Positions 1 to 64,000 of a stretch of DNA of 64,000 nucleotides are shown piece by piece. Each line of letters starts with the position of its first letter. The first letter of the stretch is position 1. The notes under the pieces were generated by a model. The model saw only the letters and a program-made list of their open reading frames with translations, made no database searches and was not told where the DNA came from. Source of the DNA: Streptomyces sp. NBC_01775. Lineage in GTDB: Bacteria > Actinomycetota > Actinomycetes > Streptomycetales > Streptomycetaceae. The stretch is from assembly GCF_035917675.1 (NCBI RefSeq), contig NZ_CP109104.1, positions 6,696,001-6,760,000 of the forward strand, read 5' to 3'. Position numbers and translations under genes: made by a program.

Positions 1-201
1 CTCGGACTGGGCCATGGCCCATACGACGCCGTTCGTCTGCCATGTCGACAGGTCGTCCGCCGTCATCGCCACGGGCGGCGTGAGCGCCTCGGCCTTGTGG
101 GCTCCGCGCTCGGTGAGGGCTGGGCCGCCCCAGGTGGCGGCGGCCATGGCCAGCACCGCCGCGAGCCCTGCGACCTTGCGCAGGGTGCTTTTTCTTTTCA
201 C
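1..201 (-). CDS. Secreted protein, N-terminal fragment (cut by window edge)
   Basis: Only the first 67 codons are present; the gene runs off the left edge. The GTG at 201 follows a GGGGGAG run three bases upstream and opens a Sec signal peptide: basic KRK at residues 2-4, hydrophobic AGLAAVLAMAAA at 11-22, cleavage probably near residues 35-42. The first mature part reads WQTNGVVWAMAQSE at 54-67. That phrase reminds me of actinobacterial secreted proteins built of repeated NGxVWAMA-type segments (beta-propeller-like), but this is recall from a short stretch. It lies downstream of gmd on the same strand, after a strong hairpin, so it is probably transcribed separately. Function not assigned. 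Confidence 0.7.
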   Translation of the reverse strand, partial: MKRKSTLRKVAGLAAVLAMAAATWGGPALTERGAHKAEALTPPVAMTADDLSTWQTNGVVWAMAQSE

Positions 202-232
202 TTTCTCCCCCAATTTGTGGTGTAGTGCGATC

Positions 233-280
233 TCCTCAAGCGCCGGAGGGGCTGAATTTCAGCCCGTCCGGCGATGAGGA
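233..280. terminator. Long hairpin between gmd and the partial secreted gene
   Basis: Three stacked complementary blocks are visible: TCCTCA/TGAGGA (outer), CGCCGGA/TCCGGCG (middle) and GGGCTGAA/TTCAGCCC (inner). There is no U-tract, as is usual for high-GC actinomycete terminators. The outer part (CTCAAGCGCCGGAGGGGCT) recurs almost unchanged at 23566-23615, so this is a dispersed intergenic hairpin family that may terminate gmd transcription. Confidence 0.65.
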
Positions 281-326
281 AGAGCGCATTAGTGCGATTC
301 TTTGACGGGGCGGGGCTGGGGAAAGA

Positions 327-1343
327 TCAACGGCGGTCGACCCGTACGGTCGACCCCGCAAGTTCCGCGTCCAGCGCGGAAATGTCCGCCTCGACCATGA
401 TCCGAGCAAGCTCGGGCCACATCACGCGCGGTTTCCAGCCGAGCCGCGACTCGGCCTTCGCCGCGTCGCCGATGAGCGCGTCCACCTCACTGGGCCGCTC
501 ATATTTCGCGTCGAACCGCACATGGTCCGCCCAGTCGAGGTCCGCCGAGGAAAAGGAGGCGGCGAGGAATTCGCGTACTGTCGCCGCGGTTCCGGTCGCC
601 ACGACATAGTCGTCGGGGATTTCGTGCTGAAGCATGAGCCACATCGCTTCGACGTATTCGGGGGCGTATCCCCAGTCCCGTACCGCGTCCAGGTTTCCCA
701 AGTACAGGTGTTTCTGGAGCCCGGCCCGGATGCGGGCGACGGCCCGGGTGATCTTGCGGGTCACGAAGGTCTCGCCGCGGCGGGGGGATTCGTGGTTGAA
801 GAGGATGCCGTTGACGGCGAACAGGCCGTACGCCTCGCGGTAGTTGACTGTCGACCAGTAGCTGAAGACCTTCGCGCAGCCGTAGGGGCTGCGCGGGTGG
901 AAGCCGGTGGCCTCGTTCTGCGGCGGCGGTGCCGCGCCGAACATCTCGGAGGAGGACGCCTGGTAGATGCGGGTGTCGATGCCGCTGGCCCGGATCGCCT
1001 CCAGCAGGCGGACCGTGCCCATTCCGGTCACGTCCCCGGTGTAGAGGGGGGAGTCGAAGGAGACCCGTACATGGGACTGGGCACCCAGGTTGTAGACCTC
1101 GTCGGGGCGCAGGTCGCGCAGCAGGTTGACGAGCGCGACGCCGTCGGCGAGGTCGGCGTGGTGCAGCACCAGGGAGCGTTCCAGCTGGTGCGGCTCCTCG
1201 TACAGGTGGTCTATGCGCGCCGTGTTGAAGGACGAGGAGCGGCGCACCAGGCCGTGCACCGTGTAGCCCTTCTCCAGCAGCAGTTCGGTCAGGTACGAGC
1301 CGTCCTGGCCGGTGATGCCGGTGATCAGTGCGCTCTTGGTCAC
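327..1343 (-). CDS. gmd: GDP-mannose 4,6-dehydratase
   Basis: Converts GDP-D-mannose to GDP-4-keto-6-deoxy-D-mannose, the first step to GDP-fucose and related deoxysugars; cytoplasmic, NADP-dependent extended SDR. The 338-residue product has the Rossmann motif GITGQDG at 8-14, the following typical [13 protein letters not shown], and the catalytic YxxxK in [24 protein letters not shown] is the family signature near the active site. The GTG at 1343 is chosen because the protein then begins [11 protein letters not shown] as the family does; the frame is open further upstream to 1448 but that extension is low-complexity and overlaps the divergent promoter. It is transcribed away from fcl, 116 bp apart, and the two enzymes act in sequence. 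Confidence 0.93.
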
Positions 1344-1459
1344 GAGCCGTCCCCGTTCGATGAGTGTGAGTGTGCCGCCGGATAGGGATGGAGAGCCGTT
1401 ACGTTCCGTTTGTCGGCAACCTCCGCGAACAGGGGTGCGTACTGGCACAATCCGGAGAC

Positions 1460-2455
1460 ATGACGCCTCCTCAGAACGTGCCTGCTCCGCACGCCCCTAC
1501 GACCTCGACCGAGCCGGGTGCGGCGCTCCTGCTGCCGTCCGGTGCCCGGGTCTTCGTCGCCGGTCACCGGGGCCTCGTCGGCTCCGCCGTCGCCCGCAGG
1601 CTGACCGCTGAGGGCTACGAGGTGCTCACCCGCGACCGCACGGATCTCGACCTGCGCGACGCGGCCGGCACCGAGCACTGGCTGCGCGCCGAGCGGCCCG
1701 ACGCCGTGGTCCTCGCGGCGGCGAAGGTCGGCGGGATCATGGCCAACAAGACCTTCCCCGTGCCCTTCTTGGAGGACAACCTCCGCATCCAGCTCAGCGT
1801 CGTCGCGGGCGCGCACGCCGCCGGGGTCGGCAGGCTGCTGTTCCTGGGGTCCTCGTGCATCTACCCCAAGCACGCCCCGCAGCCGATATCCGAGGACGCC
1901 CTGCTCACGGGCCCGCTGGAGGCGACCAACGAGCCGTACGCGCTGGCGAAGATCGCGGGCATCACGCAGGTGCGGGCCTATCGCGAGCAGTACGGCCGCT
2001 CCTACATCTCCGCCATGCCCACCAACCTCTACGGGCCCGGCGACAACTTCGACCTGGAGACCTCCCACGTTCTGCCCGCCCTCGTCCGCCGCTTCCACGA
2101 GGCGAAGCGCGACGGGAGCGCGGACGTCACGCTGTGGGGGAGCGGAACGCCCCGGCGGGAGTTCCTGCACGTGGACGACCTGGCGCGGGCGTGCCTCCTG
2201 CTGCTGCGGGAGTACGACGAGGCAGCCCCGGTCAACGTCGGGTGCGGCGAGGACCTGACGATCGCGGCGCTCGCCGGAACGGTGCGCGAGGTCGTCGGCT
2301 TCGGCGGCGGCATCGTCTGGGACACCAGCCGCCCGGACGGCACCCCGCGCAAACTCCTGGACGTCTCCCGCCTGTTCAAGCTGGGCTTCCGCCCGGAGAT
2401 CCCGCTGCGGGAGGGCATCGCGCGCACCTACGACTGGTGGCGGGGCCAGGCGTAG
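1460..2455 (+). CDS. fcl: GDP-L-fucose synthase (4-keto-6-deoxymannose epimerase/reductase)
   Basis: Uses the product of gmd: 3,5-epimerisation and NADPH reduction to GDP-L-fucose. The 331-residue protein has a Rossmann segment [14 protein letters not shown] near residue 32, the [14 protein letters not shown] segment typical of the family, and the catalytic YALAK in [25 protein letters not shown] is another family block. The ATG at 1460 has a GGAG four bases upstream; residues 1-30 are a Pro/Thr-rich extension before the usual start of the fold. Divergent from gmd, convergent with the sugar transferase at 2497. The pair would supply GDP-fucose, probably for a surface glycan or glycosylated metabolite. 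Confidence 0.93.
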
Positions 2456-2496
2456 CGCGCCGGCCGGGCGGGCGCGGCGTGTCCGAAGCGCGGACA

Positions 2497-3996
2497 TCAG
2501 TACGCCCCCCGCCCGTCCACCACGGCCCGGAACGTACGGGCCAGCAGGTCGAGGTCGGTCGTCAGCGACCAGTTGTCCGCGTAGCGCAGGTCCAGGGCCA
2601 GGCTCTCGTCCCAGGACAGGTCGGACCGGCCGCCGACCTGCCAGGGCCCGGTGAGCCCCGGCTTGACCAGCAGCCGCCGCAGCGCGGGTCCCTCGTAGGC
2701 GTCGACCTCGTCCGGCAGCGGCGGCCGGGGCCCCACCAGGGACATCTCCCCGCGTAGCACGTTCACGAGCTGCGGCAGCTCATCGAGCGAGGTACGCCGC
2801 AGCAGCCGGCCGAGGCGGGTCACGCGCGGGTCGGCGCGCATCTTGAACAGCGGCCCGTCCACGTCGTTCGACGGGGTGAGATGGGTGCGCAGCCGGTCGG
2901 CGTCGACGGCCATGGAGCGGAACTTCCACATGGTGAAGGGCCGGCCCCGGTGCCCCACCCGGGTCTGGCGGTAGAGCGCGGGCCCGTCCGAGTCCATCCG
3001 CACCGCCAGCGCGAGCAGCGCGAACAGCGGGGCGAGCAGGGCGAGTCCGAGCGCCGCGCCGGCGCGGTCGAGCGCCGCCTTGAGCACGAGCTGCGGGCCG
3101 CGCCGCACCGGCGGGTCCACGTGCAGCAGGTGCAGCCCGGCGGCCGTCGAGGGCCGCACCCTGCGCAGGGCGACATCGGCCAGCCCCGAGGCGATGACCA
3201 GCGGCAATCCGGCGTCGTGCACCGTCCACGACAGGGCGCGCAGCCGCTCGCCGTACAGCAGCGAGCCGGGCGCGACGAGCACGGTCTCCGCGCTGTGGCG
3301 CCGAGCGGCGGCCAGCACGGCCTGTCCGTCGTCCCCGCGGTCGGACCCGGCGAGCTGCCCCGCCTCCGGGATGCCGCTGCGCGGCACGGACTCGCCGACG
3401 GGCACGGCGCCGATGACGACGTACGGGTGGTCCGTACGGCTGGCGAGCTGTTCCACCACCCGGTCGACGGCGCGCGCCTCCCCGACGACCAGCGCCCGGT
3501 GCACGGCGCGCGCCTGACGGCGCTGCGCGGTGAGGTGGCGGTGCGTCAGCGAGCGGCACAGGGCCGTCAGTACGGGCGCCGGTGTCACCGCGAGCAGCGC
3601 GACGGCGGGCGGTGAGCTCTCGCTGGTCAGCACGCGGACCACGGCGAGCAGGCCGACCAGCGTGAGCCAGTCGTGCAGCGTGGTGAGCAGCCCCCGGGAC
3701 TCACCCAGGAAGCGGAGCCCGTAGCGCTGGTGTGCGGTCAGCACGCATAACCACGCCACACAGACCGCGATGGTGGCCGCCAGGGCGTGCGGCCGGCCCG
3801 CCTGCTGGAAGAGGAGCGCGACGGGCACTGTGGCCCCCACCGTGTCCGCCGCGAGTGCGACGGGCCGGTACCAGACGGACTTCTCCCTGCTGGCGCGGCT
3901 GACGCGCCGTGCGGACGCACTTGTACCCCTCAGCTCCGCTCTCTCGGGTCTTTCTGATCTCCCCGCATCGGACACGAACGCAGAGTCGCGCCGCAT
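2497..3996 (-). CDS. Exopolysaccharide polyprenyl-phosphate sugar-1-phosphate transferase
   Basis: Initiates glycan assembly by moving a sugar-1-phosphate from a nucleotide sugar to undecaprenyl phosphate at the inner face of the membrane. The 499-residue protein has an N-terminal multi-helix membrane region (about residues 50-150), a CoA-binding-like/Rossmann middle segment, and the bacterial sugar transferase domain from about residue 300: one long hydrophobic helix, then YRQTRVGHRGRPFTMWKFRSM, the LVGPRPPLPDEV block and KPGLTGPWQVGGRS. All core family motifs are present. The ATG at 3996 has GGGGGG three bases before it; a GTG at 4026 in frame is the alternative start. Likely works with gmd and fcl; the rest of a glycan cluster is not in the window. 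Confidence 0.9.
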   Translation of the reverse strand: MRRDSAFVSDAGRSERPERAELRGTSASARRVSRASREKSVWYRPVALAADTVGATVPVALLFQQAGRPHALAATIAVCVAWLCVLTAHQRYGLRFLGESRGLLTTLHDWLTLVGLLAVVRVLTSESSPPAVALLAVTPAPVLTALCRSLTHRHLTAQRRQARAVHRALVVGEARAVDRVVEQLASRTDHPYVVIGAVPVGESVPRSGIPEAGQLAGSDRGDDGQAVLAAARRHSAETVLVAPGSLLYGERLRALSWTVHDAGLPLVIASGLADVALRRVRPSTAAGLHLLHVDPPVRRGPQLVLKAALDRAGAALGLALLAPLFALLALAVRMDSDGPALYRQTRVGHRGRPFTMWKFRSMAVDADRLRTHLTPSNDVDGPLFKMRADPRVTRLGRLLRRTSLDELPQLVNVLRGEMSLVGPRPPLPDEVDAYEGPALRRLLVKPGLTGPWQVGGRSDLSWDESLALDLRYADNWSLTTDLDLLARTFRAVVDGRGAY

Positions 3997-4453
3997 GAAC
4001 CCCCCCAGGTACGCGGATCCCCCCACGGCGCACAGCTTCCCGCCCCCACGGGAGGTGCGCCGACATTGCCCTGACCTTAAGACAGTTGAGCGGGTCTCGT
4101 CGCCATTCGTTCACTTTCCGGCCGGAAGTGCGGAGAGTGTGGTGAGGGTTGTATGTCAGCGCGCGTATATTCCGGGCGATTCAACGAGGAAGATCCCCTT
4201 CCTGTGCTTTCTTCGTCCCCCCTGCTTCCGGCCAAGTTTCGCCGTGCGGCTCCATGATCACGCTTGATGCCGAACGACCGGCGGCCCGGCGCCCCCATCC
4301 TGAGCAGCCCGGACTCTTGCCGTGCCGTTCCTCGCCCTGCCCCGGCCGCCAACCGGCAGGGCTGATTCCCCTCTCCTGCGGCAGGTGTGGACGCCCGGCG
4401 TACGGCGATGGCCGGAAACGTGCCGTCCGAAAAGGAGCCTGTCCCAGCGCGGC
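3997..4453. other. Intergenic region upstream of the sugar transferase
   Basis: No convincing gene on either strand: the open frames here are Arg/Pro-rich shadows without ribosome sites. The interval 4060-4270 is less GC-rich than the surroundings and should hold the promoter of the sugar transferase. A hairpin at 4334-4362 probably ends the hmuTUV operon. Confidence 0.6.
4334..4362 (-). terminator. Hairpin downstream of hmuV
   Basis: GCCCTGCC at 4334-4341 pairs with GGCAGGGC at 4355-4362 around a 13-base loop, about 90 bases after the hmuV stop. No U-tract. Confidence 0.45.
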
Positions 4454-5311
4454 TCAGCCGCCGTGGCCGCGCGGTGCGCCCGGCCTGGCCGGGAGGATCA
4501 GCGGGGCGCCCGTACGGGGGTGGTCGAGGACCTCCACCGGGTGGCGGTAGACCTCGGTGAGGCGGTCGGGGGTGAGGGTTTCGGCCGGTGGGCCGTGAGC
4601 GGTGAGACGGCCGTCGGCGAGGACGGCGACCCGGTCCGCGTAGGCGGCGGCCAGCCCCAGGTCGTGCAGGACGACCGCCACCGCGTCCCCCGCGGCGGCC
4701 CGCTCCCGGCACAGGGCGAGGACCAGTTCCTGGTGGCGCAGGTCCAGCGCCGCCGTCGGCTCGTCCAGCAGCAGCAACGGGGCGCGCTGCGCCAGCACGC
4801 GGGCCAGCGCGACGCGGGCGCGCTCGCCGCCGGAGAGCGCGGAGAAGGGGCGCCCGGCGAACCCGGTGACCTCCGTCGCGGCCATCGCCTCGGCGACTGC
4901 CGCCTCGTCCTCGTCCTCGCGCGGGGTGCCGGTCCAGGGCGCGCGGCCCATGCGGACGACCTCCTCCACGGTGAACGGGAAGGCCAGGGCGGCGGCCTGG
5001 GGGAGCACGGCGCGGCGCGTCGCCAGTTCGCGGGGCGTCCACGTGTGCGCCGCGCGCCCCGCGATGTCGATCTCTCCCCCGGAGAGGGGCAGATCGGCGG
5101 CGAGGGCGGCCAGCAGCGTGGACTTGCCCGCCCCGTTCGGCCCGACCAGGGCCAGCACTTCCCCGGCCGCGACGGAGAGCTCCACCCCGTCCACCACCGT
5201 CCGGCCGGCCAGCCGTACGGACGCGCCGCGCGCCGCGGCGGCCGGTGCGCCCGGGGCGAGGGGCTCGGCGGGAAGCGTGCGCTGTCTGCGGAAGCCCGGA
5301 AGTCCTGGCAT
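4454..5311 (-). CDS. hmuV: Heme ABC importer, ATP-binding protein
   Basis: Cytoplasmic ATPase of a heme importer. Of 285 residues, Walker A GPNGAGKST lies near 57-65, the signature ALSGGERARVALARVL near 160, Walker B LLLLDEPTAALD near 180, and the H-loop VLHDLGLAAAYADRV follows. It resembles the BtuD/HmuV/FecE group and lacks the long C-terminal domain of other importers. Start ATG 5311 follows AAGGGA. It is the last gene of hmuT-hmuU-hmuV; 73 bp separate it from hmuU. The assignment to heme rather than cobalamin or ferrisiderophore rests on the HmuT-like binding protein and the adjacent HtaA genes. Confidence 0.9.
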   Translation of the reverse strand: MPGLPGFRRQRTLPAEPLAPGAPAAAARGASVRLAGRTVVDGVELSVAAGEVLALVGPNGAGKSTLLAALAADLPLSGGEIDIAGRAAHTWTPRELATRRAVLPQAAALAFPFTVEEVVRMGRAPWTGTPREDEDEAAVAEAMAATEVTGFAGRPFSALSGGERARVALARVLAQRAPLLLLDEPTAALDLRHQELVLALCRERAAAGDAVAVVLHDLGLAAAYADRVAVLADGRLTAHGPPAETLTPDRLTEVYRHPVEVLDHPRTGAPLILPARPGAPRGHGG

Positions 5312-5384
5312 GTGAGAGTCCCTTGGATGTCGGGGGCGAGGGCTGGGGCGGGTGCGAGTGCGAGTGCGGGGGTGTGGGCGTGGG

Positions 5385-6617
5385 CTACGCCCAGCCGCCC
5401 TGCTTGCGCCGCGTCCTGCGCAGCAGCCAGAAGAAGAACGGGCTGCCCAGCAGCGCCGTCAGCACGCCCAGCGGAAGCTCGGCGGGCTGGGCGACCGTGC
5501 GCGCCGCGAGGTCGGCGGCGACCAGCACCACGGCTCCGCCCAGCGCGCTGCCCGGTACCAGGAACCGGTGTCCGGGCCCGGCCGCCATCCGCAGCAGATG
5601 CGGGACGAGCAGCCCGACGAAGGTGATGACGCCGGCGACCGCGACTGCGGCGGCCGTCAGCAGCGCGACGACGAGCACCAGCGCGATCCGCAGCCGCTCC
5701 ACGTCGACGCCCAGGTGCCGTGCGGGCCGCTCGCCCAGCGCCAGCAGGTCGAGCTTGCGGGCGTAGAACGGCGCGGCCAGCAGCCCGGCGAGCGCGCAGG
5801 GCAGCACAGCAAGCACCTTGGGCCAGGTCGCCTGCGCCAGCGAACCGAGCTGCCAGAAGGTGATCTGGGTGACCTGCGCGCTGTCCGCGAAGAAGACGAA
5901 CAGGCCGATGAGCGCACCGGCGAACGCGTTGACGGCGATGCCGGTCAGGATGAGCGTCACGACCTCCGTGCGCCCGCCCGAGCGCGACAGCGCGTACACC
6001 AGCAGCACGGTGCCCAGCCCCGCCACGAACGCGCAGGCGGTCACCGTCCAGTTGCCGAAGAAGCTCAGCCCGAGCGAGATCGCGGCGACGGCGCCCACCG
6101 CGGCCCCGGCGGAGATGCCGATGACCCCCGGCTCCGCCAGCGGGTTCCCGAACACGCCCTGCATCAGCGCCCCCGCGCACCCGAGCGAGGCCCCGACGAG
6201 CAGCGCCAGCACGACCCGCGGCAGCCGCACGTTCCACAGCACGCTCTCCGCCACCCGGTCGAGCGGCGCCCCACCCACCCCGGCCCGGTGCGCGAGCGAC
6301 CCGAGAACATCCACCACGGGAATCTCGTAGGCGCCGATCCCGGCCGAGACGAGTGCCAGCACGCCCAGCGCGCCCGCCAGCGCGACGGTGAGCACCGCGG
6401 CGACACCGCGCCGCGCACGAGGCCGACGCCCTGAGCCCGTGCTCCCGGGTGGTGGTGATATGGCGTCACCGTCTGAAGTGGTGACGACCGGAGAGGGGGT
6501 GGACTCCGCGCCGGGGCCGGTCTTCGCGCCGGACGCCCCGTCCGGGCCGGACGTGGCGTCCGCGCCGGACGTGGCGTCCGCGCCGGACGTGGCGTCCGGG
6601 TGGGTCGGGGCGCTCAT
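5385..6617 (-). CDS. hmuU: Heme ABC importer, FecCD-type permease
   Basis: Membrane permease of the same importer, 410 residues. From about residue 70 there are roughly ten hydrophobic helices typical of the FecCD/BtuC family, with the hallmark LRLPRV-like VRLPRVVLALLVGASLGCAGALMQG and NPLAEPGVIGISAGA blocks, and GLLVPHLLR, all well conserved. Residues 1-65 are an unusual Ala/Asp/Ser/Thr/Gly/Pro-rich tail encoded partly by an 18-bp tandem repeat (6546-6599); it should be cytoplasmic and is probably dispensable. The ATG at 6617 overlaps the hmuT stop (ATGA), showing translational coupling. Confidence 0.9.
   Translation of the reverse strand: MSAPTHPDATSGADATSGADATSGPDGASGAKTGPGAESTPSPVVTTSDGDAISPPPGSTGSGRRPRARRGVAAVLTVALAGALGVLALVSAGIGAYEIPVVDVLGSLAHRAGVGGAPLDRVAESVLWNVRLPRVVLALLVGASLGCAGALMQGVFGNPLAEPGVIGISAGAAVGAVAAISLGLSFFGNWTVTACAFVAGLGTVLLVYALSRSGGRTEVVTLILTGIAVNAFAGALIGLFVFFADSAQVTQITFWQLGSLAQATWPKVLAVLPCALAGLLAAPFYARKLDLLALGERPARHLGVDVERLRIALVLVVALLTAAAVAVAGVITFVGLLVPHLLRMAAGPGHRFLVPGSALGGAVVLVAADLAARTVAQPAELPLGVLTALLGSPFFFWLLRRTRRKQGGWA
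6546..6599. repeat. Three tandem 18-bp units inside hmuU
   Basis: The unit GCCGGACGTGGCGTCCGC repeats at 6546, 6564 and 6582 (the last copy ends in GG). It encodes the repeated DATSGA peptide of the HmuU N-terminal tail. Copy number could vary between strains. Confidence 0.85.
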
Positions 6618-7642
6618 GAGGTGCCGGCCTTGTGGAGTTGCCCGGTCAGGTCCGTCAGGACCTTGTCCGTGCGGGGGCCGTAGCTGAGGAGGATGCCGTC
6701 GTCGATGGAGGCGATGCGACGCTGCTGGCCGGCCGGGGTCTCCGCGACGCCGGGGATCTTGAGCAGGCCGTCGACGCCGTCGACCGACTCAAGGCCCTTG
6801 GCCATCACGAGGATCACGTCGGGCGCCGCCTTGGCGAGGGCCTCGCTCGTGATCGGGGTGAAGTCCTTCTTCAGGCCCGACTCCTTGCCCGCGTCCACGC
6901 CGCCCGCCGCCTCGATGAGGGAGGAGGCGCCGGAGCGGGCGCCGCCCAGCAGATGGACGGAGGCCGAGCCGCGCAGATAGAGGAAGGCGACGCGGGGGCG
7001 CTTGCCCCCGGCGGGGCGGTTCTCACGTACGGCGTCGATGCGTTTGTCCGTGCGGGCGCGCAGCCGCTCGCCCGCCTCGCGCACGCCGAGCGCCGCGGCC
7101 ACCGCGTCGATCCGGGTGCCGGCATCCACCAGCTTCTGGGCCGGCTTGAGCACGACGACGGGGATGCCCGCGGCGCGGATCTGGCCGATCGCCTCGGCGG
7201 GTCCCGTGGTGGTCTCGGCGAGGACGAGCGTCGGTTTGAGGGACAACACGCTCTCGGCGGACACATCGTGGGCGCGCGTGACGACCGGCAGCTTCTTGGC
7301 CTGCGCGAACGTGGTGGTGATGTCGCGGGCCACGACCCGCTTCCCGAGCCCGAGGCTGTAGACGATCTCCGAGAGCGAGCCGGTCAGCGGCACGATCCGC
7401 GCGGCGCTGCGCACCTCCACCCGGTGCCCGTCGGCCGACTTCACCCGCGTGGGCAGTGCGGGCGCCGGGGCCGGGCCCGAAAGGGGCTCGGCGCGGTCGG
7501 CCGAGGAGTGCGCGGCGCCCTTGCCGCCGTCCGTCCCCGAGCGCGCCGCACCGGTGCCGGCGGAGCCGCCGCAGCCGGACAGGGCGAGCGCCAGGGCGAG
7601 CGTGGCGGCGAACGCCCCCAGCACACGGGGTCGTTGATGCAC
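6614..7642 (-). CDS. hmuT: Heme ABC importer, substrate-binding lipoprotein
   Basis: Binds heme outside the membrane and hands it to HmuUV. The 342-residue protein has a lipobox LSGC with Cys at residue 24, a Ser/Gly/Ala linker to about 70, then a type III (helical-backbone) binding fold: RIVPLTGSLSEIVYSLGLGKRVVARD is typical of HmuT, followed by LSLKPTLVLAETTTGP and a C-terminal lobe with GARSGASSLIEAAGG. The GTG at 7642 has GAAAGG seven bases upstream. It is the first gene of the operon, and an iron box at 7704-7722 sits directly before it, so the operon should be repressed when iron is sufficient. Confidence 0.9.
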   Translation of the reverse strand: MHQRPRVLGAFAATLALALALSGCGGSAGTGAARSGTDGGKGAAHSSADRAEPLSGPAPAPALPTRVKSADGHRVEVRSAARIVPLTGSLSEIVYSLGLGKRVVARDITTTFAQAKKLPVVTRAHDVSAESVLSLKPTLVLAETTTGPAEAIGQIRAAGIPVVVLKPAQKLVDAGTRIDAVAAALGVREAGERLRARTDKRIDAVRENRPAGGKRPRVAFLYLRGSASVHLLGGARSGASSLIEAAGGVDAGKESGLKKDFTPITSEALAKAAPDVILVMAKGLESVDGVDGLLKIPGVAETPAGQQRRIASIDDGILLSYGPRTDKVLTDLTGQLHKAGTS

Positions 7643-7703
7643 GTCTGTGCCTTTCGGATGGGGATGCCGGGGCCGGAGGGGTTCCGGCGCAATCCGGAAT
7701 AGC

Positions 7704-7722
7704 TTAGGTTAGCCTTACCTGA
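7704..7722. promoter_or_regulatory. Iron box (DmdR1/IdeR operator) between hmuT and htaA genes
   Basis: TTAGGTTAGCCTTACCTGA matches the known 19-bp actinobacterial iron box TTAGGTTAGGCTCACCTAA at nearly every position. It lies 62 bp before the hmuT start and 62 bp before the first HtaA gene start, so one operator can control both divergent units. Confidence 0.92.
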
Positions 7723-7783
7723 ACCGCTAGCCCCGGTGGTGTCCAGCTGTCCGGCTGCCCGGCTGTCCCCTGGAGAAGCTCCG

Positions 7784-9328
7784 ATGCCGTATCCACGCGC
7801 CAACGCAGGCCGCAGCGCGCGGCGTCGACGCGCCCCGCACGCGGCCGTCGCCCTGGCCGCCCTCGTGGCCGTCCTCCCGGCGCTGCCGGGACCACCCGCG
7901 TACGCGGCCGAAGGGGGCGTACGGGCAGCGCAGTCCGTACGGACAACCCAGGCCATGCGGGCAGCGCGGGCCGAACGGACCGTCTCCGGCGGCCGGCTGG
8001 ACTGGGGCATCAAGGCGTCGTTCCAGACCTACGTCACCGGCCCGATCGCCAAGGGCCGCTACACGCTGGCGAACGGCGCGGCCACGGCGGGCGAGAGCCA
8101 GTTCCGCTTCCACTCGGCGCACGGCGACTACGACCCCGATTCCGGCGCGTTCAACGCCTCGTTCTGGGGCGGCGTCCACTTCACCGGCCACCGCGAACCG
8201 AACGGCACCAACGAGCTGGACCTGACCGTCAGCAACCCCGGCGTCCGTATCTCCGGCGGCTCCGGCACTCTCTACGCCGACATCCGCAGCAAGGCCAAGG
8301 GCACCGGCACCGTCAGCGAGCGCGCCCGGGTGCCGTTCGCCTCGCTCAGCCTGAAGGGCGTGAACATGCGTGGCGGAAAGGGACCCGTCGCGCTCTCCCA
8401 CGTCCCCGCCCGGCTCACCGCCGAGGGCGCCAAGTCCTTCGCGGGCTACTACAAGGCGGGCACCCCGCTCGACCCGGTCAGTCTCTCCGCCGACCTCAAG
8501 GCACCCTCCGGCGGCTCCGGCCAGGGGAAGGGCGAAGGGAAGAAGAAGGGGAAGGGCGGCAAGGGCTCCGGCGACGGCAAGAGCGCGAGCAAGGGCCGGA
8601 TCGAGGACGCCGCCGTCGACTGGGGTGTACGCCGGACCTTCCGCGAGTACGTCACCGGCCCGATCGCCAAGGGCGAGTGGAAGCTGACCGGCGGCGCGCA
8701 GGACGGCGGAGCCCTCTTCCGCTTCCCGCGCGGCAAGGGGAAGTACGACGAGAAGAAGGGCACTCTCGACGTGGAGTTCAGCGGCGCCGTCCACTTCACC
8801 GGCAAGGCGCTCGACCTCTCCCTCCGCGAGGTCACCGTCCGCGTCGAGGACGGCAAAGGCACCCTCGCCGCCGAGGTGCGGCAAGGCGGCAAGACGGCCA
8901 AGACGGGCAAGACGGCCGAGGCGCGGGACCTGATCACCTTCCGCGCGAAGAAGCGGGCCCTTGAGCCCCAGGACGACCTGGTCAAGGTCACCGAGGCACC
9001 CGCGAAGCTGACCGCACAGGGCGCCAGGGCGTTCAACGGGATGTACGGCAAGGGCACCACGATGGACCCGGTCTCACTCGCCGTCGCCCTCGACGACAAG
9101 GCCGAACTGCCCGCGCTGCCCGACCTGGGCAGCGGCGCCCCGTCCTCCGGCGCGAAGGCGGAACGGCCGAAGAAGGCACGGCAGGCCGCCGCACGGTCCG
9201 ACGCCTCCTCGGCCTCGTCCTCGACACCGCTGATCGCCACCGGTGCGGGGGTCGCCGTACTCCTCGCGGCGGCTGCGGCGTTCGTGGCCGTACGCAAGAG
9301 GCGGGCCCACGGCCGCACTTCCGGCTGA
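7784..9328 (+). CDS. HtaA-domain heme-binding protein, membrane-anchored
   Basis: Surface protein that captures heme for HmuT. The 514-residue product has a signal peptide (RSARRRRAPHAAVALAALVA near 9-28), two HtaA domains and a C-terminal anchor. Domain 1 begins GRLDWGIKASFQTYVTGPI at about residue 70 and domain 2 begins AVDWGVRRTFREYVTGPI at about 277; each has the VHFTGxx element around its candidate heme-ligand Tyr and His. A Lys/Gly-rich linker joins the two domains. The C-terminus is one hydrophobic helix followed by RKRRAHGR. The ATG at 7784 has GGAG eight bases upstream; an earlier in-frame start at 7736 would lengthen the leader and has no ribosome site. Iron-box controlled. Confidence 0.88.
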   Translation: MPYPRANAGRSARRRRAPHAAVALAALVAVLPALPGPPAYAAEGGVRAAQSVRTTQAMRAARAERTVSGGRLDWGIKASFQTYVTGPIAKGRYTLANGAATAGESQFRFHSAHGDYDPDSGAFNASFWGGVHFTGHREPNGTNELDLTVSNPGVRISGGSGTLYADIRSKAKGTGTVSERARVPFASLSLKGVNMRGGKGPVALSHVPARLTAEGAKSFAGYYKAGTPLDPVSLSADLKAPSGGSGQGKGEGKKKGKGGKGSGDGKSASKGRIEDAAVDWGVRRTFREYVTGPIAKGEWKLTGGAQDGGALFRFPRGKGKYDEKKGTLDVEFSGAVHFTGKALDLSLREVTVRVEDGKGTLAAEVRQGGKTAKTGKTAEARDLITFRAKKRALEPQDDLVKVTEAPAKLTAQGARAFNGMYGKGTTMDPVSLAVALDDKAELPALPDLGSGAPSSGAKAERPKKARQAAARSDASSASSSTPLIATGAGVAVLLAAAAAFVAVRKRRAHGRTSG

Positions 9329-9427
9329 TCGCTGATCGGTTCGGCCGACCGACCGACCCCCAGACCTCACGATCCACACCCCTCTCATCCTCCCCACGTT
9401 TCCCTTATTCAGGAGAGAATCCGGACC

Positions 9428-11068
9428 ATGACCGTCAATTCACGTACTGAACGCACCCGTTCGAGAGGCGGCGCCATCGCGCTGGCCGCGGCGACGGCGA
9501 CGGTGCTCGGCGCCACCGCCTTCGCGCTGCCCGCCTCGGCGCTGTCCGACGCCGGCTCCGGCGCTGCGGCCTCGGACGCGAAGGCCGCGGCCGGAATTCC
9601 GCTCAAGAACGGCACCCTGGACTGGGGCATCAAGAAGTCCTTCCGCGACTACCTCACCGGGCCGATAGCCAACGGCGAGATCACCGTCGCGGACGGCGCG
9701 AAGACCAATGAGGACGGCAGCTTCCGCTTCACCGACGGCACCGGCTCCTACGACACGGGCACGCACGCCGTCACCACCGCCTTCAAGGGCAGCGTCCACC
9801 TCTACGGCCACGAGGGGAAGCTGGACCTCAAGCTGTCCGACCTCAAGGTCGTCACCGAGGGCAAGAGCGGCTCCCTGTCGGCCGACGTCGACAAGGGCAC
9901 CGGCAAGGACGGCAGCGGCAAGCCGGAGGAGAGCAAGGACGACGTCGAGCTCGCCACCCTCGACCTCACGGACGTCAAGCCGGGCACCGGCGAGGGCGGC
10001 GAGATGACCTTCGCCGGGATCCCCGCGTCGCTCACCGAAGCGGGCTCCGAGGCGTTCGACAAGTACTACCCGGGGGGCGAGAAGCTCGACCCGGCCTCCC
10101 TCGCCGTCACCCCGGCGAGCAGCGGCGGCGCCAACGGCTCGAACACCGCGGGCGGCTCCGCCAACGGTGGCAACGCGGGCTCGGGCAACGGCGGTTCGAC
10201 CTCCACGGGCTCGACGTCCGGCGGCTCCGGCGACGGGGGCACCACCGACGGAAGCAGCGGCGGCTCGGCCGGGCCGGGGGACGAGAAGCCCGCCTCCGGC
10301 GAGATCGCCGACGGCAACCTCGACTGGGGCGTCAAGGCTTCCTTCCGCAAGTACGTCAAGGGCCCCATCGCCAAGGGCAAGATCGAGATGTCCGACGGCG
10401 CCAAGACCACCAAGAGCGGCTACCGCTTCCCCAAGGGCAGCGGCGACTACCAGCCCGACGACCTGAACGCCGCCTTCAAGGGCGGCGTCCGCTTCCTCGG
10501 CCACAAGGAGAGCGGCTCCTACACCCTCGACCTGACCCTCTCCCACTTCCGGGTCGAGGCCGCCGGCACCAAGGGCAACCTCGTGGCCGATGTCCGCAGC
10601 AAGGACCGCGAGTCCGGCAAGGTCTCCACCTACGACGGCCTCAGCGTCGCGAGCCTCAAGCTCAAGAGCGGAGCCCTGGACCCCGAGAAGGACGTCGTCT
10701 CCCTCAAGGACGTCCCCGCCACGCTCACCGAGGACGGCGCCAAGGCGTTCGCCGGCTTCTACGAGGAGGGCGAGAAGCTCGACCCGGTCACCGCCGCCGT
10801 CTCGCTCGACGAGAACGCCGAGCTGCCCGGCGCCGGCGATGGCGGCTCGGATTCCGGTTCCGGTTCGGGCGGCGCCGAGCCCGCCTCCGTGGGCGGCGCC
10901 GGAACGGTCGGCGGCTCGGGCGACTCCGGAGCGCTCGCCTCCACCGGCACAGGGCTGCCCTCGGCCTCCGTCATGGGCGGCGCCCTGACGCTGGCCGCGC
11001 TGGGCGGCGCCGCCGTCTACGCCGCCCGCCGCCGCACGGGAGGCGCGGCCACCCCGAACGAGAGCTGA
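9428..11068 (+). CDS. HtaA-domain heme-binding protein with sortase signal
   Basis: Second heme-binding surface protein, 546 residues, 99 bp after the first and probably co-transcribed. A signal peptide (to about residue 40) is followed by HtaA domain 1 from GTLDWGIKKSFRDYLTGPI (about 58) and domain 2 from GNLDWGVKASFRKYVKGPI (about 297). A Gly/Ser/Asn-rich linker encoded around 10110-10290 separates them, and a second one leads to the C-terminus. Residues 503-507 are LASTG, which fits the LAxTG signal of actinobacterial class E sortases, followed by a hydrophobic helix and ARRR tail. So this copy is probably linked covalently to peptidoglycan while its neighbour stays in the membrane. AGGAGA lies upstream of the ATG. 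Confidence 0.88.
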   Translation: MTVNSRTERTRSRGGAIALAAATATVLGATAFALPASALSDAGSGAAASDAKAAAGIPLKNGTLDWGIKKSFRDYLTGPIANGEITVADGAKTNEDGSFRFTDGTGSYDTGTHAVTTAFKGSVHLYGHEGKLDLKLSDLKVVTEGKSGSLSADVDKGTGKDGSGKPEESKDDVELATLDLTDVKPGTGEGGEMTFAGIPASLTEAGSEAFDKYYPGGEKLDPASLAVTPASSGGANGSNTAGGSANGGNAGSGNGGSTSTGSTSGGSGDGGTTDGSSGGSAGPGDEKPASGEIADGNLDWGVKASFRKYVKGPIAKGKIEMSDGAKTTKSGYRFPKGSGDYQPDDLNAAFKGGVRFLGHKESGSYTLDLTLSHFRVEAAGTKGNLVADVRSKDRESGKVSTYDGLSVASLKLKSGALDPEKDVVSLKDVPATLTEDGAKAFAGFYEEGEKLDPVTAAVSLDENAELPGAGDGGSDSGSGSGGAEPASVGGAGTVGGSGDSGALASTGTGLPSASVMGGALTLAALGGAAVYAARRRTGGAATPNES

Positions 11069-11199
11069 TGGTCCGGCTCTCCCCGAACGAGAGCTGACGG
11101 TCCGGCTCTCCCACGCCGTGCCCGCCGCACCCCGCCCACCCGGGGGACGGCGGGCACGGCCATGTTCGCCTGGCCGTGCCCTTCGCCTTGCCCTTCGCC

Positions 11200-11231
11200 T
11201 TGACCTTGACGTTGGCGGCAAGGTCCAACGA
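11200..11231 (+). promoter_or_regulatory. MerR-type promoter/operator of the SDR-MerR operon
   Basis: ACCTTG at 11203-11208 and CAAGGT at 11219-11224 form an inverted repeat that starts inside a -35 hexamer TTGACC (11200-11205). A weak -10 (CAACGA, about 11226-11231) follows at about 20 bp. An over-long spacer occupied by a dyad is the classic MerR-family arrangement. Transcription would begin close to the ATG at 11239, so the SDR message may be leaderless. Confidence 0.6.
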
Positions 11232-11238
11232 TGGGCGC

Positions 11239-12072
11239 ATGAACGCCACCACCGCGCCGCAGAGCGCCACCACCCCGGACAGCACATCGCCCGCACCGCC
11301 CATACAGCCCGCACCGCCCACCCGCCCCAGGACCGTCGTCGTCACCGGCGCCGGTACGGGCATCGGACGGGCCACCGCGCGGGCCTTCGCCGCCGAAGGG
11401 GCGCACGTGATCGCCGTCGGGCGCCGCGAGAGCCCCCTCGCGGAGGCCGCCACGGAGCCCGGCGCGGGCACCATCACCCCGCTCGCGGCCGACATCACCC
11501 ACGAGGACGCCCCGGCCCGCATCACCGCCGCCGCGCTGGAGGCCACCGGACGCCTCGACGTACTGGTCAACAACGCGGCCGTCGTGGGCTCCGGCGACCT
11601 GGCGCACTGCACCCGCGCGGAGATCGACAGCCAGTTCGCCACCAACCTCACAGCGCCCGTGCTGCTCGCCCAGGCGGCGCTGCCCGCGCTCAAGGCCGCG
11701 CCCGGCGGCGGGGTGATCGTCAACGTCAGCACGTCCGTGGGCCAGCGGGCCTGGCCCGGCAACTCCGTCTACGCCGCGACCAAAGCGGCCCTGGAACTGC
11801 TCACCCGCAGCTGGGCCGTCGACCTGGCCCCGCACGGCGTACGCGTCGCCGCCGTCGCGCCCGGCGCCATCGAGACGCCGATCGGCGCGCACCGCGGCCT
11901 CACCCCCGAGCAGAGCGAGGCCATCCGCGCCTGGCAGATCGCTCACACCCCGCTGGGCCGACGGGGCACGCCGCAGGAGGTGGCCTGGGCCGTTCGGCAG
12001 CTGGCGGCGCCGGAGGCGTCGTTCGTCACCGGCGTTATCCTGCCGGTCGACGGGGGCGCCGTGGTGGCGTAG
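11239..12072 (+). CDS. SDR-family NAD(P)-dependent oxidoreductase
   Basis: Classical short-chain dehydrogenase of 277 residues; substrate unknown. After a Pro/Thr-rich 30-residue lead it shows the cofactor motif TGAGTGIG, the NNAAV structural motif, and the catalytic triad in NVSTS followed by YAATK. The end VTGVILPVDGGAVVA is typical of the family. GRRES after the second strand suggests NADP preference. No good ribosome site precedes the ATG at 11239; together with the MerR-type promoter this suggests a leaderless transcript. The MerR gene follows after 33 bp on the same strand, so the enzyme is probably induced by a ligand of that regulator, possibly a reactive or toxic carbonyl compound (inference). 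Confidence 0.85.
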   Translation: MNATTAPQSATTPDSTSPAPPIQPAPPTRPRTVVVTGAGTGIGRATARAFAAEGAHVIAVGRRESPLAEAATEPGAGTITPLAADITHEDAPARITAAALEATGRLDVLVNNAAVVGSGDLAHCTRAEIDSQFATNLTAPVLLAQAALPALKAAPGGGVIVNVSTSVGQRAWPGNSVYAATKAALELLTRSWAVDLAPHGVRVAAVAPGAIETPIGAHRGLTPEQSEAIRAWQIAHTPLGRRGTPQEVAWAVRQLAAPEASFVTGVILPVDGGAVVA

Positions 12073-12105
12073 CCCGTGAGGGCGTGAGAGGGCCGAGGGC
12101 CGGAG

Positions 12106-12525
12106 GTGGCGGGGCGGGTGCGCATCGGAGAGCTGGCACAGCAGACGGGGACCACGGCGCGGGCCCTGCGCCACTACGAGCAGGCGGGCCTGCTCACTTC
12201 GCGCCGGGCGCACAACGGCTACCGCGTCTACGACGAGGCCGCCGAGGTCCGCGTACGCAACATCCGCTACCTGCTGGAGGCCGGACTGACCCTGGAGGAC
12301 GCCGGGTTCTTCACGGCATGCCTGGACGGCGACATGGCCACCGCGCCCCCTTCCCAAGAGGGCCTGCGCATCGCCTACGAGCGGCTGGCCGTGCTGGAGG
12401 CACGCATCGCGGCCCAGGCCGCGGCACGCGACCGCCTACGCGCCGCGCTGCGCGACGCCGCCCGCCCCGCCGCAGGGGCCGCCGACCCTGACGACGACGC
12501 TGCCGTGCACGTGGCGGCGGCCTGA
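12106..12525 (+). CDS. MerR-family transcriptional regulator
   Basis: 139 residues. The N-terminal winged helix reads RIGELAQQTGTTARALRHYEQAGLL, then RRAHNGYRVYDEAA and the second helical element, followed by a coiled-coil dimerisation helix (ERLAVLEARIAAQAAARDRLRAAL). The C-terminal effector part is short and has no conserved cysteines, so a metal sensor is unlikely. Two GTG starts are possible: 12106 (GAGGG seven bases upstream) and 12118 (GGAGG twelve bases upstream, just before RIGELA); I keep 12106. It probably controls the SDR gene and itself through the dyad at 11203-11224. Confidence 0.85.
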   Translation: MAGRVRIGELAQQTGTTARALRHYEQAGLLTSRRAHNGYRVYDEAAEVRVRNIRYLLEAGLTLEDAGFFTACLDGDMATAPPSQEGLRIAYERLAVLEARIAAQAAARDRLRAALRDAARPAAGAADPDDDAAVHVAAA

Positions 12526-12564
12526 GAGGGATGCCCGGAGGGAGACGCTCCGGAAGGAGACGCC

Positions 12565-12582
12565 CCGGCAGCCAACTGCCGG
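12565..12582 (+). terminator. Hairpin after the merR gene
   Basis: CCGGCAG at 12565-12571 pairs perfectly with CTGCCGG at 12576-12582 around a CCAA loop, 40 bases after the stop codon. No U-tract. Confidence 0.55.
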
Positions 12583-12674
12583 CTGCTCCCGCACCTCTTG
12601 GCTGATGCCTGTGCGTCCCTCCGCTCGTCAGGGCCGGGACAGGTCCGCGGGGACAGGTCTGTCATTCTGAGCGC

Positions 12675-13037
12675 ATGTCGATCTTAGCCACCGTCGTGGT
12701 GTTGGCCATCGCTGTCCTGCACGTTTACATCCTCGTCGTGGAGATGTTCCTGTGGACCGGCCCGCGGGCCCGGGCCACGTTCGGGACGACCAGTGAGTTC
12801 GCCACCGCCACGAAATCCCTCGCCGCCAACCAGGGGCTGTACAACGGCTTCCTGGCCGCCGGTCTTGTGTGGGGTGCGGTGGCGGCCGACCCTGTGGGGT
12901 TCCAGGCGAAGGTGTTCTTCCTTGCCTGCGTGGCCGTGGCCGGTGTGTACGGGGCAGCCACCTCCGCCCGCAAGATCCTCTTCGTACAGACCGTGCCCGC
13001 GCTCATCGGCCTGGCGCTGGTGCTCGCAGCCCACTGA
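12675..13037 (+). CDS. DUF1304 family membrane protein (contains a TTA codon)
   Basis: 120 residues with four hydrophobic helices and the DUF1304 pattern: an N-terminal helix with HVYILVVEMFLW, then FGTT, a NQGLYNGFLAAGL block, and a C-terminal helix pair around AGVYGAATSARKILFVQTVPALIGLAL. The function of the family is unknown. The fourth codon is TTA (12684-12686). TTA is very rare in Streptomyces and is read by the bldA tRNA, so translation may be limited to late growth. The next gene downstream, rtcB, is convergent. Confidence 0.85.
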   Translation: MSILATVVVLAIAVLHVYILVVEMFLWTGPRARATFGTTSEFATATKSLAANQGLYNGFLAAGLVWGAVAADPVGFQAKVFFLACVAVAGVYGAATSARKILFVQTVPALIGLALVLAAH

Positions 13038-13142
13038 CCGGCTGACGCGCGAGGGAGACAGCGGACGGGACCTACGGGGCGGGCGCGGCCCAAGGTGCGT
13101 CGCACCCCGGTGAGCGGCCCGCCGCCGTACCGCCGCCCCGGA

Positions 13143-14336
13143 TCACCCCTTGACGCAGACGACCTGCTTCAGCTTCGCGACGACCTCCACCAGGTCCCGC
13201 TGCTGGTCGATCACGCGCTCGATCGGCTTGTAGGCGCCGGGAATCTCGTCCACCACCCCGGAGTCCTTACGGCACTCCACGCCCTGCGTCTGCTCGGCCA
13301 GGTCGCGCTCCGAGAAGCGCTTCTTGGCCGCGTTCCGGCTCATGCGCCGGCCGGCGCCGTGCGAGGCGGAGTTGAAGGAGGCCGCGTTGCCCAGGCCCTT
13401 GACGATGTACGAGCCGGTGCCCATCGAGCCCGGGATGATCCCGAACTCGCCGCCGCCGGCCCGGATCGCGCCCTTCCGGGTGACCAGCAGGTCCATGCCG
13501 TCGTAGCGCTCCTCGGCGACATAGTTGTGGTGGCAGGAGATGGTGTCCTCGAAGACGGGCTTCGCCTTCTTGAACTCCTTGCGCACTACGTTCTTGAGCA
13601 GGCCCATCATCAGCGCCCGGTTGTGCTTGGCGTACTCCTGCGCCCAGAACAGGTCGTGGCGGTAGGCCGCCATCTGCGGGGTGTCCGCGACGAAGACGGC
13701 CAGGTCGCGGTCGACGAGGCCCTGGTTGTGCGGCAGGTCTCGGGCGACGCCGATGTGGAAGTCCGCCAGCTCCTTGCCGATGTTCCGCGAGCCCGAGTGC
13801 AGCATCAGCCACACGGCGTCCGTGGTGTCCACGCACACCTCGATGAAGTGGTTGCCCCCGCCGAGCGACGCCATCTGCTTGAGGGCCCGCTCCCGCCGGA
13901 AGCGCACCGACTCGGCCACCCCGTCGAAGCGCGACCAGAAGTCGTCCCAGCCGGAGGTCCGCAGCCCGTGCACCTCGCCCGGCTCCACCGGCTCGTCGTG
14001 CATGCCCCGCCCGACGGGAATGGCCTGCTCGATCTTGGACCGGAGCCGCGAGAGGTCACCGGGCAGGTCGTTCGCGGTGAGCGAGGTCCGCACGGCGGAC
14101 ATGCCGCAGCCGATGTCGACGCCCACGGCGGCCGGACAGACCGCCCCGTGCATCGCGATGACGGAGCCGACCGTCGCACCCTTGCCGTAGTGCACGTCCG
14201 GCATCACCGCGAGCCCCTTGATCCAGGGAAGCGTCGCCACGTTCCGCAGCTGCTGGAGCGCACCCTCCTCCACCGTGGACGGGTCCGCCCACATCCGGAT
14301 AGGTACCCGGGCTCCGGGCATCTCGGTATGAGACAT
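13143..14336 (-). CDS. rtcB: RtcB-family 3'-phosphate RNA ligase
   Basis: Joins RNA ends bearing 2',3'-cyclic or 3'-phosphate to 5'-OH ends, using GTP and Mn2+. The 397-residue protein has the family blocks in order: MPDVHYGKGATVGSVI, the metal-binding Cys in GVDIGCGM near residue 78, GGGNHFIEV, LMLHSGSRNIG, a HHNYVAEE motif, and the GSMGTGSYIVKG and SHGAGR segments near the guanylated His (H in ASHGAGRRMSR). It has the length of the short bacterial class. ATG 14336 has GGGGGAG about ten bases upstream. No archease gene and no RtcR-type regulator is adjacent. It may act in RNA repair after nuclease damage. Confidence 0.93.
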   Translation of the reverse strand: MSHTEMPGARVPIRMWADPSTVEEGALQQLRNVATLPWIKGLAVMPDVHYGKGATVGSVIAMHGAVCPAAVGVDIGCGMSAVRTSLTANDLPGDLSRLRSKIEQAIPVGRGMHDEPVEPGEVHGLRTSGWDDFWSRFDGVAESVRFRRERALKQMASLGGGNHFIEVCVDTTDAVWLMLHSGSRNIGKELADFHIGVARDLPHNQGLVDRDLAVFVADTPQMAAYRHDLFWAQEYAKHNRALMMGLLKNVVRKEFKKAKPVFEDTISCHHNYVAEERYDGMDLLVTRKGAIRAGGGEFGIIPGSMGTGSYIVKGLGNAASFNSASHGAGRRMSRNAAKKRFSERDLAEQTQGVECRKDSGVVDEIPGAYKPIERVIDQQRDLVEVVAKLKQVVCVKG

Positions 14337-14705
14337 GACGAGTCAACTCCCCCGCAAACAAGCAAACAATGACCGGACCCCGCAATTCTCGCGGCGTCCC
14401 GACCCTCATTGTGCGCTGCGACGCACCCGCGAAGACAAAGGGTTTTTGCGTGGTGAGAGTGCGCGGACGAAGGGGAGATCACGGACTTCGGTTGTCAAGG
14501 ACCGGTCGCCCTCCCTAGGTTGACGGCGATGTTCATCCACCCGCCTCTGTGCGCCTGCTCATGTGTCCGCCCGTACGGCGGAGATCCACCGGAGTCCTGG
14601 GACGAAGGAGAGCGGGCGGAGGGGAAGACGACCGCCGCCACCGCGCCCATCGCCGCCGATGGGGGCGGCGGAGGGGCGCGCGGGTGGTGGTGGAGCGGAT
14701 TTGTC
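14337..14705. other. Intergenic/leader region between rtcB and the helical-protein pair
   Basis: The rtcB side should carry its promoter. A hexamer pair at 14492-14521 points the other way. An in-frame ATG (14529) lies seven bases after that -10 and would extend the next gene by 59 low-complexity residues; I do not count it as coding without homology support. Confidence 0.5.
14492..14521 (+). promoter_or_regulatory. Vegetative-type promoter upstream of the helical-protein pair
   Basis: TTGTCA (14492-14497) and TAGGTT (14516-14521) are spaced by 18 bp and fit the main sigma factor consensus of Streptomyces (TTGACN / TAGRRT). Confidence 0.5.
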
Positions 14706-15062
14706 GTGGTCGCCCCCGGCGACGACTCCACCGGCGGTCCCGGTCTCGTCGTGCGGGACGACGAGTTGGGGCGCCTGGGGAACATGGCCCAGGACCTGCG
14801 ACGGCAGCTCGCCACCGCCGGCCGGGATGCCAGGTCCTCGATTTCGGAGGCGGCGGCCGACCTGTCCGCCGGGGGGCTGGGCCTGGGCGGCGCGCTCTCC
14901 GAGCTGGACGACGCGTGGGAGACGAAGCTCAACGCCTTCCGGGACGCCTACGGCAAGGTCTCCGACCACCTGGACCACACCCGCGCGGAGCACGCCAGGG
15001 ACGAGGCGAGGTTCCAGGACACGATGTCGTCCCTCGCGACACTCGACCAGCGGCTCACGTAG
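14706..15062 (+). CDS. Small helical protein, WXG100-like
   Basis: 118 residues, predicted all-helical after a short Asp/Gly/Pro-rich start. Two helices can be seen: ELGRLGNMAQDLRRQLATAGRDARSSI and a longer one around LSELDDAWETKLNAFRDAYGKVSDHL, with a W-E-T turn-like centre and further helix to the C-terminus. This size and heptad pattern fit ESX/WXG100-type proteins, but the exact WxG motif is absent. The GTG at 14706 is chosen for a GGAG ten bases upstream. The stop (TAG) overlaps the AGGAGG of the next gene, so the two are translated together. I do not recognise a named family with certainty. Confidence 0.6.
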   Translation: MVAPGDDSTGGPGLVVRDDELGRLGNMAQDLRRQLATAGRDARSSISEAAADLSAGGLGLGGALSELDDAWETKLNAFRDAYGKVSDHLDHTRAEHARDEARFQDTMSSLATLDQRLT

Positions 15063-15073
15063 GAGGACGGAAC

Positions 15074-15658
15074 ATGTCCAAGCCCGGCACACCGACCGTC
15101 CAGGAGTTGCGGCACCTGCGCCTGGCCGGGCTGGACGCGGCGATCACCGACTGGAGGGCGCTGCACCGCAGGCTCGGTGAGCTGACCGAAGGGGGCGGCG
15201 GGGGCAAGGGCACGCCGGACGCCTCGGCCGCCGCGTACGCCTCCGCGATACGGGACGCCGCCTGGTCCGGGGAGAACGCCACGGCCGTCCGGGGCTTCGT
15301 CACCAGGACATCCGCCCGCCTTCCGGACCTGGTGGAGGAGGCGGCGGATGTCCTGCGCCTCCTCCAGTCCGTCCACCGGGCGTTCACCGGCCACAAGTCC
15401 GACCTGGAAAGAGCGCTCGACGGCCTGGCGGAGGACGGCATCCGCCTCGACGACAACGGCAGGGCGTCGAGCGCGACGTCTTCTCCGGTGCCCCGTTCGC
15501 AGCTGGACGCCGCCGAGCGGCGGGTCGCGAGGGTCCTGTCGGCCGCGGCCGAGACCGACCGGACCCTCACCCGTGAACTCCGGGCCCTCGCCCGGCGCGG
15601 GTACCACCCCGGCGCGACGGCCCCCGGCGGCGTTCAGCCCGCCGGGGGCGCGATGTGA
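15074..15658 (+). CDS. Helical protein, possible WXG-type secretion partner
   Basis: 194 residues, starting MSKPGTPTVQELRHL with a perfect AGGAGG seven bases before the ATG. Mostly helical: helices near 12-38, 50-85 (containing the SGENATAVRGFV turn), 85-125 and 138-175, with a Gly-rich loop at 40-45 and a Gly/Pro tail. The spacing of helices resembles the N-terminal targeting part of actinobacterial WXG/LXG-type toxins, but no toxin domain is attached. It is coupled to the preceding 118-residue gene. A similar organisation (small helical protein followed by a larger one) is repeated at 32285-35748. Function unknown. Confidence 0.6.
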   Translation: MSKPGTPTVQELRHLRLAGLDAAITDWRALHRRLGELTEGGGGGKGTPDASAAAYASAIRDAAWSGENATAVRGFVTRTSARLPDLVEEAADVLRLLQSVHRAFTGHKSDLERALDGLAEDGIRLDDNGRASSATSSPVPRSQLDAAERRVARVLSAAAETDRTLTRELRALARRGYHPGATAPGGVQPAGGAM

Positions 15659-15667
15659 GGGCCGGGC

Positions 15668-16336
15668 TCAGGCGCTCAGCCGGAACTGGGCCCCCAGGTC
15701 GCGGAAGACAGCGATGTTCAGGTCGAAGGCGCGCCTGCACTCCTCGATGACGCGCTGCTTCTCCAGGTCGTCGCACGGGAGCGCGTCCAGCAGCGCGCGG
15801 TATTCGCGCTTGAAGGCGGCGGGGTTGGAGATCGCGTCGAAGACGTAGAAGCGGACGCCGTCGCCCTTGCGGTCGAAGCCCCAGGTCTTCTCCGCCGTGC
15901 CGCGGACGATCTGGCCGCCGGAGAGGTCGCCGAGGTAGCGGGTGTAGTGGTGGGCGACATAGCCGGCGGGCCAGTCGCGGGCCACCACGGCGATCCGGTC
16001 CGCGTACGCGGAGGTGGTGGGAAGGGGAGTGAGCGCCTCACGCCAGGCGCCGTCGCCGTGGAGGTGGGTGAGGTCCCGCTCCAGCGCCGGCAGCCGGAAG
16101 AGCTCACCGCGGACGAAGGGACCCGCGACCGGGTCGTCCTCCAGGGTGGCGGCGGCCTCCTCCAGCGCGCGGTAGATGAACCAGAGCTGCTCGGTGTAGC
16201 GCGTGTAGGCGTCCAGGCCGAGCTTGCCGCCGAGCAGTTCGCTCATGAAGGCCGAGTCATGGGCCTCGGCGTGCTGCTCGCGGGAGGCGGTGCGGATGAG
16301 TGCGGAGAAGGCCGTGTCCGACACTGACGAGGTCAC
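15668..16336 (-). CDS. hmuO: Biliverdin-producing heme oxygenase
   Basis: Opens the heme ring to biliverdin, CO and Fe2+, releasing iron from heme taken up by the HtaA/HmuTUV system. 222 residues; the proximal heme ligand should be a His in SREQHAEAHD near residue 20, and the family signature RYLGDLSGGQ with its distal-helix glycines is intact. AFKREYRALLD and the C-terminal helix also fit. The GTG at 16336 has GGGAG six bases upstream; an in-frame start at 16369 is less likely. An iron-box-like site lies 74 bp upstream, so it belongs functionally to the heme-uptake regulon although about 4.6 kb away. Confidence 0.93.
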   Translation of the reverse strand: MTSSVSDTAFSALIRTASREQHAEAHDSAFMSELLGGKLGLDAYTRYTEQLWFIYRALEEAAATLEDDPVAGPFVRGELFRLPALERDLTHLHGDGAWREALTPLPTTSAYADRIAVVARDWPAGYVAHHYTRYLGDLSGGQIVRGTAEKTWGFDRKGDGVRFYVFDAISNPAAFKREYRALLDALPCDDLEKQRVIEECRRAFDLNIAVFRDLGAQFRLSA

Positions 16337-16409
16337 ATCTGGCTCCCGGGGGTGCGGAGGCGGGTACACGCGATCCGGCAGGGCGGCGCGATAGCCTTGA
16401 TCCTGCTAC

Positions 16410-16428
16410 TTAGGTTTACCTAAGTCAA
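16410..16428. promoter_or_regulatory. Iron-box-like operator before the heme oxygenase gene
   Basis: TTAGGTTTACCTAAGTCAA agrees with the IdeR/DmdR1 box TTAGGTTAGCCTAACCTAA at 14 of 19 positions; it also contains the tight palindrome ACTTAGGT-TT-ACCTAAGT (16408-16425). Confidence 0.75.
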
Positions 16429-16473
16429 GGGTTTGCCGACGCCCTGTCGGGAAACGTGTACCCGGCGAGCCCG

Positions 16474-17331
16474 CTACGGAAGCGTCAGGATCTCCACGCC
16501 CGTCTCGGTCACCACCAGCGTGTGCTCGAACTGCGCCGTCCGCTTCCTGTCCTTCGTGACGACCGTCCAGCCGTCCTCCCACATGTCCCACTCGTGGGTA
16601 CCGAGGGTCAGCATCGGCTCGATGGTGAAGGTCATCCCGGGGCGCATCACGGTCGTCGCCCTGGGGTCGTCGTAGTGCGGGACGATCAGGCCCGAGTGGA
16701 AGGACCTGTTGATTCCGTGGCCGGTGAAGTCGCGGACGACGCCGTAGCCGAAGCGCTTGGCGTACGACTCGATCACCCGGCCGATGATGTTGATCTGCCG
16801 TCCCGGCTTGACCGCCTTGATGGCACGGGTGAGGGACTCCCGCGTGCGCTCCACCAGCAGCCGCGACTCCTCGTCGACCTCGCCGCACAGGTAGGTGGCG
16901 TTGTTGTCGCCGTGCACGCCGTCGAGGTACGCGGTCACATCCAGGTTCACGATGTCGCCGTCGCGCAGCACCGTCGAGTCGGGGATGCCGTGGCAGATGA
17001 CCTCGTTGACCGAGGTGCACAGCGACTTGGGGAACTCGCGGTAGCCCAGCGTCGAGGGGTAGGCCCCGTGCTCGACCATGTACGCGTGCGCCACCTCGTC
17101 CAGCTTGTCGGTGGTGACGCCGGGCGCGATGTGCTTCGCGGCCTCCTCCATCGCGCGCGCCGCCACCCGGCCCGCGATCCGCATCTTCTCCACCGTCTCG
17201 GCGTCCTGCACCTCGGGCCCGTCGTAGGGGGTGGGCGCGGGCTTGCCGACGTACTCGGGACGCGGGATGGAGGCGGGCACCGACCGGGGCGGGGAGAGGG
17301 TGCCGGGGGCAAGAAGAGACTGGCCAGACAT
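16474..17331 (-). CDS. map: Methionine aminopeptidase, type I
   Basis: Removes the initiator methionine from nascent proteins. 285 residues with the pita-bread fold landmarks: the two metal-binding aspartates in [14 protein letters not shown], the His in [12 protein letters not shown], the Glu in FTIEPML, and the final Glu in [16 protein letters not shown]. It is a housekeeping enzyme; actinomycetes often carry more than one copy, and this one has a 40-residue N-terminal lead ([16 protein letters not shown]) of the type that binds near the ribosome in the MapA-like long form. ATG at 17331. Divergent from the small SPOR-like gene. Confidence 0.95.
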
Positions 17332-17429
17332 GGCGGCGAGTCTAGTCCGGCCTTCGGCGGGCCGCTGCGGGGTGCCGACGGGTGCTGTGGGGTGCTGCGC
17401 ACTCGCGCGGGGTGCGCGACCATGGGCCC

Positions 17430-17675
17430 ATGGCTCTGTTCAAGCGCAAGACGGTCGGCAGGCCCGGCGAGTGGTTCTTCAACGTCGAGGACGGCCAGGT
17501 CGAGGAGGGCCCGCAGTCGCCGGGCAAGGACCGCATGGGCCCCTACGCCAGTCGCGAGGAGGCCGAGCACGCGCTGGAGACCGCGCGGGAGCGCACCTCC
17601 CAGTGGGAGAGCGACCCCCGCTGGCGCGATGGCCCCTCGCGGGGCGGCCAGGAGGACGGACCCGCTCAGGGCTGA
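17430..17675 (+). CDS. Small SPOR-like protein
   Basis: 81 residues beginning [19 protein letters not shown]. The pattern [36 protein letters not shown] resembles a short SPOR-type repeat (bbab fold with a YxSREEAExxL helix). No signal peptide or membrane segment is seen. Earlier in-frame starts to 17382 exist, but residues match the usual start at 17430. Its last ten bases overlap the end of the convergent MFS gene. Role unknown, probably a cytoplasmic house protein conserved next to map. Confidence 0.75.
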
Positions 17676-18922
17676 GACTTCGTACGCGCCTCCCGTACGG
17701 CGCGTGCGTCCTCGCTCGTGCGGGCGTCGTACGCCAGCAGCTTCGGCAGTACCGCGGCCAGCAGGCCGACGGCGGCCACGCACGCCAGGCCGCCCGACCA
17801 CACGGAGATCCGTACCGAAGTGAGCGAGGCGACCCCGCCGGAGCGGACCTGGCCCAGTTGCGGGCCCGCCGAGAAGGACAGCAGCTCGATCCCGGCGAGC
17901 CGGCCGCGCAGCTCGTCGGGGATGGTCTGGTTCCACATGGTGGTGCGGAACAGCCCGCTGACCATGTCGAAGGCGCCCGACAGCGTCAGGAACAGCAGCA
18001 CCAGCCAGACGTTCCGCACAAGCCCGGCCGCCGTCATCGCGGCGCCCCACCCCAGCGCCGCCAGCACCACCGCCAGCCCGTGCCGGTGCACCCGCGAGGA
18101 CCAGCCGCTGGTGGCGCTCACCAGCATCGAGCCGAACGGCAGCGCCGCGTACATCAGCCCCAGCGCCCACGGGGCGTCCAACTGGTCGGCCAGGAACGGG
18201 AAGAGCGCGATCGGGAACGCGAACAGCATCGCGGCCACATCCACCGCGTACGTCCCCAGCAGCTCCTTGCGGCCCCACGCGTAGCGCGCGCCCTCCCAGA
18301 TCCCGCTCAGTGAGGGCTTCGTCGCGTCGTGTCCCGGCGGTGAGGGTGCCACCCCGCGGCCGAGCAGTACGGACAACGCGAAGGTGCCCAGGTCGATGGC
18401 GTACGCCGTCTCCATGCCCGCGTACGCCAGCAGCAGGCCCGCCAGCGCGGGGCCCGCGACGCCGCCGACCTGCCAGCGCAGCGCGTTGAGCGCGGCGGCG
18501 GCGCTGAGCCGGTCGTGCGCGACGATGCGCGGCACGATGGCGTCCAGCGCCGGGCGCTGGACGCCGGTCAGCGCGCTGGTGAGGGCCGCGGCGGCGTACA
18601 GCGGCCACAGCATCGGGTGCGGCAGCAGCGTGTTGAGCAGCAGGCCGGCGGCCACGGCCCCGAGCGCGGCCTCGCTCCACAGGATCAGCTTGCGCCGGTC
18701 CACGGCGTCGGCGAGGGCGCCCCCGTACAGCCCGAAGACGATCAGCGGCACCAGCTCCACGGCGCCGAGCGCGCCCACCGCCGCCGCCGAGCCGGTCAGC
18801 TCTTTGAGCTGGAGGGGGAGGGCGACGAACGTGAGGAAGCTGCCGAAGACGGTGACCAGCCCTGCCGTCCACAGCAGCCGGAAGTCGCGCGACTCCCGCC
18901 ACGGGGAGAGGTCAGGAAGCAC
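17666..18922 (-). CDS. MFS transporter (EntS/MFS_3 type)
   Basis: 418 residues, about twelve membrane helices. The start SPWRESRDFRLLWTAGLVTVFGSFLTFVALPLQL and the loop GGALADAVDRRKLILWSEA are typical of the EntS-like group of drug or siderophore exporters. The C-terminus ends in a charged tail (RTSEDARAVREARTK). A substrate cannot be read from sequence; proximity to iron genes makes a siderophore exporter possible but this is weak. Start ATG-type codon at 18922. Convergent with the SPOR-like gene. Confidence 0.85.
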   Translation of the reverse strand: MLPDLSPWRESRDFRLLWTAGLVTVFGSFLTFVALPLQLKELTGSAAAVGALGAVELVPLIVFGLYGGALADAVDRRKLILWSEAALGAVAAGLLLNTLLPHPMLWPLYAAAALTSALTGVQRPALDAIVPRIVAHDRLSAAAALNALRWQVGGVAGPALAGLLLAYAGMETAYAIDLGTFALSVLLGRGVAPSPPGHDATKPSLSGIWEGARYAWGRKELLGTYAVDVAAMLFAFPIALFPFLADQLDAPWALGLMYAALPFGSMLVSATSGWSSRVHRHGLAVVLAALGWGAAMTAAGLVRNVWLVLLFLTLSGAFDMVSGLFRTTMWNQTIPDELRGRLAGIELLSFSAGPQLGQVRSGGVASLTSVRISVWSGGLACVAAVGLLAAVLPKLLAYDARTSEDARAVREARTKSQP

Positions 18923-19327
18923 GAGGAGCCATCCTTCCCAGCCGGACCGGGAGCGGCAACCGTATTACGAAAAACGCCCACAGTCGGACAAGCCCCTCAT
19001 TGGACTCTATAGTCGCGCAATGCCCGAATAGGGGTGAGTTGGCGGCCTCTTCGGTCTTCCTGTGGCCGGAAACACATCGGCGCGCCCCGAGGGGCAGTGT
19101 GCTGCGTCACCGCATCGCCAAAGTGCCTATTTCTACGGGCTCTTCAAAAGAGCCGCATTATTCCTCTCTCACGCTCAGAAAATGATCCACAGCATAGCGT
19201 GGATAAATTCAATGATCATTTCTGCGGGGTGCCAATGATCAAAATCCCGCGCCTTGCTCTGGTAAATCCATTGTGTTTCTGTGTCCTCGCTCCCGGCCCT
19301 ATGCGCGGCGGGAGTTCCTCTGCCGGG
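18923..19327. other. AT-richer regulatory region upstream of the c-di-AMP riboswitch
   Basis: No gene is visible. GC content falls clearly between about 19000 and 19270. The interval should hold the promoters of the MFS gene (minus) and of the riboswitch-controlled lytic enzyme (plus). It contains three AATGATC copies and a TCCAC/GTGGA dyad (19186-19203). Confidence 0.6.
19181..19240. repeat. Three AATGATC motifs with a palindrome
   Basis: AATGATC occurs at 19181, 19211 and 19234; the middle copy is part of the perfect palindrome AATGATCATT (19211-19220). TCCAC (19186-19190) and GTGGA (19199-19203) form a further dyad. This looks like a regulator-binding region. Confidence 0.5.
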
Positions 19328-19514
19328 GCGCCGAATCCTGCTGCCCGGTGAGGGAAATACACACGAGAGAATGTGGCAGGAGCGGGGGAACCAGGTAAGC
19401 GCCGAGTCGCACAGTGCGGCCGGCTAGGGGTGAAGCCATGCCCTTTGCGCCCTCGTGCGCCGGGATATGGCCGGGCCACTCCAGCCCGAATCCGACAGCT
19501 CACCTCGCAGGCGC
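19328..19514 (+). ncRNA. c-di-AMP riboswitch (ydaO-yuaA class)
   Basis: The conserved blocks occur in order: AATCCTGCTGCC pairing with GGCAGGAGCGG, then GGGGGAACC, GGGGTGAA (19427-), GGCCGGGCCACT, and the 3' block CCCGAATCCGACAGCTCACC. The outer helix P1 can form from GCGCC (19328-19332) and GGCGC (19510-19514). The 3' strand ends immediately before the AGGAGAGG ribosome site of the next gene. In actinomycetes this class is known upstream of resuscitation-promoting-factor and other wall hydrolase genes and turns expression down at high c-di-AMP. Confidence 0.9.
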
Positions 19515-19530
19515 TAGGAGAGGATCCCCC

Positions 19531-20343
19531 ATGTCTCGTGGCCGCCATCGCAGCCTGCGTCACCCCTTCAATTTCCGTCGCGTTTCCCGTATTTCCGTCG
19601 TACTCGCAGCCGGTGGTGCGGGAATCGCCGCCCCGCTGCTCACCGCGGGCAGCGCGAACGCCGCTTCCGCCCCTGCCGCGGCCAAGGTCCAGGCGCACTC
19701 CAGCGCCGCGCAGACCCAGGCCGCGTCCAAGGCCGCCCAGCAGTCGAAGGCTGAGGGGTCCGACGCGTCGGGCTCGTACGTCGTCGTCGGCGGCGACAGC
19801 CTGTACCGCATCGCCACCGACCGCGACGTCAAGGGCGGCTGGAAGGCCGTCTACGACGCCAACCGGAAGACCGTCGGTGATGACCCGGGCCTGATCCGCC
19901 CCGGTCAGAAGCTCACCCTTCCCTCCTCCTCCGCCGGCGCCGAGAAGCGGGGCGCGCCGGAGCGGGCCGACCGCTCCGCCGAGCGGTCCAGCACGACGCA
20001 GACCCAGACTCCGAAGACGAAGTCGACCAACCTGGACGGCTGGATCAAGGAGGCCCTGGGTGTCATGAAGCAGCACGGCATCCCCGGCACCTACGAGGGC
20101 ATCCACCGCAACATCATGCGGGAGTCCGGCGGCAACCCCGACATTTCGAACAATTGGGACATCAACGCCCAGAACGGTACGCCGTCGATCGGCCTGCTGC
20201 AGGTCATCAAGCCGACCTTCGACACGTACCACGTCGAAGGCACCGCCAACGACCAGCGCGACCCCGTCGCGAACATCGTCGCCGCGTGCAACTACGCCGC
20301 CAAGACGTACGGTTCGATCGACAACGTGAACGGCCCGTACTGA
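19531..20343 (+). CDS. Secreted LysM / lytic transglycosylase-like protein
   Basis: Peptidoglycan-active exoenzyme, 270 residues. Signal peptide: RGRHRSLRHPFNFRRVSRIS, then a hydrophobic stretch ending GSANAASA near residue 45. A LysM domain follows (YVVVGGDSLYRIATD to RPGQKLTLP, about 90-135), then a Ser/Thr/Lys linker, then a C-terminal SLT fold with the catalytic Glu in IMRESGGNP and GLLQVIKPTFDTYH, ending NYAAKTYGSIDNVNGPY. The ATG at 19531 follows AGGAGAGG. The riboswitch upstream ties expression to c-di-AMP, consistent with a role in wall remodelling during germination or osmotic change. Confidence 0.92.
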   Translation: MSRGRHRSLRHPFNFRRVSRISVVLAAGGAGIAAPLLTAGSANAASAPAAAKVQAHSSAAQTQAASKAAQQSKAEGSDASGSYVVVGGDSLYRIATDRDVKGGWKAVYDANRKTVGDDPGLIRPGQKLTLPSSSAGAEKRGAPERADRSAERSSTTQTQTPKTKSTNLDGWIKEALGVMKQHGIPGTYEGIHRNIMRESGGNPDISNNWDINAQNGTPSIGLLQVIKPTFDTYHVEGTANDQRDPVANIVAACNYAAKTYGSIDNVNGPY

Positions 20344-20348
20344 GCAAC

Positions 20349-20367
20349 ACGCGCCTGAGCGGCGCGT
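20349..20367 (+). terminator. Hairpin after the lytic enzyme gene
   Basis: ACGCGCC (20349-20355) and GGCGCGT (20361-20367) pair perfectly around TGAGC, six bases after the stop. Confidence 0.65.
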
Positions 20368-20492
20368 GACTGGGTGGTCGAGCGGTCGCCCAGCTCAGCG
20401 GTGCCTCCCCGGCTGCCCGTCACCTTCCGGTGGCGGGCAGCCGCCGTGTTCGGCGGCGCCCCGGGGCCCCGGCCCGCAGCCCCGCCCCCGTG

Positions 20493-22448
20493 TCACCTTG
20501 GCCCGACGCGCCCGACGGTGAGCGGGTCGAAGGCGAGCCGTACGCCGCCTCCCGCCCAGCTGATGTCGAGCGAGCCGTCCGCCACCCGTACGACCGGACG
20601 CGCCGCCTCCGCCCCGCCCCGAGGCCCCGCCTCCCCGGCCTCGCCCAGCCAGGCGAGCGCCGCGCACACGGCGCCGGCTCCGGGTCCGCGCACCTCGCCC
20701 TCCAGTACGGGGACCCGGACCCAGCGGGTGAACGCCGTGCCGTGCGGCGCCCGCATCGCCTCGGCCGCGGCCAGCCCGTACAGCGGCTCCAGCCCGGTAG
20801 ATCCGATAAGCCCGGTAGATCCGGTGGCGGTGTCCGGGGCCGTGGCCCAGCCCGTGAGCCGCACCCGTGTGCCCTCCGGTGCCCCCACCACGCGGTGCAC
20901 CCGCACCTCCCACCTCCCGCGCACCACCGTCACGCTCTCCACCCACAGCGACGGGGCCGGCGGCCCGCCCGGCGGGAAGACCGGCCGGTGCCGGGAGGCC
21001 GCCCAGCCCCAGGCGCCGTCCGGCGCCGAGGCGGCGCCCAGCGGCTCGATACGCCGCCGCACGCTCCACTCGCCGGGGCGGGCGGGCAGCTGGAGCGCGA
21101 GATGGTTGTCGGGGACGTTGTCCCGCGCGGTGGGGCCCGTCCTCGTCGAGTACGCGAAGCGCGCGTAGAGCGGATCCTCGTCCTCGTGCGCCTCGCCCTG
21201 CCCGGGGCGCACATGGTCGCTGCCGTGGTTGTGCAGCCGGACGAGGCCGTCGGCGCCGGTGCTCTGGAGCAGCAGACCGGGCCCCGCCACCGCCAGTGCC
21301 CGGTCGGGGCCCTCGCTCGGCGCGGGCTCCTCGGGCGCCGTCCACAGCGGGTCGTCCGGCGGGACGAGCAGCGCGGCGAAGCCCTTGGACGCCCAGTACG
21401 GCGAGGCCGGGCCCGAGTACTCCTGGAGCGAGGCGTCGTGCGGGCCGTGCCAGCCCAGAGTCAGGAGCCCGCGGCCGTCCAGCGCGTCCCGGTCCAGGAA
21501 GTAGCGCAGCGCCCCGCTCAGCAGCCGCCGCGAGACGCCGGGCGCCAGCGGCGTGTGACCGGTCAGCGCGCCGAGCGCGACGGCGGCCCCGGCGGCGAAG
21601 CGGTAGGTCAGCGAGCGCCCGAAATACAGCGGCGCCCCATCGGCCCCGAACATCAGCCCGAAGCTGGTCAGATGCTCCCGCAGCCGGGGCCCGTAGCGTG
21701 CCAACAGGGCCGCGTCGCCCGCCAGCTGGGCGTGCAGCACGGGATACAGATGCAGCGCCCAGCCGTTGTAGTGGTCGAAGGCCCGCCCGTCCCCGTCCGC
21801 GTACCAGCCCTCGCCCCGCCACCAGCCCTCCAGGAGCGTCAGCCCCCGCTCGATCGCGGCTGCGGTCTCCGTGTCCCCGCGCCCCACCGACTCCAGGAAC
21901 CCGGCCACCGTCAGCGGGAAGAGGTACCAGTTGTTGGGCGCGGGCGTGTGCCGCAGGGCGCCGCGCAGCCACGCCTCCGCCCGCTCCCGCACCCCCTCGT
22001 CCAGCCGGTCCCACAGCCACGGCCTCGTCAGCCGCAGCCCGAGCGCCACCGACGCCGACTCCACCATGGGCTGGCCCCTGCCCGGGTGGTCGAGAATCAG
22101 CGGCCACGACTCGGCGTCCTCGCGGCCCGGCGAACGGGTGCCCGCCGCCAGCCCCGCCGCGTAGCGCTCCAGCAGCCCGCCCGGATCGGCCCCGGAAGCG
22201 CCCGCGACCCGGAACCCGGCCGCCAGGAAAGTGCGCGCGTAGCCCTCCAGGCCGTCCGAGCGCACCCCCGAGACCGAGGCCCGGCCCGGCAGGTCCAGCA
22301 GCGCGCCGCGCGGGGTCGCCCAGCGCCAGGCAGCCCGCAGCATGCCGTCGGCCGCCGCCTCCCAGTGGGCGCGGGTGTACCCGGTGTGCGGGCTCAACTC
22401 CCGGTCGTACGGCGGCAGTCGCAGCCCTCGCGGCTGTGCGGCGGTCAT
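20493..22448 (-). CDS. DUF2264 family protein (putative carbohydrate-active enzyme)
   Basis: 651 residues, no signal peptide. The N-terminal two thirds read as a helical (alpha/alpha)-barrel: YTRAHWEAAADGMLRAAWRWATPRGALLDLPGR, NNWYLFPLTVAGFLESVGRG, AFDHYNGWALHLYPVLHAQLAG, all characteristic of DUF2264, a family placed near heparinase II/III-like and unsaturated-uronyl hydrolases. The C-terminal third is beta-rich. The ATG at 22448 overlaps the stop of the dehydrogenase gene (ATGA), so the two are coupled. Together with the upstream ABC importer this suggests intracellular cleavage of an imported oligosaccharide; the exact reaction is unknown. Confidence 0.82.
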   Translation of the reverse strand: MTAAQPRGLRLPPYDRELSPHTGYTRAHWEAAADGMLRAAWRWATPRGALLDLPGRASVSGVRSDGLEGYARTFLAAGFRVAGASGADPGGLLERYAAGLAAGTRSPGREDAESWPLILDHPGRGQPMVESASVALGLRLTRPWLWDRLDEGVRERAEAWLRGALRHTPAPNNWYLFPLTVAGFLESVGRGDTETAAAIERGLTLLEGWWRGEGWYADGDGRAFDHYNGWALHLYPVLHAQLAGDAALLARYGPRLREHLTSFGLMFGADGAPLYFGRSLTYRFAAGAAVALGALTGHTPLAPGVSRRLLSGALRYFLDRDALDGRGLLTLGWHGPHDASLQEYSGPASPYWASKGFAALLVPPDDPLWTAPEEPAPSEGPDRALAVAGPGLLLQSTGADGLVRLHNHGSDHVRPGQGEAHEDEDPLYARFAYSTRTGPTARDNVPDNHLALQLPARPGEWSVRRRIEPLGAASAPDGAWGWAASRHRPVFPPGGPPAPSLWVESVTVVRGRWEVRVHRVVGAPEGTRVRLTGWATAPDTATGSTGLIGSTGLEPLYGLAAAEAMRAPHGTAFTRWVRVPVLEGEVRGPGAGAVCAALAWLGEAGEAGPRGGAEAARPVVRVADGSLDISWAGGGVRLAFDPLTVGRVGPR

Positions 22449-23452
22449 GCGAGCAGCTCCCGCCGGTCGCCGCGCACCGCGTACGCGAACCCCTCGCCCG
22501 CCGCCCAGCGGCGCACCTCGGAGACCGCCAGGTCGGCCAGCCGGTCCAGCTCGTTGCCCTGCGAGCCCGCCAGGTGCGGGGTGAGCAGCACGTTCTCGCA
22601 CTCCCACAGGGGATGGCCGCGCGGCAGCACCTCCGGCTCCGTCACATCCAGCACCGCCCGGATCCGGCCGCTCACCAGCGCGTCGGTCAGCGCCGCCTGG
22701 TCGACGACGGCGCCGCGCGCGGTGTTGATGAGTGTGGCCCCCTCCCGCATCGCGGCCAGCGGCCCGGCCCCGACGAGGCCCCGGGTGGCGGGCAGCAGCG
22801 GGGTGTGGACGCTCACCACGTCGGCGGCGGCGAACAGCTCGGGGAGCGCCGCCTTGGTCACGCCCAGCGCCGCCGCCTCCGCGTCGTCCACGTACGGGTC
22901 GTACAGCAGTACCTCCAGATCGTGCGGGCGCAGCAGTTCGATGACGCGGCGGCCGACGAGGGAGGCGCTCAGGATGCCCACCGTGCGGCGGTAGTTGCCC
23001 AGCGTCGGATCGGGCAGGAGCCAGTGCTCGCGGGTGCGGGTGCGGGAGTACGCGCGGGCCGACTCCAGCACCTGCTTGCCCGCGAGCAGGATCATGGCGA
23101 GCGTGTACTCCGCGACCGGCGCCGCGTTGGCGGCTGCCGCCGAGGAGACCTCGATGCCTCGGGCCCAGCACGCCTCGGTGAGATGGCCACGGGTGCTGCC
23201 CGCCGTGTGGGCGACGGCACGCAGGCGCGGGGCGCGCTCCAGCGCCGCCGCGTCCAGGAGTGGGCAGCCCCAGCCGGTGATGAGCAGTTCGGCTTCCGCC
23301 AGGGTCTGCCGGGCGGCCTCCGTGGTGAAGTCGTCGAGGATGTCCGGGGCGAGGCCGACGACCTCGCCGAGCCGGCGCCTGGCGGCGGGCTTCAGGACCG
23401 CGTCCGCGGCGATTTTGTCCATGGCGATGGCTGCGCGTACGTAAGAGGGCAT
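22445..23452 (-). CDS. D-isomer-specific 2-hydroxyacid dehydrogenase
   Basis: NAD-dependent dehydrogenase of 335 residues. The nucleotide-binding region is read from GNYRRTVGILSASLVGRRVIELLRPHDLEVLLYDPYVD, where the usual GxGxxG is degenerate (GILSASLVG), an oddity. Catalytic residues: Arg in NTARGAVVDQ, Glu in DVTEPE, His in LTPHLAGSQ. Adjacent active-site region VAEYTLAMILLAGKQ fits the phosphoglycerate-dehydrogenase-like branch. Coupled to the DUF2264 gene by an ATGA overlap; 230 bp with a strong hairpin separate it from the ABC operon. Probably handles a hydroxyacid derived from the imported sugar. Confidence 0.85.
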   Translation of the reverse strand: MPSYVRAAIAMDKIAADAVLKPAARRRLGEVVGLAPDILDDFTTEAARQTLAEAELLITGWGCPLLDAAALERAPRLRAVAHTAGSTRGHLTEACWARGIEVSSAAAANAAPVAEYTLAMILLAGKQVLESARAYSRTRTREHWLLPDPTLGNYRRTVGILSASLVGRRVIELLRPHDLEVLLYDPYVDDAEAAALGVTKAALPELFAAADVVSVHTPLLPATRGLVGAGPLAAMREGATLINTARGAVVDQAALTDALVSGRIRAVLDVTEPEVLPRGHPLWECENVLLTPHLAGSQGNELDRLADLAVSEVRRWAAGEGFAYAVRGDRRELLA

Positions 23453-23490
23453 CTCGCTCCTGGTGGTTGCGGTCCATGTTTTGGCCCCTG

Positions 23491-23525
23491 CCCCTCCCCC
23501 AGCCTCCGGCCGGGGGGACCCCGCC
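23491..23525. repeat. Palindromic repeat, family B copy
   Basis: CCCCTCCCCCAGCCTCCGG followed by CCGGGGGGACCCCGCC; related elements with a CTCCCCC...GGGAGGTGCCCCC layout lie at 28126, 29711, 53224 and 53308. Confidence 0.5.
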
Positions 23526-23565
23526 TTCCCGTTCTTTCGGGGGGCGCTGCCCCCCGAACCCCCCG

Positions 23566-23615
23566 CTCCTCAAGCCCCGGAGGGGCTGCAAGTAGCCCCT
23601 CCGGCGCTTGAGGAG
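23566..23615. terminator. Strong hairpin after the sugar ABC operon
   Basis: CTCCTCAAGC (23566-23575) pairs with GCTTGAGGAG (23606-23615), and the inner CCGGAGGGGCT pairs with AGCCCCTCCGG around GCAAGT. One of the longest stems in the window; same family as 233-280. It lies just downstream of the second permease gene and before the dehydrogenase gene, so it may end the first message. Confidence 0.7.
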
Positions 23616-23682
23616 GAGCCATTCCGGCGACTGAGGAATTTCGGGAAGGGGCGGGGGGAAGGGGCGGGGCAGGGACAACAGT

Positions 23683-24600
23683 TCACTTGACGCTTCCCGC
23701 CGTCAGCCCCGACTTCCAATAGCGCTGGAGCATCACGAACGCGGCGATCAAGGGGAGAACGGCCAGGAGGGAGCCCATGATGACGGCGGGGTAGTAATCG
23801 GGGGTCACCACCGCCGAGCTGTTCCAGATGTAAAGCCCCAGACTGACCGGAAACAGCGACTGGTCGGAAAGCATCACCATGGGCAGGAAGAAGTTGTTCC
23901 AGATCGCGGTGAGCTGGAACAGGAAGACGGTCACCAGGCCGGGCCCCAGCATCCGCAGGGCCACACGGAAGTAGGAGGTCAGTTCTCCGGCGCCGTCCAC
24001 GCGGGCGGCTTCCAGAACTTCGTCGGGCACATAGCCCTGGCTGAAGACGCGGCCCAGATACACCCCGAAGGGATTGAAGAGGACGGGGATGAACACCGAC
24101 CAGAAGGTGTTCACCAGCCCCGTTTTCGAGGCCATCAGATACAGCGGGAGGGCCAGCACGGTGGGCGGCACCATGACCCCGGCGAGCACCAGCCCGAAGA
24201 GCTTTTCCTTGTGGCGGAAGCGGTATTTGTCGAAGGCGTACCCGCACGCGACGCTCACCATCGCGCCGAGAGCCGCGCCCACCACGGCGTAGAGCAGACT
24301 GTTGACGTACCAGCGGCCGTAGATGCCGTCCTCCATGGCGAACAGCGCCGAGACATTGCCGGTGAAGGAGAAGTCCCCGGCCGACAGCAGGTCGCTGCGG
24401 AAGAGCGCGTCGCGGGTCTTCGACGAAGCGGCCAGCAGCCACAGCACCGGCAGCAGCGTGTAGAGGACGGACAGTCCGACGAGCGCGTTCACCGCGCCCC
24501 TCCCGAGCACCCCGGGCCGCAGCGCCCGCGCCCCGGAGCGCGAGGAGGGCGCTGACGACGAAGCAGCGGAACGGCGGCGGGTCGGCGGCGACGCGCTCAT
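23683..24600 (-). CDS. Sugar ABC importer permease 2 (MalG type)
   Basis: 305 residues, six membrane helices. After a 30-residue Ser/Arg-rich lead come the first helix (ALVGLSVLYTLLPVLWLLAAS), the carbohydrate-permease core, and the EAA loop EAARVDGAGELTSYFRVALRMLGPGLVTV that contacts the ATPase. The C-terminal GLTAGSVK is the usual ending for this family. The ATG at 24600 overlaps the stop of the preceding permease gene (ATGA). No ATPase gene is present in the operon; such importers in Streptomyces typically share the MsiK ATPase encoded elsewhere. Confidence 0.93.
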   Translation of the reverse strand: MSASPPTRRRSAASSSAPSSRSGARALRPGVLGRGAVNALVGLSVLYTLLPVLWLLAASSKTRDALFRSDLLSAGDFSFTGNVSALFAMEDGIYGRWYVNSLLYAVVGAALGAMVSVACGYAFDKYRFRHKEKLFGLVLAGVMVPPTVLALPLYLMASKTGLVNTFWSVFIPVLFNPFGVYLGRVFSQGYVPDEVLEAARVDGAGELTSYFRVALRMLGPGLVTVFLFQLTAIWNNFFLPMVMLSDQSLFPVSLGLYIWNSSAVVTPDYYPAVIMGSLLAVLPLIAAFVMLQRYWKSGLTAGSVK

Positions 24601-25664
24601 CGGGTGGCCTCCTCGGGCACGTTCGCCGTACGGGCCGACCGGTTGCTCCAGCGGCTGAGCCCGTAGGACAGGGTGATGGTCACCACGAGGAGGACCACCG
24701 AAGCGGCGGCGGCCAGGCCGTAGTTGTTGCGGGTGAAGGCCGCGTCGTAGATGTACATGCTCGGCGTGTAGCGGCTGCCCACCACCGGCGTGGCCTGGCT
24801 CAGCAGCATCGGTTCGGTGAACAGCTGGAGCGACCAGATCAGGGTGAACATCGTGACCATCGCGCCCGAGCCCCGCACCAGCGGGACCTTCACCTGGAGC
24901 GCGGTGCGCACCGGGCCCGCGCCGTCCATGACGGCCGCCTCGGTCACCTCGCGCGGCACCGCCTGGAGCGCCGCGTAGAAGATGACGACGTTGTAGCCGA
25001 GGTTGCTCCACATCGCGATGTTGACGATGGACGGCAGGACGGTGTGCACGCCGAGGAAGTCGACGCTGATGTCGGCCTTGCCGAGCAGGTCGACGACCGG
25101 GCTCAGGCCCGGCGTGTAGAGGTAGAGCCAGATGACGGCGGCGATGATGCCGGGCACCGCGTGCGGCAGGAACAGCGACAGCTGCGCGGTCCGGCGCAGC
25201 CGCACGGCGCCCGAGTCCAGCAGCAGCGCCAGTGCCAGCGCGCACAGCACCATCAGCGGGATGTAGCACAGGCAGTAGAGCGCCGCCGTGCCCAGCCCGG
25301 CCAGGAAGGTGGGGTCCGAGAGCACCGCCTCGTAGCTGCGCAGCCCGGCGAAGACGGTGCGCTCGGGCCCGAAGCCGAGGCCCGGCTGGTCGTCGCTGAA
25401 GAAGCTCAGCCACACCGCACCGCCCACCGGCACCAGGAAGACGGCGACCAGCAGCACGAAGAACGGTGCCATCAGCGCGGCGCACGCCCCCAGCTCCCGC
25501 CGCCGCGCCCTGCGCCGCGTACGGTCCCCGGCGCCGGCCGGGGACGCGGCGCGGTCGCCGGGCCTGGTGCCGGATCCGGTGCCGATGCCGGTGCCGGGGT
25601 GGGCCGGGGTGGCGGGCGTGGGGAGCGGGGAGGGCGAAGGCGAGGGGGAGGGAGTCGCGGTCAT
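24597..25664 (-). CDS. Sugar ABC importer permease 1 (MalF type)
   Basis: 355 residues. A 55-residue N-terminal tail rich in Pro/Ser/Thr/Gly (SPSPSPSPLPTP) precedes six helices. The EAA loop is EAAVMDGAGPVRTALQVKVPLVRGS. SLFLPHAVPGIIAAVIWLYLYTP and NNYGLAAAASVVLLVVT are typical of CUT1 permeases. The start overlaps the stop of the binding-protein gene (ATGA), and its own stop overlaps the next start, so the three genes form one tightly coupled operon. Confidence 0.93.
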   Translation of the reverse strand: MTATPSPSPSPSPLPTPATPAHPGTGIGTGSGTRPGDRAASPAGAGDRTRRRARRRELGACAALMAPFFVLLVAVFLVPVGGAVWLSFFSDDQPGLGFGPERTVFAGLRSYEAVLSDPTFLAGLGTAALYCLCYIPLMVLCALALALLLDSGAVRLRRTAQLSLFLPHAVPGIIAAVIWLYLYTPGLSPVVDLLGKADISVDFLGVHTVLPSIVNIAMWSNLGYNVVIFYAALQAVPREVTEAAVMDGAGPVRTALQVKVPLVRGSGAMVTMFTLIWSLQLFTEPMLLSQATPVVGSRYTPSMYIYDAAFTRNNYGLAAAASVVLLVVTITLSYGLSRWSNRSARTANVPEEATR

Positions 25665-27004
25665 TCGGATCCCTCCCGCGCGTTCAGCCCGAGGGAGGTG
25701 AGGTCGGGCATCGTGGAGCGCTGGCCCTCGCGCAGCGCGCCGAGGACCGTGCCCTCACCGTCCCCGGCGCGGGCCAGCCCGTCCTGGACGGTCTTGAGCG
25801 TCGCCGTCATCCGCGGGCCCCAGGTCCAGCGCCGCGAGATGTGCGCCGCCTCGCGCCGGAAGAGGGCGTAGATGTCCTGACCGCCGAAGTAGCTGGTGTC
25901 CATGGCCTCGCGCGCCACCGGCACCAGCTCGGAGACGGCCGGGTACTGACTGCTTGTGCCGCTGGAGAGCCGGGCGCGCCACGCCTGCGGGCTGGAGACC
26001 TGCCACTCGATGAAGTCCATGGCTTCCTTCGGGTGCCGGCTGTCCTTGGTGATGGCGAAGGTCGAGCCGCCGTGCGTGCCCACCCGGGGCCTGGAGAGGT
26101 CCCACTGGGGCAGCGGGGCCACGCCCCACTTGCCCTTCTGGCCCGGCTGGGCCGCCATCATCCCGCCCGCGTCCCAGGCGCCGGTCAGCTTGCCGAAGAC
26201 CGCGCCCCGGCCGACCTGCGCCGAACCGGCCTGGGTGTCCACGGGGTTGAGGAAGACCAGGCCCTTGTCGATCAGCCGCTGCCAGCAGACCGTGACCTTG
26301 CGGGTGGGCCGGTCCGTCATGGAAACGGTCCAGGTGCCGCCCTTGGTGTCGAACCAGCGCGCCCCCGCCTGCCAGGCGAAGCCCGCCAGATGGTGGCCGC
26401 CGTCGGTGGGGAAGGTGGCGATACGGGAGCCGGGCGCGGCCCGCTCGACGGCGCGAGCCGCCCGCTCGAACTCCGCCCAGGTGCGCGGCACCCGGATGTG
26501 GTGCTTGGCGAACAGGTCGCGCCGGTAGAGGAAGACCATCGGCTCGACGTCCTGCGGGACGCTGAAGACGCGGCCCTCGAACGTGGTGAGGGCGAGGGCC
26601 TGCGGCAGCAGCTTGCCGCGCAGCCGGTCGCTGATCAGCGGCGTGAGGTCCCGCGCCACGCCGTCCATGGCGAAGCCGGGCACCTGCGGGTACTCGATGG
26701 TGCCGACGTCGGGCGCGTTGCCCGCGCGGGCCGCGTTGCTCAGCTTGGCGTACCCGCCCTGCTGGCCCGAGGGCACCTGCTCGAAGTCGACATGGACGCG
26801 CTGTTGGCTCTTGTTGTACGCGTCCACCACCTCCTGGCTGCCGCGCAGCGACGACCAGAAGGTGATGTGGACGGGCCCGCCGGGCCCGCCGCCGTCGTCC
26901 CGTACACCCGGACCGCCGCCGGAGCAGGCCGCGGTGAGGAGGAGGGGGAGGACGGCAAGTGCGGTACGTACGGCCAGTGCGGTGCGGGTGCGACGACCGT
27001 GCAC
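25661..27004 (-). CDS. Sugar ABC importer substrate-binding lipoprotein
   Basis: 447 residues, type 2 (Cluster B) extracellular binding protein. Lipobox TAAC with Cys at residue 27; mature start SGGGPGV. Then VHITFWSSLRGSQEVVDAYN, the AGNAPDVGTIEYPQVPGFA segment, FEGRVFSVPQDVEPMVFLYRRDLF and AQPGQKGKWGVAPLPQWD, all as in carbohydrate CUT1 binding proteins. Substrate not identifiable from sequence. First gene of the importer operon; a probable operator with TCAAACG direct repeats lies upstream at 27089-27103. Confidence 0.92.
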   Translation of the reverse strand: MHGRRTRTALAVRTALAVLPLLLTAACSGGGPGVRDDGGGPGGPVHITFWSSLRGSQEVVDAYNKSQQRVHVDFEQVPSGQQGGYAKLSNAARAGNAPDVGTIEYPQVPGFAMDGVARDLTPLISDRLRGKLLPQALALTTFEGRVFSVPQDVEPMVFLYRRDLFAKHHIRVPRTWAEFERAARAVERAAPGSRIATFPTDGGHHLAGFAWQAGARWFDTKGGTWTVSMTDRPTRKVTVCWQRLIDKGLVFLNPVDTQAGSAQVGRGAVFGKLTGAWDAGGMMAAQPGQKGKWGVAPLPQWDLSRPRVGTHGGSTFAITKDSRHPKEAMDFIEWQVSSPQAWRARLSSGTSSQYPAVSELVPVAREAMDTSYFGGQDIYALFRREAAHISRRWTWGPRMTATLKTVQDGLARAGDGEGTVLGALREGQRSTMPDLTSLGLNAREGSE

Positions 27005-27088
27005 GGTGGAGTGCCTCCTTGGGGTGGAGGGAACACCGGCATCCTGATCGTCCCCCGGAAAAGGGTCAATGGAGCGATCAGAAGAAAC

Positions 27089-27103
27089 TCAAACGGTCAA
27101 ACG
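27089..27103. promoter_or_regulatory. Direct-repeat operator candidate before the importer operon
   Basis: TCAAACG occurs at 27089-27095 and 27097-27103, followed by ATCG; GATCAG (27076-) and CGATCG are nearby. Direct repeats in a short AT-richer stretch are usual for DeoR-type regulators, and the gene for one lies next door. Confidence 0.4.
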
Positions 27104-27218
27104 ATCGTATGAGGCGGGGAGTTGACCCCGCGCGGGGGATGGGGCTGCCGGTGCCGAGGGGGAGTGGTCAGGAGAGCAACGAGCCTGGCGAGGGGGAAGG
27201 GGCCAGGAGGGGAAGGGG

Positions 27219-28397
27219 TCAGCTGGTGGGGCGGGCCGCCGCCGGGACAAGCTCGACGGCGGAGCCGCGTATCTTCAGCCGCGGCAGCAGCTCGACCCTG
27301 CGCACCGCCTCGGGCGCCGCGCCTCTCGGGTGCTCCAGGCGGCGCAGCAGCAGCTCGGCCGCCGCCCGGCCGATCTCCTCCGTCGGCGGCGAGACCGCCG
27401 TCAGCGGCGGGCTGCCCAGCGCCGCCACCACGTCGTCGTACGCCACCACCGAGCAGTCCTCCGGCACCCGTACGCCGCCGGCGCGCAGCTGCTGGACCAG
27501 CATCAGCGCGTCCACGTCCGCGTGCAGGACGGCGGCGGTCGCACCGTGCTCCCGCAGTACGGCGCACAGATCCACCAACGGCGCGGCCTGTGGGGCTCCG
27601 GTCGGGTCGGGCGCGGACGCGGCGGCGGCGCCCGAACTGAGCACCACCGCCCACTCCTCCACTTCCGGCCGCTCCCGCGCGATCTGCGCGAACGCGGCAC
27701 GCAGCGTACGCGCCGTCGGACTGTCGTCGCGCGCCGCCAGCACGATGCGGCGGTGCCCCAGCGAGATGAGGTGGTCCAGCGCGAGATGCGCGCCGTACCA
27801 GTGGTCGCTCGCGACCGCGTCCGCCGCGTGCAGCGGGCTGCCCGCGGCCGGGCGGCGCTCCATGAGGACGGCGGGAACGGTCAGCTCCGCCAGCCACTCC
27901 TCGTCCAGCGCGGGGGAGTCGGGGGTGCGCCAGCGCGGCGCGATCAGCAGGCCGCTCGCGCCCTGGGCCAGCGCCTGACGGGCCATCGCGTGTTCGGCGC
28001 CCGGCACGTGCTGGACGATGTGCATCGCCATCCGCACGCCCGCCGCCTCCAGCGCGGCGCGGGCACCGCTGACGGCCCCGAAGAGGTACGAGTGGTGCTC
28101 GGGCACGATGAGGCCGACCGTCGTGCCTTCCCCGGCTCTTGGCAGGGAGGTACCCCCAACCGCCGTGGCGTGGGGGGCGCGCTGGGAGGGGACGGGCTCG
28201 GTCGAGGCGGGGGAGAGCGAACGGGCCACGCCGTGCCCCCGCTTCAGCTGGCCCTTGCGGGCCAGGTCCTCGACGTCCCGGCGCAGGGTGACGACCGAGA
28301 CCTCCAGCTCGGCGGCCAGTTCGGCGATGCGGACCTCGCCGCGCGTGCGGACGGCGTCCAGCACCCGCTCCCGCCGAACCCCCGAATGCTCCCGCAC
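27219..28397 (-). CDS. Transcriptional regulator, DeoR-type HTH with LacI-type sensor domain
   Basis: 392 residues. The N-terminal winged helix is of DeoR type (RRERVLDAVRTRGEVRIAELAAELEVSVVTLRRDVEDLARKG), not the LacI helix-turn-helix. From about residue 90 a periplasmic-binding-protein fold follows: VGLIVPEHHSYLFGAVSGA, HAMARQALAQGASGLLIAPR, SLGHRRIVLAARDDS, and VVAYDD, as in sugar-responsive GntR/LacI sensors. Between the two domains lies an in-frame palindromic repeat (28126-28160) coding GGTSLPRAGEG. GTG at 28397 follows GGAAGG. Position upstream of the sugar importer and its 2-hydroxyacid dehydrogenase genes suggests it controls them in response to the imported sugar. Confidence 0.88.
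   Translation of the reverse strand: MREHSGVRRERVLDAVRTRGEVRIAELAAELEVSVVTLRRDVEDLARKGQLKRGHGVARSLSPASTEPVPSQRAPHATAVGGTSLPRAGEGTTVGLIVPEHHSYLFGAVSGARAALEAAGVRMAMHIVQHVPGAEHAMARQALAQGASGLLIAPRWRTPDSPALDEEWLAELTVPAVLMERRPAAGSPLHAADAVASDHWYGAHLALDHLISLGHRRIVLAARDDSPTARTLRAAFAQIARERPEVEEWAVVLSSGAAAASAPDPTGAPQAAPLVDLCAVLREHGATAAVLHADVDALMLVQQLRAGGVRVPEDCSVVAYDDVVAALGSPPLTAVSPPTEEIGRAAAELLLRRLEHPRGAAPEAVRRVELLPRLKIRGSAVELVPAAARPTS
28126..28160. repeat. Palindromic repeat, family B copy, inside the regulator gene
   Basis: Plus strand CCTTCCCCGGCTCTTGGCAG followed by GGAGGTACCCCCAAC. On the coding strand it reads in frame and yields the linker GGTSLPRAGEG between the DNA-binding and sensor domains. 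Confidence 0.6.
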
Positions 28398-28452
28398 ACG
28401 CCCGCCTTCCACCGGTCCGCCCCACCTTACCGAGCCCGCCCGCCCCCGACGT

Positions 28453-28998
28453 TCAGCTGTCCGGCTGGCTGAAGCCCCAAAAGGACCGCCAGCTGAGGGT
28501 GGCTCCACCTTCCGCCGTGGGGTAGTCGAACCGGACGTGGTTACCGCTCGACGAGAAGCGCACATGATCGAAGCCGTCGATGAACTTGACGACCTTGACG
28601 TCCCAGCCGTCGAGGTCGTCCGTGGTGGCGACGGCGGCGATCGAATAGTCCGGGGGGCCGCCCGCCCCGCAGTCGTACCCGTAGTCGGCGGCAGCGGCGA
28701 CGGTGTCCCCGTGGGTGGCGAGAGTGAGGGACTCGCAGTCGAGCTCCTTGGTGCGGTAGAGCAGCCGGGGCTTGGACCACGGACCGTCCCTGGCACTCTG
28801 GTGACGCTCGACAAGGCCCCGTTCGCCGTAGCTCAGCGAGACGCGACGGCCGTCGCCAAGGGTGAGGCGTGCGCTGCCGTCCCCGTGCTTCACCCGGCCC
28901 TCCCCGCCGGTGCGTTCAACGTAGAGGAGACACCCCCATGCCAGTGCCACGGCGAGGACGACCCCCGCGCTGACCAGCAGGGCCCGCTGCATGCGCAT
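28453..28998 (-). CDS. Membrane-anchored protein of unknown function
   Basis: 181 residues with one N-terminal hydrophobic helix (ALLVSAGVVLAVALAWGCLLYV, 6-27), probably an uncleaved anchor. The extracellular part has LTLGDGRRVSLSYGERGLVERHQSARDGPWSKPRLLYRTKELDCESLTLATHG and a Cys pair (C in LDCE and YDCGAGG) that could form a disulfide. The pattern of short strands with WSKPRLLYRT and YSIAAVATTDDLDGW resembles blades of a sialidase/neuraminidase-like beta-propeller, a weak resemblance. No family recognised. Lies between the regulator and the SIS-like gene on the same strand. Confidence 0.7.
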   Translation of the reverse strand: MRMQRALLVSAGVVLAVALAWGCLLYVERTGGEGRVKHGDGSARLTLGDGRRVSLSYGERGLVERHQSARDGPWSKPRLLYRTKELDCESLTLATHGDTVAAAADYGYDCGAGGPPDYSIAAVATTDDLDGWDVKVVKFIDGFDHVRFSSSGNHVRFDYPTAEGGATLSWRSFWGFSQPDS

Positions 28999-29212
28999 GC
29001 CGACTCTCCGCCTTTCCCCGAAAACCCGTCCGCCTGAGACGCCCCGCTCCCGGACAGCGGTTCCGAAGCCCCGCCTCCCTGGCCGCCGCGACGGCCGGTC
29101 GGCGCCGTCGGGGGGCTTGGCGTCGCCGGTCAGGTCGTGGGTGGGTGCGCGCCGTCGCGGCGGAGAGAGCGACGGAGAGAGCGGCGGAATGACCTGGGCG
29201 GCACGAGGGGGC

Positions 29213-29854
29213 TCACCATGTGGGGGGCGGGGGTGCCGTCAGGAGGTCGGCCAGGCGGGAGAGGCGGTCGCGGAAGCGACCCCCCGCTCGGCGAGGGGTG
29301 TACGTCTCGCCCGCCGCCGCACTCACCAGGTGCTGGACCACCTCAAGGTCCAGCCCCTCCCCGGCGTCGGCGGTGAGGCTCTCATGGGCGAGCTGGTCCA
29401 ACTCGGGGCCCGCGCCCGCGGAGGCGAGGGCGAAGACCGTGGCGCCCGCGCGCCGCGCGTCATGGAGGCGGGTCAGCAACGCGCCTCCGGTGCCCCGCGC
29501 CCCGCTGACGACCAGCAGCGTCTCCCCGCGCCTCGCCGCCTCGATCCTCCCGAGCCCCACCGACAGGTGCGCCGGCGCCGAGCGCGGCACCGCGTGCCGC
29601 ACCAGCGTGGGCGCCAGCTCGGGCATGCCCGACCAGGCGGCCTCGTCGTCCAGATGCGCGGCGAGGTGCCACGGCTCGTACGTCGCGGTGCCGACGACGA
29701 GCAGCCCGCCGCCGGCCTTCGGCCGGGAGGTGCCCCCACCGTGCGCGCCCACGCTGGAGCGCAGCGCACCGCCGAACCGCCGGGTGTCCCGCAGCCATTC
29801 ACTCCCCGCCAGCGCTTCTCGAAGCGCCGCGACCTGTACGGCATCCATGTTCAC
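29213..29854 (-). CDS. Hypothetical protein with sugar-isomerase-like fold
   Basis: 213 residues beginning (V)NMDAVQVAALREALAGSEWLRDTRRFGG. The middle part LLVVGTATYEPWHLAAHLDD and ETLLVVSGARGTGGALLTRLHDARRAGATVFALAS alternates strands and Gly-rich loops like an SIS or Rossmann-type domain, with a phosphate-type loop SGARGTGG. An in-frame palindromic repeat (29711-29740) encodes GGTSRPKAG near residue 40. Possible starts: GTG 29854 (used; GGGA nine bases upstream) or ATG 29848; a further ATG at about 30030 would add a Gly/Pro/Arg-rich tail. Divergent from the sialidase; may act on sugars, but this is inference. Confidence 0.6.
   Translation of the reverse strand: MNMDAVQVAALREALAGSEWLRDTRRFGGALRSSVGAHGGGTSRPKAGGGLLVVGTATYEPWHLAAHLDDEAAWSGMPELAPTLVRHAVPRSAPAHLSVGLGRIEAARRGETLLVVSGARGTGGALLTRLHDARRAGATVFALASAGAGPELDQLAHESLTADAGEGLDLEVVQHLVSAAAGETYTPRRAGGRFRDRLSRLADLLTAPPPPTW
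29711..29740. repeat. Palindromic repeat, family B copy, inside a coding region
   Basis: CGCCGGCCTTCGGCCGGGAG then GTGCCCCCAC; the CCGGCC..GGCCGG stem is perfect. In the host gene it reads as GGTSRPKAG, almost the same peptide as the copy at 28126-28160. Confidence 0.6.
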
Positions 29855-30151
29855 GGATTGTCGTCCCGGCGTCAGCTCCGGGCCCCGGTTCACGGGTGCG
29901 GGTCCCCCGAAAGGGGCACCCGGAAGGGCTGACCCCCGGGCCGATCCCGGCGTCGAACCCGGGCCGACCCCGGGCCGCGCCCGACGTCGATCCCGGGCCG
30001 AGCCCGAGGCCGATCCGGGTTGGTGTCTCATCCAGGCGCCCCCGTTCGTGGCGCGGGGTTCATGTCCCCGTTCCTTGACGCTCAGCCGCCCCCTTCTTAC
30101 CGTGCGTGACAGGACAAGGGACGTGCTACCTCTGGCAGTTGGGGCCGCTCG
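29855..30151. other. Intergenic region with degenerate GGGCCGANCCCGG repeats
   Basis: Between 29935 and 30020 the motif CCCGGGCCGA recurs several times at irregular spacing. No gene seen. Promoters of the two divergent genes should lie here. Confidence 0.5.
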
Positions 30152-31240
30152 ATGCCGTATGAGAACTCCGTACCGTTCCGTGCCGGAAGCGAGGGCTATG
30201 CCAGCTTCCGGATTCCCGCCTGTGTCCGCGCTCCGGACGGCGCCGTGGTGGCGTTCGCCGAGGGGCGCGTGGACTCCTCCGGGGACAGCGGGAACATCGA
30301 CATCGTCTGCAAACGCTCCGGGGACGGCGGCCTGACCTGGGGTGCGCTCACCGTCGTCGCCGAGTACGGGAACGGCACGGCGGGCAACCCCTCGCCCGTC
30401 GCGCTGGCCGACGGGCGCCTGCTGCTGGTCTTCGTGCGCAGCGCGGCCGGCGCCACCGAGGACCGCATCCGGCGCGGTGAGGTGAGCGCGGAAGACGGCC
30501 GCCGGGTGTGGCTGCGGTTCAGCGACGACGCGGGGCTGACCTGGAGCGAGCCGCAGGAGATCACCTCGGCCGCGAAGGCCCCCGACTGGCGCTGGTACGC
30601 CACCACCCCCGGGCACGCCCTCCAGCTCTCCTCGGGCCGCGTCGTCGTCCCGGCCAACCACTCCCTGCCGCCCACCGAGCCGGGTGACGACGGCACCGAG
30701 GGCCGCTACAACGGGGGCCACGACCTGCTCAGTGACGACGGCGGCGTCACCTGGTGCCTCGGCTATCTGGACGACACCCCCGACGGCCGGGTGAACGTCA
30801 ACGAGACGACCGCCGCCGAACTCCCGGACGGCACCGTCTACTTCAACACCCGCAACGACTCCGACGTCCCCGCGCACCGCGCCGACGCGCGCTCGGCCGA
30901 CGGCGGCCAGACCCTGGCCGCGCCCTTCGAGCCGCGGCCCGACCTGGTGGCCCCGGTCGTCCAGGGCAGCGTCCTCCAGCTGCGCGACCCCGACGTGCTG
31001 TTGTTCTCCGCACCGTCCCATCCCACCACCCGGCACCGGATGGCGGTACGGGCCAGCGACGACGGCGGCGTCACCTGGCGCACGGCACACACCGTGGACG
31101 AGCGGCGCGCCGCCTACTCCGACCTCGTGCGCGTCGACGAGTACACCGTCGGACTGCTGTACGAGACGGGCACGGACAGCGCGTACGAGACGGTCACCTT
31201 CCGGCGGATCCCGGTGGAGGAGTTCCGCGGGGTCGCGTGA
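30152..31240 (+). CDS. Sialidase family protein (exo-alpha-sialidase fold), intracellular
   Basis: 362-residue six-blade propeller. FRIP motif at 19-22 carries the first arginine of the usual Arg triad; five Asp-box-type repeats are visible: SGDGGLTW, SDDAGLTW, SDDGGVTW, SADGGQTL (degenerate) and SDDGGVTW. The nucleophile region DVLLFSAPSH and the late YSDLVRVDEYTVGLLYETG (Tyr/Glu) block are typical of sialidases. There is no signal peptide, which is unusual because bacterial sialidases are mostly secreted; the protein would act on imported glycans. ATG 30152. Near a sugar ABC importer and its regulator, consistent with use of a sialo- or other acidic oligosaccharide. Confidence 0.85.
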   Translation: MPYENSVPFRAGSEGYASFRIPACVRAPDGAVVAFAEGRVDSSGDSGNIDIVCKRSGDGGLTWGALTVVAEYGNGTAGNPSPVALADGRLLLVFVRSAAGATEDRIRRGEVSAEDGRRVWLRFSDDAGLTWSEPQEITSAAKAPDWRWYATTPGHALQLSSGRVVVPANHSLPPTEPGDDGTEGRYNGGHDLLSDDGGVTWCLGYLDDTPDGRVNVNETTAAELPDGTVYFNTRNDSDVPAHRADARSADGGQTLAAPFEPRPDLVAPVVQGSVLQLRDPDVLLFSAPSHPTTRHRMAVRASDDGGVTWRTAHTVDERRAAYSDLVRVDEYTVGLLYETGTDSAYETVTFRRIPVEEFRGVA

Positions 31241-31311
31241 CGGGGGCTGAGGGCGGTGCGGCGGCCTGATGCCCGCGAGGGGGCGCGCCCGACGGCGGAT
31301 ACCCTCACCCC

Positions 31312-32127
31312 GTGCGCACCGTCCAGATCACCACCCGCAACGCCAGGTTCCAGCAGTGGCAGGCCCTTCTCACCAACCGCAACAAGCGGCAGCGAGCGGG
31401 AGAGTTCCTGGTCCAGGGCGTACGCCCGGTCACTCTCGCCCTCGAACACGGCTGGCACACCACCGCGCTGCTGTACGCCTCGGGCCGCCGCCTGTCGGAC
31501 TGGGCCCGCGACCTGCTGGCCTCCGGCGCGCCAGGAGAGCGCATCGCCATGGCGCCCGAGCTGCTGGCCGAGCTGAGCGAACGGGAGGACGCCGACGCCG
31601 AGCTGATCGCGGTGGTGAGCATGCCGCCGGACGACCTGTCCCGCATCCCGGTCGGCCCCGACTTCCTCGGCGTCCTGTTCGACCGCCCCACCAGCCCCGG
31701 CAACATCGGCTCGCTGCTGCGCTCCGCCGACGCCTTCGGCGCCGACGGCCTCATCGTCACAGGCCACGCGGCCGACGTGTACGACCCCAAGTCGGTCCGG
31801 GCCGGCACCGGTTCGCTCTTCGCCCTGCCCACGGTCCGCGTCCCCTCGCCCCACGCGGTCACCGACTGGCTGTCCCGAGCCGCCTCGAAGGGCCACGACG
31901 TCACCGTGATCGGCACCGACGAACACGGCGACACCCCCCTCTTCGACGCCGACCTGACCGGCCCCGTCCTCCTCCTGATCGGCAACGAGACCACCGGCCT
32001 GAGCGCCGCCTGGCGCACCGCCTGCGACCGCACGGTCAGCATCCCCATGCACGGCACCGCCAGCTCCCTCAACGCCGCCAACGCGGGAACAGCGGTCTTG
32101 TACGAGGCGGCGCGGCAGCGGCACTGA
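31312..32127 (+). CDS. TrmH/SpoU-family RNA 2'-O-methyltransferase
   Basis: 271 residues, SPOUT superfamily. The N-terminal substrate-binding part has RNARFQQWQALLTNRNKRQRAGEFLVQGVRPV; the knot region has DRPTSPGNIGSLLRSADAFGADGLIV (motif 1), TGPVLLLIGNETTGLSAAW (motif 2) and SIPMHGTASSLNAANAGTAVLYEA (motif 3), all intact. SAM-dependent methylation of tRNA or rRNA ribose is expected; the exact nucleotide is unknown. The GTG at 31312 has no ribosome site, but GATACCCT lies about ten bases upstream as a possible -10, so the message may be leaderless. Confidence 0.9.
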   Translation: MRTVQITTRNARFQQWQALLTNRNKRQRAGEFLVQGVRPVTLALEHGWHTTALLYASGRRLSDWARDLLASGAPGERIAMAPELLAELSEREDADAELIAVVSMPPDDLSRIPVGPDFLGVLFDRPTSPGNIGSLLRSADAFGADGLIVTGHAADVYDPKSVRAGTGSLFALPTVRVPSPHAVTDWLSRAASKGHDVTVIGTDEHGDTPLFDADLTGPVLLLIGNETTGLSAAWRTACDRTVSIPMHGTASSLNAANAGTAVLYEAARQRH

Positions 32128-32168
32128 CCGGAGCGCCACATGCCCCTTTTCCCCGGCCTGTTGCGTGG

Positions 32169-32199
32169 TTGACCCCGGTACGACAGGCGAAGGTAGAGT
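32169..32199 (+). promoter_or_regulatory. Promoter candidate for the WXG-like operon
   Basis: TTGACC (32169-32174) and TAGAGT (32194-32199) are spaced by 19 bp, about 85 bases before the first gene start. Confidence 0.45.
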
Positions 32200-32284
32200 T
32201 CCCGCTCGGTAACTTTCTGCAAGCACGCCTGCACGGACCGGGGGCGCATGTCCGAGGGGTGCTGGATGACAGGGGAGCACGGCG

Positions 32285-32728
32285 GTGACGTACGAGGACC
32301 AGGCAGCGCGATCCAGCGCGCCGGTACGAATGAACCTTAACGAGGCATCCGGTTCGGGGGAAAAGGGCGAACGTGGCACGGACCTCGTCGTCACCCCGGC
32401 CGACAAGCGTGCCGCCGCGAGTTACATCGAAGAGGACTTGGGCCCGGCCGCGGTGAAGAAGGGGGGCCAGGCGGTGACAGCTTCGACCGACGTGTTCGGC
32501 AGCAGCAACACGACGCCGGGCGTACTGCGAGGCTGGGACACCAGGAAAGGGCTGGACTTCTGTCTGGAGCGGTGGGAAGAGGCATGGCAGAACATCGGAC
32601 ACCACCTGCGGCGTGAACTCGCGGCGCTGCACGGTACGAAGGCCGTTTTCCAGGGAGTGGAGGGGGACAGGATCCACGACTTCAGTCGTATCTCCCCGGG
32701 TGGTGGAAGCCGACTCAACGATCTGTGA
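32285..32728 (+). CDS. Small WXG-like protein, first gene of the low-GC operon
   Basis: 147 residues from a GTG with GGGGAG seven bases upstream. The first 45 residues are polar and probably disordered; then PAAVKKGGQAVTASTDVFGSS and a long helix around KGLDFCLERWEEAWQNIGHHLRRELAALHGTK. A helix-turn-helix-like pair of this type, with a central W, is typical of ESX-associated proteins in Streptomyces, although no exact WxG is present. Eleven bases separate it from the large gene, so they share a transcript. GC is slightly below its neighbours. Probable partner or chaperone of the 794-residue protein. Confidence 0.65.
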   Translation: MTYEDQAARSSAPVRMNLNEASGSGEKGERGTDLVVTPADKRAAASYIEEDLGPAAVKKGGQAVTASTDVFGSSNTTPGVLRGWDTRKGLDFCLERWEEAWQNIGHHLRRELAALHGTKAVFQGVEGDRIHDFSRISPGGGSRLNDL

Positions 32729-32738
32729 GGAAGCTCCC

Positions 32739-35123
32739 ATGGAACTGACTTACCACGAGATCATGAAGGCCGACCTGTCCGCACTGACCGCCACGGCCAA
32801 GGAATGGCGCTCGATGAGCAAGGGCTGCGGAAAGCTGCGCGACAACTACCGCGACCACGTTCGTGCCAAGCTCAAAGGCTGGGCAGGCGAATCTGCGGGG
32901 GCCTTCTGGATCTCCTCCGACACCACGCTTCATGAGTTCTCCGCAGCCAAGAAGCAGGCTCAGAAGATTGCGGAGCTTCTTGACGATGCCCACGACAGGT
33001 TGGCTGCGGCCAGGGAACACCTGAAGAGCGTGCGTCACGAAGCCACCCACAAAGGTGGCATGAAAGTCGACGATTACGGCAAGTGTACGATTGACACCGA
33101 GGGAATGCCGGAAGAGGAAGTGCAGAGCCTCTTGCGTAATCCCGGTCGAATGGATGCGGAAGCGACCTGGAACCGCCGCATCGAGGTGGCGGTCAAGCAC
33201 GTCGACGACGTGGACTACGAGAACCTGTTGGCGCTCAAGGCTGCGGCTACGGACACCGACGGCAAGGGCGATGCCGACGGCTTCAACAGCAAGGCCGTAG
33301 GCGATGTGGAGAAATACGCCGCCAACCGTACAGCGGACCTCGTTTCTCGTCTTGACCGCACGAAGGACGGGGCTGGCCTGACCGCCAAGGAACGCCACGA
33401 TGTTCAGGTGATGATGCGGGCGAACGCTGACGACAAGGGTTTCAACCGCACTCTCCTCAACTCTATCGGCCCCGATGGCCTGATCAAAGCAGAGAACGAG
33501 CTGCACGCACTGGCGTACAGCACGGACAAGGGTAACCGCTCCCAGTACCTAGGTATGGAAAAATCCTTGGCGACATCTTTGGTGACGGCTACCAGGATGC
33601 CGACGTTCCGCGATGGCAAGAAGGAGATTCCCGTCGGTTCGGCGGAGTACGCCAAGAAGTACCGTGCTTGGCTGCGTAGCGAAGACGGATCCTTCTACGA
33701 GAACTGGCGTAAGGACATGCGGAAGGCTGGAGCCGCAGAGTGGACGTTCGACTCCAGGGAGGCGGGCGGTATCGGGGGTTCGTCCTACAGCGGGCGCGGC
33801 TATCAGAGTCTGGTCACACTGATGGAGCACGGTGACGGGTACTCACCGCAGATGCTGCACGACCTCGGTGACGACATCCGTGGGGTGGAGGAGAAAGACC
33901 CGAATATCTGGGACCGGCGGGAGGAGGGCGTCGCTGGGGGGCCTTTCGAGAACGACCCGTACGACGGTGTTCTGGGCATCATGGCGAAAGATCCGGACGT
34001 TGCCGCCAGCTATCTGGACCCCTCCTCCGACCCGAACCCCGCAGACGGGAAGGACGGACGGAACGATCGTCTCGAATACCTCGTCAAGGACCGGGACTGG
34101 AAGGTTGTGGACACGGTGGGTGCCGACAATGCGTCCCGCGACGAGTTTGACAAGGTCGACAAGAACGCACGGGAGGGATTCGAGGCCGCGCTCAAGGCGG
34201 GCGCCACCGGTCGGCTCCCTGATTCAGTAGCCGGCTCCACGCCTCCGGACCATTCTGCGGCCAACGCCCATGTGATGACGGAGGCGGTACGGGTTTTCGG
34301 TGGCCCGCCAGGTGACGGTGAGGTTTCGCCGATCGCCAAGGACGGGGACTTCGTTGGTTTCCGGCGCGCGCTCGGGGAGATGATCGCGGATTACCCGGGC
34401 GATGTGCAGCGTTCGGTTACCGGGGACGATGAGTTTTCTGTGTACGGCAAGGCCGCTCGCTTCGATAATCCTGCACTTCATGAGTACCTAAACCAGGTCG
34501 GGCGAGATCCCTACGCACACGGAGTTGTCAAGGCTTCGCAGCAGATGTATACCGTCGAGCACTTGCGGGACGTGATCGGCAACCTTCCGTCGGGGACCGA
34601 TGCGAGTGATGTCCGGGATTATGCGGGCGATGCGGTTTCCGGGGGTGCCTACGTGTCAGGAGTCATGAGCGAGGCTAAGGCGGATGCCTTGTACGAAGAC
34701 AAGGTGGACGAGGCTGGGGACTTCAACAAGAAAGCCGATGAGGCCAGCAAGTGGGTAAATCGATTCGTGGGTTTGGGAACGGCGAACTCCGGAGGCGGAC
34801 CGCAAGGTCCGGGTGCGGTGCTGTCCACGCCTGTTGGGTGGGCGCAAGAAGATATCAACACTGCTGTTATGGAGCATATCAAGAAGGATGTACCCGAGGA
34901 GGGGGAAAAGGCGGACGCCGCAGGTAGGTATGCCTTCGCGCAGACGCAACAGAACACGCGTGACTTCTACCGCGATTATGCTGAAAGTATCGGGAAGGCG
35001 GCTGGCCTTGACGAACCTCTTCTCAGGAGCGCGCAGGACGGCGCCAGAGTGCAGGCCGAAGCCAAATTCCAGGAAGGAGCCGGAACGGTACGCTCACGTG
35101 GGGGTTCGGGTGGCGGTGGATAG
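32739..35123 (+). CDS. Large WXG/ESX-associated protein (DUF6571-like)
   Basis: 794 residues; ATG 32739 follows GAGGAAG. The N-terminus MELTYHEIMKADLSALTATAKEW, then WAGESAGAFWISS and helices with AKKQAQKIAELLDDAHDRLAAAREHL, is the WXG100-type entry of putative type VII secretion substrates. The remaining 650 residues are largely helical with acidic, Gly-rich turns; MLHDLGDDIRGVEEKDPN and DGVLGIMAKDPDVAASYLDP recall DUF6571 proteins of Streptomyces. It ends in a Gly-rich tail after helices rich in QTQQNTRDFYRDYAES. No catalytic toxin domain is recognised. GC is near 60 percent against over 70 in neighbours, and rarer codons appear, suggesting later acquisition. Confidence 0.75.
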   Translation: MELTYHEIMKADLSALTATAKEWRSMSKGCGKLRDNYRDHVRAKLKGWAGESAGAFWISSDTTLHEFSAAKKQAQKIAELLDDAHDRLAAAREHLKSVRHEATHKGGMKVDDYGKCTIDTEGMPEEEVQSLLRNPGRMDAEATWNRRIEVAVKHVDDVDYENLLALKAAATDTDGKGDADGFNSKAVGDVEKYAANRTADLVSRLDRTKDGAGLTAKERHDVQVMMRANADDKGFNRTLLNSIGPDGLIKAENELHALAYSTDKGNRSQYLGMEKSLATSLVTATRMPTFRDGKKEIPVGSAEYAKKYRAWLRSEDGSFYENWRKDMRKAGAAEWTFDSREAGGIGGSSYSGRGYQSLVTLMEHGDGYSPQMLHDLGDDIRGVEEKDPNIWDRREEGVAGGPFENDPYDGVLGIMAKDPDVAASYLDPSSDPNPADGKDGRNDRLEYLVKDRDWKVVDTVGADNASRDEFDKVDKNAREGFEAALKAGATGRLPDSVAGSTPPDHSAANAHVMTEAVRVFGGPPGDGEVSPIAKDGDFVGFRRALGEMIADYPGDVQRSVTGDDEFSVYGKAARFDNPALHEYLNQVGRDPYAHGVVKASQQMYTVEHLRDVIGNLPSGTDASDVRDYAGDAVSGGAYVSGVMSEAKADALYEDKVDEAGDFNKKADEASKWVNRFVGLGTANSGGGPQGPGAVLSTPVGWAQEDINTAVMEHIKKDVPEEGEKADAAGRYAFAQTQQNTRDFYRDYAESIGKAAGLDEPLLRSAQDGARVQAEAKFQEGAGTVRSRGGSGGGG

Positions 35124-35748
35124 ATTTGAGCGCCCCGCGAGGTGGCCCTGTTCCGGATGGGTGCGGGCTGTCTTCCTCGTCTTCTGGATCGTCGCGTCAA
35201 CGGTGCTCGTTTCCTGCGACAGTTCTCCCCCCCCGCGCGAATACTCAATTCCCGATAATCTCTGTGGGCTCTCACTGCCGCAGCGTAGTTACTCTACGCT
35301 TTTTGGGTCTGGCGGTAAAATTAGGCGTGATGACAACCTCGAAAAACTGGGGAGTCCTGAAGTGAGATTGCAGGGGTGCCGGTACTTCGTGGACGATAAG
35401 CCCACTGTTTCCGTTTCGGGTGACTGGGTCAAGAAGAACGATCAGGTCGAGCCCTCGACCCCGCGCGCGGTGGTCCGGGAGCGGGCGGGGGCCAAGCCGA
35501 GGAAGTATGCCGGGCGTTACGACGTGGCTACCTGGCGGGCCGGCGCCGTTGCGGCGCTGGACTGTCCACGCCCTTCCGAGGACGAGGACAGGTCGTTCAG
35601 TAGACTTCTGCTCGACATCCATGCCAACGACACCCAGCTGAGCGACGACCCCGACCGCGCCCACAAGGTCTTCGGCAAGCTGGCGCAGGACGCCATGGGT
35701 GAGGTCATGAAGAAGCTCGACTGCAAAAGGAAGCCGAAGACGGCGTGA
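35110..35748 (+). CDS. Lipoprotein, third gene of the low-GC operon
   Basis: 212 residues from a GTG that overlaps the preceding gene by 14 bases; GGGGG lies five bases upstream. One membrane helix (VRAVFLVFWIVASTVLVS) ends in a lipobox LVSC with Cys at residue 36. The mature protein has three further Cys (NLCGLSLP, LQGCRYFV, ALDCPRP), the pattern CGL-S-LP plus GCRYFV recalling DUF3558-like actinobacterial lipoproteins, though I am not sure. It may be an immunity or accessory protein for the large gene product (inference). Two earlier in-frame GTGs (35098, 35116) are alternative starts. Confidence 0.7.
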   Translation: MAVDRFERPARWPCSGWVRAVFLVFWIVASTVLVSCDSSPPPREYSIPDNLCGLSLPQRSYSTLFGSGGKIRRDDNLEKLGSPEVRLQGCRYFVDDKPTVSVSGDWVKKNDQVEPSTPRAVVRERAGAKPRKYAGRYDVATWRAGAVAALDCPRPSEDEDRSFSRLLLDIHANDTQLSDDPDRAHKVFGKLAQDAMGEVMKKLDCKRKPKTA

Positions 35749-35763
35749 TTCACCTTCACTGCG

Positions 35764-35790
35764 CCCGCCCCGCGCGGGTCGCGGGGCGGG
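35764..35790 (+). terminator. Perfect hairpin ending the low-GC operon
   Basis: CCCGCCCCGCG (35764-35774) pairs perfectly with CGCGGGGCGGG (35780-35790) around CGGGT, sixteen bases after the lipoprotein stop. It separates the operon from npdG. Confidence 0.8.
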
Positions 35791-35807
35791 GTGGCAGGAT
35801 GCGGCGT

Positions 35808-36536
35808 ATGACTTCTCCTGCTTCTTCCGCCCCCGAAGGCGGTGCCGCCAAGGCCGCCGCGCCCAAGAAGGACCCCTGGGAGCTGCCCGATGTCTCCGGG
35901 CTGACCGTCGGCGTGCTCGGTGGTACCGGGGACCAGGGGCGCGGGCTCGCCTACCGGCTCGCGCGGGCCGGGCAGCAGGTGATCATCGGCTCGCGGGCCG
36001 CCGAGCGGGCCCAGCAGGCGGCCGACGAGCTCGGCCACGGTGTGCGGGGCGCGGAGAACGCCGCGTGCGCCCGGGACTCCGACATCGTGATCATCGCGGT
36101 GCCGTGGGAGGGCCACTACAAGACCGTCGAGTCGCTCCGCGAGGAGCTGCGGGGCAAGCTCGTCGTCGACTGCGTCAATCCGCTCGGCTTCGACAAGAAG
36201 GGCGCCTACGCGCTGGTGCCCGAGGAGGGGAGCGCGGCCGAGCAGGCCGCCGCGCTGCTGCCCGAGTCGCGGGTGACCGCCGCCTTCCACCACCTGTCGG
36301 CGGTGTTGCTCTCCGACCCCGAGGTGAGCGAGATCGAGACCGATGTGATGGTGCTCGGCGAGGTGCGGTCCGACTGCGAGATCGTGCAGGCGCTGGCGGG
36401 GCGCATCCCCGGGATGCGCGGGGTCTTCGCCGGACGGCTGCGCAACGCGCACCAGGTGGAGTCGCTGGTCGCCAACCTCATCTCCGTCAACCGCCGTTAC
36501 AAGGCGCACGCGGGCGTCCGCCTCACCGACATCTGA
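35808..36536 (+). CDS. npdG: NADPH-dependent F420 reductase
   Basis: Transfers hydride between NADPH and cofactor F420, supplying reduced F420 for reductases and biosynthetic enzymes. 242 residues. The Rossmann motif GVLGGTGDQGRGLAYRLARAG and IIGSRAAERAQQAADEL fit the archaeal and actinobacterial Fno/NpdG family; DIVIIAVPWEGHYKTVESL and the VDCVNPLGFDKKG block are highly typical; the C-terminal LISVNRRYKAHAGVRLTD segment is the dimer interface. ATG at 35808 with AGGA seven bases upstream; an ATG at 35799 is possible. Residues 1-30 are a Pro/Ala-rich tail. Confidence 0.92.
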   Translation: MTSPASSAPEGGAAKAAAPKKDPWELPDVSGLTVGVLGGTGDQGRGLAYRLARAGQQVIIGSRAAERAQQAADELGHGVRGAENAACARDSDIVIIAVPWEGHYKTVESLREELRGKLVVDCVNPLGFDKKGAYALVPEEGSAAEQAAALLPESRVTAAFHHLSAVLLSDPEVSEIETDVMVLGEVRSDCEIVQALAGRIPGMRGVFAGRLRNAHQVESLVANLISVNRRYKAHAGVRLTDI

Positions 36537-36549
36537 GGGCACGGGCGCG

Positions 36550-37233
36550 GTGGGGGAGCAGCGGAAGTACAAGGGGTACGTGGTGGCGGCCGTCATCGCG
36601 GGGGTGCTGGCGAGCTGTACCGGCTCCCATTCCGGCGCGGGCTCCGGCACCGGGTCAGGCTCCGGCACCGCTTCTGGCCCGGGCTCGCGCTCCGACGACG
36701 GCTCGCACGCGCCCCTGAGCGTCGGCAGGGTCAAGGAGATGGCGGCCGACCCCGGCGAGACCTGTCCGGTGCCGTTCGACATGGCCGCCGCCGCGAAGTC
36801 CGCCCGGATCGGGGAGCGGATCCGGGCGGGCACCGTCAGCGGTGAGACCGCGGACAAGAGCGATCCGAGCGCGCCGCTGACCCTGTTCAAGGGTGCGCTG
36901 GTGAGCTGCGGTTACGGCATCGGCAAGGAGAAGGCGCACGTGTTCACCGTCGGCGTCGGCAAGGGGACGGCCGTCGGCGTGCTGCTCCCGCAGGTCCAGC
37001 ACGACGCGGGCATGGCAATGACGGAGCTGAAGGCCTACGCCGCGGAGGCGTCCAAGGCACCCGCCGGCAAGCCCGTGCTCACCCCCAGCGGGAACGTCGC
37101 CTCCGTACGGCTCTCCGCCGACGGCAAGGGCGACCTCGCGCTGGTCGTCTCCCTCGGCGAGGACAGGACCGCGCTCACCAAGACGCAGGTCACGGACCTG
37201 ACCGGGAAGCTGGCGGACCAGGCACACGGCTGA
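36550..37233 (+). CDS. Putative lipoprotein
   Basis: 227 residues; Lipobox VLASC with Cys 23, followed by a Gly/Ser/Thr-rich linker to about residue 55. The folded part contains KEMAADPGETCPVPFDM and VSCGYGIG (likely disulfide partners), then a beta-alpha-beta pattern (VFTVGVGKGTAVGVLLPQV, LVVSLGEDRTALTKTQV). No known family recognised. GTG start 14 bases after npdG, so it may be co-transcribed with it. Surface-located, function unknown. Confidence 0.75.
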   Translation: MGEQRKYKGYVVAAVIAGVLASCTGSHSGAGSGTGSGSGTASGPGSRSDDGSHAPLSVGRVKEMAADPGETCPVPFDMAAAAKSARIGERIRAGTVSGETADKSDPSAPLTLFKGALVSCGYGIGKEKAHVFTVGVGKGTAVGVLLPQVQHDAGMAMTELKAYAAEASKAPAGKPVLTPSGNVASVRLSADGKGDLALVVSLGEDRTALTKTQVTDLTGKLADQAHG

Positions 37234-37365
37234 CGGCACCACAGCGCCGTACGGGGCGGCGCGCCGCGCTCGGCTGACGGCGCCCCGCATGCGCGCCGCG
37301 CCGTGCCCGCCCATCATGGGACAGCGGCGTCCGGCCAGAGCGGCGGGGCCGCCAGGAGGCGCGGA

Positions 37366-38937
37366 ATGGGAACGGAGCCGGGGTCCGCCGCCGCACGGGC
37401 AGGGGCGTCCGGGAAGTACGTCCCCGACCCCCGGCGCTGGAAGGCCCTCACGGTCTGTCTGATCGTCGGCTTCATGGCGCTGCTCGACGTCTCGATCGTG
37501 AACGTGGCGCTGCCCGCCATCGAGAAGGGCCTGGGCGCCTCCGAGTCCGCCCTCTCGTGGGTGGTCTCCGGCTACGCGCTCACCTTCGGCCTCGTACTCG
37601 TGCCCTCCGGCCGGCTGGGCGACGCGCTCGGGCGGCGTACGGCCTTCTTCGCGGGCCTCGTGCTGTTCACCGTCGCCTCCGTGGTCTGCGGCCTGGCGCA
37701 GGACCCGAGCTGGCTGGTGATCGCGCGGCTCGTCCAGGGCATCGGCGGCGGGCTGTTGATGCCGCAGATCTCCGGCATGATCCAGCAGCTCTTCCGGGGC
37801 GCCGAGCGGGGCAAGGCGTTCGGCCTGCTCGGCTCCACCATCGGCATCTCCACCGCGGTCGGACCGCTGCTGGGCGGGCTGCTCATCCAAGCGTTCGGGG
37901 CCGCTGAGGGCTGGCGCTGGGTGTTCTTCGTCAACCTGCCCATCGGCGTGCTGGCCTTCTGTCTCGGACTGCGCCTGGTGCCCGCCGCCTGCGCGGAGCG
38001 CGACAGCTCGCGGCGGGAGTCCTTCGACCCGTTCGGGGTGCTGCTGCTGGGCGCCGGGGTCATCGCGATCATGCTGCCGCTGGTGGAGGAGCGCCAGTGG
38101 CAGGGGCCGGGAAAGTGGCTGCTGGAGCCGGTGGGGGTGCTGCTGATCTTCGCGTTCCTGCGGTGGGAGCGGTCCTATCTGCGCGCGGGGCGCGAGCCCC
38201 TGGTGGACCTGCGGCTGTTCGCCGACCGCTCGTACTCGCTGGGCGCGCTGCTGGGGCTGCTCTACTTCGCGGGGTTCACTACGATCTTCTTCGTCTTCAC
38301 CCTCTTCCTCCAGAACGGGATGCGCTACAGCGCCCTCCAGGCGGGCCTCTCGCTGACGCCGTTCGCGGTCGGCTCGGCGGTCTCGGCGGCCGTCGGCGGG
38401 CGCTTCGTCATCCGGGTCGGGCGGCCACTGATCGCCGCCGGGCTGGTGCTGGTGGCGATCGGGCTCGGCGGTGCGGGGCTGGCCGTGCACGAGGTGCAGA
38501 ACCACTCGGTGGGCTGGGCGATGGCCCCGCCGATGCTGGTGGCCGGGCTCGGCTCCGGGCTGGTGATCTCCCCGAACCAGACCCTGGCGCTCCAGTCCGT
38601 ACCGATCGCCCAGGGCGGCGCGGCGGGCGGGGTGCTCCAGACCGGGCAGCGCATCGGGTCGGCGGCGGGGGTCGCGGCCGTCGGCGCGGTCTTCTTCGCC
38701 TGGCTGGCCAGCAGCCACGACTGGGCGACGGCGCTGGACTACGGCCTGTTGGCGGCGCTGTGCTTCGTCGTCGCCGCGCTGGTCGTCGCACTCTTCGACG
38801 TGATGTACGGGAGGCGGGAGGCACGCCGGGAGGGGCAGGAACGGGGGGAGGGGGCACGCGGGGCGGAGACGCGCCCGGAGGGGCAGGAACAGGGGAAGGG
38901 GGCGGACGGGGCGAGCGCCGCCGGTCCGGCAGGGTGA
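37366..38937 (+). CDS. MFS multidrug efflux pump (DHA2, EmrB/QacA type)
   Basis: 523 residues with about fourteen membrane helices. The first helix VCLIVGFMALLDVSIVNVALPAIE carries the D(V/S)IVNVALP motif of DHA2 pumps; SWVVSGYALTFGLVLVPSGRLGDALGRR and RLVQGIGGGLLMPQISGMIQQLF are also typical. The C-terminal tail is charged and rich in EGQE/GARR repeats. ATG at 37366 follows AGGAGG six bases upstream. No TetR regulator adjacent, so local control is not visible. Confidence 0.9.
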   Translation: MGTEPGSAAARAGASGKYVPDPRRWKALTVCLIVGFMALLDVSIVNVALPAIEKGLGASESALSWVVSGYALTFGLVLVPSGRLGDALGRRTAFFAGLVLFTVASVVCGLAQDPSWLVIARLVQGIGGGLLMPQISGMIQQLFRGAERGKAFGLLGSTIGISTAVGPLLGGLLIQAFGAAEGWRWVFFVNLPIGVLAFCLGLRLVPAACAERDSSRRESFDPFGVLLLGAGVIAIMLPLVEERQWQGPGKWLLEPVGVLLIFAFLRWERSYLRAGREPLVDLRLFADRSYSLGALLGLLYFAGFTTIFFVFTLFLQNGMRYSALQAGLSLTPFAVGSAVSAAVGGRFVIRVGRPLIAAGLVLVAIGLGGAGLAVHEVQNHSVGWAMAPPMLVAGLGSGLVISPNQTLALQSVPIAQGGAAGGVLQTGQRIGSAAGVAAVGAVFFAWLASSHDWATALDYGLLAALCFVVAALVVALFDVMYGRREARREGQERGEGARGAETRPEGQEQGKGADGASAAGPAG

Positions 38938-39024
38938 GGGAGAATGGCCCTCGCACACCGCACCCGCACACCGTGCAGCCAGCGCGCCCACCGGCGCACC
39001 GACCATCCCGTGGAGAGCCCGACC

Positions 39025-39207
39025 ATGCCAGCCCGCGTCCCGAGGGGCCTCACCCTCTACGCCACCGTCATCTGCCTGCTCGCCGTCGTCGCGGCGGTGG
39101 TCTCCTTCGCGTACGGCAGCTGGCTCGGCGTGGTCTGGATCCTCCTGGCGGGCCTCACCTCGAACATGGCCTGGTACTACCACCGGCGGAGGACCGCGCG
39201 GCAGTAG
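39025..39207 (+). CDS. Small membrane protein
   Basis: 60 residues from an ATG with GGAGAG nine bases upstream: two hydrophobic helices (TLYATVICLLAVVAAVVSFAYG and LGVVWILLAGLTSNMAWYY) and a basic tail HRRRTARQ. An earlier frame opening at 38944 has no ribosome site. Conserved-looking short protein of unknown function. Confidence 0.7.
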   Translation: MPARVPRGLTLYATVICLLAVVAAVVSFAYGSWLGVVWILLAGLTSNMAWYYHRRRTARQ

Positions 39208-39319
39208 TCACGCGCGCACCTCACGGCACCCCCGCGCGCACCCCACGACGCTCACGCGCGCACCTCACGGCGCCACGGGACGAAGACGCCCGCGGTTACC
39301 GGCACGAAGACGCCCCCGG

Positions 39320-40117
39320 CTACGGCACGAAGACGTTCTGCGGCTCGCCCTGCCAGAAGCGGAAGTATTCGAGGCCGAGGAAGGTCTCCAGCTCGGAGAC
39401 GCCCAGGACGCGGAGCAGGGAGTCGATGGCGGTCCAGAAGGCGCCGTTGATCTCCGGGATCCACAGGCAGCCGAAGACGATCAGGATCCCGAAGTTGGAG
39501 AACGGCTCTGCCTGGCGCCGCACCTTCTCCGACAGCCAAGGCTCGATGATGCCGAACCCGTCCAGCCCCGGCACGGGCAGCAGGTTCAGCAGCGCCGCCG
39601 TCACCTGGAGCAGCGCGAGGAAGGCCAGCGCGCAGCGGAAGGCGACCGGCACGTCCCCCATGGCGTCGAGCAGGAACGGCGCGGTCAGCAGCGCGGCGAA
39701 CAGCGCGTTGGTCAGCGGGCCCGAGGCCGAGATGAGGCTGTGCTTCAACTTGCCCGAGATCCGGCCCCGCTCGATATAGACCGCGCCGCCCGGCAGCCCG
39801 ATCCCGCCCATGATGACGAAGATCACTGGCAGCACGATGCTGAGCAGCGCGTGGGTGTACCGCAGCGGGTTGAGCGTCAGGTAGCCCTTCGCGCCGACCG
39901 ACAGGTCCCCGGCCCGCAGCGCGGTGCGCGCGTGCGCGTACTCGTGCAGGCAGAGCGAGACGATCCAGCTGGAGACGACGAAGAAGAAGACGGACACGCC
40001 CGTCACCTCCGCCCAGCCGGACCACACGGCCCAGCCGGAGATGGCCATGATCGCGACGAGCCCGAGGAAGACCGGGCTGATGCGGTGGTGCTCCGGGTGG
40101 GTGGATGCGCTGGTCAT
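39320..40117 (-). CDS. Site-2 protease-type (M50) membrane metalloprotease
   Basis: 265 residues, six membrane helices. HEYAH (residues 58-62) is the zinc HExxH motif in helix 2; NLLPVPGLDGFGI carries the third ligand region (NxxPxxxLDG). The YLTLNPLRYTHALLSIVLPVIFVIMGG and SASGPLTNALFAALLT blocks are typical of the short actinobacterial Rv/SCO-type site-2 proteases. No PDZ domain and no regulator gene nearby, so targets are unknown. ATG at 40117; upstream in-frame codons extend to 40270 over a low-complexity region with the tandem repeat and are unlikely to be coding. Confidence 0.9.
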   Translation of the reverse strand: MTSASTHPEHHRISPVFLGLVAIMAISGWAVWSGWAEVTGVSVFFFVVSSWIVSLCLHEYAHARTALRAGDLSVGAKGYLTLNPLRYTHALLSIVLPVIFVIMGGIGLPGGAVYIERGRISGKLKHSLISASGPLTNALFAALLTAPFLLDAMGDVPVAFRCALAFLALLQVTAALLNLLPVPGLDGFGIIEPWLSEKVRRQAEPFSNFGILIVFGCLWIPEINGAFWTAIDSLLRVLGVSELETFLGLEYFRFWQGEPQNVFVP

Positions 40118-40595
40118 GGGGCCAGACCGTACCGGCCCGAGGGCATGCCCCGCGAACTGCCCACGCGGTACGGGTGTTTGCGAGACGGCGCGCCCGTGCC
40201 CGGCCGACGGCTGGGCAAGCCCGCCCCGGGGCGGGGCCCGCGACGGCACTCGCGTGGCCTGCGACGGCACTCGTGCGGCGTGCGATGGCGCTTACGGGGC
40301 CCGCGACGGCACTTGCGTGGGGTCCGCGACGGCACTCGCGCGGCGCGCGGCGCGAGTTCGGCTGAACGTCAGCGCCTTTCTTTCCGTATTCAACTTTCAG
40401 ACGGAGTCCGCCTGAGGCAAATGGAGCCCGCATGAGCCGGATCGCGCGTTCAGAGCACGTCACAGCACGGCAGACAACGAGCGATTCTCCGGCGACGGAA
40501 TCCCCGCCCGGGCCCGCTCAGGCCGGCCACCCATTCCCGCGATCCACCCGCGCCTTCGCCTGGCCGGTGGCCCTCCGGACAGGGGAGGCGCGGAC
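40118..40595. other. Intergenic region with 21-bp tandem repeats
   Basis: No convincing gene. Open frames on both strands are Arg/Ala repeats produced by the tandem array at 40240-40346. The interval also holds the promoter of the M50 protease and, near 40385-40430, an AT-richer stretch likely to hold a promoter for the small genes downstream. Confidence 0.55.
40240..40346. repeat. Five degenerate 21-bp tandem repeats
   Basis: The unit GCGACGGCACTCGCGTGGCCT starts at 40240, 40261, 40282, 40303 and 40326 (the fourth copy is 23 bp). Copies 2-5 differ by a few bases. The array is divisible by three but no ribosome site leads into it. Confidence 0.8.
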
Positions 40596-40934
40596 ATGGG
40601 CGTGATGACGATCCGCGTCTCCCGGGACGCCGGCCGGTCGTGGGGCAGACAGCGCAGGTTCCGGGCCGGGACCCCGCTGGTGACCACGACCTGGCCGCCG
40701 TGCCGATGTCCGGGCTGTTCCGCCGCCGCGGCGAGTAGCGCGAGCGCGACGCGAGCGGAAAGAGCGGTCGCCGCCATCACACAGGCGGCCCGAGCGGAGG
40801 CCACCCGGTGTCCGCACTGTCGACAAGAGCGGCGCGTCTTCGGCAGCGAGGTGGCGCAGGGCAGCTACCGGCCGGTCGTGGTCACCGGTACTTGTGCCTG
40901 CTCCGATGCTGCCGGCGGCGGCCACCCGGCGTGA
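40596..40934 (+). CDS. Small protein with Cys pairs
   Basis: 112 residues from an ATG with GGGGAGG seven bases upstream. Basic N-terminus (TIRVSRDAGRSWGRQRRF), then CRCPGC and RCPHCRQE as two CxC/CxxC elements plus a CACSDA end, together a possible zinc site. No membrane segment. Followed after 12 bases by another Cys-containing small gene with its own ribosome site, so the two form a short unit. Low confidence in function; possibly a phage- or plasmid-like accessory protein. Confidence 0.55.
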   Translation: MGVMTIRVSRDAGRSWGRQRRFRAGTPLVTTTWPPCRCPGCSAAAASSASATRAERAVAAITQAARAEATRCPHCRQERRVFGSEVAQGSYRPVVVTGTCACSDAAGGGHPA

Positions 40935-40946
40935 GGTGGGGCTCCC

Positions 40947-41246
40947 ATGGTGATGCCTGAACGCGGCGATGCCGTCGAGCGGTTGGTGCGGCCCGGCCAC
41001 TGCGTGCGCTGTGGCCGGCGTGTGCGGGAGGCCATGACGGTGGCGATGGTGCAGGGCAGTTCCGGGCCCGGCCGCACCGTCGATGCCTGCCTCCCGCACG
41101 CCCGTGAGTACGCCGCCTACGCGCTGGCCCCGCAGTGGCTCCGCGACGACCTCGCCGCCCTCGATGCCGCGCGCCTCCCCGCACGCCGCGCCTTTCCGCA
41201 CACGGCGCGCCCCCCTCGTGCTCCGTGTGAGGAACACCGCGCGTGA
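40947..41246 (+). CDS. Small Cys-containing protein, second of pair
   Basis: 99 residues; GAGGTGGGG lies upstream of the ATG. GHCVRCGRRVREAMTVAMVQGSSGPGRTVDACLPHAREYAAY has the layout of a small zinc-ribbon (CxxC ... C...H), as in the frequent short Streptomyces proteins beginning with a CxxCG hook. The tail after residue 75 is Arg/Pro-rich and may be an extension into repeat DNA. Likely co-translated with the previous gene. Confidence 0.6.
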   Translation: MVMPERGDAVERLVRPGHCVRCGRRVREAMTVAMVQGSSGPGRTVDACLPHAREYAAYALAPQWLRDDLAALDAARLPARRAFPHTARPPRAPCEEHRA

Positions 41247-41318
41247 GGAGCGCCCCGCGCAGGACCGCAACGCCCCGTGCGGGAACGCCCCGCGTGGGAA
41301 CGCCCGGAGCTGCGGGGC

Positions 41319-41367
41319 GTCGAACGTCGAACGTCGAGTGTCGGGCGTCAGGCGTCGAACGTCGGGT
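41319..41367. repeat. Seven heptamer tandem repeats
   Basis: GTCGAAC, GTCGAAC, GTCGAGT, GTCGGGC, GTCAGGC, GTCGAAC, GTCGGGT follow one another without gaps, between two convergent genes. Heptamers cause frameshifts if copies change, so this is noncoding microsatellite DNA. Confidence 0.85.
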
Positions 41368-41405
41368 GAATCGTCGCTCCGAGGCGCGAGATGCGTCGGC
41401 CGGGG

Positions 41406-42356
41406 TCAGCTCCGGCCGCCGGCCGGGGTGGGGGCGTCGGCGGGAGTGGCCATCGGCGCTGCCTGTTGAGGGCCGCGTGCCACCTCCCGGGAGGGTCCGC
41501 GTCCCGCCAGCGAGACGACGGTGACGCCGCCGATCAGCAGCGCCGCCGCGACCCCGTCCAGCAGCGTGATCCCCTCCCCGAGGAGCAGCGCCGCCGATGT
41601 CATTCCGAAGACCGGCACCAGCAGGGAGAAGGGCGCGACCGTCGAGGCGTCGTACTGCCGCAGCAGCATGCCCCATACGCCGAAGCCGAACAACGTGGTG
41701 ACCCAGCCGACGTACAAGAGGGTGCCCAGGCCGCTCAGGTCGAGCGAGCGCAGCGCGGCGAGGTCGGCGGAGGGCCCCTCGAACAGCAGGGAGAGCGCGA
41801 ACAGCGGCAGCGGCGGCACCAGGCTGACCCACACCATCCACGAGAGCGCGTCGGGGGGTGCGGCCTTACGGGTCAGCACGTTGGACAGTCCCCAGAACGC
41901 CGCCGCCGCGATGACCAGTGCGAAGGCGCCCAGCGGCCCCGCCGTACCCTGACCGACGGCCGCCACGGCTATCCCCGTCAGGGCGAGGACCATCCCGGAC
42001 AGCCGGGTGCGGCCCAGCCGTTCGCGCAGCAGCACGGCGGCCAGCACCGCCGTGAAGACCGCTTGCACCTGGAGCACCAGCGAGGACAGCCCGGCGGGCA
42101 TCCCCTGCTGCATCCCGATGAACAACAGCCCGAACTTCGCGACCCCCAGCACCGCGCCGACGGCCACGATCCAGCGCAGGGCCACCCGGGGGCGGCGGAC
42201 GAAGAAGACGGCGGGCAGCGCGGCGACCAGGAAGCGCAGGGCGGAGAAGAGCAGCGGCGGGAAGTGCCGCAACCCGATCTCGATCACGACGAAGTTGGCG
42301 CCCCACAGGGCGGCGACCAGCACGGCCAGGGACAGATGGAGGGGACGCATTCGCAT
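41406..42356 (-). CDS. EamA/DMT-family metabolite exporter
   Basis: 316 residues, ten hydrophobic helices in two homologous EamA halves: HLSLAVLVAALWGANFVVIEIGLRHFPPLLFSALRFLVAALP and a second half from LGAFALVIAAAAFWGLSNVLTRKA. This resembles the amino-acid/purine-type exporters YdeD/EamA. ATG at 42356 has AGGA eight bases upstream. Divergent from the LysR gene with a palindromic operator between them, so it is probably the regulated target. Its last residues run into Pro/Ala-rich sequence near the heptamer array. Confidence 0.9.
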   Translation of the reverse strand: MRMRPLHLSLAVLVAALWGANFVVIEIGLRHFPPLLFSALRFLVAALPAVFFVRRPRVALRWIVAVGAVLGVAKFGLLFIGMQQGMPAGLSSLVLQVQAVFTAVLAAVLLRERLGRTRLSGMVLALTGIAVAAVGQGTAGPLGAFALVIAAAAFWGLSNVLTRKAAPPDALSWMVWVSLVPPLPLFALSLLFEGPSADLAALRSLDLSGLGTLLYVGWVTTLFGFGVWGMLLRQYDASTVAPFSLLVPVFGMTSAALLLGEGITLLDGVAAALLIGGVTVVSLAGRGPSREVARGPQQAAPMATPADAPTPAGGRS

Positions 42357-42415
42357 GCGTCCGATCCTGGCGGGCCCCACTGTTCAGCACCAGCGATGCT
42401 TTCTGCATAGTTGGA

Positions 42416-42430
42416 TTCAGCAACGCTGAA
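42416..42430. promoter_or_regulatory. LysR-type operator between EamA and LysR genes
   Basis: Perfect palindrome TTCAGC-AAC-GCTGAA; a second TTCAGCACCAGCG half-site lies at 42383-42395. Standard position for a LysR regulator controlling a divergent gene. Confidence 0.65.
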
Positions 42431-42555
42431 GAGTGCGGCGGGGCGGCACCGGGTGAGACGACGCTGCGACGACGCCGAGGCGGGGCGATGCCGAGACGGG
42501 ACGGCGCTGGGCGAGACCGCGCCGAAGTGCGCGCTGGGAGAGGACGGGGTCGGCG

Positions 42556-43458
42556 ATGCTCGATCTGGGGAGGTTGCGTGCCCTGCACGCGGTCCACACG
42601 CACGGCTCGGTCGCGGGCGCCGCGCAGGCGCTCGGCTACACCCCTTCGGCGATCTCCCAGCAGGTGGCCAAGCTGGAGCGGGAGACCGGCGCCACCTTGC
42701 TGGAGCGCCAGGGCCGGGGCATCGCGCTGACCGACGACGCGCTGGTGCTGGTGCGCACGGCGGGCGAGATGCTGGGCCTCGCCGAGCGGGCCGAGGTCGC
42801 GCTGGAGGAGCGCAGGGGCCGGCCCGCCGGGCGGCTGCGGCTGGCCGCCTTCCCCAGCGCGGCACGCGGCCTGATGCCCGGGGTGCTGGCCCGGCTCTCC
42901 GCCGAACACCCGGATCTCGGCCTGAGCATGAGCGAGGTCGACCCGCATCTGTCCGTCGGCCTCGCGGCCAGGGGCGAGGTGGACCTCGCCCTCGCGCACG
43001 ACTGGGACATCGCGCCCATGCCCGCGCCCGAGGGGGTGTGCAGGGAGCCGGTGGGGGAGGACCGGTGCGAGGTGCTGGTGCCCTCGGGGCATCCGCTGGC
43101 GGCCCGCGCCTCGCTCGTACTGGAGGATCTGGCGGGCTTCCGCTGGGTGTGCCAGCCGCCCGGCACCGTCTGCCACGACTGGCTGTACAGCACGCTGCGC
43201 GCGGTGGGGCAGGAGCCGGAAGTGGGCTACCACATCGCCGAGTACGCCACCCAGGTCGAGCTGGTGGCGGCCGGTTTGGGCATCGCGCTGCTGCCCCGCA
43301 TGGGGAGGGGCCCGCTGCCGGACGGCGTGGAGCTGCGCCCGCTGGAACCGACCCCGACGCGGCGGCTGTTCGCCGTCTGGCGCGCGGGCGTCTCGCGCCG
43401 TCCCGCCGTCGCCGCGGCGGTACGGGCCCTGCGGGAGGCCGCGCCGCCTGCCGGGTGA
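42556..43458 (+). CDS. LysR-family transcriptional regulator
   Basis: 300 residues. N-terminal HTH: LGRLRALHAVHTHGSVAGAAQALGYTPSAISQQVAKLERETGATLLERQGRGIALT. Then the effector domain with the type-2 periplasmic fold (LRLAAFPSAARGLMPGVLARLSAEHPDLGLSM, DLALAHDWD, EVLVPSGHPLA). ATG 42556 preceded by GAGG. It likely controls the divergent EamA exporter. Confidence 0.93.
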   Translation: MLDLGRLRALHAVHTHGSVAGAAQALGYTPSAISQQVAKLERETGATLLERQGRGIALTDDALVLVRTAGEMLGLAERAEVALEERRGRPAGRLRLAAFPSAARGLMPGVLARLSAEHPDLGLSMSEVDPHLSVGLAARGEVDLALAHDWDIAPMPAPEGVCREPVGEDRCEVLVPSGHPLAARASLVLEDLAGFRWVCQPPGTVCHDWLYSTLRAVGQEPEVGYHIAEYATQVELVAAGLGIALLPRMGRGPLPDGVELRPLEPTPTRRLFAVWRAGVSRRPAVAAAVRALREAAPPAG

Positions 43459-43475
43459 GCGGCTGCTGGCAGTAT

Positions 43476-46400
43476 GTGAGGGTGCGCTACCTGTTTCGCG
43501 TTCTGGGGACCACGCAGGTGTTCCGCGAGGACGGCACCCCGGTGCCGGTCGGCGGGGCGCGGCTGCGTGCCCTGCTGACCGCGCTCGCGCTCGCCGGGGG
43601 CCGCGCCGTCCGCACGGACGCGCTGGCAGCCGCCGTGTGGGCCGAGGACGAGGAGCCGCCGGCGGACGAGACGGCCGCGCTCCAGGCGCTGGTCGGCAGG
43701 CTGCGCAGGTCGCTGGGCCGGGAGGCCGTCGGCTCCGTCGAAGGCGGCGGCTACCGCCTGGCGGCCGGGCGGGACGACATCGACCTCTTCCGCTTCGAAC
43801 GGCTGGCGGGGGAGGGGGCCGCCGCGCTCGCCGAGGGCGACGCGGACAAGGCCGCGGCTCTGCTGGACGACGCGCTGGGGCTGTGGCGCGGCCCCGCGCT
43901 GGTCGACCTGCCCGACGGGGGCGGCGCGGCGGGCGTGCGGGCCACCGACCGCCGGCTGACGGCACGCAGGGACAGGGCGGAGGCGGACCTGGCGCTGGGC
44001 CGGGCCGAGGCGGTGCTGCCCGTGGTGCGGCAGCTCGCCTCCGGCCACCCGCTGGACGAGCCGCTCCAGGCCCTCTTGCTGCGGGCGCTGCGCGACGCGG
44101 GCCGGGCCGCCGAGGCGCTGGACGCGTACGAGGGCATCAGAGTGCGGCTGGCCGACCGCCTCGGTATCGACCCCGGTCCCGAACTGCGCGCCCTGCACAC
44201 CGAGTTGCTGACCCAGCCGCAGACACCCGAGCCGCCGAGACCCGGGCCCCTGCGACCCGGGCCGCAAAGACCTGAGCCGCCAAGACCCGGGCCCCTGCGC
44301 CCCGAGCCGCAGGGAGGCGGACCGCGGGCGCCCGAGCCGGGTGGGCCGGGCTCCGTACGCCAGGCACCCGGCAACCTGCGTGCCGGGCTGACCTCCTTCG
44401 TCGGCAGGGCCGAGGAGATCAGGGGCATCGGCGGCGAGCTGAGCACCACGCGCCTGGTCACCCTCACCGGCCCGGGTGGTGCCGGCAAGACGCGGCTGTC
44501 CCTGGAGGCGGCGGCCGACGCCCGCAGCCGCTCCGGCACCGACTGGGAGGACGGCGTGTGGGTGGCCGAACTGGCGCCCGTGCGCGACCCGCACCACTAC
44601 CAGGAGACCGCCGAGGCCGTACTGACCGCGCTGGGCGGACGCGAGACGGTGCTGCGCGGGTCCACCGCCGAGGGCCTGCGCGCCGCCACCGACCCCACGG
44701 CCGCCGACCCCCTGGCCCAGCTGGCCGAGCGGTGTGCCAACCGCCGCATGCTGCTGGTGCTGGACAACTGCGAGCACGTCATCGACGCGGCGGCCAAGGT
44801 CGTGGAGACCCTGCTCGTGGAGTGCCCCGGGGTGACGGTGCTCGCCACCAGCCGGGAGCCGCTGGGCGTGCCCGGCGAGTCCGTACGGCCTGTCGAGCCA
44901 CTGCCCGACCCCGTCGCGCTCCAGCTGCTGGCCGACCGGGGCGCCTCGGCGCGGCCCGGCTTCCGGACCGGCGAGGACCCCGAGGCGTGTGCCGAGATCT
45001 GCCGCCGCCTGGACGGGCTGCCGCTGGCCATCGAGCTGGCGGCGGCCCGGCTGCGCTCGCTCACCCCCGCTCAGCTCGCCCGCCGCCTCGATGACCGCTT
45101 CCGGCTGCTGACCAGCGGGAGCCGCACCGTATTGCCCCGGCAGCAGACGCTGCGCGCCGTCGTGGACTGGTCCTGGGAGCTGCTGAGCGAGGCCGAACGG
45201 GCGGTGTTGCGGCGGCTGTCGGTCTTCGCGGGCGGCTGCCGTCTGGAGCAGGCCGAGGAGGTCTGCGCCGACCTTCCCGGGGGCGACGACGGCGAGACCG
45301 CGGCGCTCCTCGGCTCGCTCGTCGACAAGTCGCTGGTGGTGGCCGTCCCCGACTCCCGTGGAGACGGGATGCGCTACCGGCTCCTGGAGACGGTCGGCGA
45401 GTACGCGGCGCGCAAGCTGGACGCCGTGCCCGGTGAGCGGGAGCGCGCCGAGCGCCGCCACCTGGTGGCCTACCGCGAACTGGCCCGCACGGCCGACCCG
45501 CTGCTGCGCGGCCCCCAGCAGGCGGTGTGGCTCGACCGGCTGGAGAGCGAGCACGACAACATCCGCTCCGCGCTGCGCCGCGCGGTCGCCGCGCACGAGG
45601 AGCACGAGGCGCTGTGCCTGGTCCTGTCCATGGGCTGGTTCTGGTCGCTGCGCGACCACCGCAGCGACGCCCGCACCTGGACCCGTGCCGCCGCCGAGCT
45701 GGGTCCCGATCCCTTCGCCTCCCCGGTGCGGCCCGCGCCGGCGCTGCACGAGCGGTGCACGGACACGCCGCCGCCCATGAGCGAGGAGATGCTGTGGGAG
45801 GCCCGGCGCGGGGCGCGGCTGATGGTGCTGGCCGACTCGGAGGACGGGGTCGTCGATATGGCGGCGCCCGAGCATCAAGAGCGGCTGCGCAACATCTCGC
45901 GGACCTACACCCTCGGGATGCCGCAGACCTGCCGTGTTCCCGGCTGTATGTGGATCTTCGCCTGGATCATGAACGGCAACTTCGCGGGACTGAGCGAGGT
46001 GGCGGACCGGACCGTCCAGAGCTGCCGCGAGCTGGGCTACGAGTGGGAGCTGGCGTTCGTCCTCCAGCTGCGCGCCAAACTCACCAGCGACTGCTCCGCG
46101 ACCTGGGAGCGGGCGGGCCAGGACGCGGCCGAGAGCCTGGAGATCTTCCGTAAGGCAGGCGACGCCTGGGGCGAGGCCGAGGCGCTGTCGGGCCGGGGCG
46201 AATCGCTCACCGCGCGCGGCGAGTTCGCGTCCGCCGCGGCCGACTACCGGCTCGCCATCGAGCGCGCCGAGCAGCTCGGCGCCCACAGCCAGGTCCCGCA
46301 GCTCAAGTCCCGGCTGGGGGCGGTGCTGGTGGAGCTTGGCGACCCCGAGCGGGCCGAGGAGGGCGACCGGCTGCTGTGGGAGGCGACGGAGCAGGCCGAG

Positions 46401-46931
46401 CGCCTCGGCGGTGACGGGCCCAACCTCGCCGCTGTCCAGCTCGCCGTGCGGCTGGCGCGCACCGGGGAGACCCAGCAGGCCAGGGAGAGACTGAAGCCCC
46501 TGGAGGCACAGTTCGCGGACCGCTCCCCTCAGATGTTCCACGGGATGGTGCAGGGGATGCTGGGGTGGACGTACGCGCTGGAGGGCAGGCCGCACGAGGC
46601 CATGGCCACGGTCCGGGAGGCCATCGGCAAGACCCGCGACCCGATAGCGCAGGCCATCGCCCCGCATCTGACGCTCACTCAACTGGTGACCGCGTCGCGG
46701 GCGCTGGCCTCCCTGGGCGAGCCCGCGTCGGCCGCACGGCTGTTGGGCGCCTACGACACCCTCTCCGCGCTGCCCGAGGGGCACTTCCCGCATCCCGTCG
46801 AGCGCGAGTCGCGGGAGGCCGCCGAAGCGGCGGTGCGGGAAGTGTTGTCCGAGGAGGCGTACGCCCATGCCTACGCCTCGGGCGGCGGCCTCTCCCTCGA
46901 CGAGGCCGTCGCCCTGGTGGAAGACGCCTGA
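43476..46931 (+). CDS. AfsR/SARP-family regulator with NB-ARC and TPR-like domains
   Basis: About 1151 residues. Residues 1-90 are an OmpR-type winged helix (RYLFRVLGTTQVFREDGTPVPVGG...), followed by the BTAD domain to about 245 (DLFRFERLAGEGAAALAEGDADKAAALLDDALGLWRG). A Pro-rich repeat linker (PGPLRPGPQRPEPPRP) leads to an NB-ARC ATPase with Walker A GPGGAGKT near 333 and LLVLDNCEHVIDAAA; the remainder is a TPR-like helical array. Such regulators switch on antibiotic clusters or other pathways. A Cys/Trp insert (CRVPGCMWIFAW) is unusual. GTG at 43476 or 43482, 17-23 bases after lysR. It ends in a bidirectional hairpin. Confidence 0.88.
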   Translation: MRVRYLFRVLGTTQVFREDGTPVPVGGARLRALLTALALAGGRAVRTDALAAAVWAEDEEPPADETAALQALVGRLRRSLGREAVGSVEGGGYRLAAGRDDIDLFRFERLAGEGAAALAEGDADKAAALLDDALGLWRGPALVDLPDGGGAAGVRATDRRLTARRDRAEADLALGRAEAVLPVVRQLASGHPLDEPLQALLLRALRDAGRAAEALDAYEGIRVRLADRLGIDPGPELRALHTELLTQPQTPEPPRPGPLRPGPQRPEPPRPGPLRPEPQGGGPRAPEPGGPGSVRQAPGNLRAGLTSFVGRAEEIRGIGGELSTTRLVTLTGPGGAGKTRLSLEAAADARSRSGTDWEDGVWVAELAPVRDPHHYQETAEAVLTALGGRETVLRGSTAEGLRAATDPTAADPLAQLAERCANRRMLLVLDNCEHVIDAAAKVVETLLVECPGVTVLATSREPLGVPGESVRPVEPLPDPVALQLLADRGASARPGFRTGEDPEACAEICRRLDGLPLAIELAAARLRSLTPAQLARRLDDRFRLLTSGSRTVLPRQQTLRAVVDWSWELLSEAERAVLRRLSVFAGGCRLEQAEEVCADLPGGDDGETAALLGSLVDKSLVVAVPDSRGDGMRYRLLETVGEYAARKLDAVPGERERAERRHLVAYRELARTADPLLRGPQQAVWLDRLESEHDNIRSALRRAVAAHEEHEALCLVLSMGWFWSLRDHRSDARTWTRAAAELGPDPFASPVRPAPALHERCTDTPPPMSEEMLWEARRGARLMVLADSEDGVVDMAAPEHQERLRNISRTYTLGMPQTCRVPGCMWIFAWIMNGNFAGLSEVADRTVQSCRELGYEWELAFVLQLRAKLTSDCSATWERAGQDAAESLEIFRKAGDAWGEAEALSGRGESLTARGEFASAAADYRLAIERAEQLGAHSQVPQLKSRLGAVLVELGDPERAEEGDRLLWEATEQAERLGGDGPNLAAVQLAVRLARTGETQQARERLKPLEAQFADRSPQMFHGMVQGMLGWTYALEGRPHEAMATVREAIGKTRDPIAQAIAPHLTLTQLVTASRALASLGEPASAARLLGAYDTLSALPEGHFPHPVERESREAAEAAVREVLSEEAYAHAYASGGGLSLDEAVALVEDA

Positions 46932-46978
46932 CCCGGCGGCTCGCGTCTCTCTCCGGTGCTCGCCGTGACAGCGGGAGA

Positions 46979-47034
46979 GGGCGACGGGAGACGGGCCGGC
47001 GGAAAACCGGCGACCCGCACCACTCCCGTCGCCC
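46979..47034. terminator. Bidirectional hairpin between AfsR-like and ABC genes
   Basis: GGGCGACGGGAG (46979-46990) pairs perfectly with CTCCCGTCGCCC (47023-47034); an inner CCGGC...GCCGG stem with a GGAAAA loop is nested inside. Both neighbours converge here. Confidence 0.75.
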
Positions 47035-47043
47035 GACAGGCCG

Positions 47044-47919
47044 TCAGGTCTTCTTGCGGAACTTGGAGATGGCCAGCGGCGCGGTGAGCAGCGTCAGTCC
47101 GACCGACCAGATCACCGTCCACATCACCGGGTTCGCCACAGGGCCCTCGCCCAGCATCAGGCCGCGCGCCGAGTTGGCCACATGGGTCAGCGGATTGACG
47201 TCGGTGAACGCCTTGAGCCAGCCGGGCATGGTGCCGGTCGGCACGAACACCGAGGAGCCGAACTGCATCGGCATCAGCACCAGGAAGGAGACCCCCTGCA
47301 CGGCCTGCGCCGTGCTCATGGTCAGCCCCAGAAGGATGAAGATCCACAGCAGCGAGGCGCCGAACAGCGCGGTCAGACCGATGGCGCCCAGCATGCCGAG
47401 CCAGTGCCCGTGCACGTCGAAGCCGACCAGCAGGCCGACGCTCAGCAGCACCACGATCGCCACCAGCATCCGGCCGACCTCGACGACCGACTTGGCGATC
47501 AGCACCGAGGAGCGGGCTATCGGCATGGACCGGAAGCGGTCCATCACGCCCTTGCGGAAGTCCTCGTTGATGCCCGTGCCCACCGCCATCGCGATGGACA
47601 TGCCCATCATGCCCATCATGCCGGGGATCAGATACTGCACATACTGCTCCCGGCCGCCGCCCCCGCCGCCGATGGCGCCGCCGAAGACGTAGACGAACAG
47701 CAGCGTGAAGATGATGGGCATCAACAGCGCGTCCATCATCGACTCGGGGTCCTGCTTGATCTGCAAGGCGTTGCGGCGTACGAGTGCGCCGATGTGCCGC
47801 AGGTTGGCCCGCAGCCCGATCCGGCCCTCGTCCGTACCGGGCGGCACGGGCTTCGAGCCCGTGTCCTGCCCGGAGGATCCCCCGGTGGACCGGGGCGCTT
47901 TGACGGTGGCGGTGCTCAC
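47044..47919 (-). CDS. ABC-2 type efflux permease (DrrB-like)
   Basis: 291 residues with six helices after a 50-residue N-terminal tail. NLRHIGALVRRNALQIKQDPESMMDALLMPIIFTLLFVYVFGG is the typical DrrB-type entry; the core segment GFDVHGHWLGMLGAIGLTALFG and the C-terminal helices fit. It forms the channel of an antibiotic- or lipid-export system. The GTG at 47919 overlaps the stop of the ATPase (GTGA), giving a coupled pair. Confidence 0.9.
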   Translation of the reverse strand: MSTATVKAPRSTGGSSGQDTGSKPVPPGTDEGRIGLRANLRHIGALVRRNALQIKQDPESMMDALLMPIIFTLLFVYVFGGAIGGGGGGREQYVQYLIPGMMGMMGMSIAMAVGTGINEDFRKGVMDRFRSMPIARSSVLIAKSVVEVGRMLVAIVVLLSVGLLVGFDVHGHWLGMLGAIGLTALFGASLLWIFILLGLTMSTAQAVQGVSFLVLMPMQFGSSVFVPTGTMPGWLKAFTDVNPLTHVANSARGLMLGEGPVANPVMWTVIWSVGLTLLTAPLAISKFRKKT

Positions 47920-48917
47920 GCCGCGACCTCCTCAAGCTCGTTCTCGTCGTCCTTGTGGGTGGCCTTCTGGCCGGTCAGAGCCAGGAAGACCTCATCCAGG
48001 CTGGGCAGATGGGTGGCGATGTCGGCGATCGCGAAGCCGCGCTCGCCCAACAGCCCCACCACGGCGGTCAGCTGCTCGTCGCTGACGATCGGCACGCTCA
48101 CGACGCCCGCCTTTTCGTCGGCCGTGGCGCCCCCGATCCCGTCGAGGCCCGCCTGGGCGAGGGCGCCGACCATCCGGCTCAGCTCCCCCGGATCGGCGGG
48201 GCGGATCTCCAGCGTGCGACCGCCGACCTTCGCCTTCAGCTCGGGCACCCGGCCCTCGGCGATGATCTTGCCCCGGTCGATGACCGTCAGCTCCTTGGCC
48301 AGCTGCTCGGCCTCCTCCATGTACTGCGTCGTGAGCAGCACGGTGTTGCCGTCCGCCACGATGTTGTGCACCTCGGCCCACACCTCGTTGCGGGTGCGGG
48401 GGTCCAGGCCTGTCGTCGGCTCGTCCAGAAACAGCACCCTGGGGCGGCCGATCATGGAGGCTGCCAGGTCGAGCCTGCGGCGCATTCCGCCGCTGTACTT
48501 GCTGGCCGGCCGCTTGGCGGCCTCGGTCAGGGAGAACCGCTCCAGCAGCTCGTCGGCGCGCTTGCGCGCCTCGGCGCGGGGCAGATCGAGCAGCCGCCCG
48601 ATCATGTAGAGGTTCTCCCTGCCCGAAAGCTTCTCGTCCACCGAGGCGTACTGCCCGGTGAGACCTATGGTGCGCCGCAGCTGGCGGGGCTGGCGCACCA
48701 CGTCGTACCCGGCGACCTTCGCCGAGCCCCCGTCGGGCCGCAGCAGGGTGGAGAGCATCCTGACGAGGGTCGTCTTGCCCGCCCCGTTGGGCCCCAGCAC
48801 ACCCATGACGGTGCCTTCGCGTACATCCAGGTCGATGCCGTCGACGGCCTTCGTCTCCCCGAAGTGCTTTATCAGTCCACGGACCTCGACCGCGTTCGTC
48901 GTCTTCTCTCGCGTCAT
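47916..48917 (-). CDS. ABC efflux ATPase (DrrA-like)
   Basis: 333 residues. Walker A GPNGAGKTT near 42-50; Q-loop TGQYASVDE; signature YSGGMRRRLDLAASMIG; Walker B VLFLDEPTTGLD; switch His replaced by Gln in LLTTQYMEEAEQL as in DrrA proteins. The C-terminal DrrA1-type extension (HLPSLDEVFLALTGQK) is present. Such pairs confer resistance to daunorubicin-type or other hydrophobic compounds. No biosynthetic cluster follows, so the substrate is open; the AfsR-like regulator upstream is on the other strand. Confidence 0.93.
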   Translation of the reverse strand: MTREKTTNAVEVRGLIKHFGETKAVDGIDLDVREGTVMGVLGPNGAGKTTLVRMLSTLLRPDGGSAKVAGYDVVRQPRQLRRTIGLTGQYASVDEKLSGRENLYMIGRLLDLPRAEARKRADELLERFSLTEAAKRPASKYSGGMRRRLDLAASMIGRPRVLFLDEPTTGLDPRTRNEVWAEVHNIVADGNTVLLTTQYMEEAEQLAKELTVIDRGKIIAEGRVPELKAKVGGRTLEIRPADPGELSRMVGALAQAGLDGIGGATADEKAGVVSVPIVSDEQLTAVVGLLGERGFAIADIATHLPSLDEVFLALTGQKATHKDDENELEEVAA

Positions 48918-48970
48918 GAGAACAATGTGTCAGTCCCCACCGACAAAAGACCGACAGCTCACCTACACGC

Positions 48971-49034
48971 AAGAGCCCCCTGGCGGCACCTCCGGGCGAG
49001 AACTGGGGAAAGGGGGGCACCCCCGGGGGCTCTT
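48971..49034 (-). terminator. Hairpin downstream of panB
   Basis: AAGAGCCCCC (48971-48980) pairs with GGGGGCTCTT (49025-49034) across a 44-base interior that can fold further. It lies between the panB stop and the drrA-like start. Confidence 0.55.
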
Positions 49035-49081
49035 ACGGGCGGTCGCTCTACGCCCTCAAGGGGCACTCGGGGCAGGCGCCC

Positions 49082-49954
49082 TCACTGGAAAGAGTGCTCC
49101 TCCTGCGGGAACCCCCCGGAGGCGACGTCCTCGGCGAAGGCGCGCGCGGCGTCGCCGAGGGCACCCCGCAACTCGGCGTACCGCTTCACGAAGCGCGGCA
49201 GCTTTCCCGGGGTGAGCCCGGCCATGTCCGTCCAGACCAGGACCTGCGCGTCGCACTCGGCCCCGGCTCCGATGCCGACGGTCGGCACGTGCAGCGAGCG
49301 GGTGACCTCCGCGGCGGCCGGCGCGGGCACCATTTCCATGACCACGGCGAAGGCTCCCGCGTCCTGCACGGCCTTCGCGTCCCGCAGCAGCTGCGCCGCG
49401 GCCTCCTCGCCGCGCCCCTGTACGCGGTAGCCCATCGCGTGCACGGACTGCGGGGTCAGCCCGATGTGTGCCATGACGGGGATGCCGGAGCGCACCAGAA
49501 GCTGGATCTGGTCGGCGGAGCGCTCGCCGCCCTCCAGCTTCACCGCTCCGGCCCCGGCCTCCTTGACGAGCCGGGTGGCGTTGCGCAGAGCCTGGATCGT
49601 GCCTTCCTGGTACGCGCCGAACGGCAGGTCGGCGACGACCAGGGCGTGGCTGGTGCCCCGTACGACGGCGGCCGTCAGCATGGCGATCTGGTCCATGGTG
49701 ACGGGCACGGTGGTCTCGTACCCGAGGTGGCAGTTGCCCATCGAGTCTCCGACGAGGAGCACGGGGATGCCGGACTCGTCGAAGACGGAGGCGGTCATGG
49801 CGTCGTAGGCGGTGAGCATGGGCCACTTCTCGCCCCGCTCCTTGGCGAGTGCGAGGTCCCGCACGCTCACGCGGCGATTGCGCTTGCCTCCGTACAGGGC
49901 GCTCACGGTGGGCGCCTCGTCCTGTTTCCGGGCAGGCTGCGTCGACTGCTGCAT
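49082..49954 (-). CDS. panB: 3-Methyl-2-oxobutanoate hydroxymethyltransferase
   Basis: First committed step of pantothenate synthesis: transfers hydroxymethyl from 5,10-methylene-THF to alpha-ketoisovalerate to give ketopantoate. 290 residues, TIM barrel with the family blocks KWPMLTAYDAMTASVFDESGIPVLLVGDSMGN, the catalytic and metal aspartates in VGDSM and VVADLPFGAY, HIGLTPQSVHAMGYRVQG, and VPTVGIGAGAECDAQVLVWTDMAGL. ATG 49954 with AGGAG eight bases upstream. Enzymes for beta-alanine and panC are not in the window. Confidence 0.95.
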   Translation of the reverse strand: MQQSTQPARKQDEAPTVSALYGGKRNRRVSVRDLALAKERGEKWPMLTAYDAMTASVFDESGIPVLLVGDSMGNCHLGYETTVPVTMDQIAMLTAAVVRGTSHALVVADLPFGAYQEGTIQALRNATRLVKEAGAGAVKLEGGERSADQIQLLVRSGIPVMAHIGLTPQSVHAMGYRVQGRGEEAAAQLLRDAKAVQDAGAFAVVMEMVPAPAAAEVTRSLHVPTVGIGAGAECDAQVLVWTDMAGLTPGKLPRFVKRYAELRGALGDAARAFAEDVASGGFPQEEHSFQ

Positions 49955-50460
49955 GGGTGTACTCCTGTGTTGTCGTCTCGAAGCGCCCCTACGGCGTCTC
50001 CGGATCCACACATCCATGCTGGCACGCGCGCCCCGTCGCCGGTAGTGCGCTCGGGGGGCCGTCCCGGCCGTCCGCGCTCCGGCACCGGCCGAACCCAAGC
50101 TGTCGGCTCCCGCCGGTCTGATCGCCGGCCCGATGTACCGGTATCGTCCTGCGCGTCTGGGAGGATCTTCCCGAGGGACTGCCCCGGCAGTTTGCCGACG
50201 GCGCCTTGAACGGCGTCTGCGGTCAAGGGCCGAAGGGCAGGTGGGGCGGGGTGCCGCGCGTGCCGCGTCCCGATGTACGTGTTGTGTCACAGGCGGTAAG
50301 GGTGTGGAACCCGCCGCGCTGCCGTACACGTCCCTCAGCTCAGGGCGAAAGCCACAGTTGGACCGAAGGGTTTAACTGCATAAGAACCGGTATCCCCTAA
50401 CGTTCATCGGACACCGGATCAGACAGCAACGGTCACCAGTACAGGCGAGTGAGGACGGCG
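49955..50460. other. Intergenic region between panB and the EEP-family gene
   Basis: About 500 bp with several short open frames rich in Arg and Pro but none with a good ribosome site. It holds two divergent promoters by necessity. A short hairpin (GGGAGGATCTTCCC near 50160) and an AT-richer stretch at 50370-50400 are the only notable features. Confidence 0.5.
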
Positions 50461-51507
50461 ATGGCGCGCGCGCATACGGCGGAGGCCACACACACCGTGG
50501 ACGACGGCGGCAAGCCGGGATTTCTGTCACGGTACGCGGGCCGCACCCGACGCCCGGGCGGCTCCCGCTGGGGCGGCCGGGAGATGTGGCGCCGTGGCTG
50601 GGTGCTCGCCGTCCTCGCCCTCCTGCTCGGGCTGGCTTTCATCCTGCACTCCGAGGTCCCCAACTCCATCGGGAACGTCGGCTCGCTGTGGGAGACGTTC
50701 CTGCCCTGGGGCGGGCTGCTGATCATCGGCCTCCTGGGTCTCGCCCTGCTGCGCCGCGCCCCCGTGGCGCTGCTCGCGCTGCTGCTGCCGGCACTGGTGT
50801 GGGTGAACCTGTTCGGCGGGTCGATCAACGACAAGTCGGGCTCCGGCGGTGACATCACCGTCCTCACCCACAACGTCAACGCGGACAACCCGGACCCCAC
50901 GGGCACCGCGCGCTCCCTCGCGCACTCGGGCGCCGGCATCATCGCGCTGGAGGAGGTCACCGGGCAGCAGGCCGGGACCTACCGCAAGGGGCTGGCCTCC
51001 TCGCACCCGCACCACAAGCTGCTCGGCACGGTCGGGCTGTGGAGCAAGTACCCGATGAAGGACATCCGCCCCGTCGACATCAAGATGGGCTGGCCGCGCG
51101 CCATGCGGGCCACCGTCGAGACCCCCAAGGGCGAGATCGCCGTCTACGCGGCACATCTGCCCTCCGTCCGGGTCCAGTTCAGGGCGGGCTTCACCGCCGG
51201 GCAGCGGGACGGCAGCGCGCAGGCGCTCGGCGATGCCATAGAGAAGGACAAGGCCGACAGGGCGGTCCTGCTCGGCGACCTCAACGGCACCATGAACGAC
51301 CGCGCCCTCGCCCCCATCACCTCCCAGATGCGCTCGGCGCAGGGTGCCGCGGGCAGTGGCTTCGGCTTCAGCTGGCCCGCCTCGTTCCCGATGGCCCGCA
51401 TCGACCAGATCATGGTCAAGGGCGCCACCCCCGTCTCCGCCTGGACCCTGCCCTCCACGGGCAGCGACCACCTGCCGGTCGCCGCGCAGGTGAACCTCAC
51501 GGACTGA
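50461..51507 (+). CDS. Membrane protein with endonuclease/exonuclease/phosphatase domain
   Basis: 348 residues. Three membrane helices lie at about 45-130 (WVLAVLALLLGLAFIL; LLIIGLLGLALL; LLALLLPALVWVNLFGG). The catalytic EEP domain follows: ITVLTHNVNADN (metal Asn), GIIALEEVTGQ (Glu), AVYAAHLPSV (His), LLGDLNGTMND (Asp/Asn) and GSDHLPVAA (catalytic His), placing the active site outside the membrane. Such proteins cleave phosphodiester or phospholipid bonds. ATG 50461 has GAGGACGG upstream; a GTG at 50449 is possible. Regulation unknown. Confidence 0.88.
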   Translation: MARAHTAEATHTVDDGGKPGFLSRYAGRTRRPGGSRWGGREMWRRGWVLAVLALLLGLAFILHSEVPNSIGNVGSLWETFLPWGGLLIIGLLGLALLRRAPVALLALLLPALVWVNLFGGSINDKSGSGGDITVLTHNVNADNPDPTGTARSLAHSGAGIIALEEVTGQQAGTYRKGLASSHPHHKLLGTVGLWSKYPMKDIRPVDIKMGWPRAMRATVETPKGEIAVYAAHLPSVRVQFRAGFTAGQRDGSAQALGDAIEKDKADRAVLLGDLNGTMNDRALAPITSQMRSAQGAAGSGFGFSWPASFPMARIDQIMVKGATPVSAWTLPSTGSDHLPVAAQVNLTD

Positions 51508-51897
51508 GCGCGGCCGACGCGGGTGCGCGCGCGTTGTGAGGGCCCGTACACACCGTGTCGGTGACGCGCCCCGGGCCCCGGCGGGCCTCGACGGACCCCG
51601 GAGAGCCCGCGGGCCTGGGCGGACCCCGGCGGGTCGTGCCGGAGCTCAGCGGATCTCTCCGGGGGTTCGCTGACCGGTAACGCCTCGTTTTGCGCCCTGG
51701 AACATCTGGCTGCGAGACTTTGTTCTACGGCAAAACATACGGGCAGTGTCGCCCTCCACCCCTTCTCAGTCCTCGCAGCCCTGCCCCGCGCTGAGCGCGG
51801 GCGCGCTCGCGCCTGCCGTTCCGCCCGTTCAGTACCGCATTTCGTTTCAGCACCGCACTCCGTCATGCTTCCGCACGCGTCCGAAAGGTCTCTCCGC
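51508..51897. other. Intergenic region upstream of the MFS exporter
   Basis: No gene seen. 51541-51670 is a GC-rich stretch with repeated GGNCCCCGGCGGG units. Further on, GTTTTGC (51687-51693) and GCAAAAC (51730-51736) form a dyad around the expected promoter of the MFS gene and could bind a regulator or form part of an attenuator. Confidence 0.45.
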
Positions 51898-53097
51898 ATG
51901 CCTCTGGCTCTGCTCGCACTCGCCGTGGGCGCCTTCGGTATCGGCACCACTGAGTTCGTGATGATGGGCCTGCTGCCGAACGTCGCCGACGATCTCGGCA
52001 CGTCCGTCCCGACCGCCGGATACCTCGTCTCCGCGTACGCCCTCGGTGTCGTCCTCGGCGCTCCGCTGCTCACCGCGTTCGGCGCCCGCATTCCGCGCAA
52101 GACGATGCTGCTGCTGTTGATGGGCGTCTTCACCGTCGGCAACCTTGCCTCGGCCCTCGCGCCCGGGTTCGGCACACTGCTCGCCGGACGCGTGCTGGCG
52201 GGGCTGCCGCACGGCGCGTTCTTCGGGGTCGGCGCGGTGGTCGCCGCCCGGCTCGTACGGGAGGGCCGCTCGGCCCGCGCTGTGGCGACGATGTTCCTGG
52301 GGCTGACCGTCGCCAACATCGTCGGTGTCCCCGGCGGCACCGCGCTGGGCCAGCAGCTCGGCTGGCGCGCCACCTTCGTGGTCGTCTCCCTCATCGGCCT
52401 GGTCGCCATGACCGCGCTCGCCCTGCTGGTGCCCCGCCTCCCGCTGGAGCACCAGGGCGGCGTCCGTCACGAGCTGCGCGCCCTGGGCAACCGCCAGGTG
52501 GTCCTCGGGCTGCTGACCGCCGTCTTCGGCTTCGGCGGTGTCTTCGCCGTCTACAGCTACCTCGCGTCGATGATGACGGAGGTCACCGGACTCGCCGAGA
52601 CCTCCGTGACCTGGGTTCTCGCCCTCTTCGGTATCGGCATGACGCTGGGCACGCTGGTCGCGGGCCCGCTGACCGACCGCGCCCCGCGGCGGACGCTGTA
52701 CGCGGCGCTGGGCGGGATGGCCGTGCTCATGGTCGTCTTCCACTTCGCCGCACCCGTGAAGTGGGCGGCGCTGGTGCTGGTGGGGCTGCTGGGAGCCGTC
52801 GGCTTCCTGATCACCACACCGGTCCAGATGCTGGTGATGCGCGCGGCCTCCAAGGCGCCGACGCTCGCCTCGGCTTCCAACCACTCCGCGTTCAACCTCG
52901 CCAACGCGGGCGGCGCGTGGCTCGGCGGCGTCGTGATCGCCGCCGGCTGGGGCTGGATGTCCCCCACGCTGGTCGGCGCGGTGCTGGCCCTGGCGGGCCT
53001 GGGCATCGCGGTGACCGCCGGTGCCATGGCCCGGGGGGAGTCCCGGGTGGTGGCCCGAGGCGCCGAAGCCCCCGCAGAGGTCCACTCGGGCGCCTGA
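51898..53097 (+). CDS. MFS drug-type exporter (DHA1)
   Basis: 399 residues, about twelve helices. LALAVGAFGIGTTEFVMMGLLPNVADDLGTSVPTAGYLVSAYALGVVLGAP matches the AraJ/CmlR-type branch, and GRVLAGLPHGAFFGVGAVVAARLV the central MFS motif. ATG at 51898 with GAAAGG nine bases before it; a start at 51865 is open but leads through a poor signal. Likely exports a small-molecule drug or arabinose-like sugar. No regulator next to it. Confidence 0.88.
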   Translation: MPLALLALAVGAFGIGTTEFVMMGLLPNVADDLGTSVPTAGYLVSAYALGVVLGAPLLTAFGARIPRKTMLLLLMGVFTVGNLASALAPGFGTLLAGRVLAGLPHGAFFGVGAVVAARLVREGRSARAVATMFLGLTVANIVGVPGGTALGQQLGWRATFVVVSLIGLVAMTALALLVPRLPLEHQGGVRHELRALGNRQVVLGLLTAVFGFGGVFAVYSYLASMMTEVTGLAETSVTWVLALFGIGMTLGTLVAGPLTDRAPRRTLYAALGGMAVLMVVFHFAAPVKWAALVLVGLLGAVGFLITTPVQMLVMRAASKAPTLASASNHSAFNLANAGGAWLGGVVIAAGWGWMSPTLVGAVLALAGLGIAVTAGAMARGESRVVARGAEAPAEVHSGA

Positions 53098-53123
53098 CCC
53101 GACCGGGTCCCGCCCCTCGTGCG

Positions 53124-53163
53124 GCGCCCCGCCCCGGCCGCGACAGCGGTCAGGGCGGGGCGC
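53124..53163 (+). terminator. Hairpin after the MFS exporter
   Basis: GCGCCCCGCCC (53124-53134) pairs with GGGCGGGGCGC (53153-53163) around an 18-base loop, 27 bases after the stop. Confidence 0.6.
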
Positions 53164-53223
53164 TCGCGTATGTGGCTGGTGCCCCTCCCGGCAAGCTTTT
53201 CCCCGTCGCGCCGCCCGGCACGG

Positions 53224-53259
53224 CCTCCCCCAAGCTCTCCGAGCAGGGGGTGCCCCCAG
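53224..53259. repeat. Palindromic repeat, family B copy
   Basis: CCTCCCCCAAGCTCTCCGAG then CAGGGGGTGCCCCCAG; member of the family described at 23491. Confidence 0.55.
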
Positions 53260-53307
53260 CGGCGTTGGCCAAAAGCCCTGGTGGCTCCTTCCCCAAGCTC
53301 TCAGCTT

Positions 53308-53340
53308 CTCCCCCGGCCCTTCGGTCGGGAGGTGCCCCCA
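53308..53340. repeat. Palindromic repeat, family B copy
   Basis: CTCCCCCGGCCCTTCGGTCGG then GAGGTGCCCCCA; closest in sequence to the copy at 29711-29740. Confidence 0.55.
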
Positions 53341-53435
53341 GAGCAGGGGAGACGCCGATCAAGGGCTTCCGGCCGCCTTGCGATCGCACGTACCGGACGA
53401 CGCTCCTTGACGGGCAAACATTGCCGGTCACGGCA

Positions 53436-53987
53436 CTAGCCGGCCGCTCCGGCCGGGACCGGTGCCGGAAGGGGGAGCTTCCTGGGGTTGATGTTGCTCG
53501 TGGTCACGGTCCCCGCCGCATCGACGAGGCCGAACACCGGATAGCCCTCCACCTGGAACGCCGCCCGGGTGGGGCCCTCGTCCGGGTCCTCCACCACCAC
53601 GTGGGTCACCTCCCGCAGGGGCTCGGCCATCGCACGCGCCTCGGCCGCGTCCCCGTGGACGAAGGTGACGACCGTCCTGCCGAGCGCCCGGTGCTGCTCG
53701 GCGATCTTCAGGTAATGGGGGAGCTGCTCCTTGCAGGCCGGGCAGGTGGTGGAGAGGAACGCGATCAGCCCGTTGTGCAGGGTCTCGCCGGTGACCGTCT
53801 CGCCGTCGAGGCTCTCCGCCGTGAAGTCCGGCAGCGTGGAGCCGTTCGGCAGCATGAGCCCCGGGTCGTCTCCGGTGAGCGGGTCAGCGCGCATGGTCCG
53901 GAGCTTGCGGACGACGCCGAAGGTGAGCAGCAGGTTCAGCAGGCACAGCGCCGCCAGAATCACGACGGCGGCGATCAGAAACGGCAT
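53436..53987 (-). CDS. Membrane-anchored thioredoxin-like protein (CPAC motif)
   Basis: 183 residues. One N-terminal membrane helix (LIAAVVILAALCLLNLLLTFGVV, 4-26) anchors a redoxin domain outside the membrane: GSTLPDFTAESLDGETVTGETL, then FLSTTCPACKEQLPHYL with the active CPAC pair, and GYPVFGLVDAAGTVT with the cis-Pro before the strand. This is the MauD/TlpA type. ATG 53987 has AGGAG five bases upstream, and the ORF begins 104 bp inside the preceding MauE-like frame. Probable electron donor or oxidant for disulfides in the Cys-rich peptide encoded at 54734, working with the MauE-like protein. Confidence 0.85.
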   Translation of the reverse strand: MPFLIAAVVILAALCLLNLLLTFGVVRKLRTMRADPLTGDDPGLMLPNGSTLPDFTAESLDGETVTGETLHNGLIAFLSTTCPACKEQLPHYLKIAEQHRALGRTVVTFVHGDAAEARAMAEPLREVTHVVVEDPDEGPTRAAFQVEGYPVFGLVDAAGTVTTSNINPRKLPLPAPVPAGAAG

Positions 53988-54570
53988 CGGGGCTCCTGGT
54001 GGCTCTGGGGGTTGCGGGGGCTCTGGTGGCGGATGGCGCGGGGTCCGCGAACAGCGCTGCGAGCTCGTCGGTGCCGACGACCAGCAACACGCCGATCAGC
54101 GCCGCGAAGGCGGCGAGCGCGAGCCCGCCCGGGTGCGTGGGCAGCGCGGGCCCGGCCACGGAGAGGCCCGCGCCCAGCGCCGCCACGGCCAGCAGCGCCC
54201 CGTTGCGTACCAGGTGGCGCGGGCCGATCGGGGCCGACGACGAGCCGAAGCAGGCGCACGCGGTCGCGACGTTCCGCCGCAGTGCCCGCACGAGTGCCGC
54301 GCTGAGTACGGCGAGCAGACCGGCCGCGAGGATGAAACCGGACAGACCGCCGGGCGGTGCGAGGAGCCCGAGGGGCACCAGCACCTCGGCGGCGACCACG
54401 GCCAGCGCCGCCGGACGGGGGGAGCCGGCGGGTGCGCCCAGCTCTCTGGCCGCCCGCTCGAACTCCCGGAAGGCGGCCCGCGACCGCAGCTTGCTCACGG
54501 CGGAGACCGCGAACACGCCGCCGGTCAACAGGCGGCAGGCCAGCAGGACATAGCCCACGGCATCCCCCAT
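53884..54570 (-). CDS. MauE/DoxX-type membrane redox protein
   Basis: 228 residues; four membrane helices in the first 150 with the family sequence VGYVLLACRLLTGGVFAVSAVSKLRSRAAFREFERAARELG and a conserved CACFGSSS, whose Cys pair can pass electrons across the membrane as in MauE and DsbD-like proteins. A poorly conserved, Arg/Pro-rich tail overlaps the first 104 bp of the next gene in another frame; the tail may be an extension beyond the functional end. MauE acts with MauD in forming the six disulfides of methylamine dehydrogenase, so by analogy this pair may oxidise the Cys-rich peptide. ATG 54570, ribosome site weak. Confidence 0.8.
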   Translation of the reverse strand: MGDAVGYVLLACRLLTGGVFAVSAVSKLRSRAAFREFERAARELGAPAGSPRPAALAVVAAEVLVPLGLLAPPGGLSGFILAAGLLAVLSAALVRALRRNVATACACFGSSSAPIGPRHLVRNGALLAVAALGAGLSVAGPALPTHPGGLALAAFAALIGVLLVVGTDELAALFADPAPSATRAPATPRATRSPDAVSDRRRRDSGGAVPAEPAAHLRRRPQAPDHAR

Positions 54571-54620
54571 GTGTGTTCGATGTCGATCGGCAATCTAACC
54601 CCACGAGGGCACTTCAGGGA

Positions 54621-54637
54621 ACAAGAAAAAATCTTGT
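54621..54637. promoter_or_regulatory. Inverted repeat in the divergent promoter of the peptide locus
   Basis: ACAAGA (54621-54626) and TCTTGT (54632-54637) are perfect arms around AAAAA, in the only AT-rich stretch nearby, between the MauE-like gene and the peptide gene. A probable regulator-binding site; no regulator gene is in the locus. Confidence 0.5.
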
Positions 54638-54695
54638 AACTTTCAACCTCAATTCCCCCTAGCGCAACAGAGATCGATCGTCGTAACGTTCCGCT

Positions 54696-54712
54696 GCCTT
54701 GAGATCCAAGGC
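54696..54712 (+). promoter_or_regulatory. Leader hairpin before the peptide gene
   Basis: GCCTTG (54696-54701) pairs with CAAGGC (54707-54712) around AGATC, just upstream of the AAGGGGAA ribosome site. It could stabilise the mRNA or hide the ribosome site. Confidence 0.4.
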
Positions 54713-54733
54713 GACAGGGAAAGGGGAACTCCC

Positions 54734-54898
54734 ATGATCGCTAAGCTCAGCGACAAGCTGCTCGGCATGGTGCTGCGCGAGGAGCGTGCGGGCGCTTGCG
54801 TGCCGGAACACGGCAACTACTGCGGCTGCAAGAGCGGGTACAAGTACGCTCTCGACTGCAACGGCCACTGCACGGACAAGACCATCAACCGCTGCTGA
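54734..54898 (+). CDS. Cysteine-rich peptide precursor
   Basis: 54 residues. AAGGGGAA lies upstream of the ATG. Residues 1-21 read MIAKLSDKLLGMVLREERAG and A, a short amphipathic leader with a small hydrophobic LLGMVL. The tail from residue 22 is CVPEHGNYCGCKSGYKYALD then CNGHCTDKTINRC, with six Cys (22, 30, 32, 42, 46, 54), the last at the C-terminus. AGA before Cys 22 fits a type I signal peptidase -3/-1 rule. Few Ser/Thr and no lanthionine, YcaO or radical-SAM genes nearby, so disulfides are the likely modification. Flanked by redox, ABC and S26 genes. I know no family with this sequence. Confidence 0.85.
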   Translation: MIAKLSDKLLGMVLREERAGACVPEHGNYCGCKSGYKYALDCNGHCTDKTINRC

Positions 54899-54925
54899 CG
54901 CTCCGTCAGTCCAGTTGATCTGAAC

Positions 54926-54968
54926 GGCTCTCGGGCGCACCGCGGCGCCCGAGAGCCCGTTCCTTTCC
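54926..54968 (+). terminator. Strong hairpin between the peptide and ABC genes
   Basis: GGCTCTCGGGCGC (54926-54938) pairs perfectly with GCGCCCGAGAGCC (54945-54957) around ACCGCG; CGTTCCTTTCC follows. It lies 28 bases after the peptide stop and 55 before the ABC start, a layout seen in peptide loci where the precursor must be expressed more strongly than the transporter (partial termination). Confidence 0.85.
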
Positions 54969-55022
54969 CCCCGCGCGCTCCCCGCGAGCGGGTCTCACGA
55001 GCGTGCGAGGAAGACCACAGCC

Positions 55023-56981
55023 GTGTCGAAGGTGCCCGAGCAGCCACCACCCGAGCCGGAACAGCCGCCACCCGAGCATGAGCAGCCACCGCCCGAGCCC
55101 GAGCTGCCCGAAGCGTCGTCAGGGCTGCCCGGGACGTCGTCCGGCGCGCCCCCGCGCTCCCGGCTGCGGCTCCGTGCCGCCCTCACCTGCCTGGCGCTCC
55201 AGTTCCAGGCCACCCGGGTGGGCGCCGCCGCGATGTTCGGGACGGCCGCGGTCACCGGGCTGCTGCCCGCGCTCGCCGCCTGGTTCGGGAAGCTCCTCTT
55301 CGACGAGATCGGCCACGGCGGCGACGCCGACACAGGCCGGGCCACCGCTCTCGCGCTCGCCGTCGCCGGGGTCGGCGCGGTCACCGCCGTACTGACGCAA
55401 CTGGCCGGATACCTCGACGAGGTGGTCCGGCAGCGCCTCGTCGTCACCGTCGAGGACCGGCTCTTCGCCCGCGTCAACGAGTTCCGCGGGCTGCGGCACT
55501 TCGAGAGTCCCGCGTTCCACGACCGGCTGCGACTCGCGCAGGAGGCGTCGCAGGACGCGCCGCACAACATCACCATGTTCAGCCAGAGCGCGGTCCGGGC
55601 CGTCGCCACCGTGACCGGCTTCACCGGTGTGCTCTTCGCCGTCTGGCCGCCCATGGTCGGACTGCTCTTCCTGGTCGGGGGCGCCGCGTTCGTCGCCCGG
55701 CTGCACCAGGCCCGCCGCCAGGCGGAGGTCTCGGAGATCGTCTCCGGCAAGTACCGGCGCCGGCTCTTCTACCGCGGCCTGCTCACCGACCCGCGCGCCG
55801 CCAAGGAGATCCGGCTGTTCGGGCTCGGCGGCTTCCTGCACACCCGCCTGGTCACCGCCCTCGGCGACGCGACCTCCGCCGAACTCCGCGTCGCCCGCCG
55901 AGGCGTGCTCGTCCAGTCCGGCTTCGCGCTGCTCAACACCGCCGTGACGGGACTCGGGACCGTGGTCGTCGCGATCGGCGCCGCGCACGGGCGGTTCACC
56001 GTCGGCGACGTCACCCTCTTCATCGCCGCGGCTGCCGGGATCCAGGCGACCTTCGGCGGGATCGTGACGCAGGCCGGTATGGCGGTCGAGGGCATTCGCC
56101 TCTTCGGCCACTACACCGACCTGATGGAGACCCCGGACGACCTCGGCTCCGGGAGCGACCTCGGCTCCGGGGGCGAGCCCGTCCCCGCGCTGCGCCACAC
56201 CATCGAGCTGCGCGACGTGTGGTTCCGCTACGACCCCTCCGGCCCCTGGGTGCTGCGCGGGGTGAACCTGACCCTGACAGCCGGTACGGCGGTCGGCCTG
56301 GTGGGGCGGAACGGAGCGGGCAAGAGCACGCTCGTCAAGCTGCTGTGCCGGTTCTACGACCCCGTGCGCGGGACGATCCTGTGGGACGGCGCGGACATCC
56401 GCACCCTGGACGTCGCGAGGCTGCGCCGCCGCATCGGCGTGACCTTCCAGGACTACATGGCGTACGACCTCACGGCGCAGGAGAACATCGGCGTCGGTGA
56501 CCTCGACCGCCTCCACGACCGGGACGCCGTACGGACCGTGGCGCGCGCGGCGGGCATCGACGAGAAGCTGAGCTCCCTTCCCGACGGGTACGGCACGCTG
56601 CTGAGCCGGGTGCAGGTGGACGACTACGACGCGTCGCCCGGCGTCACCCTCTCCGGCGGCCAGTGGCAGCGGGTCGCGCTGGCCCGCTCGCTGCTGCGCA
56701 CGGACGCCGACCTGCTGATCCTCGACGAGCCAAGTTCGGCCCTCGACGCCCAGGCGGAGCACGAGATCAACGCGGCCCTGCGCCGGCACCGGGAGGGCAG
56801 GACGAGCCTGCTGATCTCGCACCGGCTCAGCGCCCTGCGGGACGCGGACGTGATCGTCGTCATGACGGACGGAGCGGTCGCCGAGGCGGGCACACACGAC
56901 GAGCTGATGGGCGCCGAAGGCCAGTACGCGTCGTTGTTCACCCTCCAGGCGGCGGGCTACCAGGACACCCGGGTGGGGTGA
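55023..56981 (+). CDS. ABC half-transporter (permease-ATPase fusion), peptide exporter candidate
   Basis: 652 residues. Residues 1-45 are a Pro/Glu-rich tail with three near-copies of EQPPPEPE. Six membrane helices follow to about 360, then the ATPase: Walker A GRNGAGKST near 430, Q-loop VTFQDYM, signature LSGGQWQR, Walker B LLILDEPSSALD and SHRLSA. No C39 peptidase domain is attached, so leader cleavage is probably done by the S26 protein coded next. GTG start 55023 with GAGGAAG nine bases upstream. Nine bases before the S26 gene; both probably read through from the peptide promoter. Confidence 0.9.
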   Translation: MSKVPEQPPPEPEQPPPEHEQPPPEPELPEASSGLPGTSSGAPPRSRLRLRAALTCLALQFQATRVGAAAMFGTAAVTGLLPALAAWFGKLLFDEIGHGGDADTGRATALALAVAGVGAVTAVLTQLAGYLDEVVRQRLVVTVEDRLFARVNEFRGLRHFESPAFHDRLRLAQEASQDAPHNITMFSQSAVRAVATVTGFTGVLFAVWPPMVGLLFLVGGAAFVARLHQARRQAEVSEIVSGKYRRRLFYRGLLTDPRAAKEIRLFGLGGFLHTRLVTALGDATSAELRVARRGVLVQSGFALLNTAVTGLGTVVVAIGAAHGRFTVGDVTLFIAAAAGIQATFGGIVTQAGMAVEGIRLFGHYTDLMETPDDLGSGSDLGSGGEPVPALRHTIELRDVWFRYDPSGPWVLRGVNLTLTAGTAVGLVGRNGAGKSTLVKLLCRFYDPVRGTILWDGADIRTLDVARLRRRIGVTFQDYMAYDLTAQENIGVGDLDRLHDRDAVRTVARAAGIDEKLSSLPDGYGTLLSRVQVDDYDASPGVTLSGGQWQRVALARSLLRTDADLLILDEPSSALDAQAEHEINAALRRHREGRTSLLISHRLSALRDADVIVVMTDGAVAEAGTHDELMGAEGQYASLFTLQAAGYQDTRVG

Positions 56982-56990
56982 GGAGACGGG

Positions 56991-57470
56991 ATGCGCAGTT
57001 CCACGACGGCGCTCGCCTCAGCGCTGCTTCTGACGGCGACGGCGACGGCCGGAGCGCTGCTTCGCCGCAAGCTGCTGCTGATCCGCGTCACCGGCTCCAG
57101 CATGGCCCCGACCTTCGCCGACGGCTCCCGGCTGCTGCTGAGGAAGACGGCCCGCCTGCGCACCGGTGACGTGATCGTCTTCCGCAATCCGAACGGGACG
57201 GGCGGCGCCGAGGACCTGCGCTGGCTGGTCAAGCGGGTGACAGCGCTGCCGGGCGACCCCGTGCCCGCCGAGGTCCGCGACCGGGTCGCGGCACGCCCCG
57301 GCGACCGGGTGCCCGCCGGCAGCGTCGTCGTCCGGGGCGATGCCGAACGCACCGTGGACTCACGGCACTTCGGCTACGTCCCGGCTGCCGGGGTCCTCGG
57401 CGTGGTGCTCAGCCCTCGCGCCACGCGTCAGCCCGCGTCGTACGTCAGCCCTCGCGCCACACGTTCGTGA
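56991..57470 (+). CDS. Small S26-family (type I) signal peptidase
   Basis: 159 residues with an N-terminal membrane helix. The Ser nucleophile lies in VTGSSMAPTFADGSRLLL and the general-base Lys in WLVKRVTALPGD, the classic Ser/Lys pair of S26A; RGDAERTVDSRHFGYV is the usual later motif. Much shorter than the housekeeping enzymes and with a single helix, so it looks specialised. Ribosome site GAGGAGACGGG. It lies directly behind the ABC gene, in a locus with a peptide gene, so it should trim the exported peptide. The last 26 bases overlap the convergent nadE gene; the C-terminal SPRATR pair may derive from this overlap. Confidence 0.88.
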   Translation: MRSSTTALASALLLTATATAGALLRRKLLLIRVTGSSMAPTFADGSRLLLRKTARLRTGDVIVFRNPNGTGGAEDLRWLVKRVTALPGDPVPAEVRDRVAARPGDRVPAGSVVVRGDAERTVDSRHFGYVPAAGVLGVVLSPRATRQPASYVSPRATRS

Positions 57471-59196
57471 TCGGCAGGCGGCGGTCCTTGCCGAAGCCCT
57501 TCGGGGAGATCTTCGTGCCCGGCGGGTACTGGCGGCGCTTGTACTCGGCGCGGTCGGTCATCCGCAGGATCCGGTGCACCGTCTCCGCCTCGAAGCCGGC
57601 CTCGATGATCTCGGCGGCGCCCTGGTCGCCGTCCACATAGAGCTTCAGGACGCGGTCCAGCACGTCGTAGTCGGGCAGCGAGTCCGTGTCCACCTGACCC
57701 GGGCGCAGCTCCGCGCTGGGGGGCTTGGTGATGGACGCCTCCGGGATCGGCGGGGTGTGGCCCCGCTCCTCGGCAGCGCGGTTGCGCCACCTGGCGAGGC
57801 GGAAGATGTTCGTCTTGTAGACGTCCTTGATCGGGCCGTACGCGCCCACCGAGTCGCCGTAGAGGGTGGAGTACCCCACAGCCAGCTCCGACTTGTTGCC
57901 CGGGGCCAGCACGATGTGGCCCTCCTGGTTGGACACCGACATCAGCAGCGTGCCGCGCAGCCGCGACTGGAGGTTCTCCTCGGCCACGCCCGTGAGCCCC
58001 AGCGCGTCCATGTACGCGGCGAACATCGGCTCGATCGCGACCGTGCGGAGGTTGAGGCCGGTGCGCTCGGCCAGCTCGGCGGCGTCGCCCTTGGAGTGGT
58101 CCGAGGAGTAGCGCGAGGGCATCGAGATGCCGTACACGTTCTGCGCGCCCACCGCGTCGCAGGCGATGGCGGCCGTCAGCGCCGAGTCGATCCCGCCGGA
58201 CAGGCCGATCAGTACCGAGCGGAAGCCGTTCTTGGCGGCGTAGGCGCGCAGGCCCACCACCAGCGCGGTGTAGATCTCCTCGTCGTTCTCCAGGCGCGGT
58301 GCCTCGCTGCCGGTGACCTCCGGCTCGTAGGCGGGCAGCGGCTCGGCGGAGACGACGAAGTGGTCGATGCGCAGCCCGTCGTCCACCACGCCCGAGGGCG
58401 GGGCCGCGGGTGCCTCGGGCAGCTCCAGGTCGAGGACGACGCACCCCTGCTCGAACTGCGGCGCGCGGGCCACGACCCGGCCGTCCGCGTCGACGACGAT
58501 CGAGTCGCCGTCGAAGACCAGCTCGTCCTGGCCGCCGATCATCGCGAGATACGCGGTGGTGCAGCCCGCCTCCTGCGCCCGCTTGCGCACCAGCTCCAGG
58601 CGGGTGTCGTGCTTGTCCCGCTCGTAGGGCGAAGCGTTGATCGACAGCAGCAGCCCCGCGCCCGCGCTGCGCGCCGCCGGCACCCGGCCGCCGTCCTGCC
58701 ACAGGTCCTCGCAGATGGCCAGTGCCACATCGACGCCGCGCACCCGCACGACGGGCATGCTGTCGCCGGGGACGAAGTAGCGGAACTCGTCGAACACGCC
58801 GTAGTTGGGCAGGTGGTGCTTGGCGAAGGTCAGCACGACCTCGCCGCCGTGCAGCACCGCAGCCGCGTTCTGCGGGGCGCCCGCCGGCTGGCCGTAGCGG
58901 GGCTGGGCCTGCTCGCAGCGGTCGAGATAGCCGACGACGACGGGTACGTCGCCGAAGCCCTCCTCGGCCAGCCGCCCGGCCAGCTCCCGCAGCGCCGCCC
59001 GGCTCGCCTTGACGAACGAGCGGCGCAGCGCCAGATCCTCGACCGGATAGCCGGTCAGCATCATTTCCGGGAACGCGACCAGGTGCGCGCCTTGCTCCAC
59101 GGAGTGCCGGGTCCACTGGAGCACCGAGGCGGCGTTGCCTTCCAGGTCGCCGACGGTGGAGTCGATCTGATTCAGGGCGAGACGTAGTTGAGCCAC
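57445..59196 (-). CDS. nadE: Glutamine-dependent NAD+ synthetase
   Basis: Last step of NAD synthesis: amidation of nicotinic acid adenine dinucleotide with ATP and glutamine. 583 residues: N-terminal nitrilase-like glutaminase (AFPEMMLTGYPVEDLALR, FAKHHLPNYGVFDEFRYF with the Lys, VALAICEDLW with the Cys of the catalytic triad) and C-terminal synthetase with the P-loop SGGIDSALTAAIACDAVG. GTG 59196, giving a family-like start AQLRLALNQID. Housekeeping; its 3' end overlaps the S26 gene. Confidence 0.95.
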   Translation of the reverse strand: MAQLRLALNQIDSTVGDLEGNAASVLQWTRHSVEQGAHLVAFPEMMLTGYPVEDLALRRSFVKASRAALRELAGRLAEEGFGDVPVVVGYLDRCEQAQPRYGQPAGAPQNAAAVLHGGEVVLTFAKHHLPNYGVFDEFRYFVPGDSMPVVRVRGVDVALAICEDLWQDGGRVPAARSAGAGLLLSINASPYERDKHDTRLELVRKRAQEAGCTTAYLAMIGGQDELVFDGDSIVVDADGRVVARAPQFEQGCVVLDLELPEAPAAPPSGVVDDGLRIDHFVVSAEPLPAYEPEVTGSEAPRLENDEEIYTALVVGLRAYAAKNGFRSVLIGLSGGIDSALTAAIACDAVGAQNVYGISMPSRYSSDHSKGDAAELAERTGLNLRTVAIEPMFAAYMDALGLTGVAEENLQSRLRGTLLMSVSNQEGHIVLAPGNKSELAVGYSTLYGDSVGAYGPIKDVYKTNIFRLARWRNRAAEERGHTPPIPEASITKPPSAELRPGQVDTDSLPDYDVLDRVLKLYVDGDQGAAEIIEAGFEAETVHRILRMTDRAEYKRRQYPPGTKISPKGFGKDRRLPITNVWREG

Positions 59197-59405
59197 ACCG
59201 CCCGAGTGTAATCGTCGCCCTGACGTTATGAGAGGCGCCGGGCCCTCCACCGGTATCTCCGTACGCCGTACGGCTCCGCTGGTGGCCAGCTCAGGGGCAC
59301 CTTGTCGGGTAGTGGGGGATTACGGAGGGTTCCTTGATATTTGGCCTGGCGCTGGCGGCGATCGGTCATTGACGCGAACTCGCCACCGTGCACAGGATGC
59401 CCAGC

Positions 59406-60458
59406 ATGTTGGATGCCCTGGATCTTGACCCTGTCCAGCAGCAGATCTACGAGGCGCTGGTCGACGGCGCCGTCACCGTCACCGAGCTGCGCTCCGCCGT
59501 GGATCTGAGCGCCGCGCGGGTCCGTGCGGCGCTCTCCTCCCTGGAGAACCTCAGCCTCGTCGGCCGGTTCGCCGCCGACCGGGGCGGCGAGGAGCGCTAC
59601 CTGCCGGTGGCGCCGGAAATCGCCTTCGAATCGCTCCTCCTCGCCCGCGAGGAGGAGATCCACCGCACGCGCCGCCACATCCAGCTGCTGGCCGCCCGGT
59701 TCCGGGTGAACGCGGTGGGCCGCGACCCCCTCGACCTGGTGGAGATCGTCACGGGGCGCGCCGCGGTCATCCGCCAGGTCGACCAGCTCCAACGCAGCGC
59801 ACGGCAGGAGATACGGGGCATCGACCGGCCCCCGTATGCCAACAGCGACCCGGACCGGCTGGATCCCAAGACCGGCATGATGCCGGTGCAGGCGCAGATG
59901 ATGCAGCGCGGGGTCGGCTACCGCGTCATCTACGACACCGACGGGCTGGCCACCTTCCACCGGCTCGACACCGACATCGGGGCCGCCGCCGAACTGGGTG
60001 AGGACGCCCGGGTCATGGTGGACACCCCGACGAAGATGCTGATCGCGGACGACCGCATCGCTTTGATACCCCTGCGTGCGGCGCCGAACGAGCTGGCCAG
60101 TAGCGTCGTCGTCCACCCCTCCGGGCTGCTGGAGGTGCTGTGCGAGTTCTTCGAGGTGCTGTGGAGCCGGGCGCTGCCGATCTCCGAGTATCTGTCGGGC
60201 CACCGCGACGGCGCCCCGGACGGGCCAGGGCCCGACGAGGCCAAGCTGCTGGCGCTGCTGACGACGGGCATGACCGACCAGGTGATGGCCCGTCAGCTCG
60301 GCATCAGCTACCGCACGTTCCAGCGGCGGCTGCACGGGCTGATGGAGCGCCTGGGGGCGACCACGCGCTTCCAGTTGGGGATGCGCGCCGCGAGCCTCGG
60401 CTGGGTCACCCCAACTCCCCACTCCCGCACGCCCGAAGGGTCGCCCGAACCGCCGTGA
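59406..60458 (+). CDS. TrmB-like regulator with LuxR-type C-terminal HTH
   Basis: 350 residues. N-terminal winged helix DPVQQQIYEALVDGAVTVTELRSAVDLSAARVRAALSSLENLSLVGR is TrmB-like, and the C-terminus has a LuxR-type helix-turn-helix (MTDQVMARQLGISYRTFQRRLHGLMERLGATTRFQLG). Between them lies a sensor region with PVQAQMMQRGVGYRVIYDTD and VVVHPSGLLEVLCEFFEVLW. ATG 59406 has AGGA eight bases upstream; ATG 59397 is an alternative. The subtilisin gene follows on the same strand after 131 bp and may be its target. A similar regulator before secreted peptidases is frequent in Streptomyces (recall). Confidence 0.85.
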   Translation: MLDALDLDPVQQQIYEALVDGAVTVTELRSAVDLSAARVRAALSSLENLSLVGRFAADRGGEERYLPVAPEIAFESLLLAREEEIHRTRRHIQLLAARFRVNAVGRDPLDLVEIVTGRAAVIRQVDQLQRSARQEIRGIDRPPYANSDPDRLDPKTGMMPVQAQMMQRGVGYRVIYDTDGLATFHRLDTDIGAAAELGEDARVMVDTPTKMLIADDRIALIPLRAAPNELASSVVVHPSGLLEVLCEFFEVLWSRALPISEYLSGHRDGAPDGPGPDEAKLLALLTTGMTDQVMARQLGISYRTFQRRLHGLMERLGATTRFQLGMRAASLGWVTPTPHSRTPEGSPEPP

Positions 60459-60508
60459 ATGTTGCCTGATAGGCCGAATGCCCCGTCTGTGCCCGGCACT
60501 TGGATCTC

Positions 60509-60538
60509 TTGTCTCGGCCGCGTCAATGCGCGTAGCGT
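60509..60538 (+). promoter_or_regulatory. Promoter candidate for the subtilisin gene
   Basis: TTGTCT (60509-60514) and TAGCGT (60533-60538) are spaced by 18 bp, about 50 bases before the start codon. Confidence 0.5.
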
Positions 60539-60589
60539 TTCGAATGCGCACCCCACAGGCGCACCCCCCACACGAGGAGAACCCTCCCC

Positions 60590-61795
60590 ATGGCAGTTAC
60601 GCGCAAGAAGGTCGCTCTCGGCATATCGGCGGCAGTGGCCGCCGCGGCCATCGGCTCGGTATCGGCGCTTCCCGCGACAGCGGCGCCCCCCGAGGCCAAG
60701 GTCGTCGGAGCCGACTCGGCGAAGGCCGTCAAGGGCAGCTACATCGTCACGATGAAGAAGTCCGCCCTGAGCACCAAGTCGGACTCGGCGAAGGGCAAGT
60801 CCGTCATCGCCGAGCACGGCGGCAAGGTGAAGCGGACCTTCACCGCGGCGCTCAACGGATACTCGGCGAAGATGTCCGAGGACGAGGCCAAGAAGCTGGC
60901 CGCCGACCCGGCGGTCGACAAGGTCTTCGCGAACCAGAAGCACAAGGCCACCGGCGAGCAGGCCGACCCCCCCTCCTGGGGCCTGGACCGCATCGACACC
61001 CCCGAGCTGAAGCTCGACAAGAAGTACACCTACCCCGACAGCGCGGGTGAGGGTGTCAACGCCTACATCATCGACACCGGCGTCCGCACCACGCACAAGG
61101 ACTTCGGCGACCGCGCCAAGAGCGGCTTCGACGCGGTCGACGGTGACGACGACGCCACGGACGGCAACGGCCACGGCACCCACGTCGCCAGCACCGTGGC
61201 GGGCGAGGCGCACGGCGTGGCCAAGAAGGCCAACATCGTCGCCGTCCGCGTCCTGGACGACCAGGGCTCGGGCACCACCGAGGGTGTCGTCGCGGGCATC
61301 GACTGGGTCACCAAGAACGCCAAGGCGCCCTCGGTGGCCAACATGTCCCTCGGCGGCGGAGCGGATGAGGCGCTGGACACTGCCGTCCAGAACTCCATCA
61401 AGGCCGGAGTCTCCTTCGCGGTGGCGGCCGGCAACGAGTCCTCGGACGCCGGGGAGAGCTCACCCGCGCGGGTTCCCGAGGCCATCACCGTCGGCGCGAC
61501 GGACAACAAGGACGCGCAGGCGGAGTTCTCCAACTACGGCAAGGTCGTCGACCTCTACGCCCCTGGCGTGGACATCACCGGCGCGTGGAACACCGGCGAC
61601 GACGCCACCGACACCATCTCCGGCACCTCGATGGCCTCCCCGCACGTCGCGGGCGCCGCCGCGGTCTACCTGGCGGGGCACAAGGACGCCAAGCCGGACG
61701 CGGTCTCCAAGGCCCTGACCGACGGCGCCTCCAAGGACGTCGTCGGCAGCCCCGGCGAGGGTTCCCCGAACCTGCTGCTGAACGTCGTCAAGTAA
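60590..61795 (+). CDS. Secreted S8 subtilisin-type serine protease
   Basis: 401 residues: signal peptide (VTRKKVALGISAAVAAAAIGSVSALPATA, cleavage near 32), an I9 propeptide (about 47-118, SYIVTMKKSAL ... EHGGKVKRTFTAALNGYSAKMSEDEAKKL), and the catalytic domain. The triad is Asp in NAYIIDTGVRTTHKDF, His in GNGHGTHVASTVAG and Ser in ISGTSMASPHVAGAA; the oxyanion Asn is in AAGNESS. No C-terminal extension. ATG 60590 follows GAGGAGAACC. Extracellular nutrient protease, probably regulated by the upstream TrmB/LuxR-type gene. Confidence 0.95.
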   Translation: MAVTRKKVALGISAAVAAAAIGSVSALPATAAPPEAKVVGADSAKAVKGSYIVTMKKSALSTKSDSAKGKSVIAEHGGKVKRTFTAALNGYSAKMSEDEAKKLAADPAVDKVFANQKHKATGEQADPPSWGLDRIDTPELKLDKKYTYPDSAGEGVNAYIIDTGVRTTHKDFGDRAKSGFDAVDGDDDATDGNGHGTHVASTVAGEAHGVAKKANIVAVRVLDDQGSGTTEGVVAGIDWVTKNAKAPSVANMSLGGGADEALDTAVQNSIKAGVSFAVAAGNESSDAGESSPARVPEAITVGATDNKDAQAEFSNYGKVVDLYAPGVDITGAWNTGDDATDTISGTSMASPHVAGAAAVYLAGHKDAKPDAVSKALTDGASKDVVGSPGEGSPNLLLNVVK

Positions 61796-61827
61796 GCACG
61801 ATCGACTGAGTTGATCCGCTGACCCAG

Positions 61828-61860
61828 CCGCGGCCCGGTGCCCCACACACCGGGCCGCGG
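61828..61860 (+). terminator. Terminator hairpin of the subtilisin gene
   Basis: CCGCGGCCCGGTG (61828-61840) pairs perfectly with CACCGGGCCGCGG (61848-61860) around CCCCACA, about 33 bases after the stop. Confidence 0.8.
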
Positions 61861-61934
61861 TTGCGTTGTGAGCTCGCGTTCGCGTCAGTCCGTGTCTTCA
61901 GCCCGCGCATTCAGCGCGGATCCAGCCCGCGTGT

Positions 61935-62525
61935 TCAGCCCTCGCTTCGGGGGCCGGTGTCGCCGCCCGCCTCCAGCCGGCGGATCGAGCGCTCCAACTC
62001 GGCGACGCGGGCGGAGAGTTCGGGGCTGTCTGAGGTGTCGCGGTCGCGCAGCATCGTCTCGATCCGGAGGAGCTGCTCGGTGATGTGGGCGAGCTGCTCG
62101 GTGCCGGGCTGGGCGGCGAGCTGACGCTTCTTGCGGTCCAGATCGAGGAAGACGTTGACCTTCGTGCGCAGCACCCAGGGGTCGATGGGCTTGGCGAGGA
62201 AGTCGGCGGCCCCCAGGGCGTAGCCGCGGTAGGCGTAGTCCGGGTCCAGGTCGGTGCCGGTCAGCAGGATGATGGGGACATCCTTGGTCTGGTCGAGACG
62301 CTTGATGTTGCCCGCCGTCTCGAACCCGTCCATTCCGGGCATCAGGACATCGAGCAGTACGAGCGCGAAGTCCTGACGGAGCATCGCCTTCAGGGCCTCC
62401 TCGCCCGAGCGCGCGGTCACCAGATGCTGGTCCAGAGGCCCCAGCACGGCTTGCAGGGCGACGAGGTTCTCCTGCATGTCGTCGACGATCAGAATGCTCG
62501 ACCTGTCCGACGCCGGCGCGGTCAT
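61935..62525 (-). CDS. Single-domain response regulator with C-terminal coiled coil
   Basis: 196 residues. Receiver domain 8-125: acid pocket D15/D16, phosphoryl Asp 59 in LLDVLMPGMDG, Thr 89 (LLTGTDLD) and Lys 112 (FLAKPID) all present. No DNA-binding output; the rest is a helical stretch (AQPGTEQLAHITEQLLRIETML ... SPELSARVAELERSIRRLEAGG) that can form a coiled coil. ATG 62525 overlaps the stop of the kinase gene (ATGA). It should receive phosphate from the kinase and act by protein contact. Confidence 0.92.
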   Translation of the reverse strand: MTAPASDRSSILIVDDMQENLVALQAVLGPLDQHLVTARSGEEALKAMLRQDFALVLLDVLMPGMDGFETAGNIKRLDQTKDVPIILLTGTDLDPDYAYRGYALGAADFLAKPIDPWVLRTKVNVFLDLDRKKRQLAAQPGTEQLAHITEQLLRIETMLRDRDTSDSPELSARVAELERSIRRLEAGGDTGPRSEG

Positions 62526-64000
62526 GGTGCCCCGCTCTCGCCGTTGCTGTTGTCGTCGGTGCCGCTGCCGTCATCGCCGCCGTCGGCACCCGTGCTGAGC
62601 AGGTCGTACATGGCCTGCAACAGTTCATCGAGGTTCACCGGCTTGGAGATGTACGCGTCCGCGCCGCTCTCCAGCGCCTTCTCGCTGTCGCCGGACATCG
62701 CCTTGGCGGTGAGCGCGATGACGGGCAGTTCCGCCAGCCGAGGCGTGTTCCGGATGCTCTGAATCGCCTCGTAGCCGTTCATCTCGGGCATCATGATGTC
62801 CATCAGGACCAGCGCGACCTCGGGTGAACGGTCCAGGACCTCAAGACCTTCGCGGCCGTTCTCGGCGTATTTCACGGTGATCCCGACGCGGCTCAGCACG
62901 TGCGTCAGGGCGAAGACGTTGCGGATGTCGTCGTCCACGATGAGCACGTTGCTGCCCGCCAGGACCTCACCCCGCGGTCCGCCGAGCCACTGCTTGAGCT
63001 GCGTCGTCTCGGGCCAGGCGCGCTCGTGTCCCTCGATCCGCTGGGGCGGCTCGGCAAGTGATGGCCTCTCGGGTGCGACCGTCTCGACCCGGGGGGCGGG
63101 GGAAGGCGGAGCCGCGGTGGGTTCGGTGGGCTCCGGCCCTTCGCCCTCCGGCAGCGCGGCGGGCGCAACCGGTTCGGGGGTGACGCCGGCCCCGCGCTCG
63201 TGGAGGTTCACGTCCGGCGTCGCCGTCGCGGGCACCGGCGTGGGGGAGGGGGCACTGCCGGGGTAGACCGACGGAATGAAGAGCGTGAACCGCGAGCCCA
63301 CGCCCTCCGTGCTCTCGACGTCGATACGGCCGCCGAGCAGTCCGGCGATCTCGCGGCTGATGGACAGCCCGAGGCCGGTGCCACCGTATCTGCGGCTGGT
63401 GGTGCCGTCGGACTGCTGGAACGCTTCGAAGATCGCCGAGAGCTTGTCCGGCGGGATACCGCTTCCGGTGTCCTTCACGGAGAAGGCGAGAACGGCTTCG
63501 GCCTCGCGCAGCGTCGGCTCGCGGAAGTCCGCGCCGGAGGCGCGCTCCACGCGCAGTTCCACACCGCCGGATTCGGTGAACTTCACGGCGTTGGACAGCA
63601 GGTTGCGCAGCACCTGCTGGATGCGCTGCTCGTCCGAGTGCAGCTCGCGCGGCACGTTCTCGCCCACCACGATCTCGAAGGTCAGCCCGCGGTCGGTGGT
63701 CATCGGCTCGAACGTCGCGTGGACGTAGTCCAGCAGCTTCGTCAGCGGCAGTTTCTTGGCCCGTACGTCCATCCTCCCGGCTTCGACCTTCGACAGGTCG
63801 AGGATGTCGTTGATGAGCTGAAGCAGGTCCGAACCGGAGCGGTAGATGGTGCTCGCGAAATCCACCTCCTGCTCGGAGAGCCGCCCGTCGGGGTTGTCCG
63901 CGAGCAGTCGCGCGAGTATCAGCAGCGAGTTCAGCGGGGTGCGCAACTCGTGCGACATGTTCGCCAGGAACTCCGACTTGTACCGCGACGACGTGGCCAG
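62522..64000 (-). CDS. Hybrid histidine kinase, C-terminal part (cut by window edge)
   Basis: The gene begins beyond the right edge; 492 codons are inside. In order: the end of the dimerisation domain with the phospho-His in FLANMSHELRTPLNSLL, the HATPase with NLLSNAVKF (N box), DTGSGIPP (G1) and GGTGLGLSIS (G2), a Pro/Glu-rich linker, and a receiver domain VLIVDDDIRNVFALTHVLSRVG with the phosphorylatable Asp in LVLMDIMMPEMNG and Lys in YISKPVNL. Probably a membrane or multi-sensor protein, the sensor part unseen. The stop overlaps the start of the response regulator gene (ATGA). Confidence 0.93.
   Translation of the reverse strand: MATSSRYKSEFLANMSHELRTPLNSLLILARLLADNPDGRLSEQEVDFASTIYRSGSDLLQLINDILDLSKVEAGRMDVRAKKLPLTKLLDYVHATFEPMTTDRGLTFEIVVGENVPRELHSDEQRIQQVLRNLLSNAVKFTESGGVELRVERASGADFREPTLREAEAVLAFSVKDTGSGIPPDKLSAIFEAFQQSDGTTSRRYGGTGLGLSISREIAGLLGGRIDVESTEGVGSRFTLFIPSVYPGSAPSPTPVPATATPDVNLHERGAGVTPEPVAPAALPEGEGPEPTEPTAAPPSPAPRVETVAPERPSLAEPPQRIEGHERAWPETTQLKQWLGGPRGEVLAGSNVLIVDDDIRNVFALTHVLSRVGITVKYAENGREGLEVLDRSPEVALVLMDIMMPEMNGYEAIQSIRNTPRLAELPVIALTAKAMSGDSEKALESGADAYISKPVNLDELLQAMYDLLSTGADGGDDGSGTDDNSNGESGAP

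Follow-up and report, generated by a model that had tools for sequence, protein, structure and literature searches.

Five genes in the window, the whole 64,000-nucleotide stretch of Streptomyces DNA analysed here, very probably form a module that exports, oxidises and trims a secreted peptide whose only modification is disulfide bonding, a specialised metabolite and perhaps an antimicrobial. This reading rests on features kept across related loci: the genes stay linked, the precursors share a leader and have even Cys numbers, the enzymes retain their catalytic motifs, and exporter and precursor covary.

The window locus

The features of the locus are collected in Table 1. The ORF check upheld the 54-residue gene with six Cys in its final 33 residues that had been proposed from the sequence alone. 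ORFs and Pfam matches agreed with the proposed neighbourhood as well: a MauE/DoxX-type and CPAC thioredoxin pair divergent from the peptide gene and, downstream, an ABC half-transporter without its own C39 domain and a short S26 protein. As had also been claimed, Pfam found no lanthionine, YcaO, radical-SAM or lasso-type enzyme in the five ORFs and two flanking genes.

Table 1. Features of the peptide locus, in window coordinates.
Feature	Position	Strand	Basis or detail
TlpA/MauD-like thioredoxin-fold protein, membrane-anchored, CPAC	53436..53987	-	Pfam AhpC-TSA/Redoxin
MauE/DoxX-type membrane protein, CxC (CACFG)	53884..54570	-	Pfam MauE, 80.9 bits
Divergent intergenic region, MauE / peptide gene	54571..54733	.	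sequence scan
Precursor gene, 54 aa + stop	54734..54898	+	ORF list, alignment with relatives
Leader, 21 aa, MIAKLSDKLLGMVLREERAGA	54734..54796	+	leader HMM, hydropathy and hydrophobic moment; amphipathic, not Sec-like, AxA end
Core peptide, 33 aa, six Cys	54797..54895	+	C-x7-C-x-C-x9-C-x3-C-x7-C
13-pair G+C-rich hairpin between precursor and ABC gene	54926..54957	+	fold z -4.24
ABC half-exporter (TMD-NBD)	55023..56981	+	Pfam ABC_tran, 106.6 bits
Short S26 signal-peptidase-like protease, N-terminal membrane segment, SxMxP + KRV	56991..57470	+	Pfam Peptidase_S26, 69.3 bits

The leader ends in AGA and the core starts at Cys22; with three disulfides, the core has a predicted monoisotopic mass of 3645.48, against 3651.52 when reduced. 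When ten precursors were aligned (the window, L002, two from L003, L004, L005, L006, two from L052, and P0002), 17 columns were invariant, all six Cys among them. When nine DNA sequences were compared in every pairing, the differences at codon positions 1, 2 and 3 were 0.324, 0.255 and 0.431. The core varies more than the leader, with leader/core identities of 0.77/0.63, 0.42/0.33 and 0.39/0.32 in three bins of ABC divergence. A Pfam scan of the 54-aa peptide gave no match, and sequence profiles returned no convincing solved relative of the precursor, the best E values (0.18 and 2) being taken as chance. We rejected the window precursor as a lipoprotein: it has no Leu at -3, and lipoproteins are not cut by peptidases of the S26 type.

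The reading frames of MauE and TlpA share 104 bases. No sigma-70-like consensus was found in the divergent intergenic region. One of 200 shuffles was as stable as the hairpin, a possible attenuator or terminator, for which a consensus scan gave 1 site and the shuffles 1.1 on average; the control for hairpins across loci used random rather than intergenic positions. The ABC protein has a proline-rich N-terminal stretch and an uncertain start. Pfam matched no C39 peptidase domain on it and scored ABC_membrane under the cut-off; its NCBIfam matches are of exporter type, the 25 listed all falling under their cut-offs. The S26 protein matched sigpep_I_bact (NCBIfam) above cut-off. Rfam gave nothing at the gathering score in 53000-58000, PADLOC matched only the ABC protein (mad3, mad8, AriA, ATPase-Toprim), and the phage collection held no ABC relatives at 1e-60. 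The window locus lacks a SARP or AraC gene of the kinds that recur elsewhere.

Precursors share a leader and even Cys numbers

The A3 training set comprised 46 hand-picked rows from a list whose entries needed four or more Cys, low Arg and a Shine-Dalgarno-like stretch. No parity filter was applied, one 7-Cys row was retained and 18 of the 46 rows came from MauE-first loci; the profile itself favours Cys-rich ORFs, not even numbers. Peptide-first searching gave 56 matches outside the window in 48 regions. We call independent the 41 whose precursors are less than 80% identical to every A3 row, the other 7 being dropped. After merging of identical precursors, 147 of 149 distinct sequences have an even Cys number, as do all 50 precursors of the independent regions; 58 of the 149 have 8 or 10 Cys. 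Clustering of cores at 50% identity by average linkage, which replaced single linkage (22 clusters, one of 123), left 71 of 73 clusters all even. The two odd precursors are a plausible one in L214 (7 Cys) and L008 4343-4498 (1 Cys), which is probably not a gene; the same probably holds for L176 10318-10458 (2 Cys).

The leader HMM scored 156 ORFs at 10 bits or more in real loci, against 1 in shuffled loci. Only 4 of 144 leaders exceed a 12-residue hydropathy of 1.6, a value exceeded by all TlpA N-termini examined, and in 98% the hydrophobic moment is higher than in the leader's own shuffles. AxA is present in 143/149 precursors, a conservation partly built into the leader model. Catalytic motifs were conserved in the partners: CxxC in TlpA (141/141 matched stretches, in many variants), CxC in MauE (135/136) and SxMxP in S26 (136/138), although such per-stretch counts are not all independent since some loci were reached twice (L135 and L213, for example).

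The genes travel together

Window-type peptides occur at nine loci on one ABC branch, and the larger family around them extends to many actinomycete genera. The sequence-only reading had named homologues widespread without their partners as evidence against itself; the search did not bear this out, all four partners lying within 5 kb in 35 of 41 independent peptide-first regions. MauE was present in 38 of the 41; at the rate of Pfam MauE matches, 29 per roughly 83 Mb, we would expect about 0.2 by chance. L144 has S26 but no other partner, and L158 lacks all four.

Approached from MauE, 72 matches break down into the window, 68 in the MauE-first set, G218, which only the peptide-first set contains, and second places in G137 and G166, which were left out. 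All four genes are present in 62 of the 68 Streptomyces regions of the MauE-first set, and a leader-type precursor in 61. This suggests a role for most of the Streptomyces relatives of the window MauE, whose family takes its name from methylamine utilisation. Twenty of 49 loci (L031-L050) were dropped, their matches being 27-36% identical and showing no MauE, TlpA or S26 by tblastn.

Distances between ABC proteins covary with those between precursors (Mantel r 0.46 for the core and 0.52 for the leader, with 0 of 999 permutations as high); without close pairs r is 0.18 and 0.32.

The earlier claim of a complete set stands in that peptide, redox pair, exporter and S26 belong together; it needs narrowing for MauE, which is missing locally in 4 of 9 window-type loci (L003, L004, L005 and L228) and also in L011, L024, L027 and L029. 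L011 lacks TlpA too. MauE matches were found elsewhere in the genomes of the seven loci other than L228; supply in trans would be a guess.

Relatives of the ABC protein were found on 29 plasmid records. One locus, on a Streptomyces clavuligerus plasmid, carries two precursors in tandem, annotated as BB341_RS28005 and BB341_RS33815. No MauE relatives were found on plasmids at 1e-8, yet this locus has an annotated MauE, presumably too divergent for that cut-off.

A proposed pathway and its rivals

Export, oxidation and trimming are the most likely roles of the module, judged from its sequences. The dedicated ABC half-exporter would recognise the charged, amphipathic, non-Sec leader and move the reduced precursor across the membrane. 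Outside the cell, the membrane-anchored CPAC protein would oxidise Cys pairs and might itself be re-oxidised by MauE, much as DsbB re-oxidises DsbA. Cleavage after AGA by the small S26 protease would then release a small extracellular peptide with an N-terminal Cys and three disulfides. Most likely this peptide is a secreted specialised metabolite; an antimicrobial use of the predicted product is plausible and is the weakest step.

The same machinery could make a signalling or developmental factor, or a surface-active peptide, rather than a weapon, which we consider rather unlikely. Such a role would suit the near-neutral core (charge +1, pI 7.8; median over the precursor set +1), the SARP or AraC regulators in 75 of 146 stretches (a count with no control rate) and the failure of a crude search to recognise a recurrent immunity gene among neighbour families. 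That search took 22 listed families, five proteins of which were named with Pfam, from a crude gene caller that took no protein under 80 aa, so that small immunity genes may have escaped it. Divergent cores, however, look more weapon-like, as do the patchy presence of this MauE (58 of 392 Streptomyces genomes) and the 18 of 145 regions with more than one precursor-like ORF, some of them doubtful (those of L008 and L176 at least include a probable non-gene; the two of L021 are 6 kb apart). No receptor candidate was recognised.

We rejected two further explanations. A secreted metallothionein-like metal binder whose thiols are kept reduced by TlpA and MauE is improbable, even though the cores are Cys-rich and CEPC and CGPC (19 each among 141 TlpA CxxC motifs) are common in reductants: near-perfect even parity is expected of disulfides and not required for metal thiolates, and Cys spacing varies widely by subtype. 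That the 54-residue frame is spurious, the other four genes acting on a different substrate, is scarcely credible. Family models gave no match for the window peptide and nothing above cut-off for ten relatives, and a single-sequence search matched only the peptide itself and one other protein; yet frame, six Cys and leader are kept in independent loci, the codon positions differ as a coding frame's would, the peptide gene keeps its position among its partners across several genera, and the S. clavuligerus record has the corresponding small genes annotated.

A wider reading, to which we give a little less than even credence, is that the window locus represents one branch of a class of disulfide-only peptides in actinomycetes that has not been described, in which one module and a common leader serve dozens of unlike cystine frameworks (4 to 10 Cys), mainly for bacterial competition, and which might offer a general secretion chassis. 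To our knowledge, few bacterial disulfide-only peptides are known, and peptide folding with disulfides in actinomycetes has been little studied. The family yields some 150 predicted peptides, joined by a common leader and served by machinery of four genes. Because its plasmid bears two precursors in tandem, S. clavuligerus, which is cultured and well studied, makes the product with its fold and activity, and electron flow between MauE and TlpA, directly testable.

Comparison with known systems

Like the maturation system of methylamine dehydrogenase (MauD/MauE, as summarised in PMC7794033), the window locus pairs a MauE-family membrane protein with a partner, but no mau structural gene was found by Pfam in the five genes and two flanking genes, and the proposed substrate is a small leader-bearing peptide. 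Its S26 protein shares a short fold with the Ni-SOD maturation protease (TIGR02754), against which it scores 38.2 bits (cut-off 63.25), and differs in being linked to an exporter and redox pair. Double-glycine peptides use an exporter with an N-terminal C39 domain, which the window ABC protein lacks. The class-defining enzymes of lanthipeptides, sactipeptides, lasso peptides and YcaO RiPPs are absent from the seven genes scanned with Pfam, the five of the set plus two neighbours. Of the marks of a RiPP in the broad sense, the locus shows a leader more conserved than the core; modification of the core is predicted from the linked redox genes, and not every author accepts disulfides alone as making a RiPP.

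Glycocin/sublancin sets resemble the window in dedicating a thiol-disulfide oxidoreductase to a secreted Cys peptide. They have a BdbB-type partner, a glycosyltransferase and a C39-type exporter, none of which Pfam detected among the five genes here.

The defensin-like bacteriocins of class IId, actifensin and laterosporulin (PMC6989792), share with the window six Cys, three disulfides (predicted here), a leader and ABC genes, with several precursor copies in some operons. The actifensin locus differs from ours, having afnB-L with a subtilisin-like protease and GA plus E ahead of the core; by eye, its C-X5-12-C-X3-C-X9-10-C-X4-5-C-X-C does not fit C-x7-C-x-C-x9-C-x3-C-x7-C.

Closest are the three mauE-containing candidate RiPP families described in Streptomyces by decRiPPter (Kloosterman et al. 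2020, PMC7794033), where, in the sections consulted, a MauE homologue likewise clusters with a small Cys-rich precursor. Those precursors have at least 8 Cys, against 6 in the window core, in a comparison by description. One family also has MauD and a precursor-modifying role is suggested; disulfide formation by MauE is speculated from methylamine dehydrogenase maturation, and the families are given, in those sections, without a product. The main text never uses the terms 'signal peptidase', 'thioredoxin' or 'redox'. The sequence-only reading's candidate new system is a real gene set, though one branch of a larger actinomycete family rather than unique, and its view that the arrangement had not been described gives way to the mauE candidate families just cited (as far as the sections consulted go). 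The present analysis adds the type with six Cys, a common leader ending in AxA, the regular presence of S26 and TlpA beside the precursor, and a spread beyond Streptomyces.

Gene set and surroundings in the window

The five open reading frames proposed by the sequence-only reading were all found where it had placed them, and the set proves to be real and coherent. Pfam and NCBIfam identify the four larger frames as AhpC-TSA/Redoxin (the TlpA-like gene), MauE, ABC_tran and Peptidase_S26; the same scan bore out the claim that the ABC protein has no C39 domain and gave no match for the 54-residue protein. The MauE and TlpA frames overlap. Between the peptide and ABC genes lies a 13-pair hairpin (fold z -4.24, 1/200 shuffles equally stable), which is unusual in stability alone, because a simple terminator scan found one such site versus a shuffle mean of 1.1. 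The 80 bases 3' of the 149 precursors described below have a median fold of -40.5 kcal/mol, compared with -31.7 kcal/mol at random positions.

Two copies of CCCCAAGCTCTC occupy the intergenic DNA after an MFS gene (0.54 expected with at most one mismatch; 8/100 shuffles give two); they may be a small repeat element or have arisen by chance.

Coordinates of features in the window and, for L-numbers (stretches from other genomes), local to the stretch
Feature	Stretch	Position	Strand
Two copies of CCCCAAGCTCTC	window	53228-53302	
TlpA-like	window	53436-53987	-
MauE	window	53884-54570	-
Precursor, 54 aa	window	54734-54898	+
Hairpin	window	54926-54957	
ABC half-exporter	window	55023-56981	+
S26 peptidase	window	56991-57470	+
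Regulator	window	59388-60458	
S8 subtilase	window	60590-61795	
SARP/BTAD-type regulator	L182	2876-5182	
SARP/BTAD-type regulator	L138	4818-5630	
ABC ATP-binding protein	L022	12629-13498	
FtsX-type permease	L135	3165-5978	
pSCL4 locus	L229	5144-9369	
Precursor with core CVPEHGQCCKKGYRFNCLGSCVNQSSTCK	L146	5999-6160	

Precursors of the window type

A single-sequence search of about 5.8 billion proteins returned the precursor itself, on 8 contigs, and otherwise only a single protein of Streptomyces albiaxialis. Relatives were sought by scanning genome contigs with the ABC protein and 392 Streptomyces genomes with MauE, which gave loci of similar layout in L002 to L006 and L052 (L159 is a longer stretch covering the L052 locus); L228, from a 5.7 Mb Embleya record filed as a plasmid, and L146 were later additions. 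Ten aligned window-type precursors keep the six Cys and the AGAC junction, with 17 invariant columns, and L003, L004, L159 and L228 each hold a tandem pair of such genes. Among nine window-type sequences, differences at codon positions 1, 2 and 3 are 0.324, 0.255 and 0.431. The 54-residue peptide is a real gene. The type is rare, occurring in 2 of the 392 Streptomyces genomes, counting the source.

In a quick ABC tree (125 rows), the window, L002-L006, L159, L228 and L146, nine loci defined by the window core type, form one branch (SH-aLRT 100). L008, also labelled window-type by a loose pattern, is placed elsewhere in this tree. In the L146 core, whose source genome belongs to another family, the window motif is retained but Cys 2 and 3 are adjacent; this core is possibly an intermediate between subtypes.

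A larger family linked to four partner genes

In other loci, the MauE, TlpA, ABC and S26 genes also have a small ORF close by. The leaders of these ORFs resemble that of the window type (M..xLGDRLLxxLVPxxxAxA), but their Cys-rich cores are very unlike it. A profile built from 46 hand-picked precursors (A3) found 29 proteins at E <= 1, the named ones all 'hypothetical'. It gave 57 matches in a class sample (24/394 genomes and 9/137 genera, source included) and, among the 296 genomes of a phylum sample, matched the source genome only. Ten diverse precursors gave nothing above cut-off in Pfam or NCBIfam.

Regions were grouped by the search that reached them: 48 peptide-first regions around 56 A3 matches outside the window, 68 MauE-first regions from 72 MauE matches in the 392 Streptomyces genomes (of the other four, one is the window, one was covered by the peptide-first set and two, each a second place, were left out), and 29 ABC-first loci retained out of 49. 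With rebuilt models, all four partners were present in 42, 62 and 22 of these, respectively. The sequence-only reading had named widespread homologues without partners as a refutation of the system, and the peptide-first regions do not bear this out. Seven of them were set aside because their precursor shares 80% identity or more with one of the 46 in the profile; of the 41 independent regions left, 35 carry all four partners within 5 kb. MauE was present in 38, versus a rough expectation of 0.2 in equal DNA (29 Pfam MauE matches in about 83 Mb, a density taken from nine genomes carrying the system). The incomplete independent regions are L144 (S26 only), L158 (none), L120 and L148 (no ABC), L139 (no S26) and L154 (no MauE, the stretch starting at a contig end).

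Machinery motifs are kept: CxxC in 141/141 TlpA, CxC in 135/136 MauE stretches, SxMxP in 136/138 S26 and Walker A in 138/139 ABC. Exporter and precursor distances correlate across 122 loci (Mantel r 0.46 for the core and 0.52 for the leader; 0/999 permutations as high), with r at 0.18 and 0.32 when ABC pairs above 70% identity are left out.

Cysteine parity, leader and predicted processing

At 10 bits or more, a 24-column leader model found 156 ORFs in real loci versus one in Markov-shuffled loci; at 8 bits it gave 149 distinct precursors. The model is blind to the core, where parity was counted. Core Cys numbers are six (82 precursors), eight (40), ten (18), four (6), and seven, two and one (one each), so that 147/149 are even. 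The same holds for 71/73 clusters at 50% core identity (all members even, p 3e-19) and for 50/50 precursors of the 41 independent regions. We read the even numbers as disulfide pairing of the core Cys.

The leader ends in AxA in 143/149 precursors, a count that owes something to how the model was built. A maximum 12-residue hydropathy above 1.6 is reached by 4/144 leaders versus all TlpA N-termini examined, and the hydrophobic moment is above that of the leader's own shuffles in 98%. The leader is not Sec-like, and these features fit recognition by the ABC exporter. The S26 enzyme would then cut at AxA outside the cell, as expected from type I signal peptidase specificity. It is conceivable that an S8 subtilase with an I9 propeptide, about 3 kb downstream, is an alternative processing protease, unlinked to the set. 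The best reading of the gene set is that a disulfide-locked peptide is exported, oxidised outside the cell and trimmed by the S26 enzyme.

Loci without a local MauE

L003, L004, L005, L011, L024, L027, L029 and L228 have no local MauE; the genomes of the first seven all have MauE matches elsewhere. Seven such places were fetched from the genomes of L003, L004 and L005. L232, L235 and L236 are further MauE, TlpA, ABC and S26 sets, with one leader-type precursor each in L235 and L236 and none found in L232; L234 and L238 have MauE alone, near the ends of short contigs, and none of the gene models used matched L233 or L237. Loci lacking their own MauE might share one in trans.

Window MauE is matched at 1e-10 in 58/392 Streptomyces genomes (fetched regions L159-L226). 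A methylamine label for these genes would mislead, because most sit in such peptide loci (leader-type precursor in 61/68 MauE-first regions). The Pfam MauE family is wider, with 29 places in nine genomes versus 13 by the window query.

Neighbouring genes and plasmids

Partners aside, four of the neighbour families present in 10 or more stretches are regulators; SARP/BTAD types occur in 56/146 stretches, AraC types in 20/146 and either in 75/146, as raw counts without a control rate. The window stretch 48001-62000 has no member of these recurrent families. A regulator encoded there has weak TrmB and LuxR-type (GerE) matches, both below cut-off. A fifth family comprises ABC ATP-binding proteins (15 stretches), and seven stretches have a family of FtsX-type permeases; both could serve efflux or immunity/self-protection in some loci. 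No dedicated immunity family was recognised among neighbour genes of at least 80 aa. A putative function of the peptide in competition is plausible.

ABC relatives were also found on 29 plasmid records. On pSCL4 of S. clavuligerus F613-1 (NZ_CP016560.1), a well-studied species, tandem six-Cys precursors accompany all four partners (L229). The annotation gives, in a row, two hypothetical small proteins, MauE, a hypothetical protein in the position of TlpA, then an ABC transporter and a peptidase of the S26 type. Both small proteins, annotated as hypothetical only, have the family leader and six core Cys.

Comparison with known systems

The sequence-only reading knew of no description of this arrangement. 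Among the matches listed for open-licence PMC papers, nothing was recognised as this gene arrangement, and MauE together with RiPP (as whole words) occurs only in PMC7794033. That paper presents three candidate families that include mauE homologues, one of them with mauD as well, whose precursors have at least 8 Cys each, and suggests a role in precursor modification for the mauE-containing families. Actifensin differs from the window system in Cys pattern and gene set. Genome mining had already glimpsed the family; within the reach of these open-licence searches, no account of it as one system was met.
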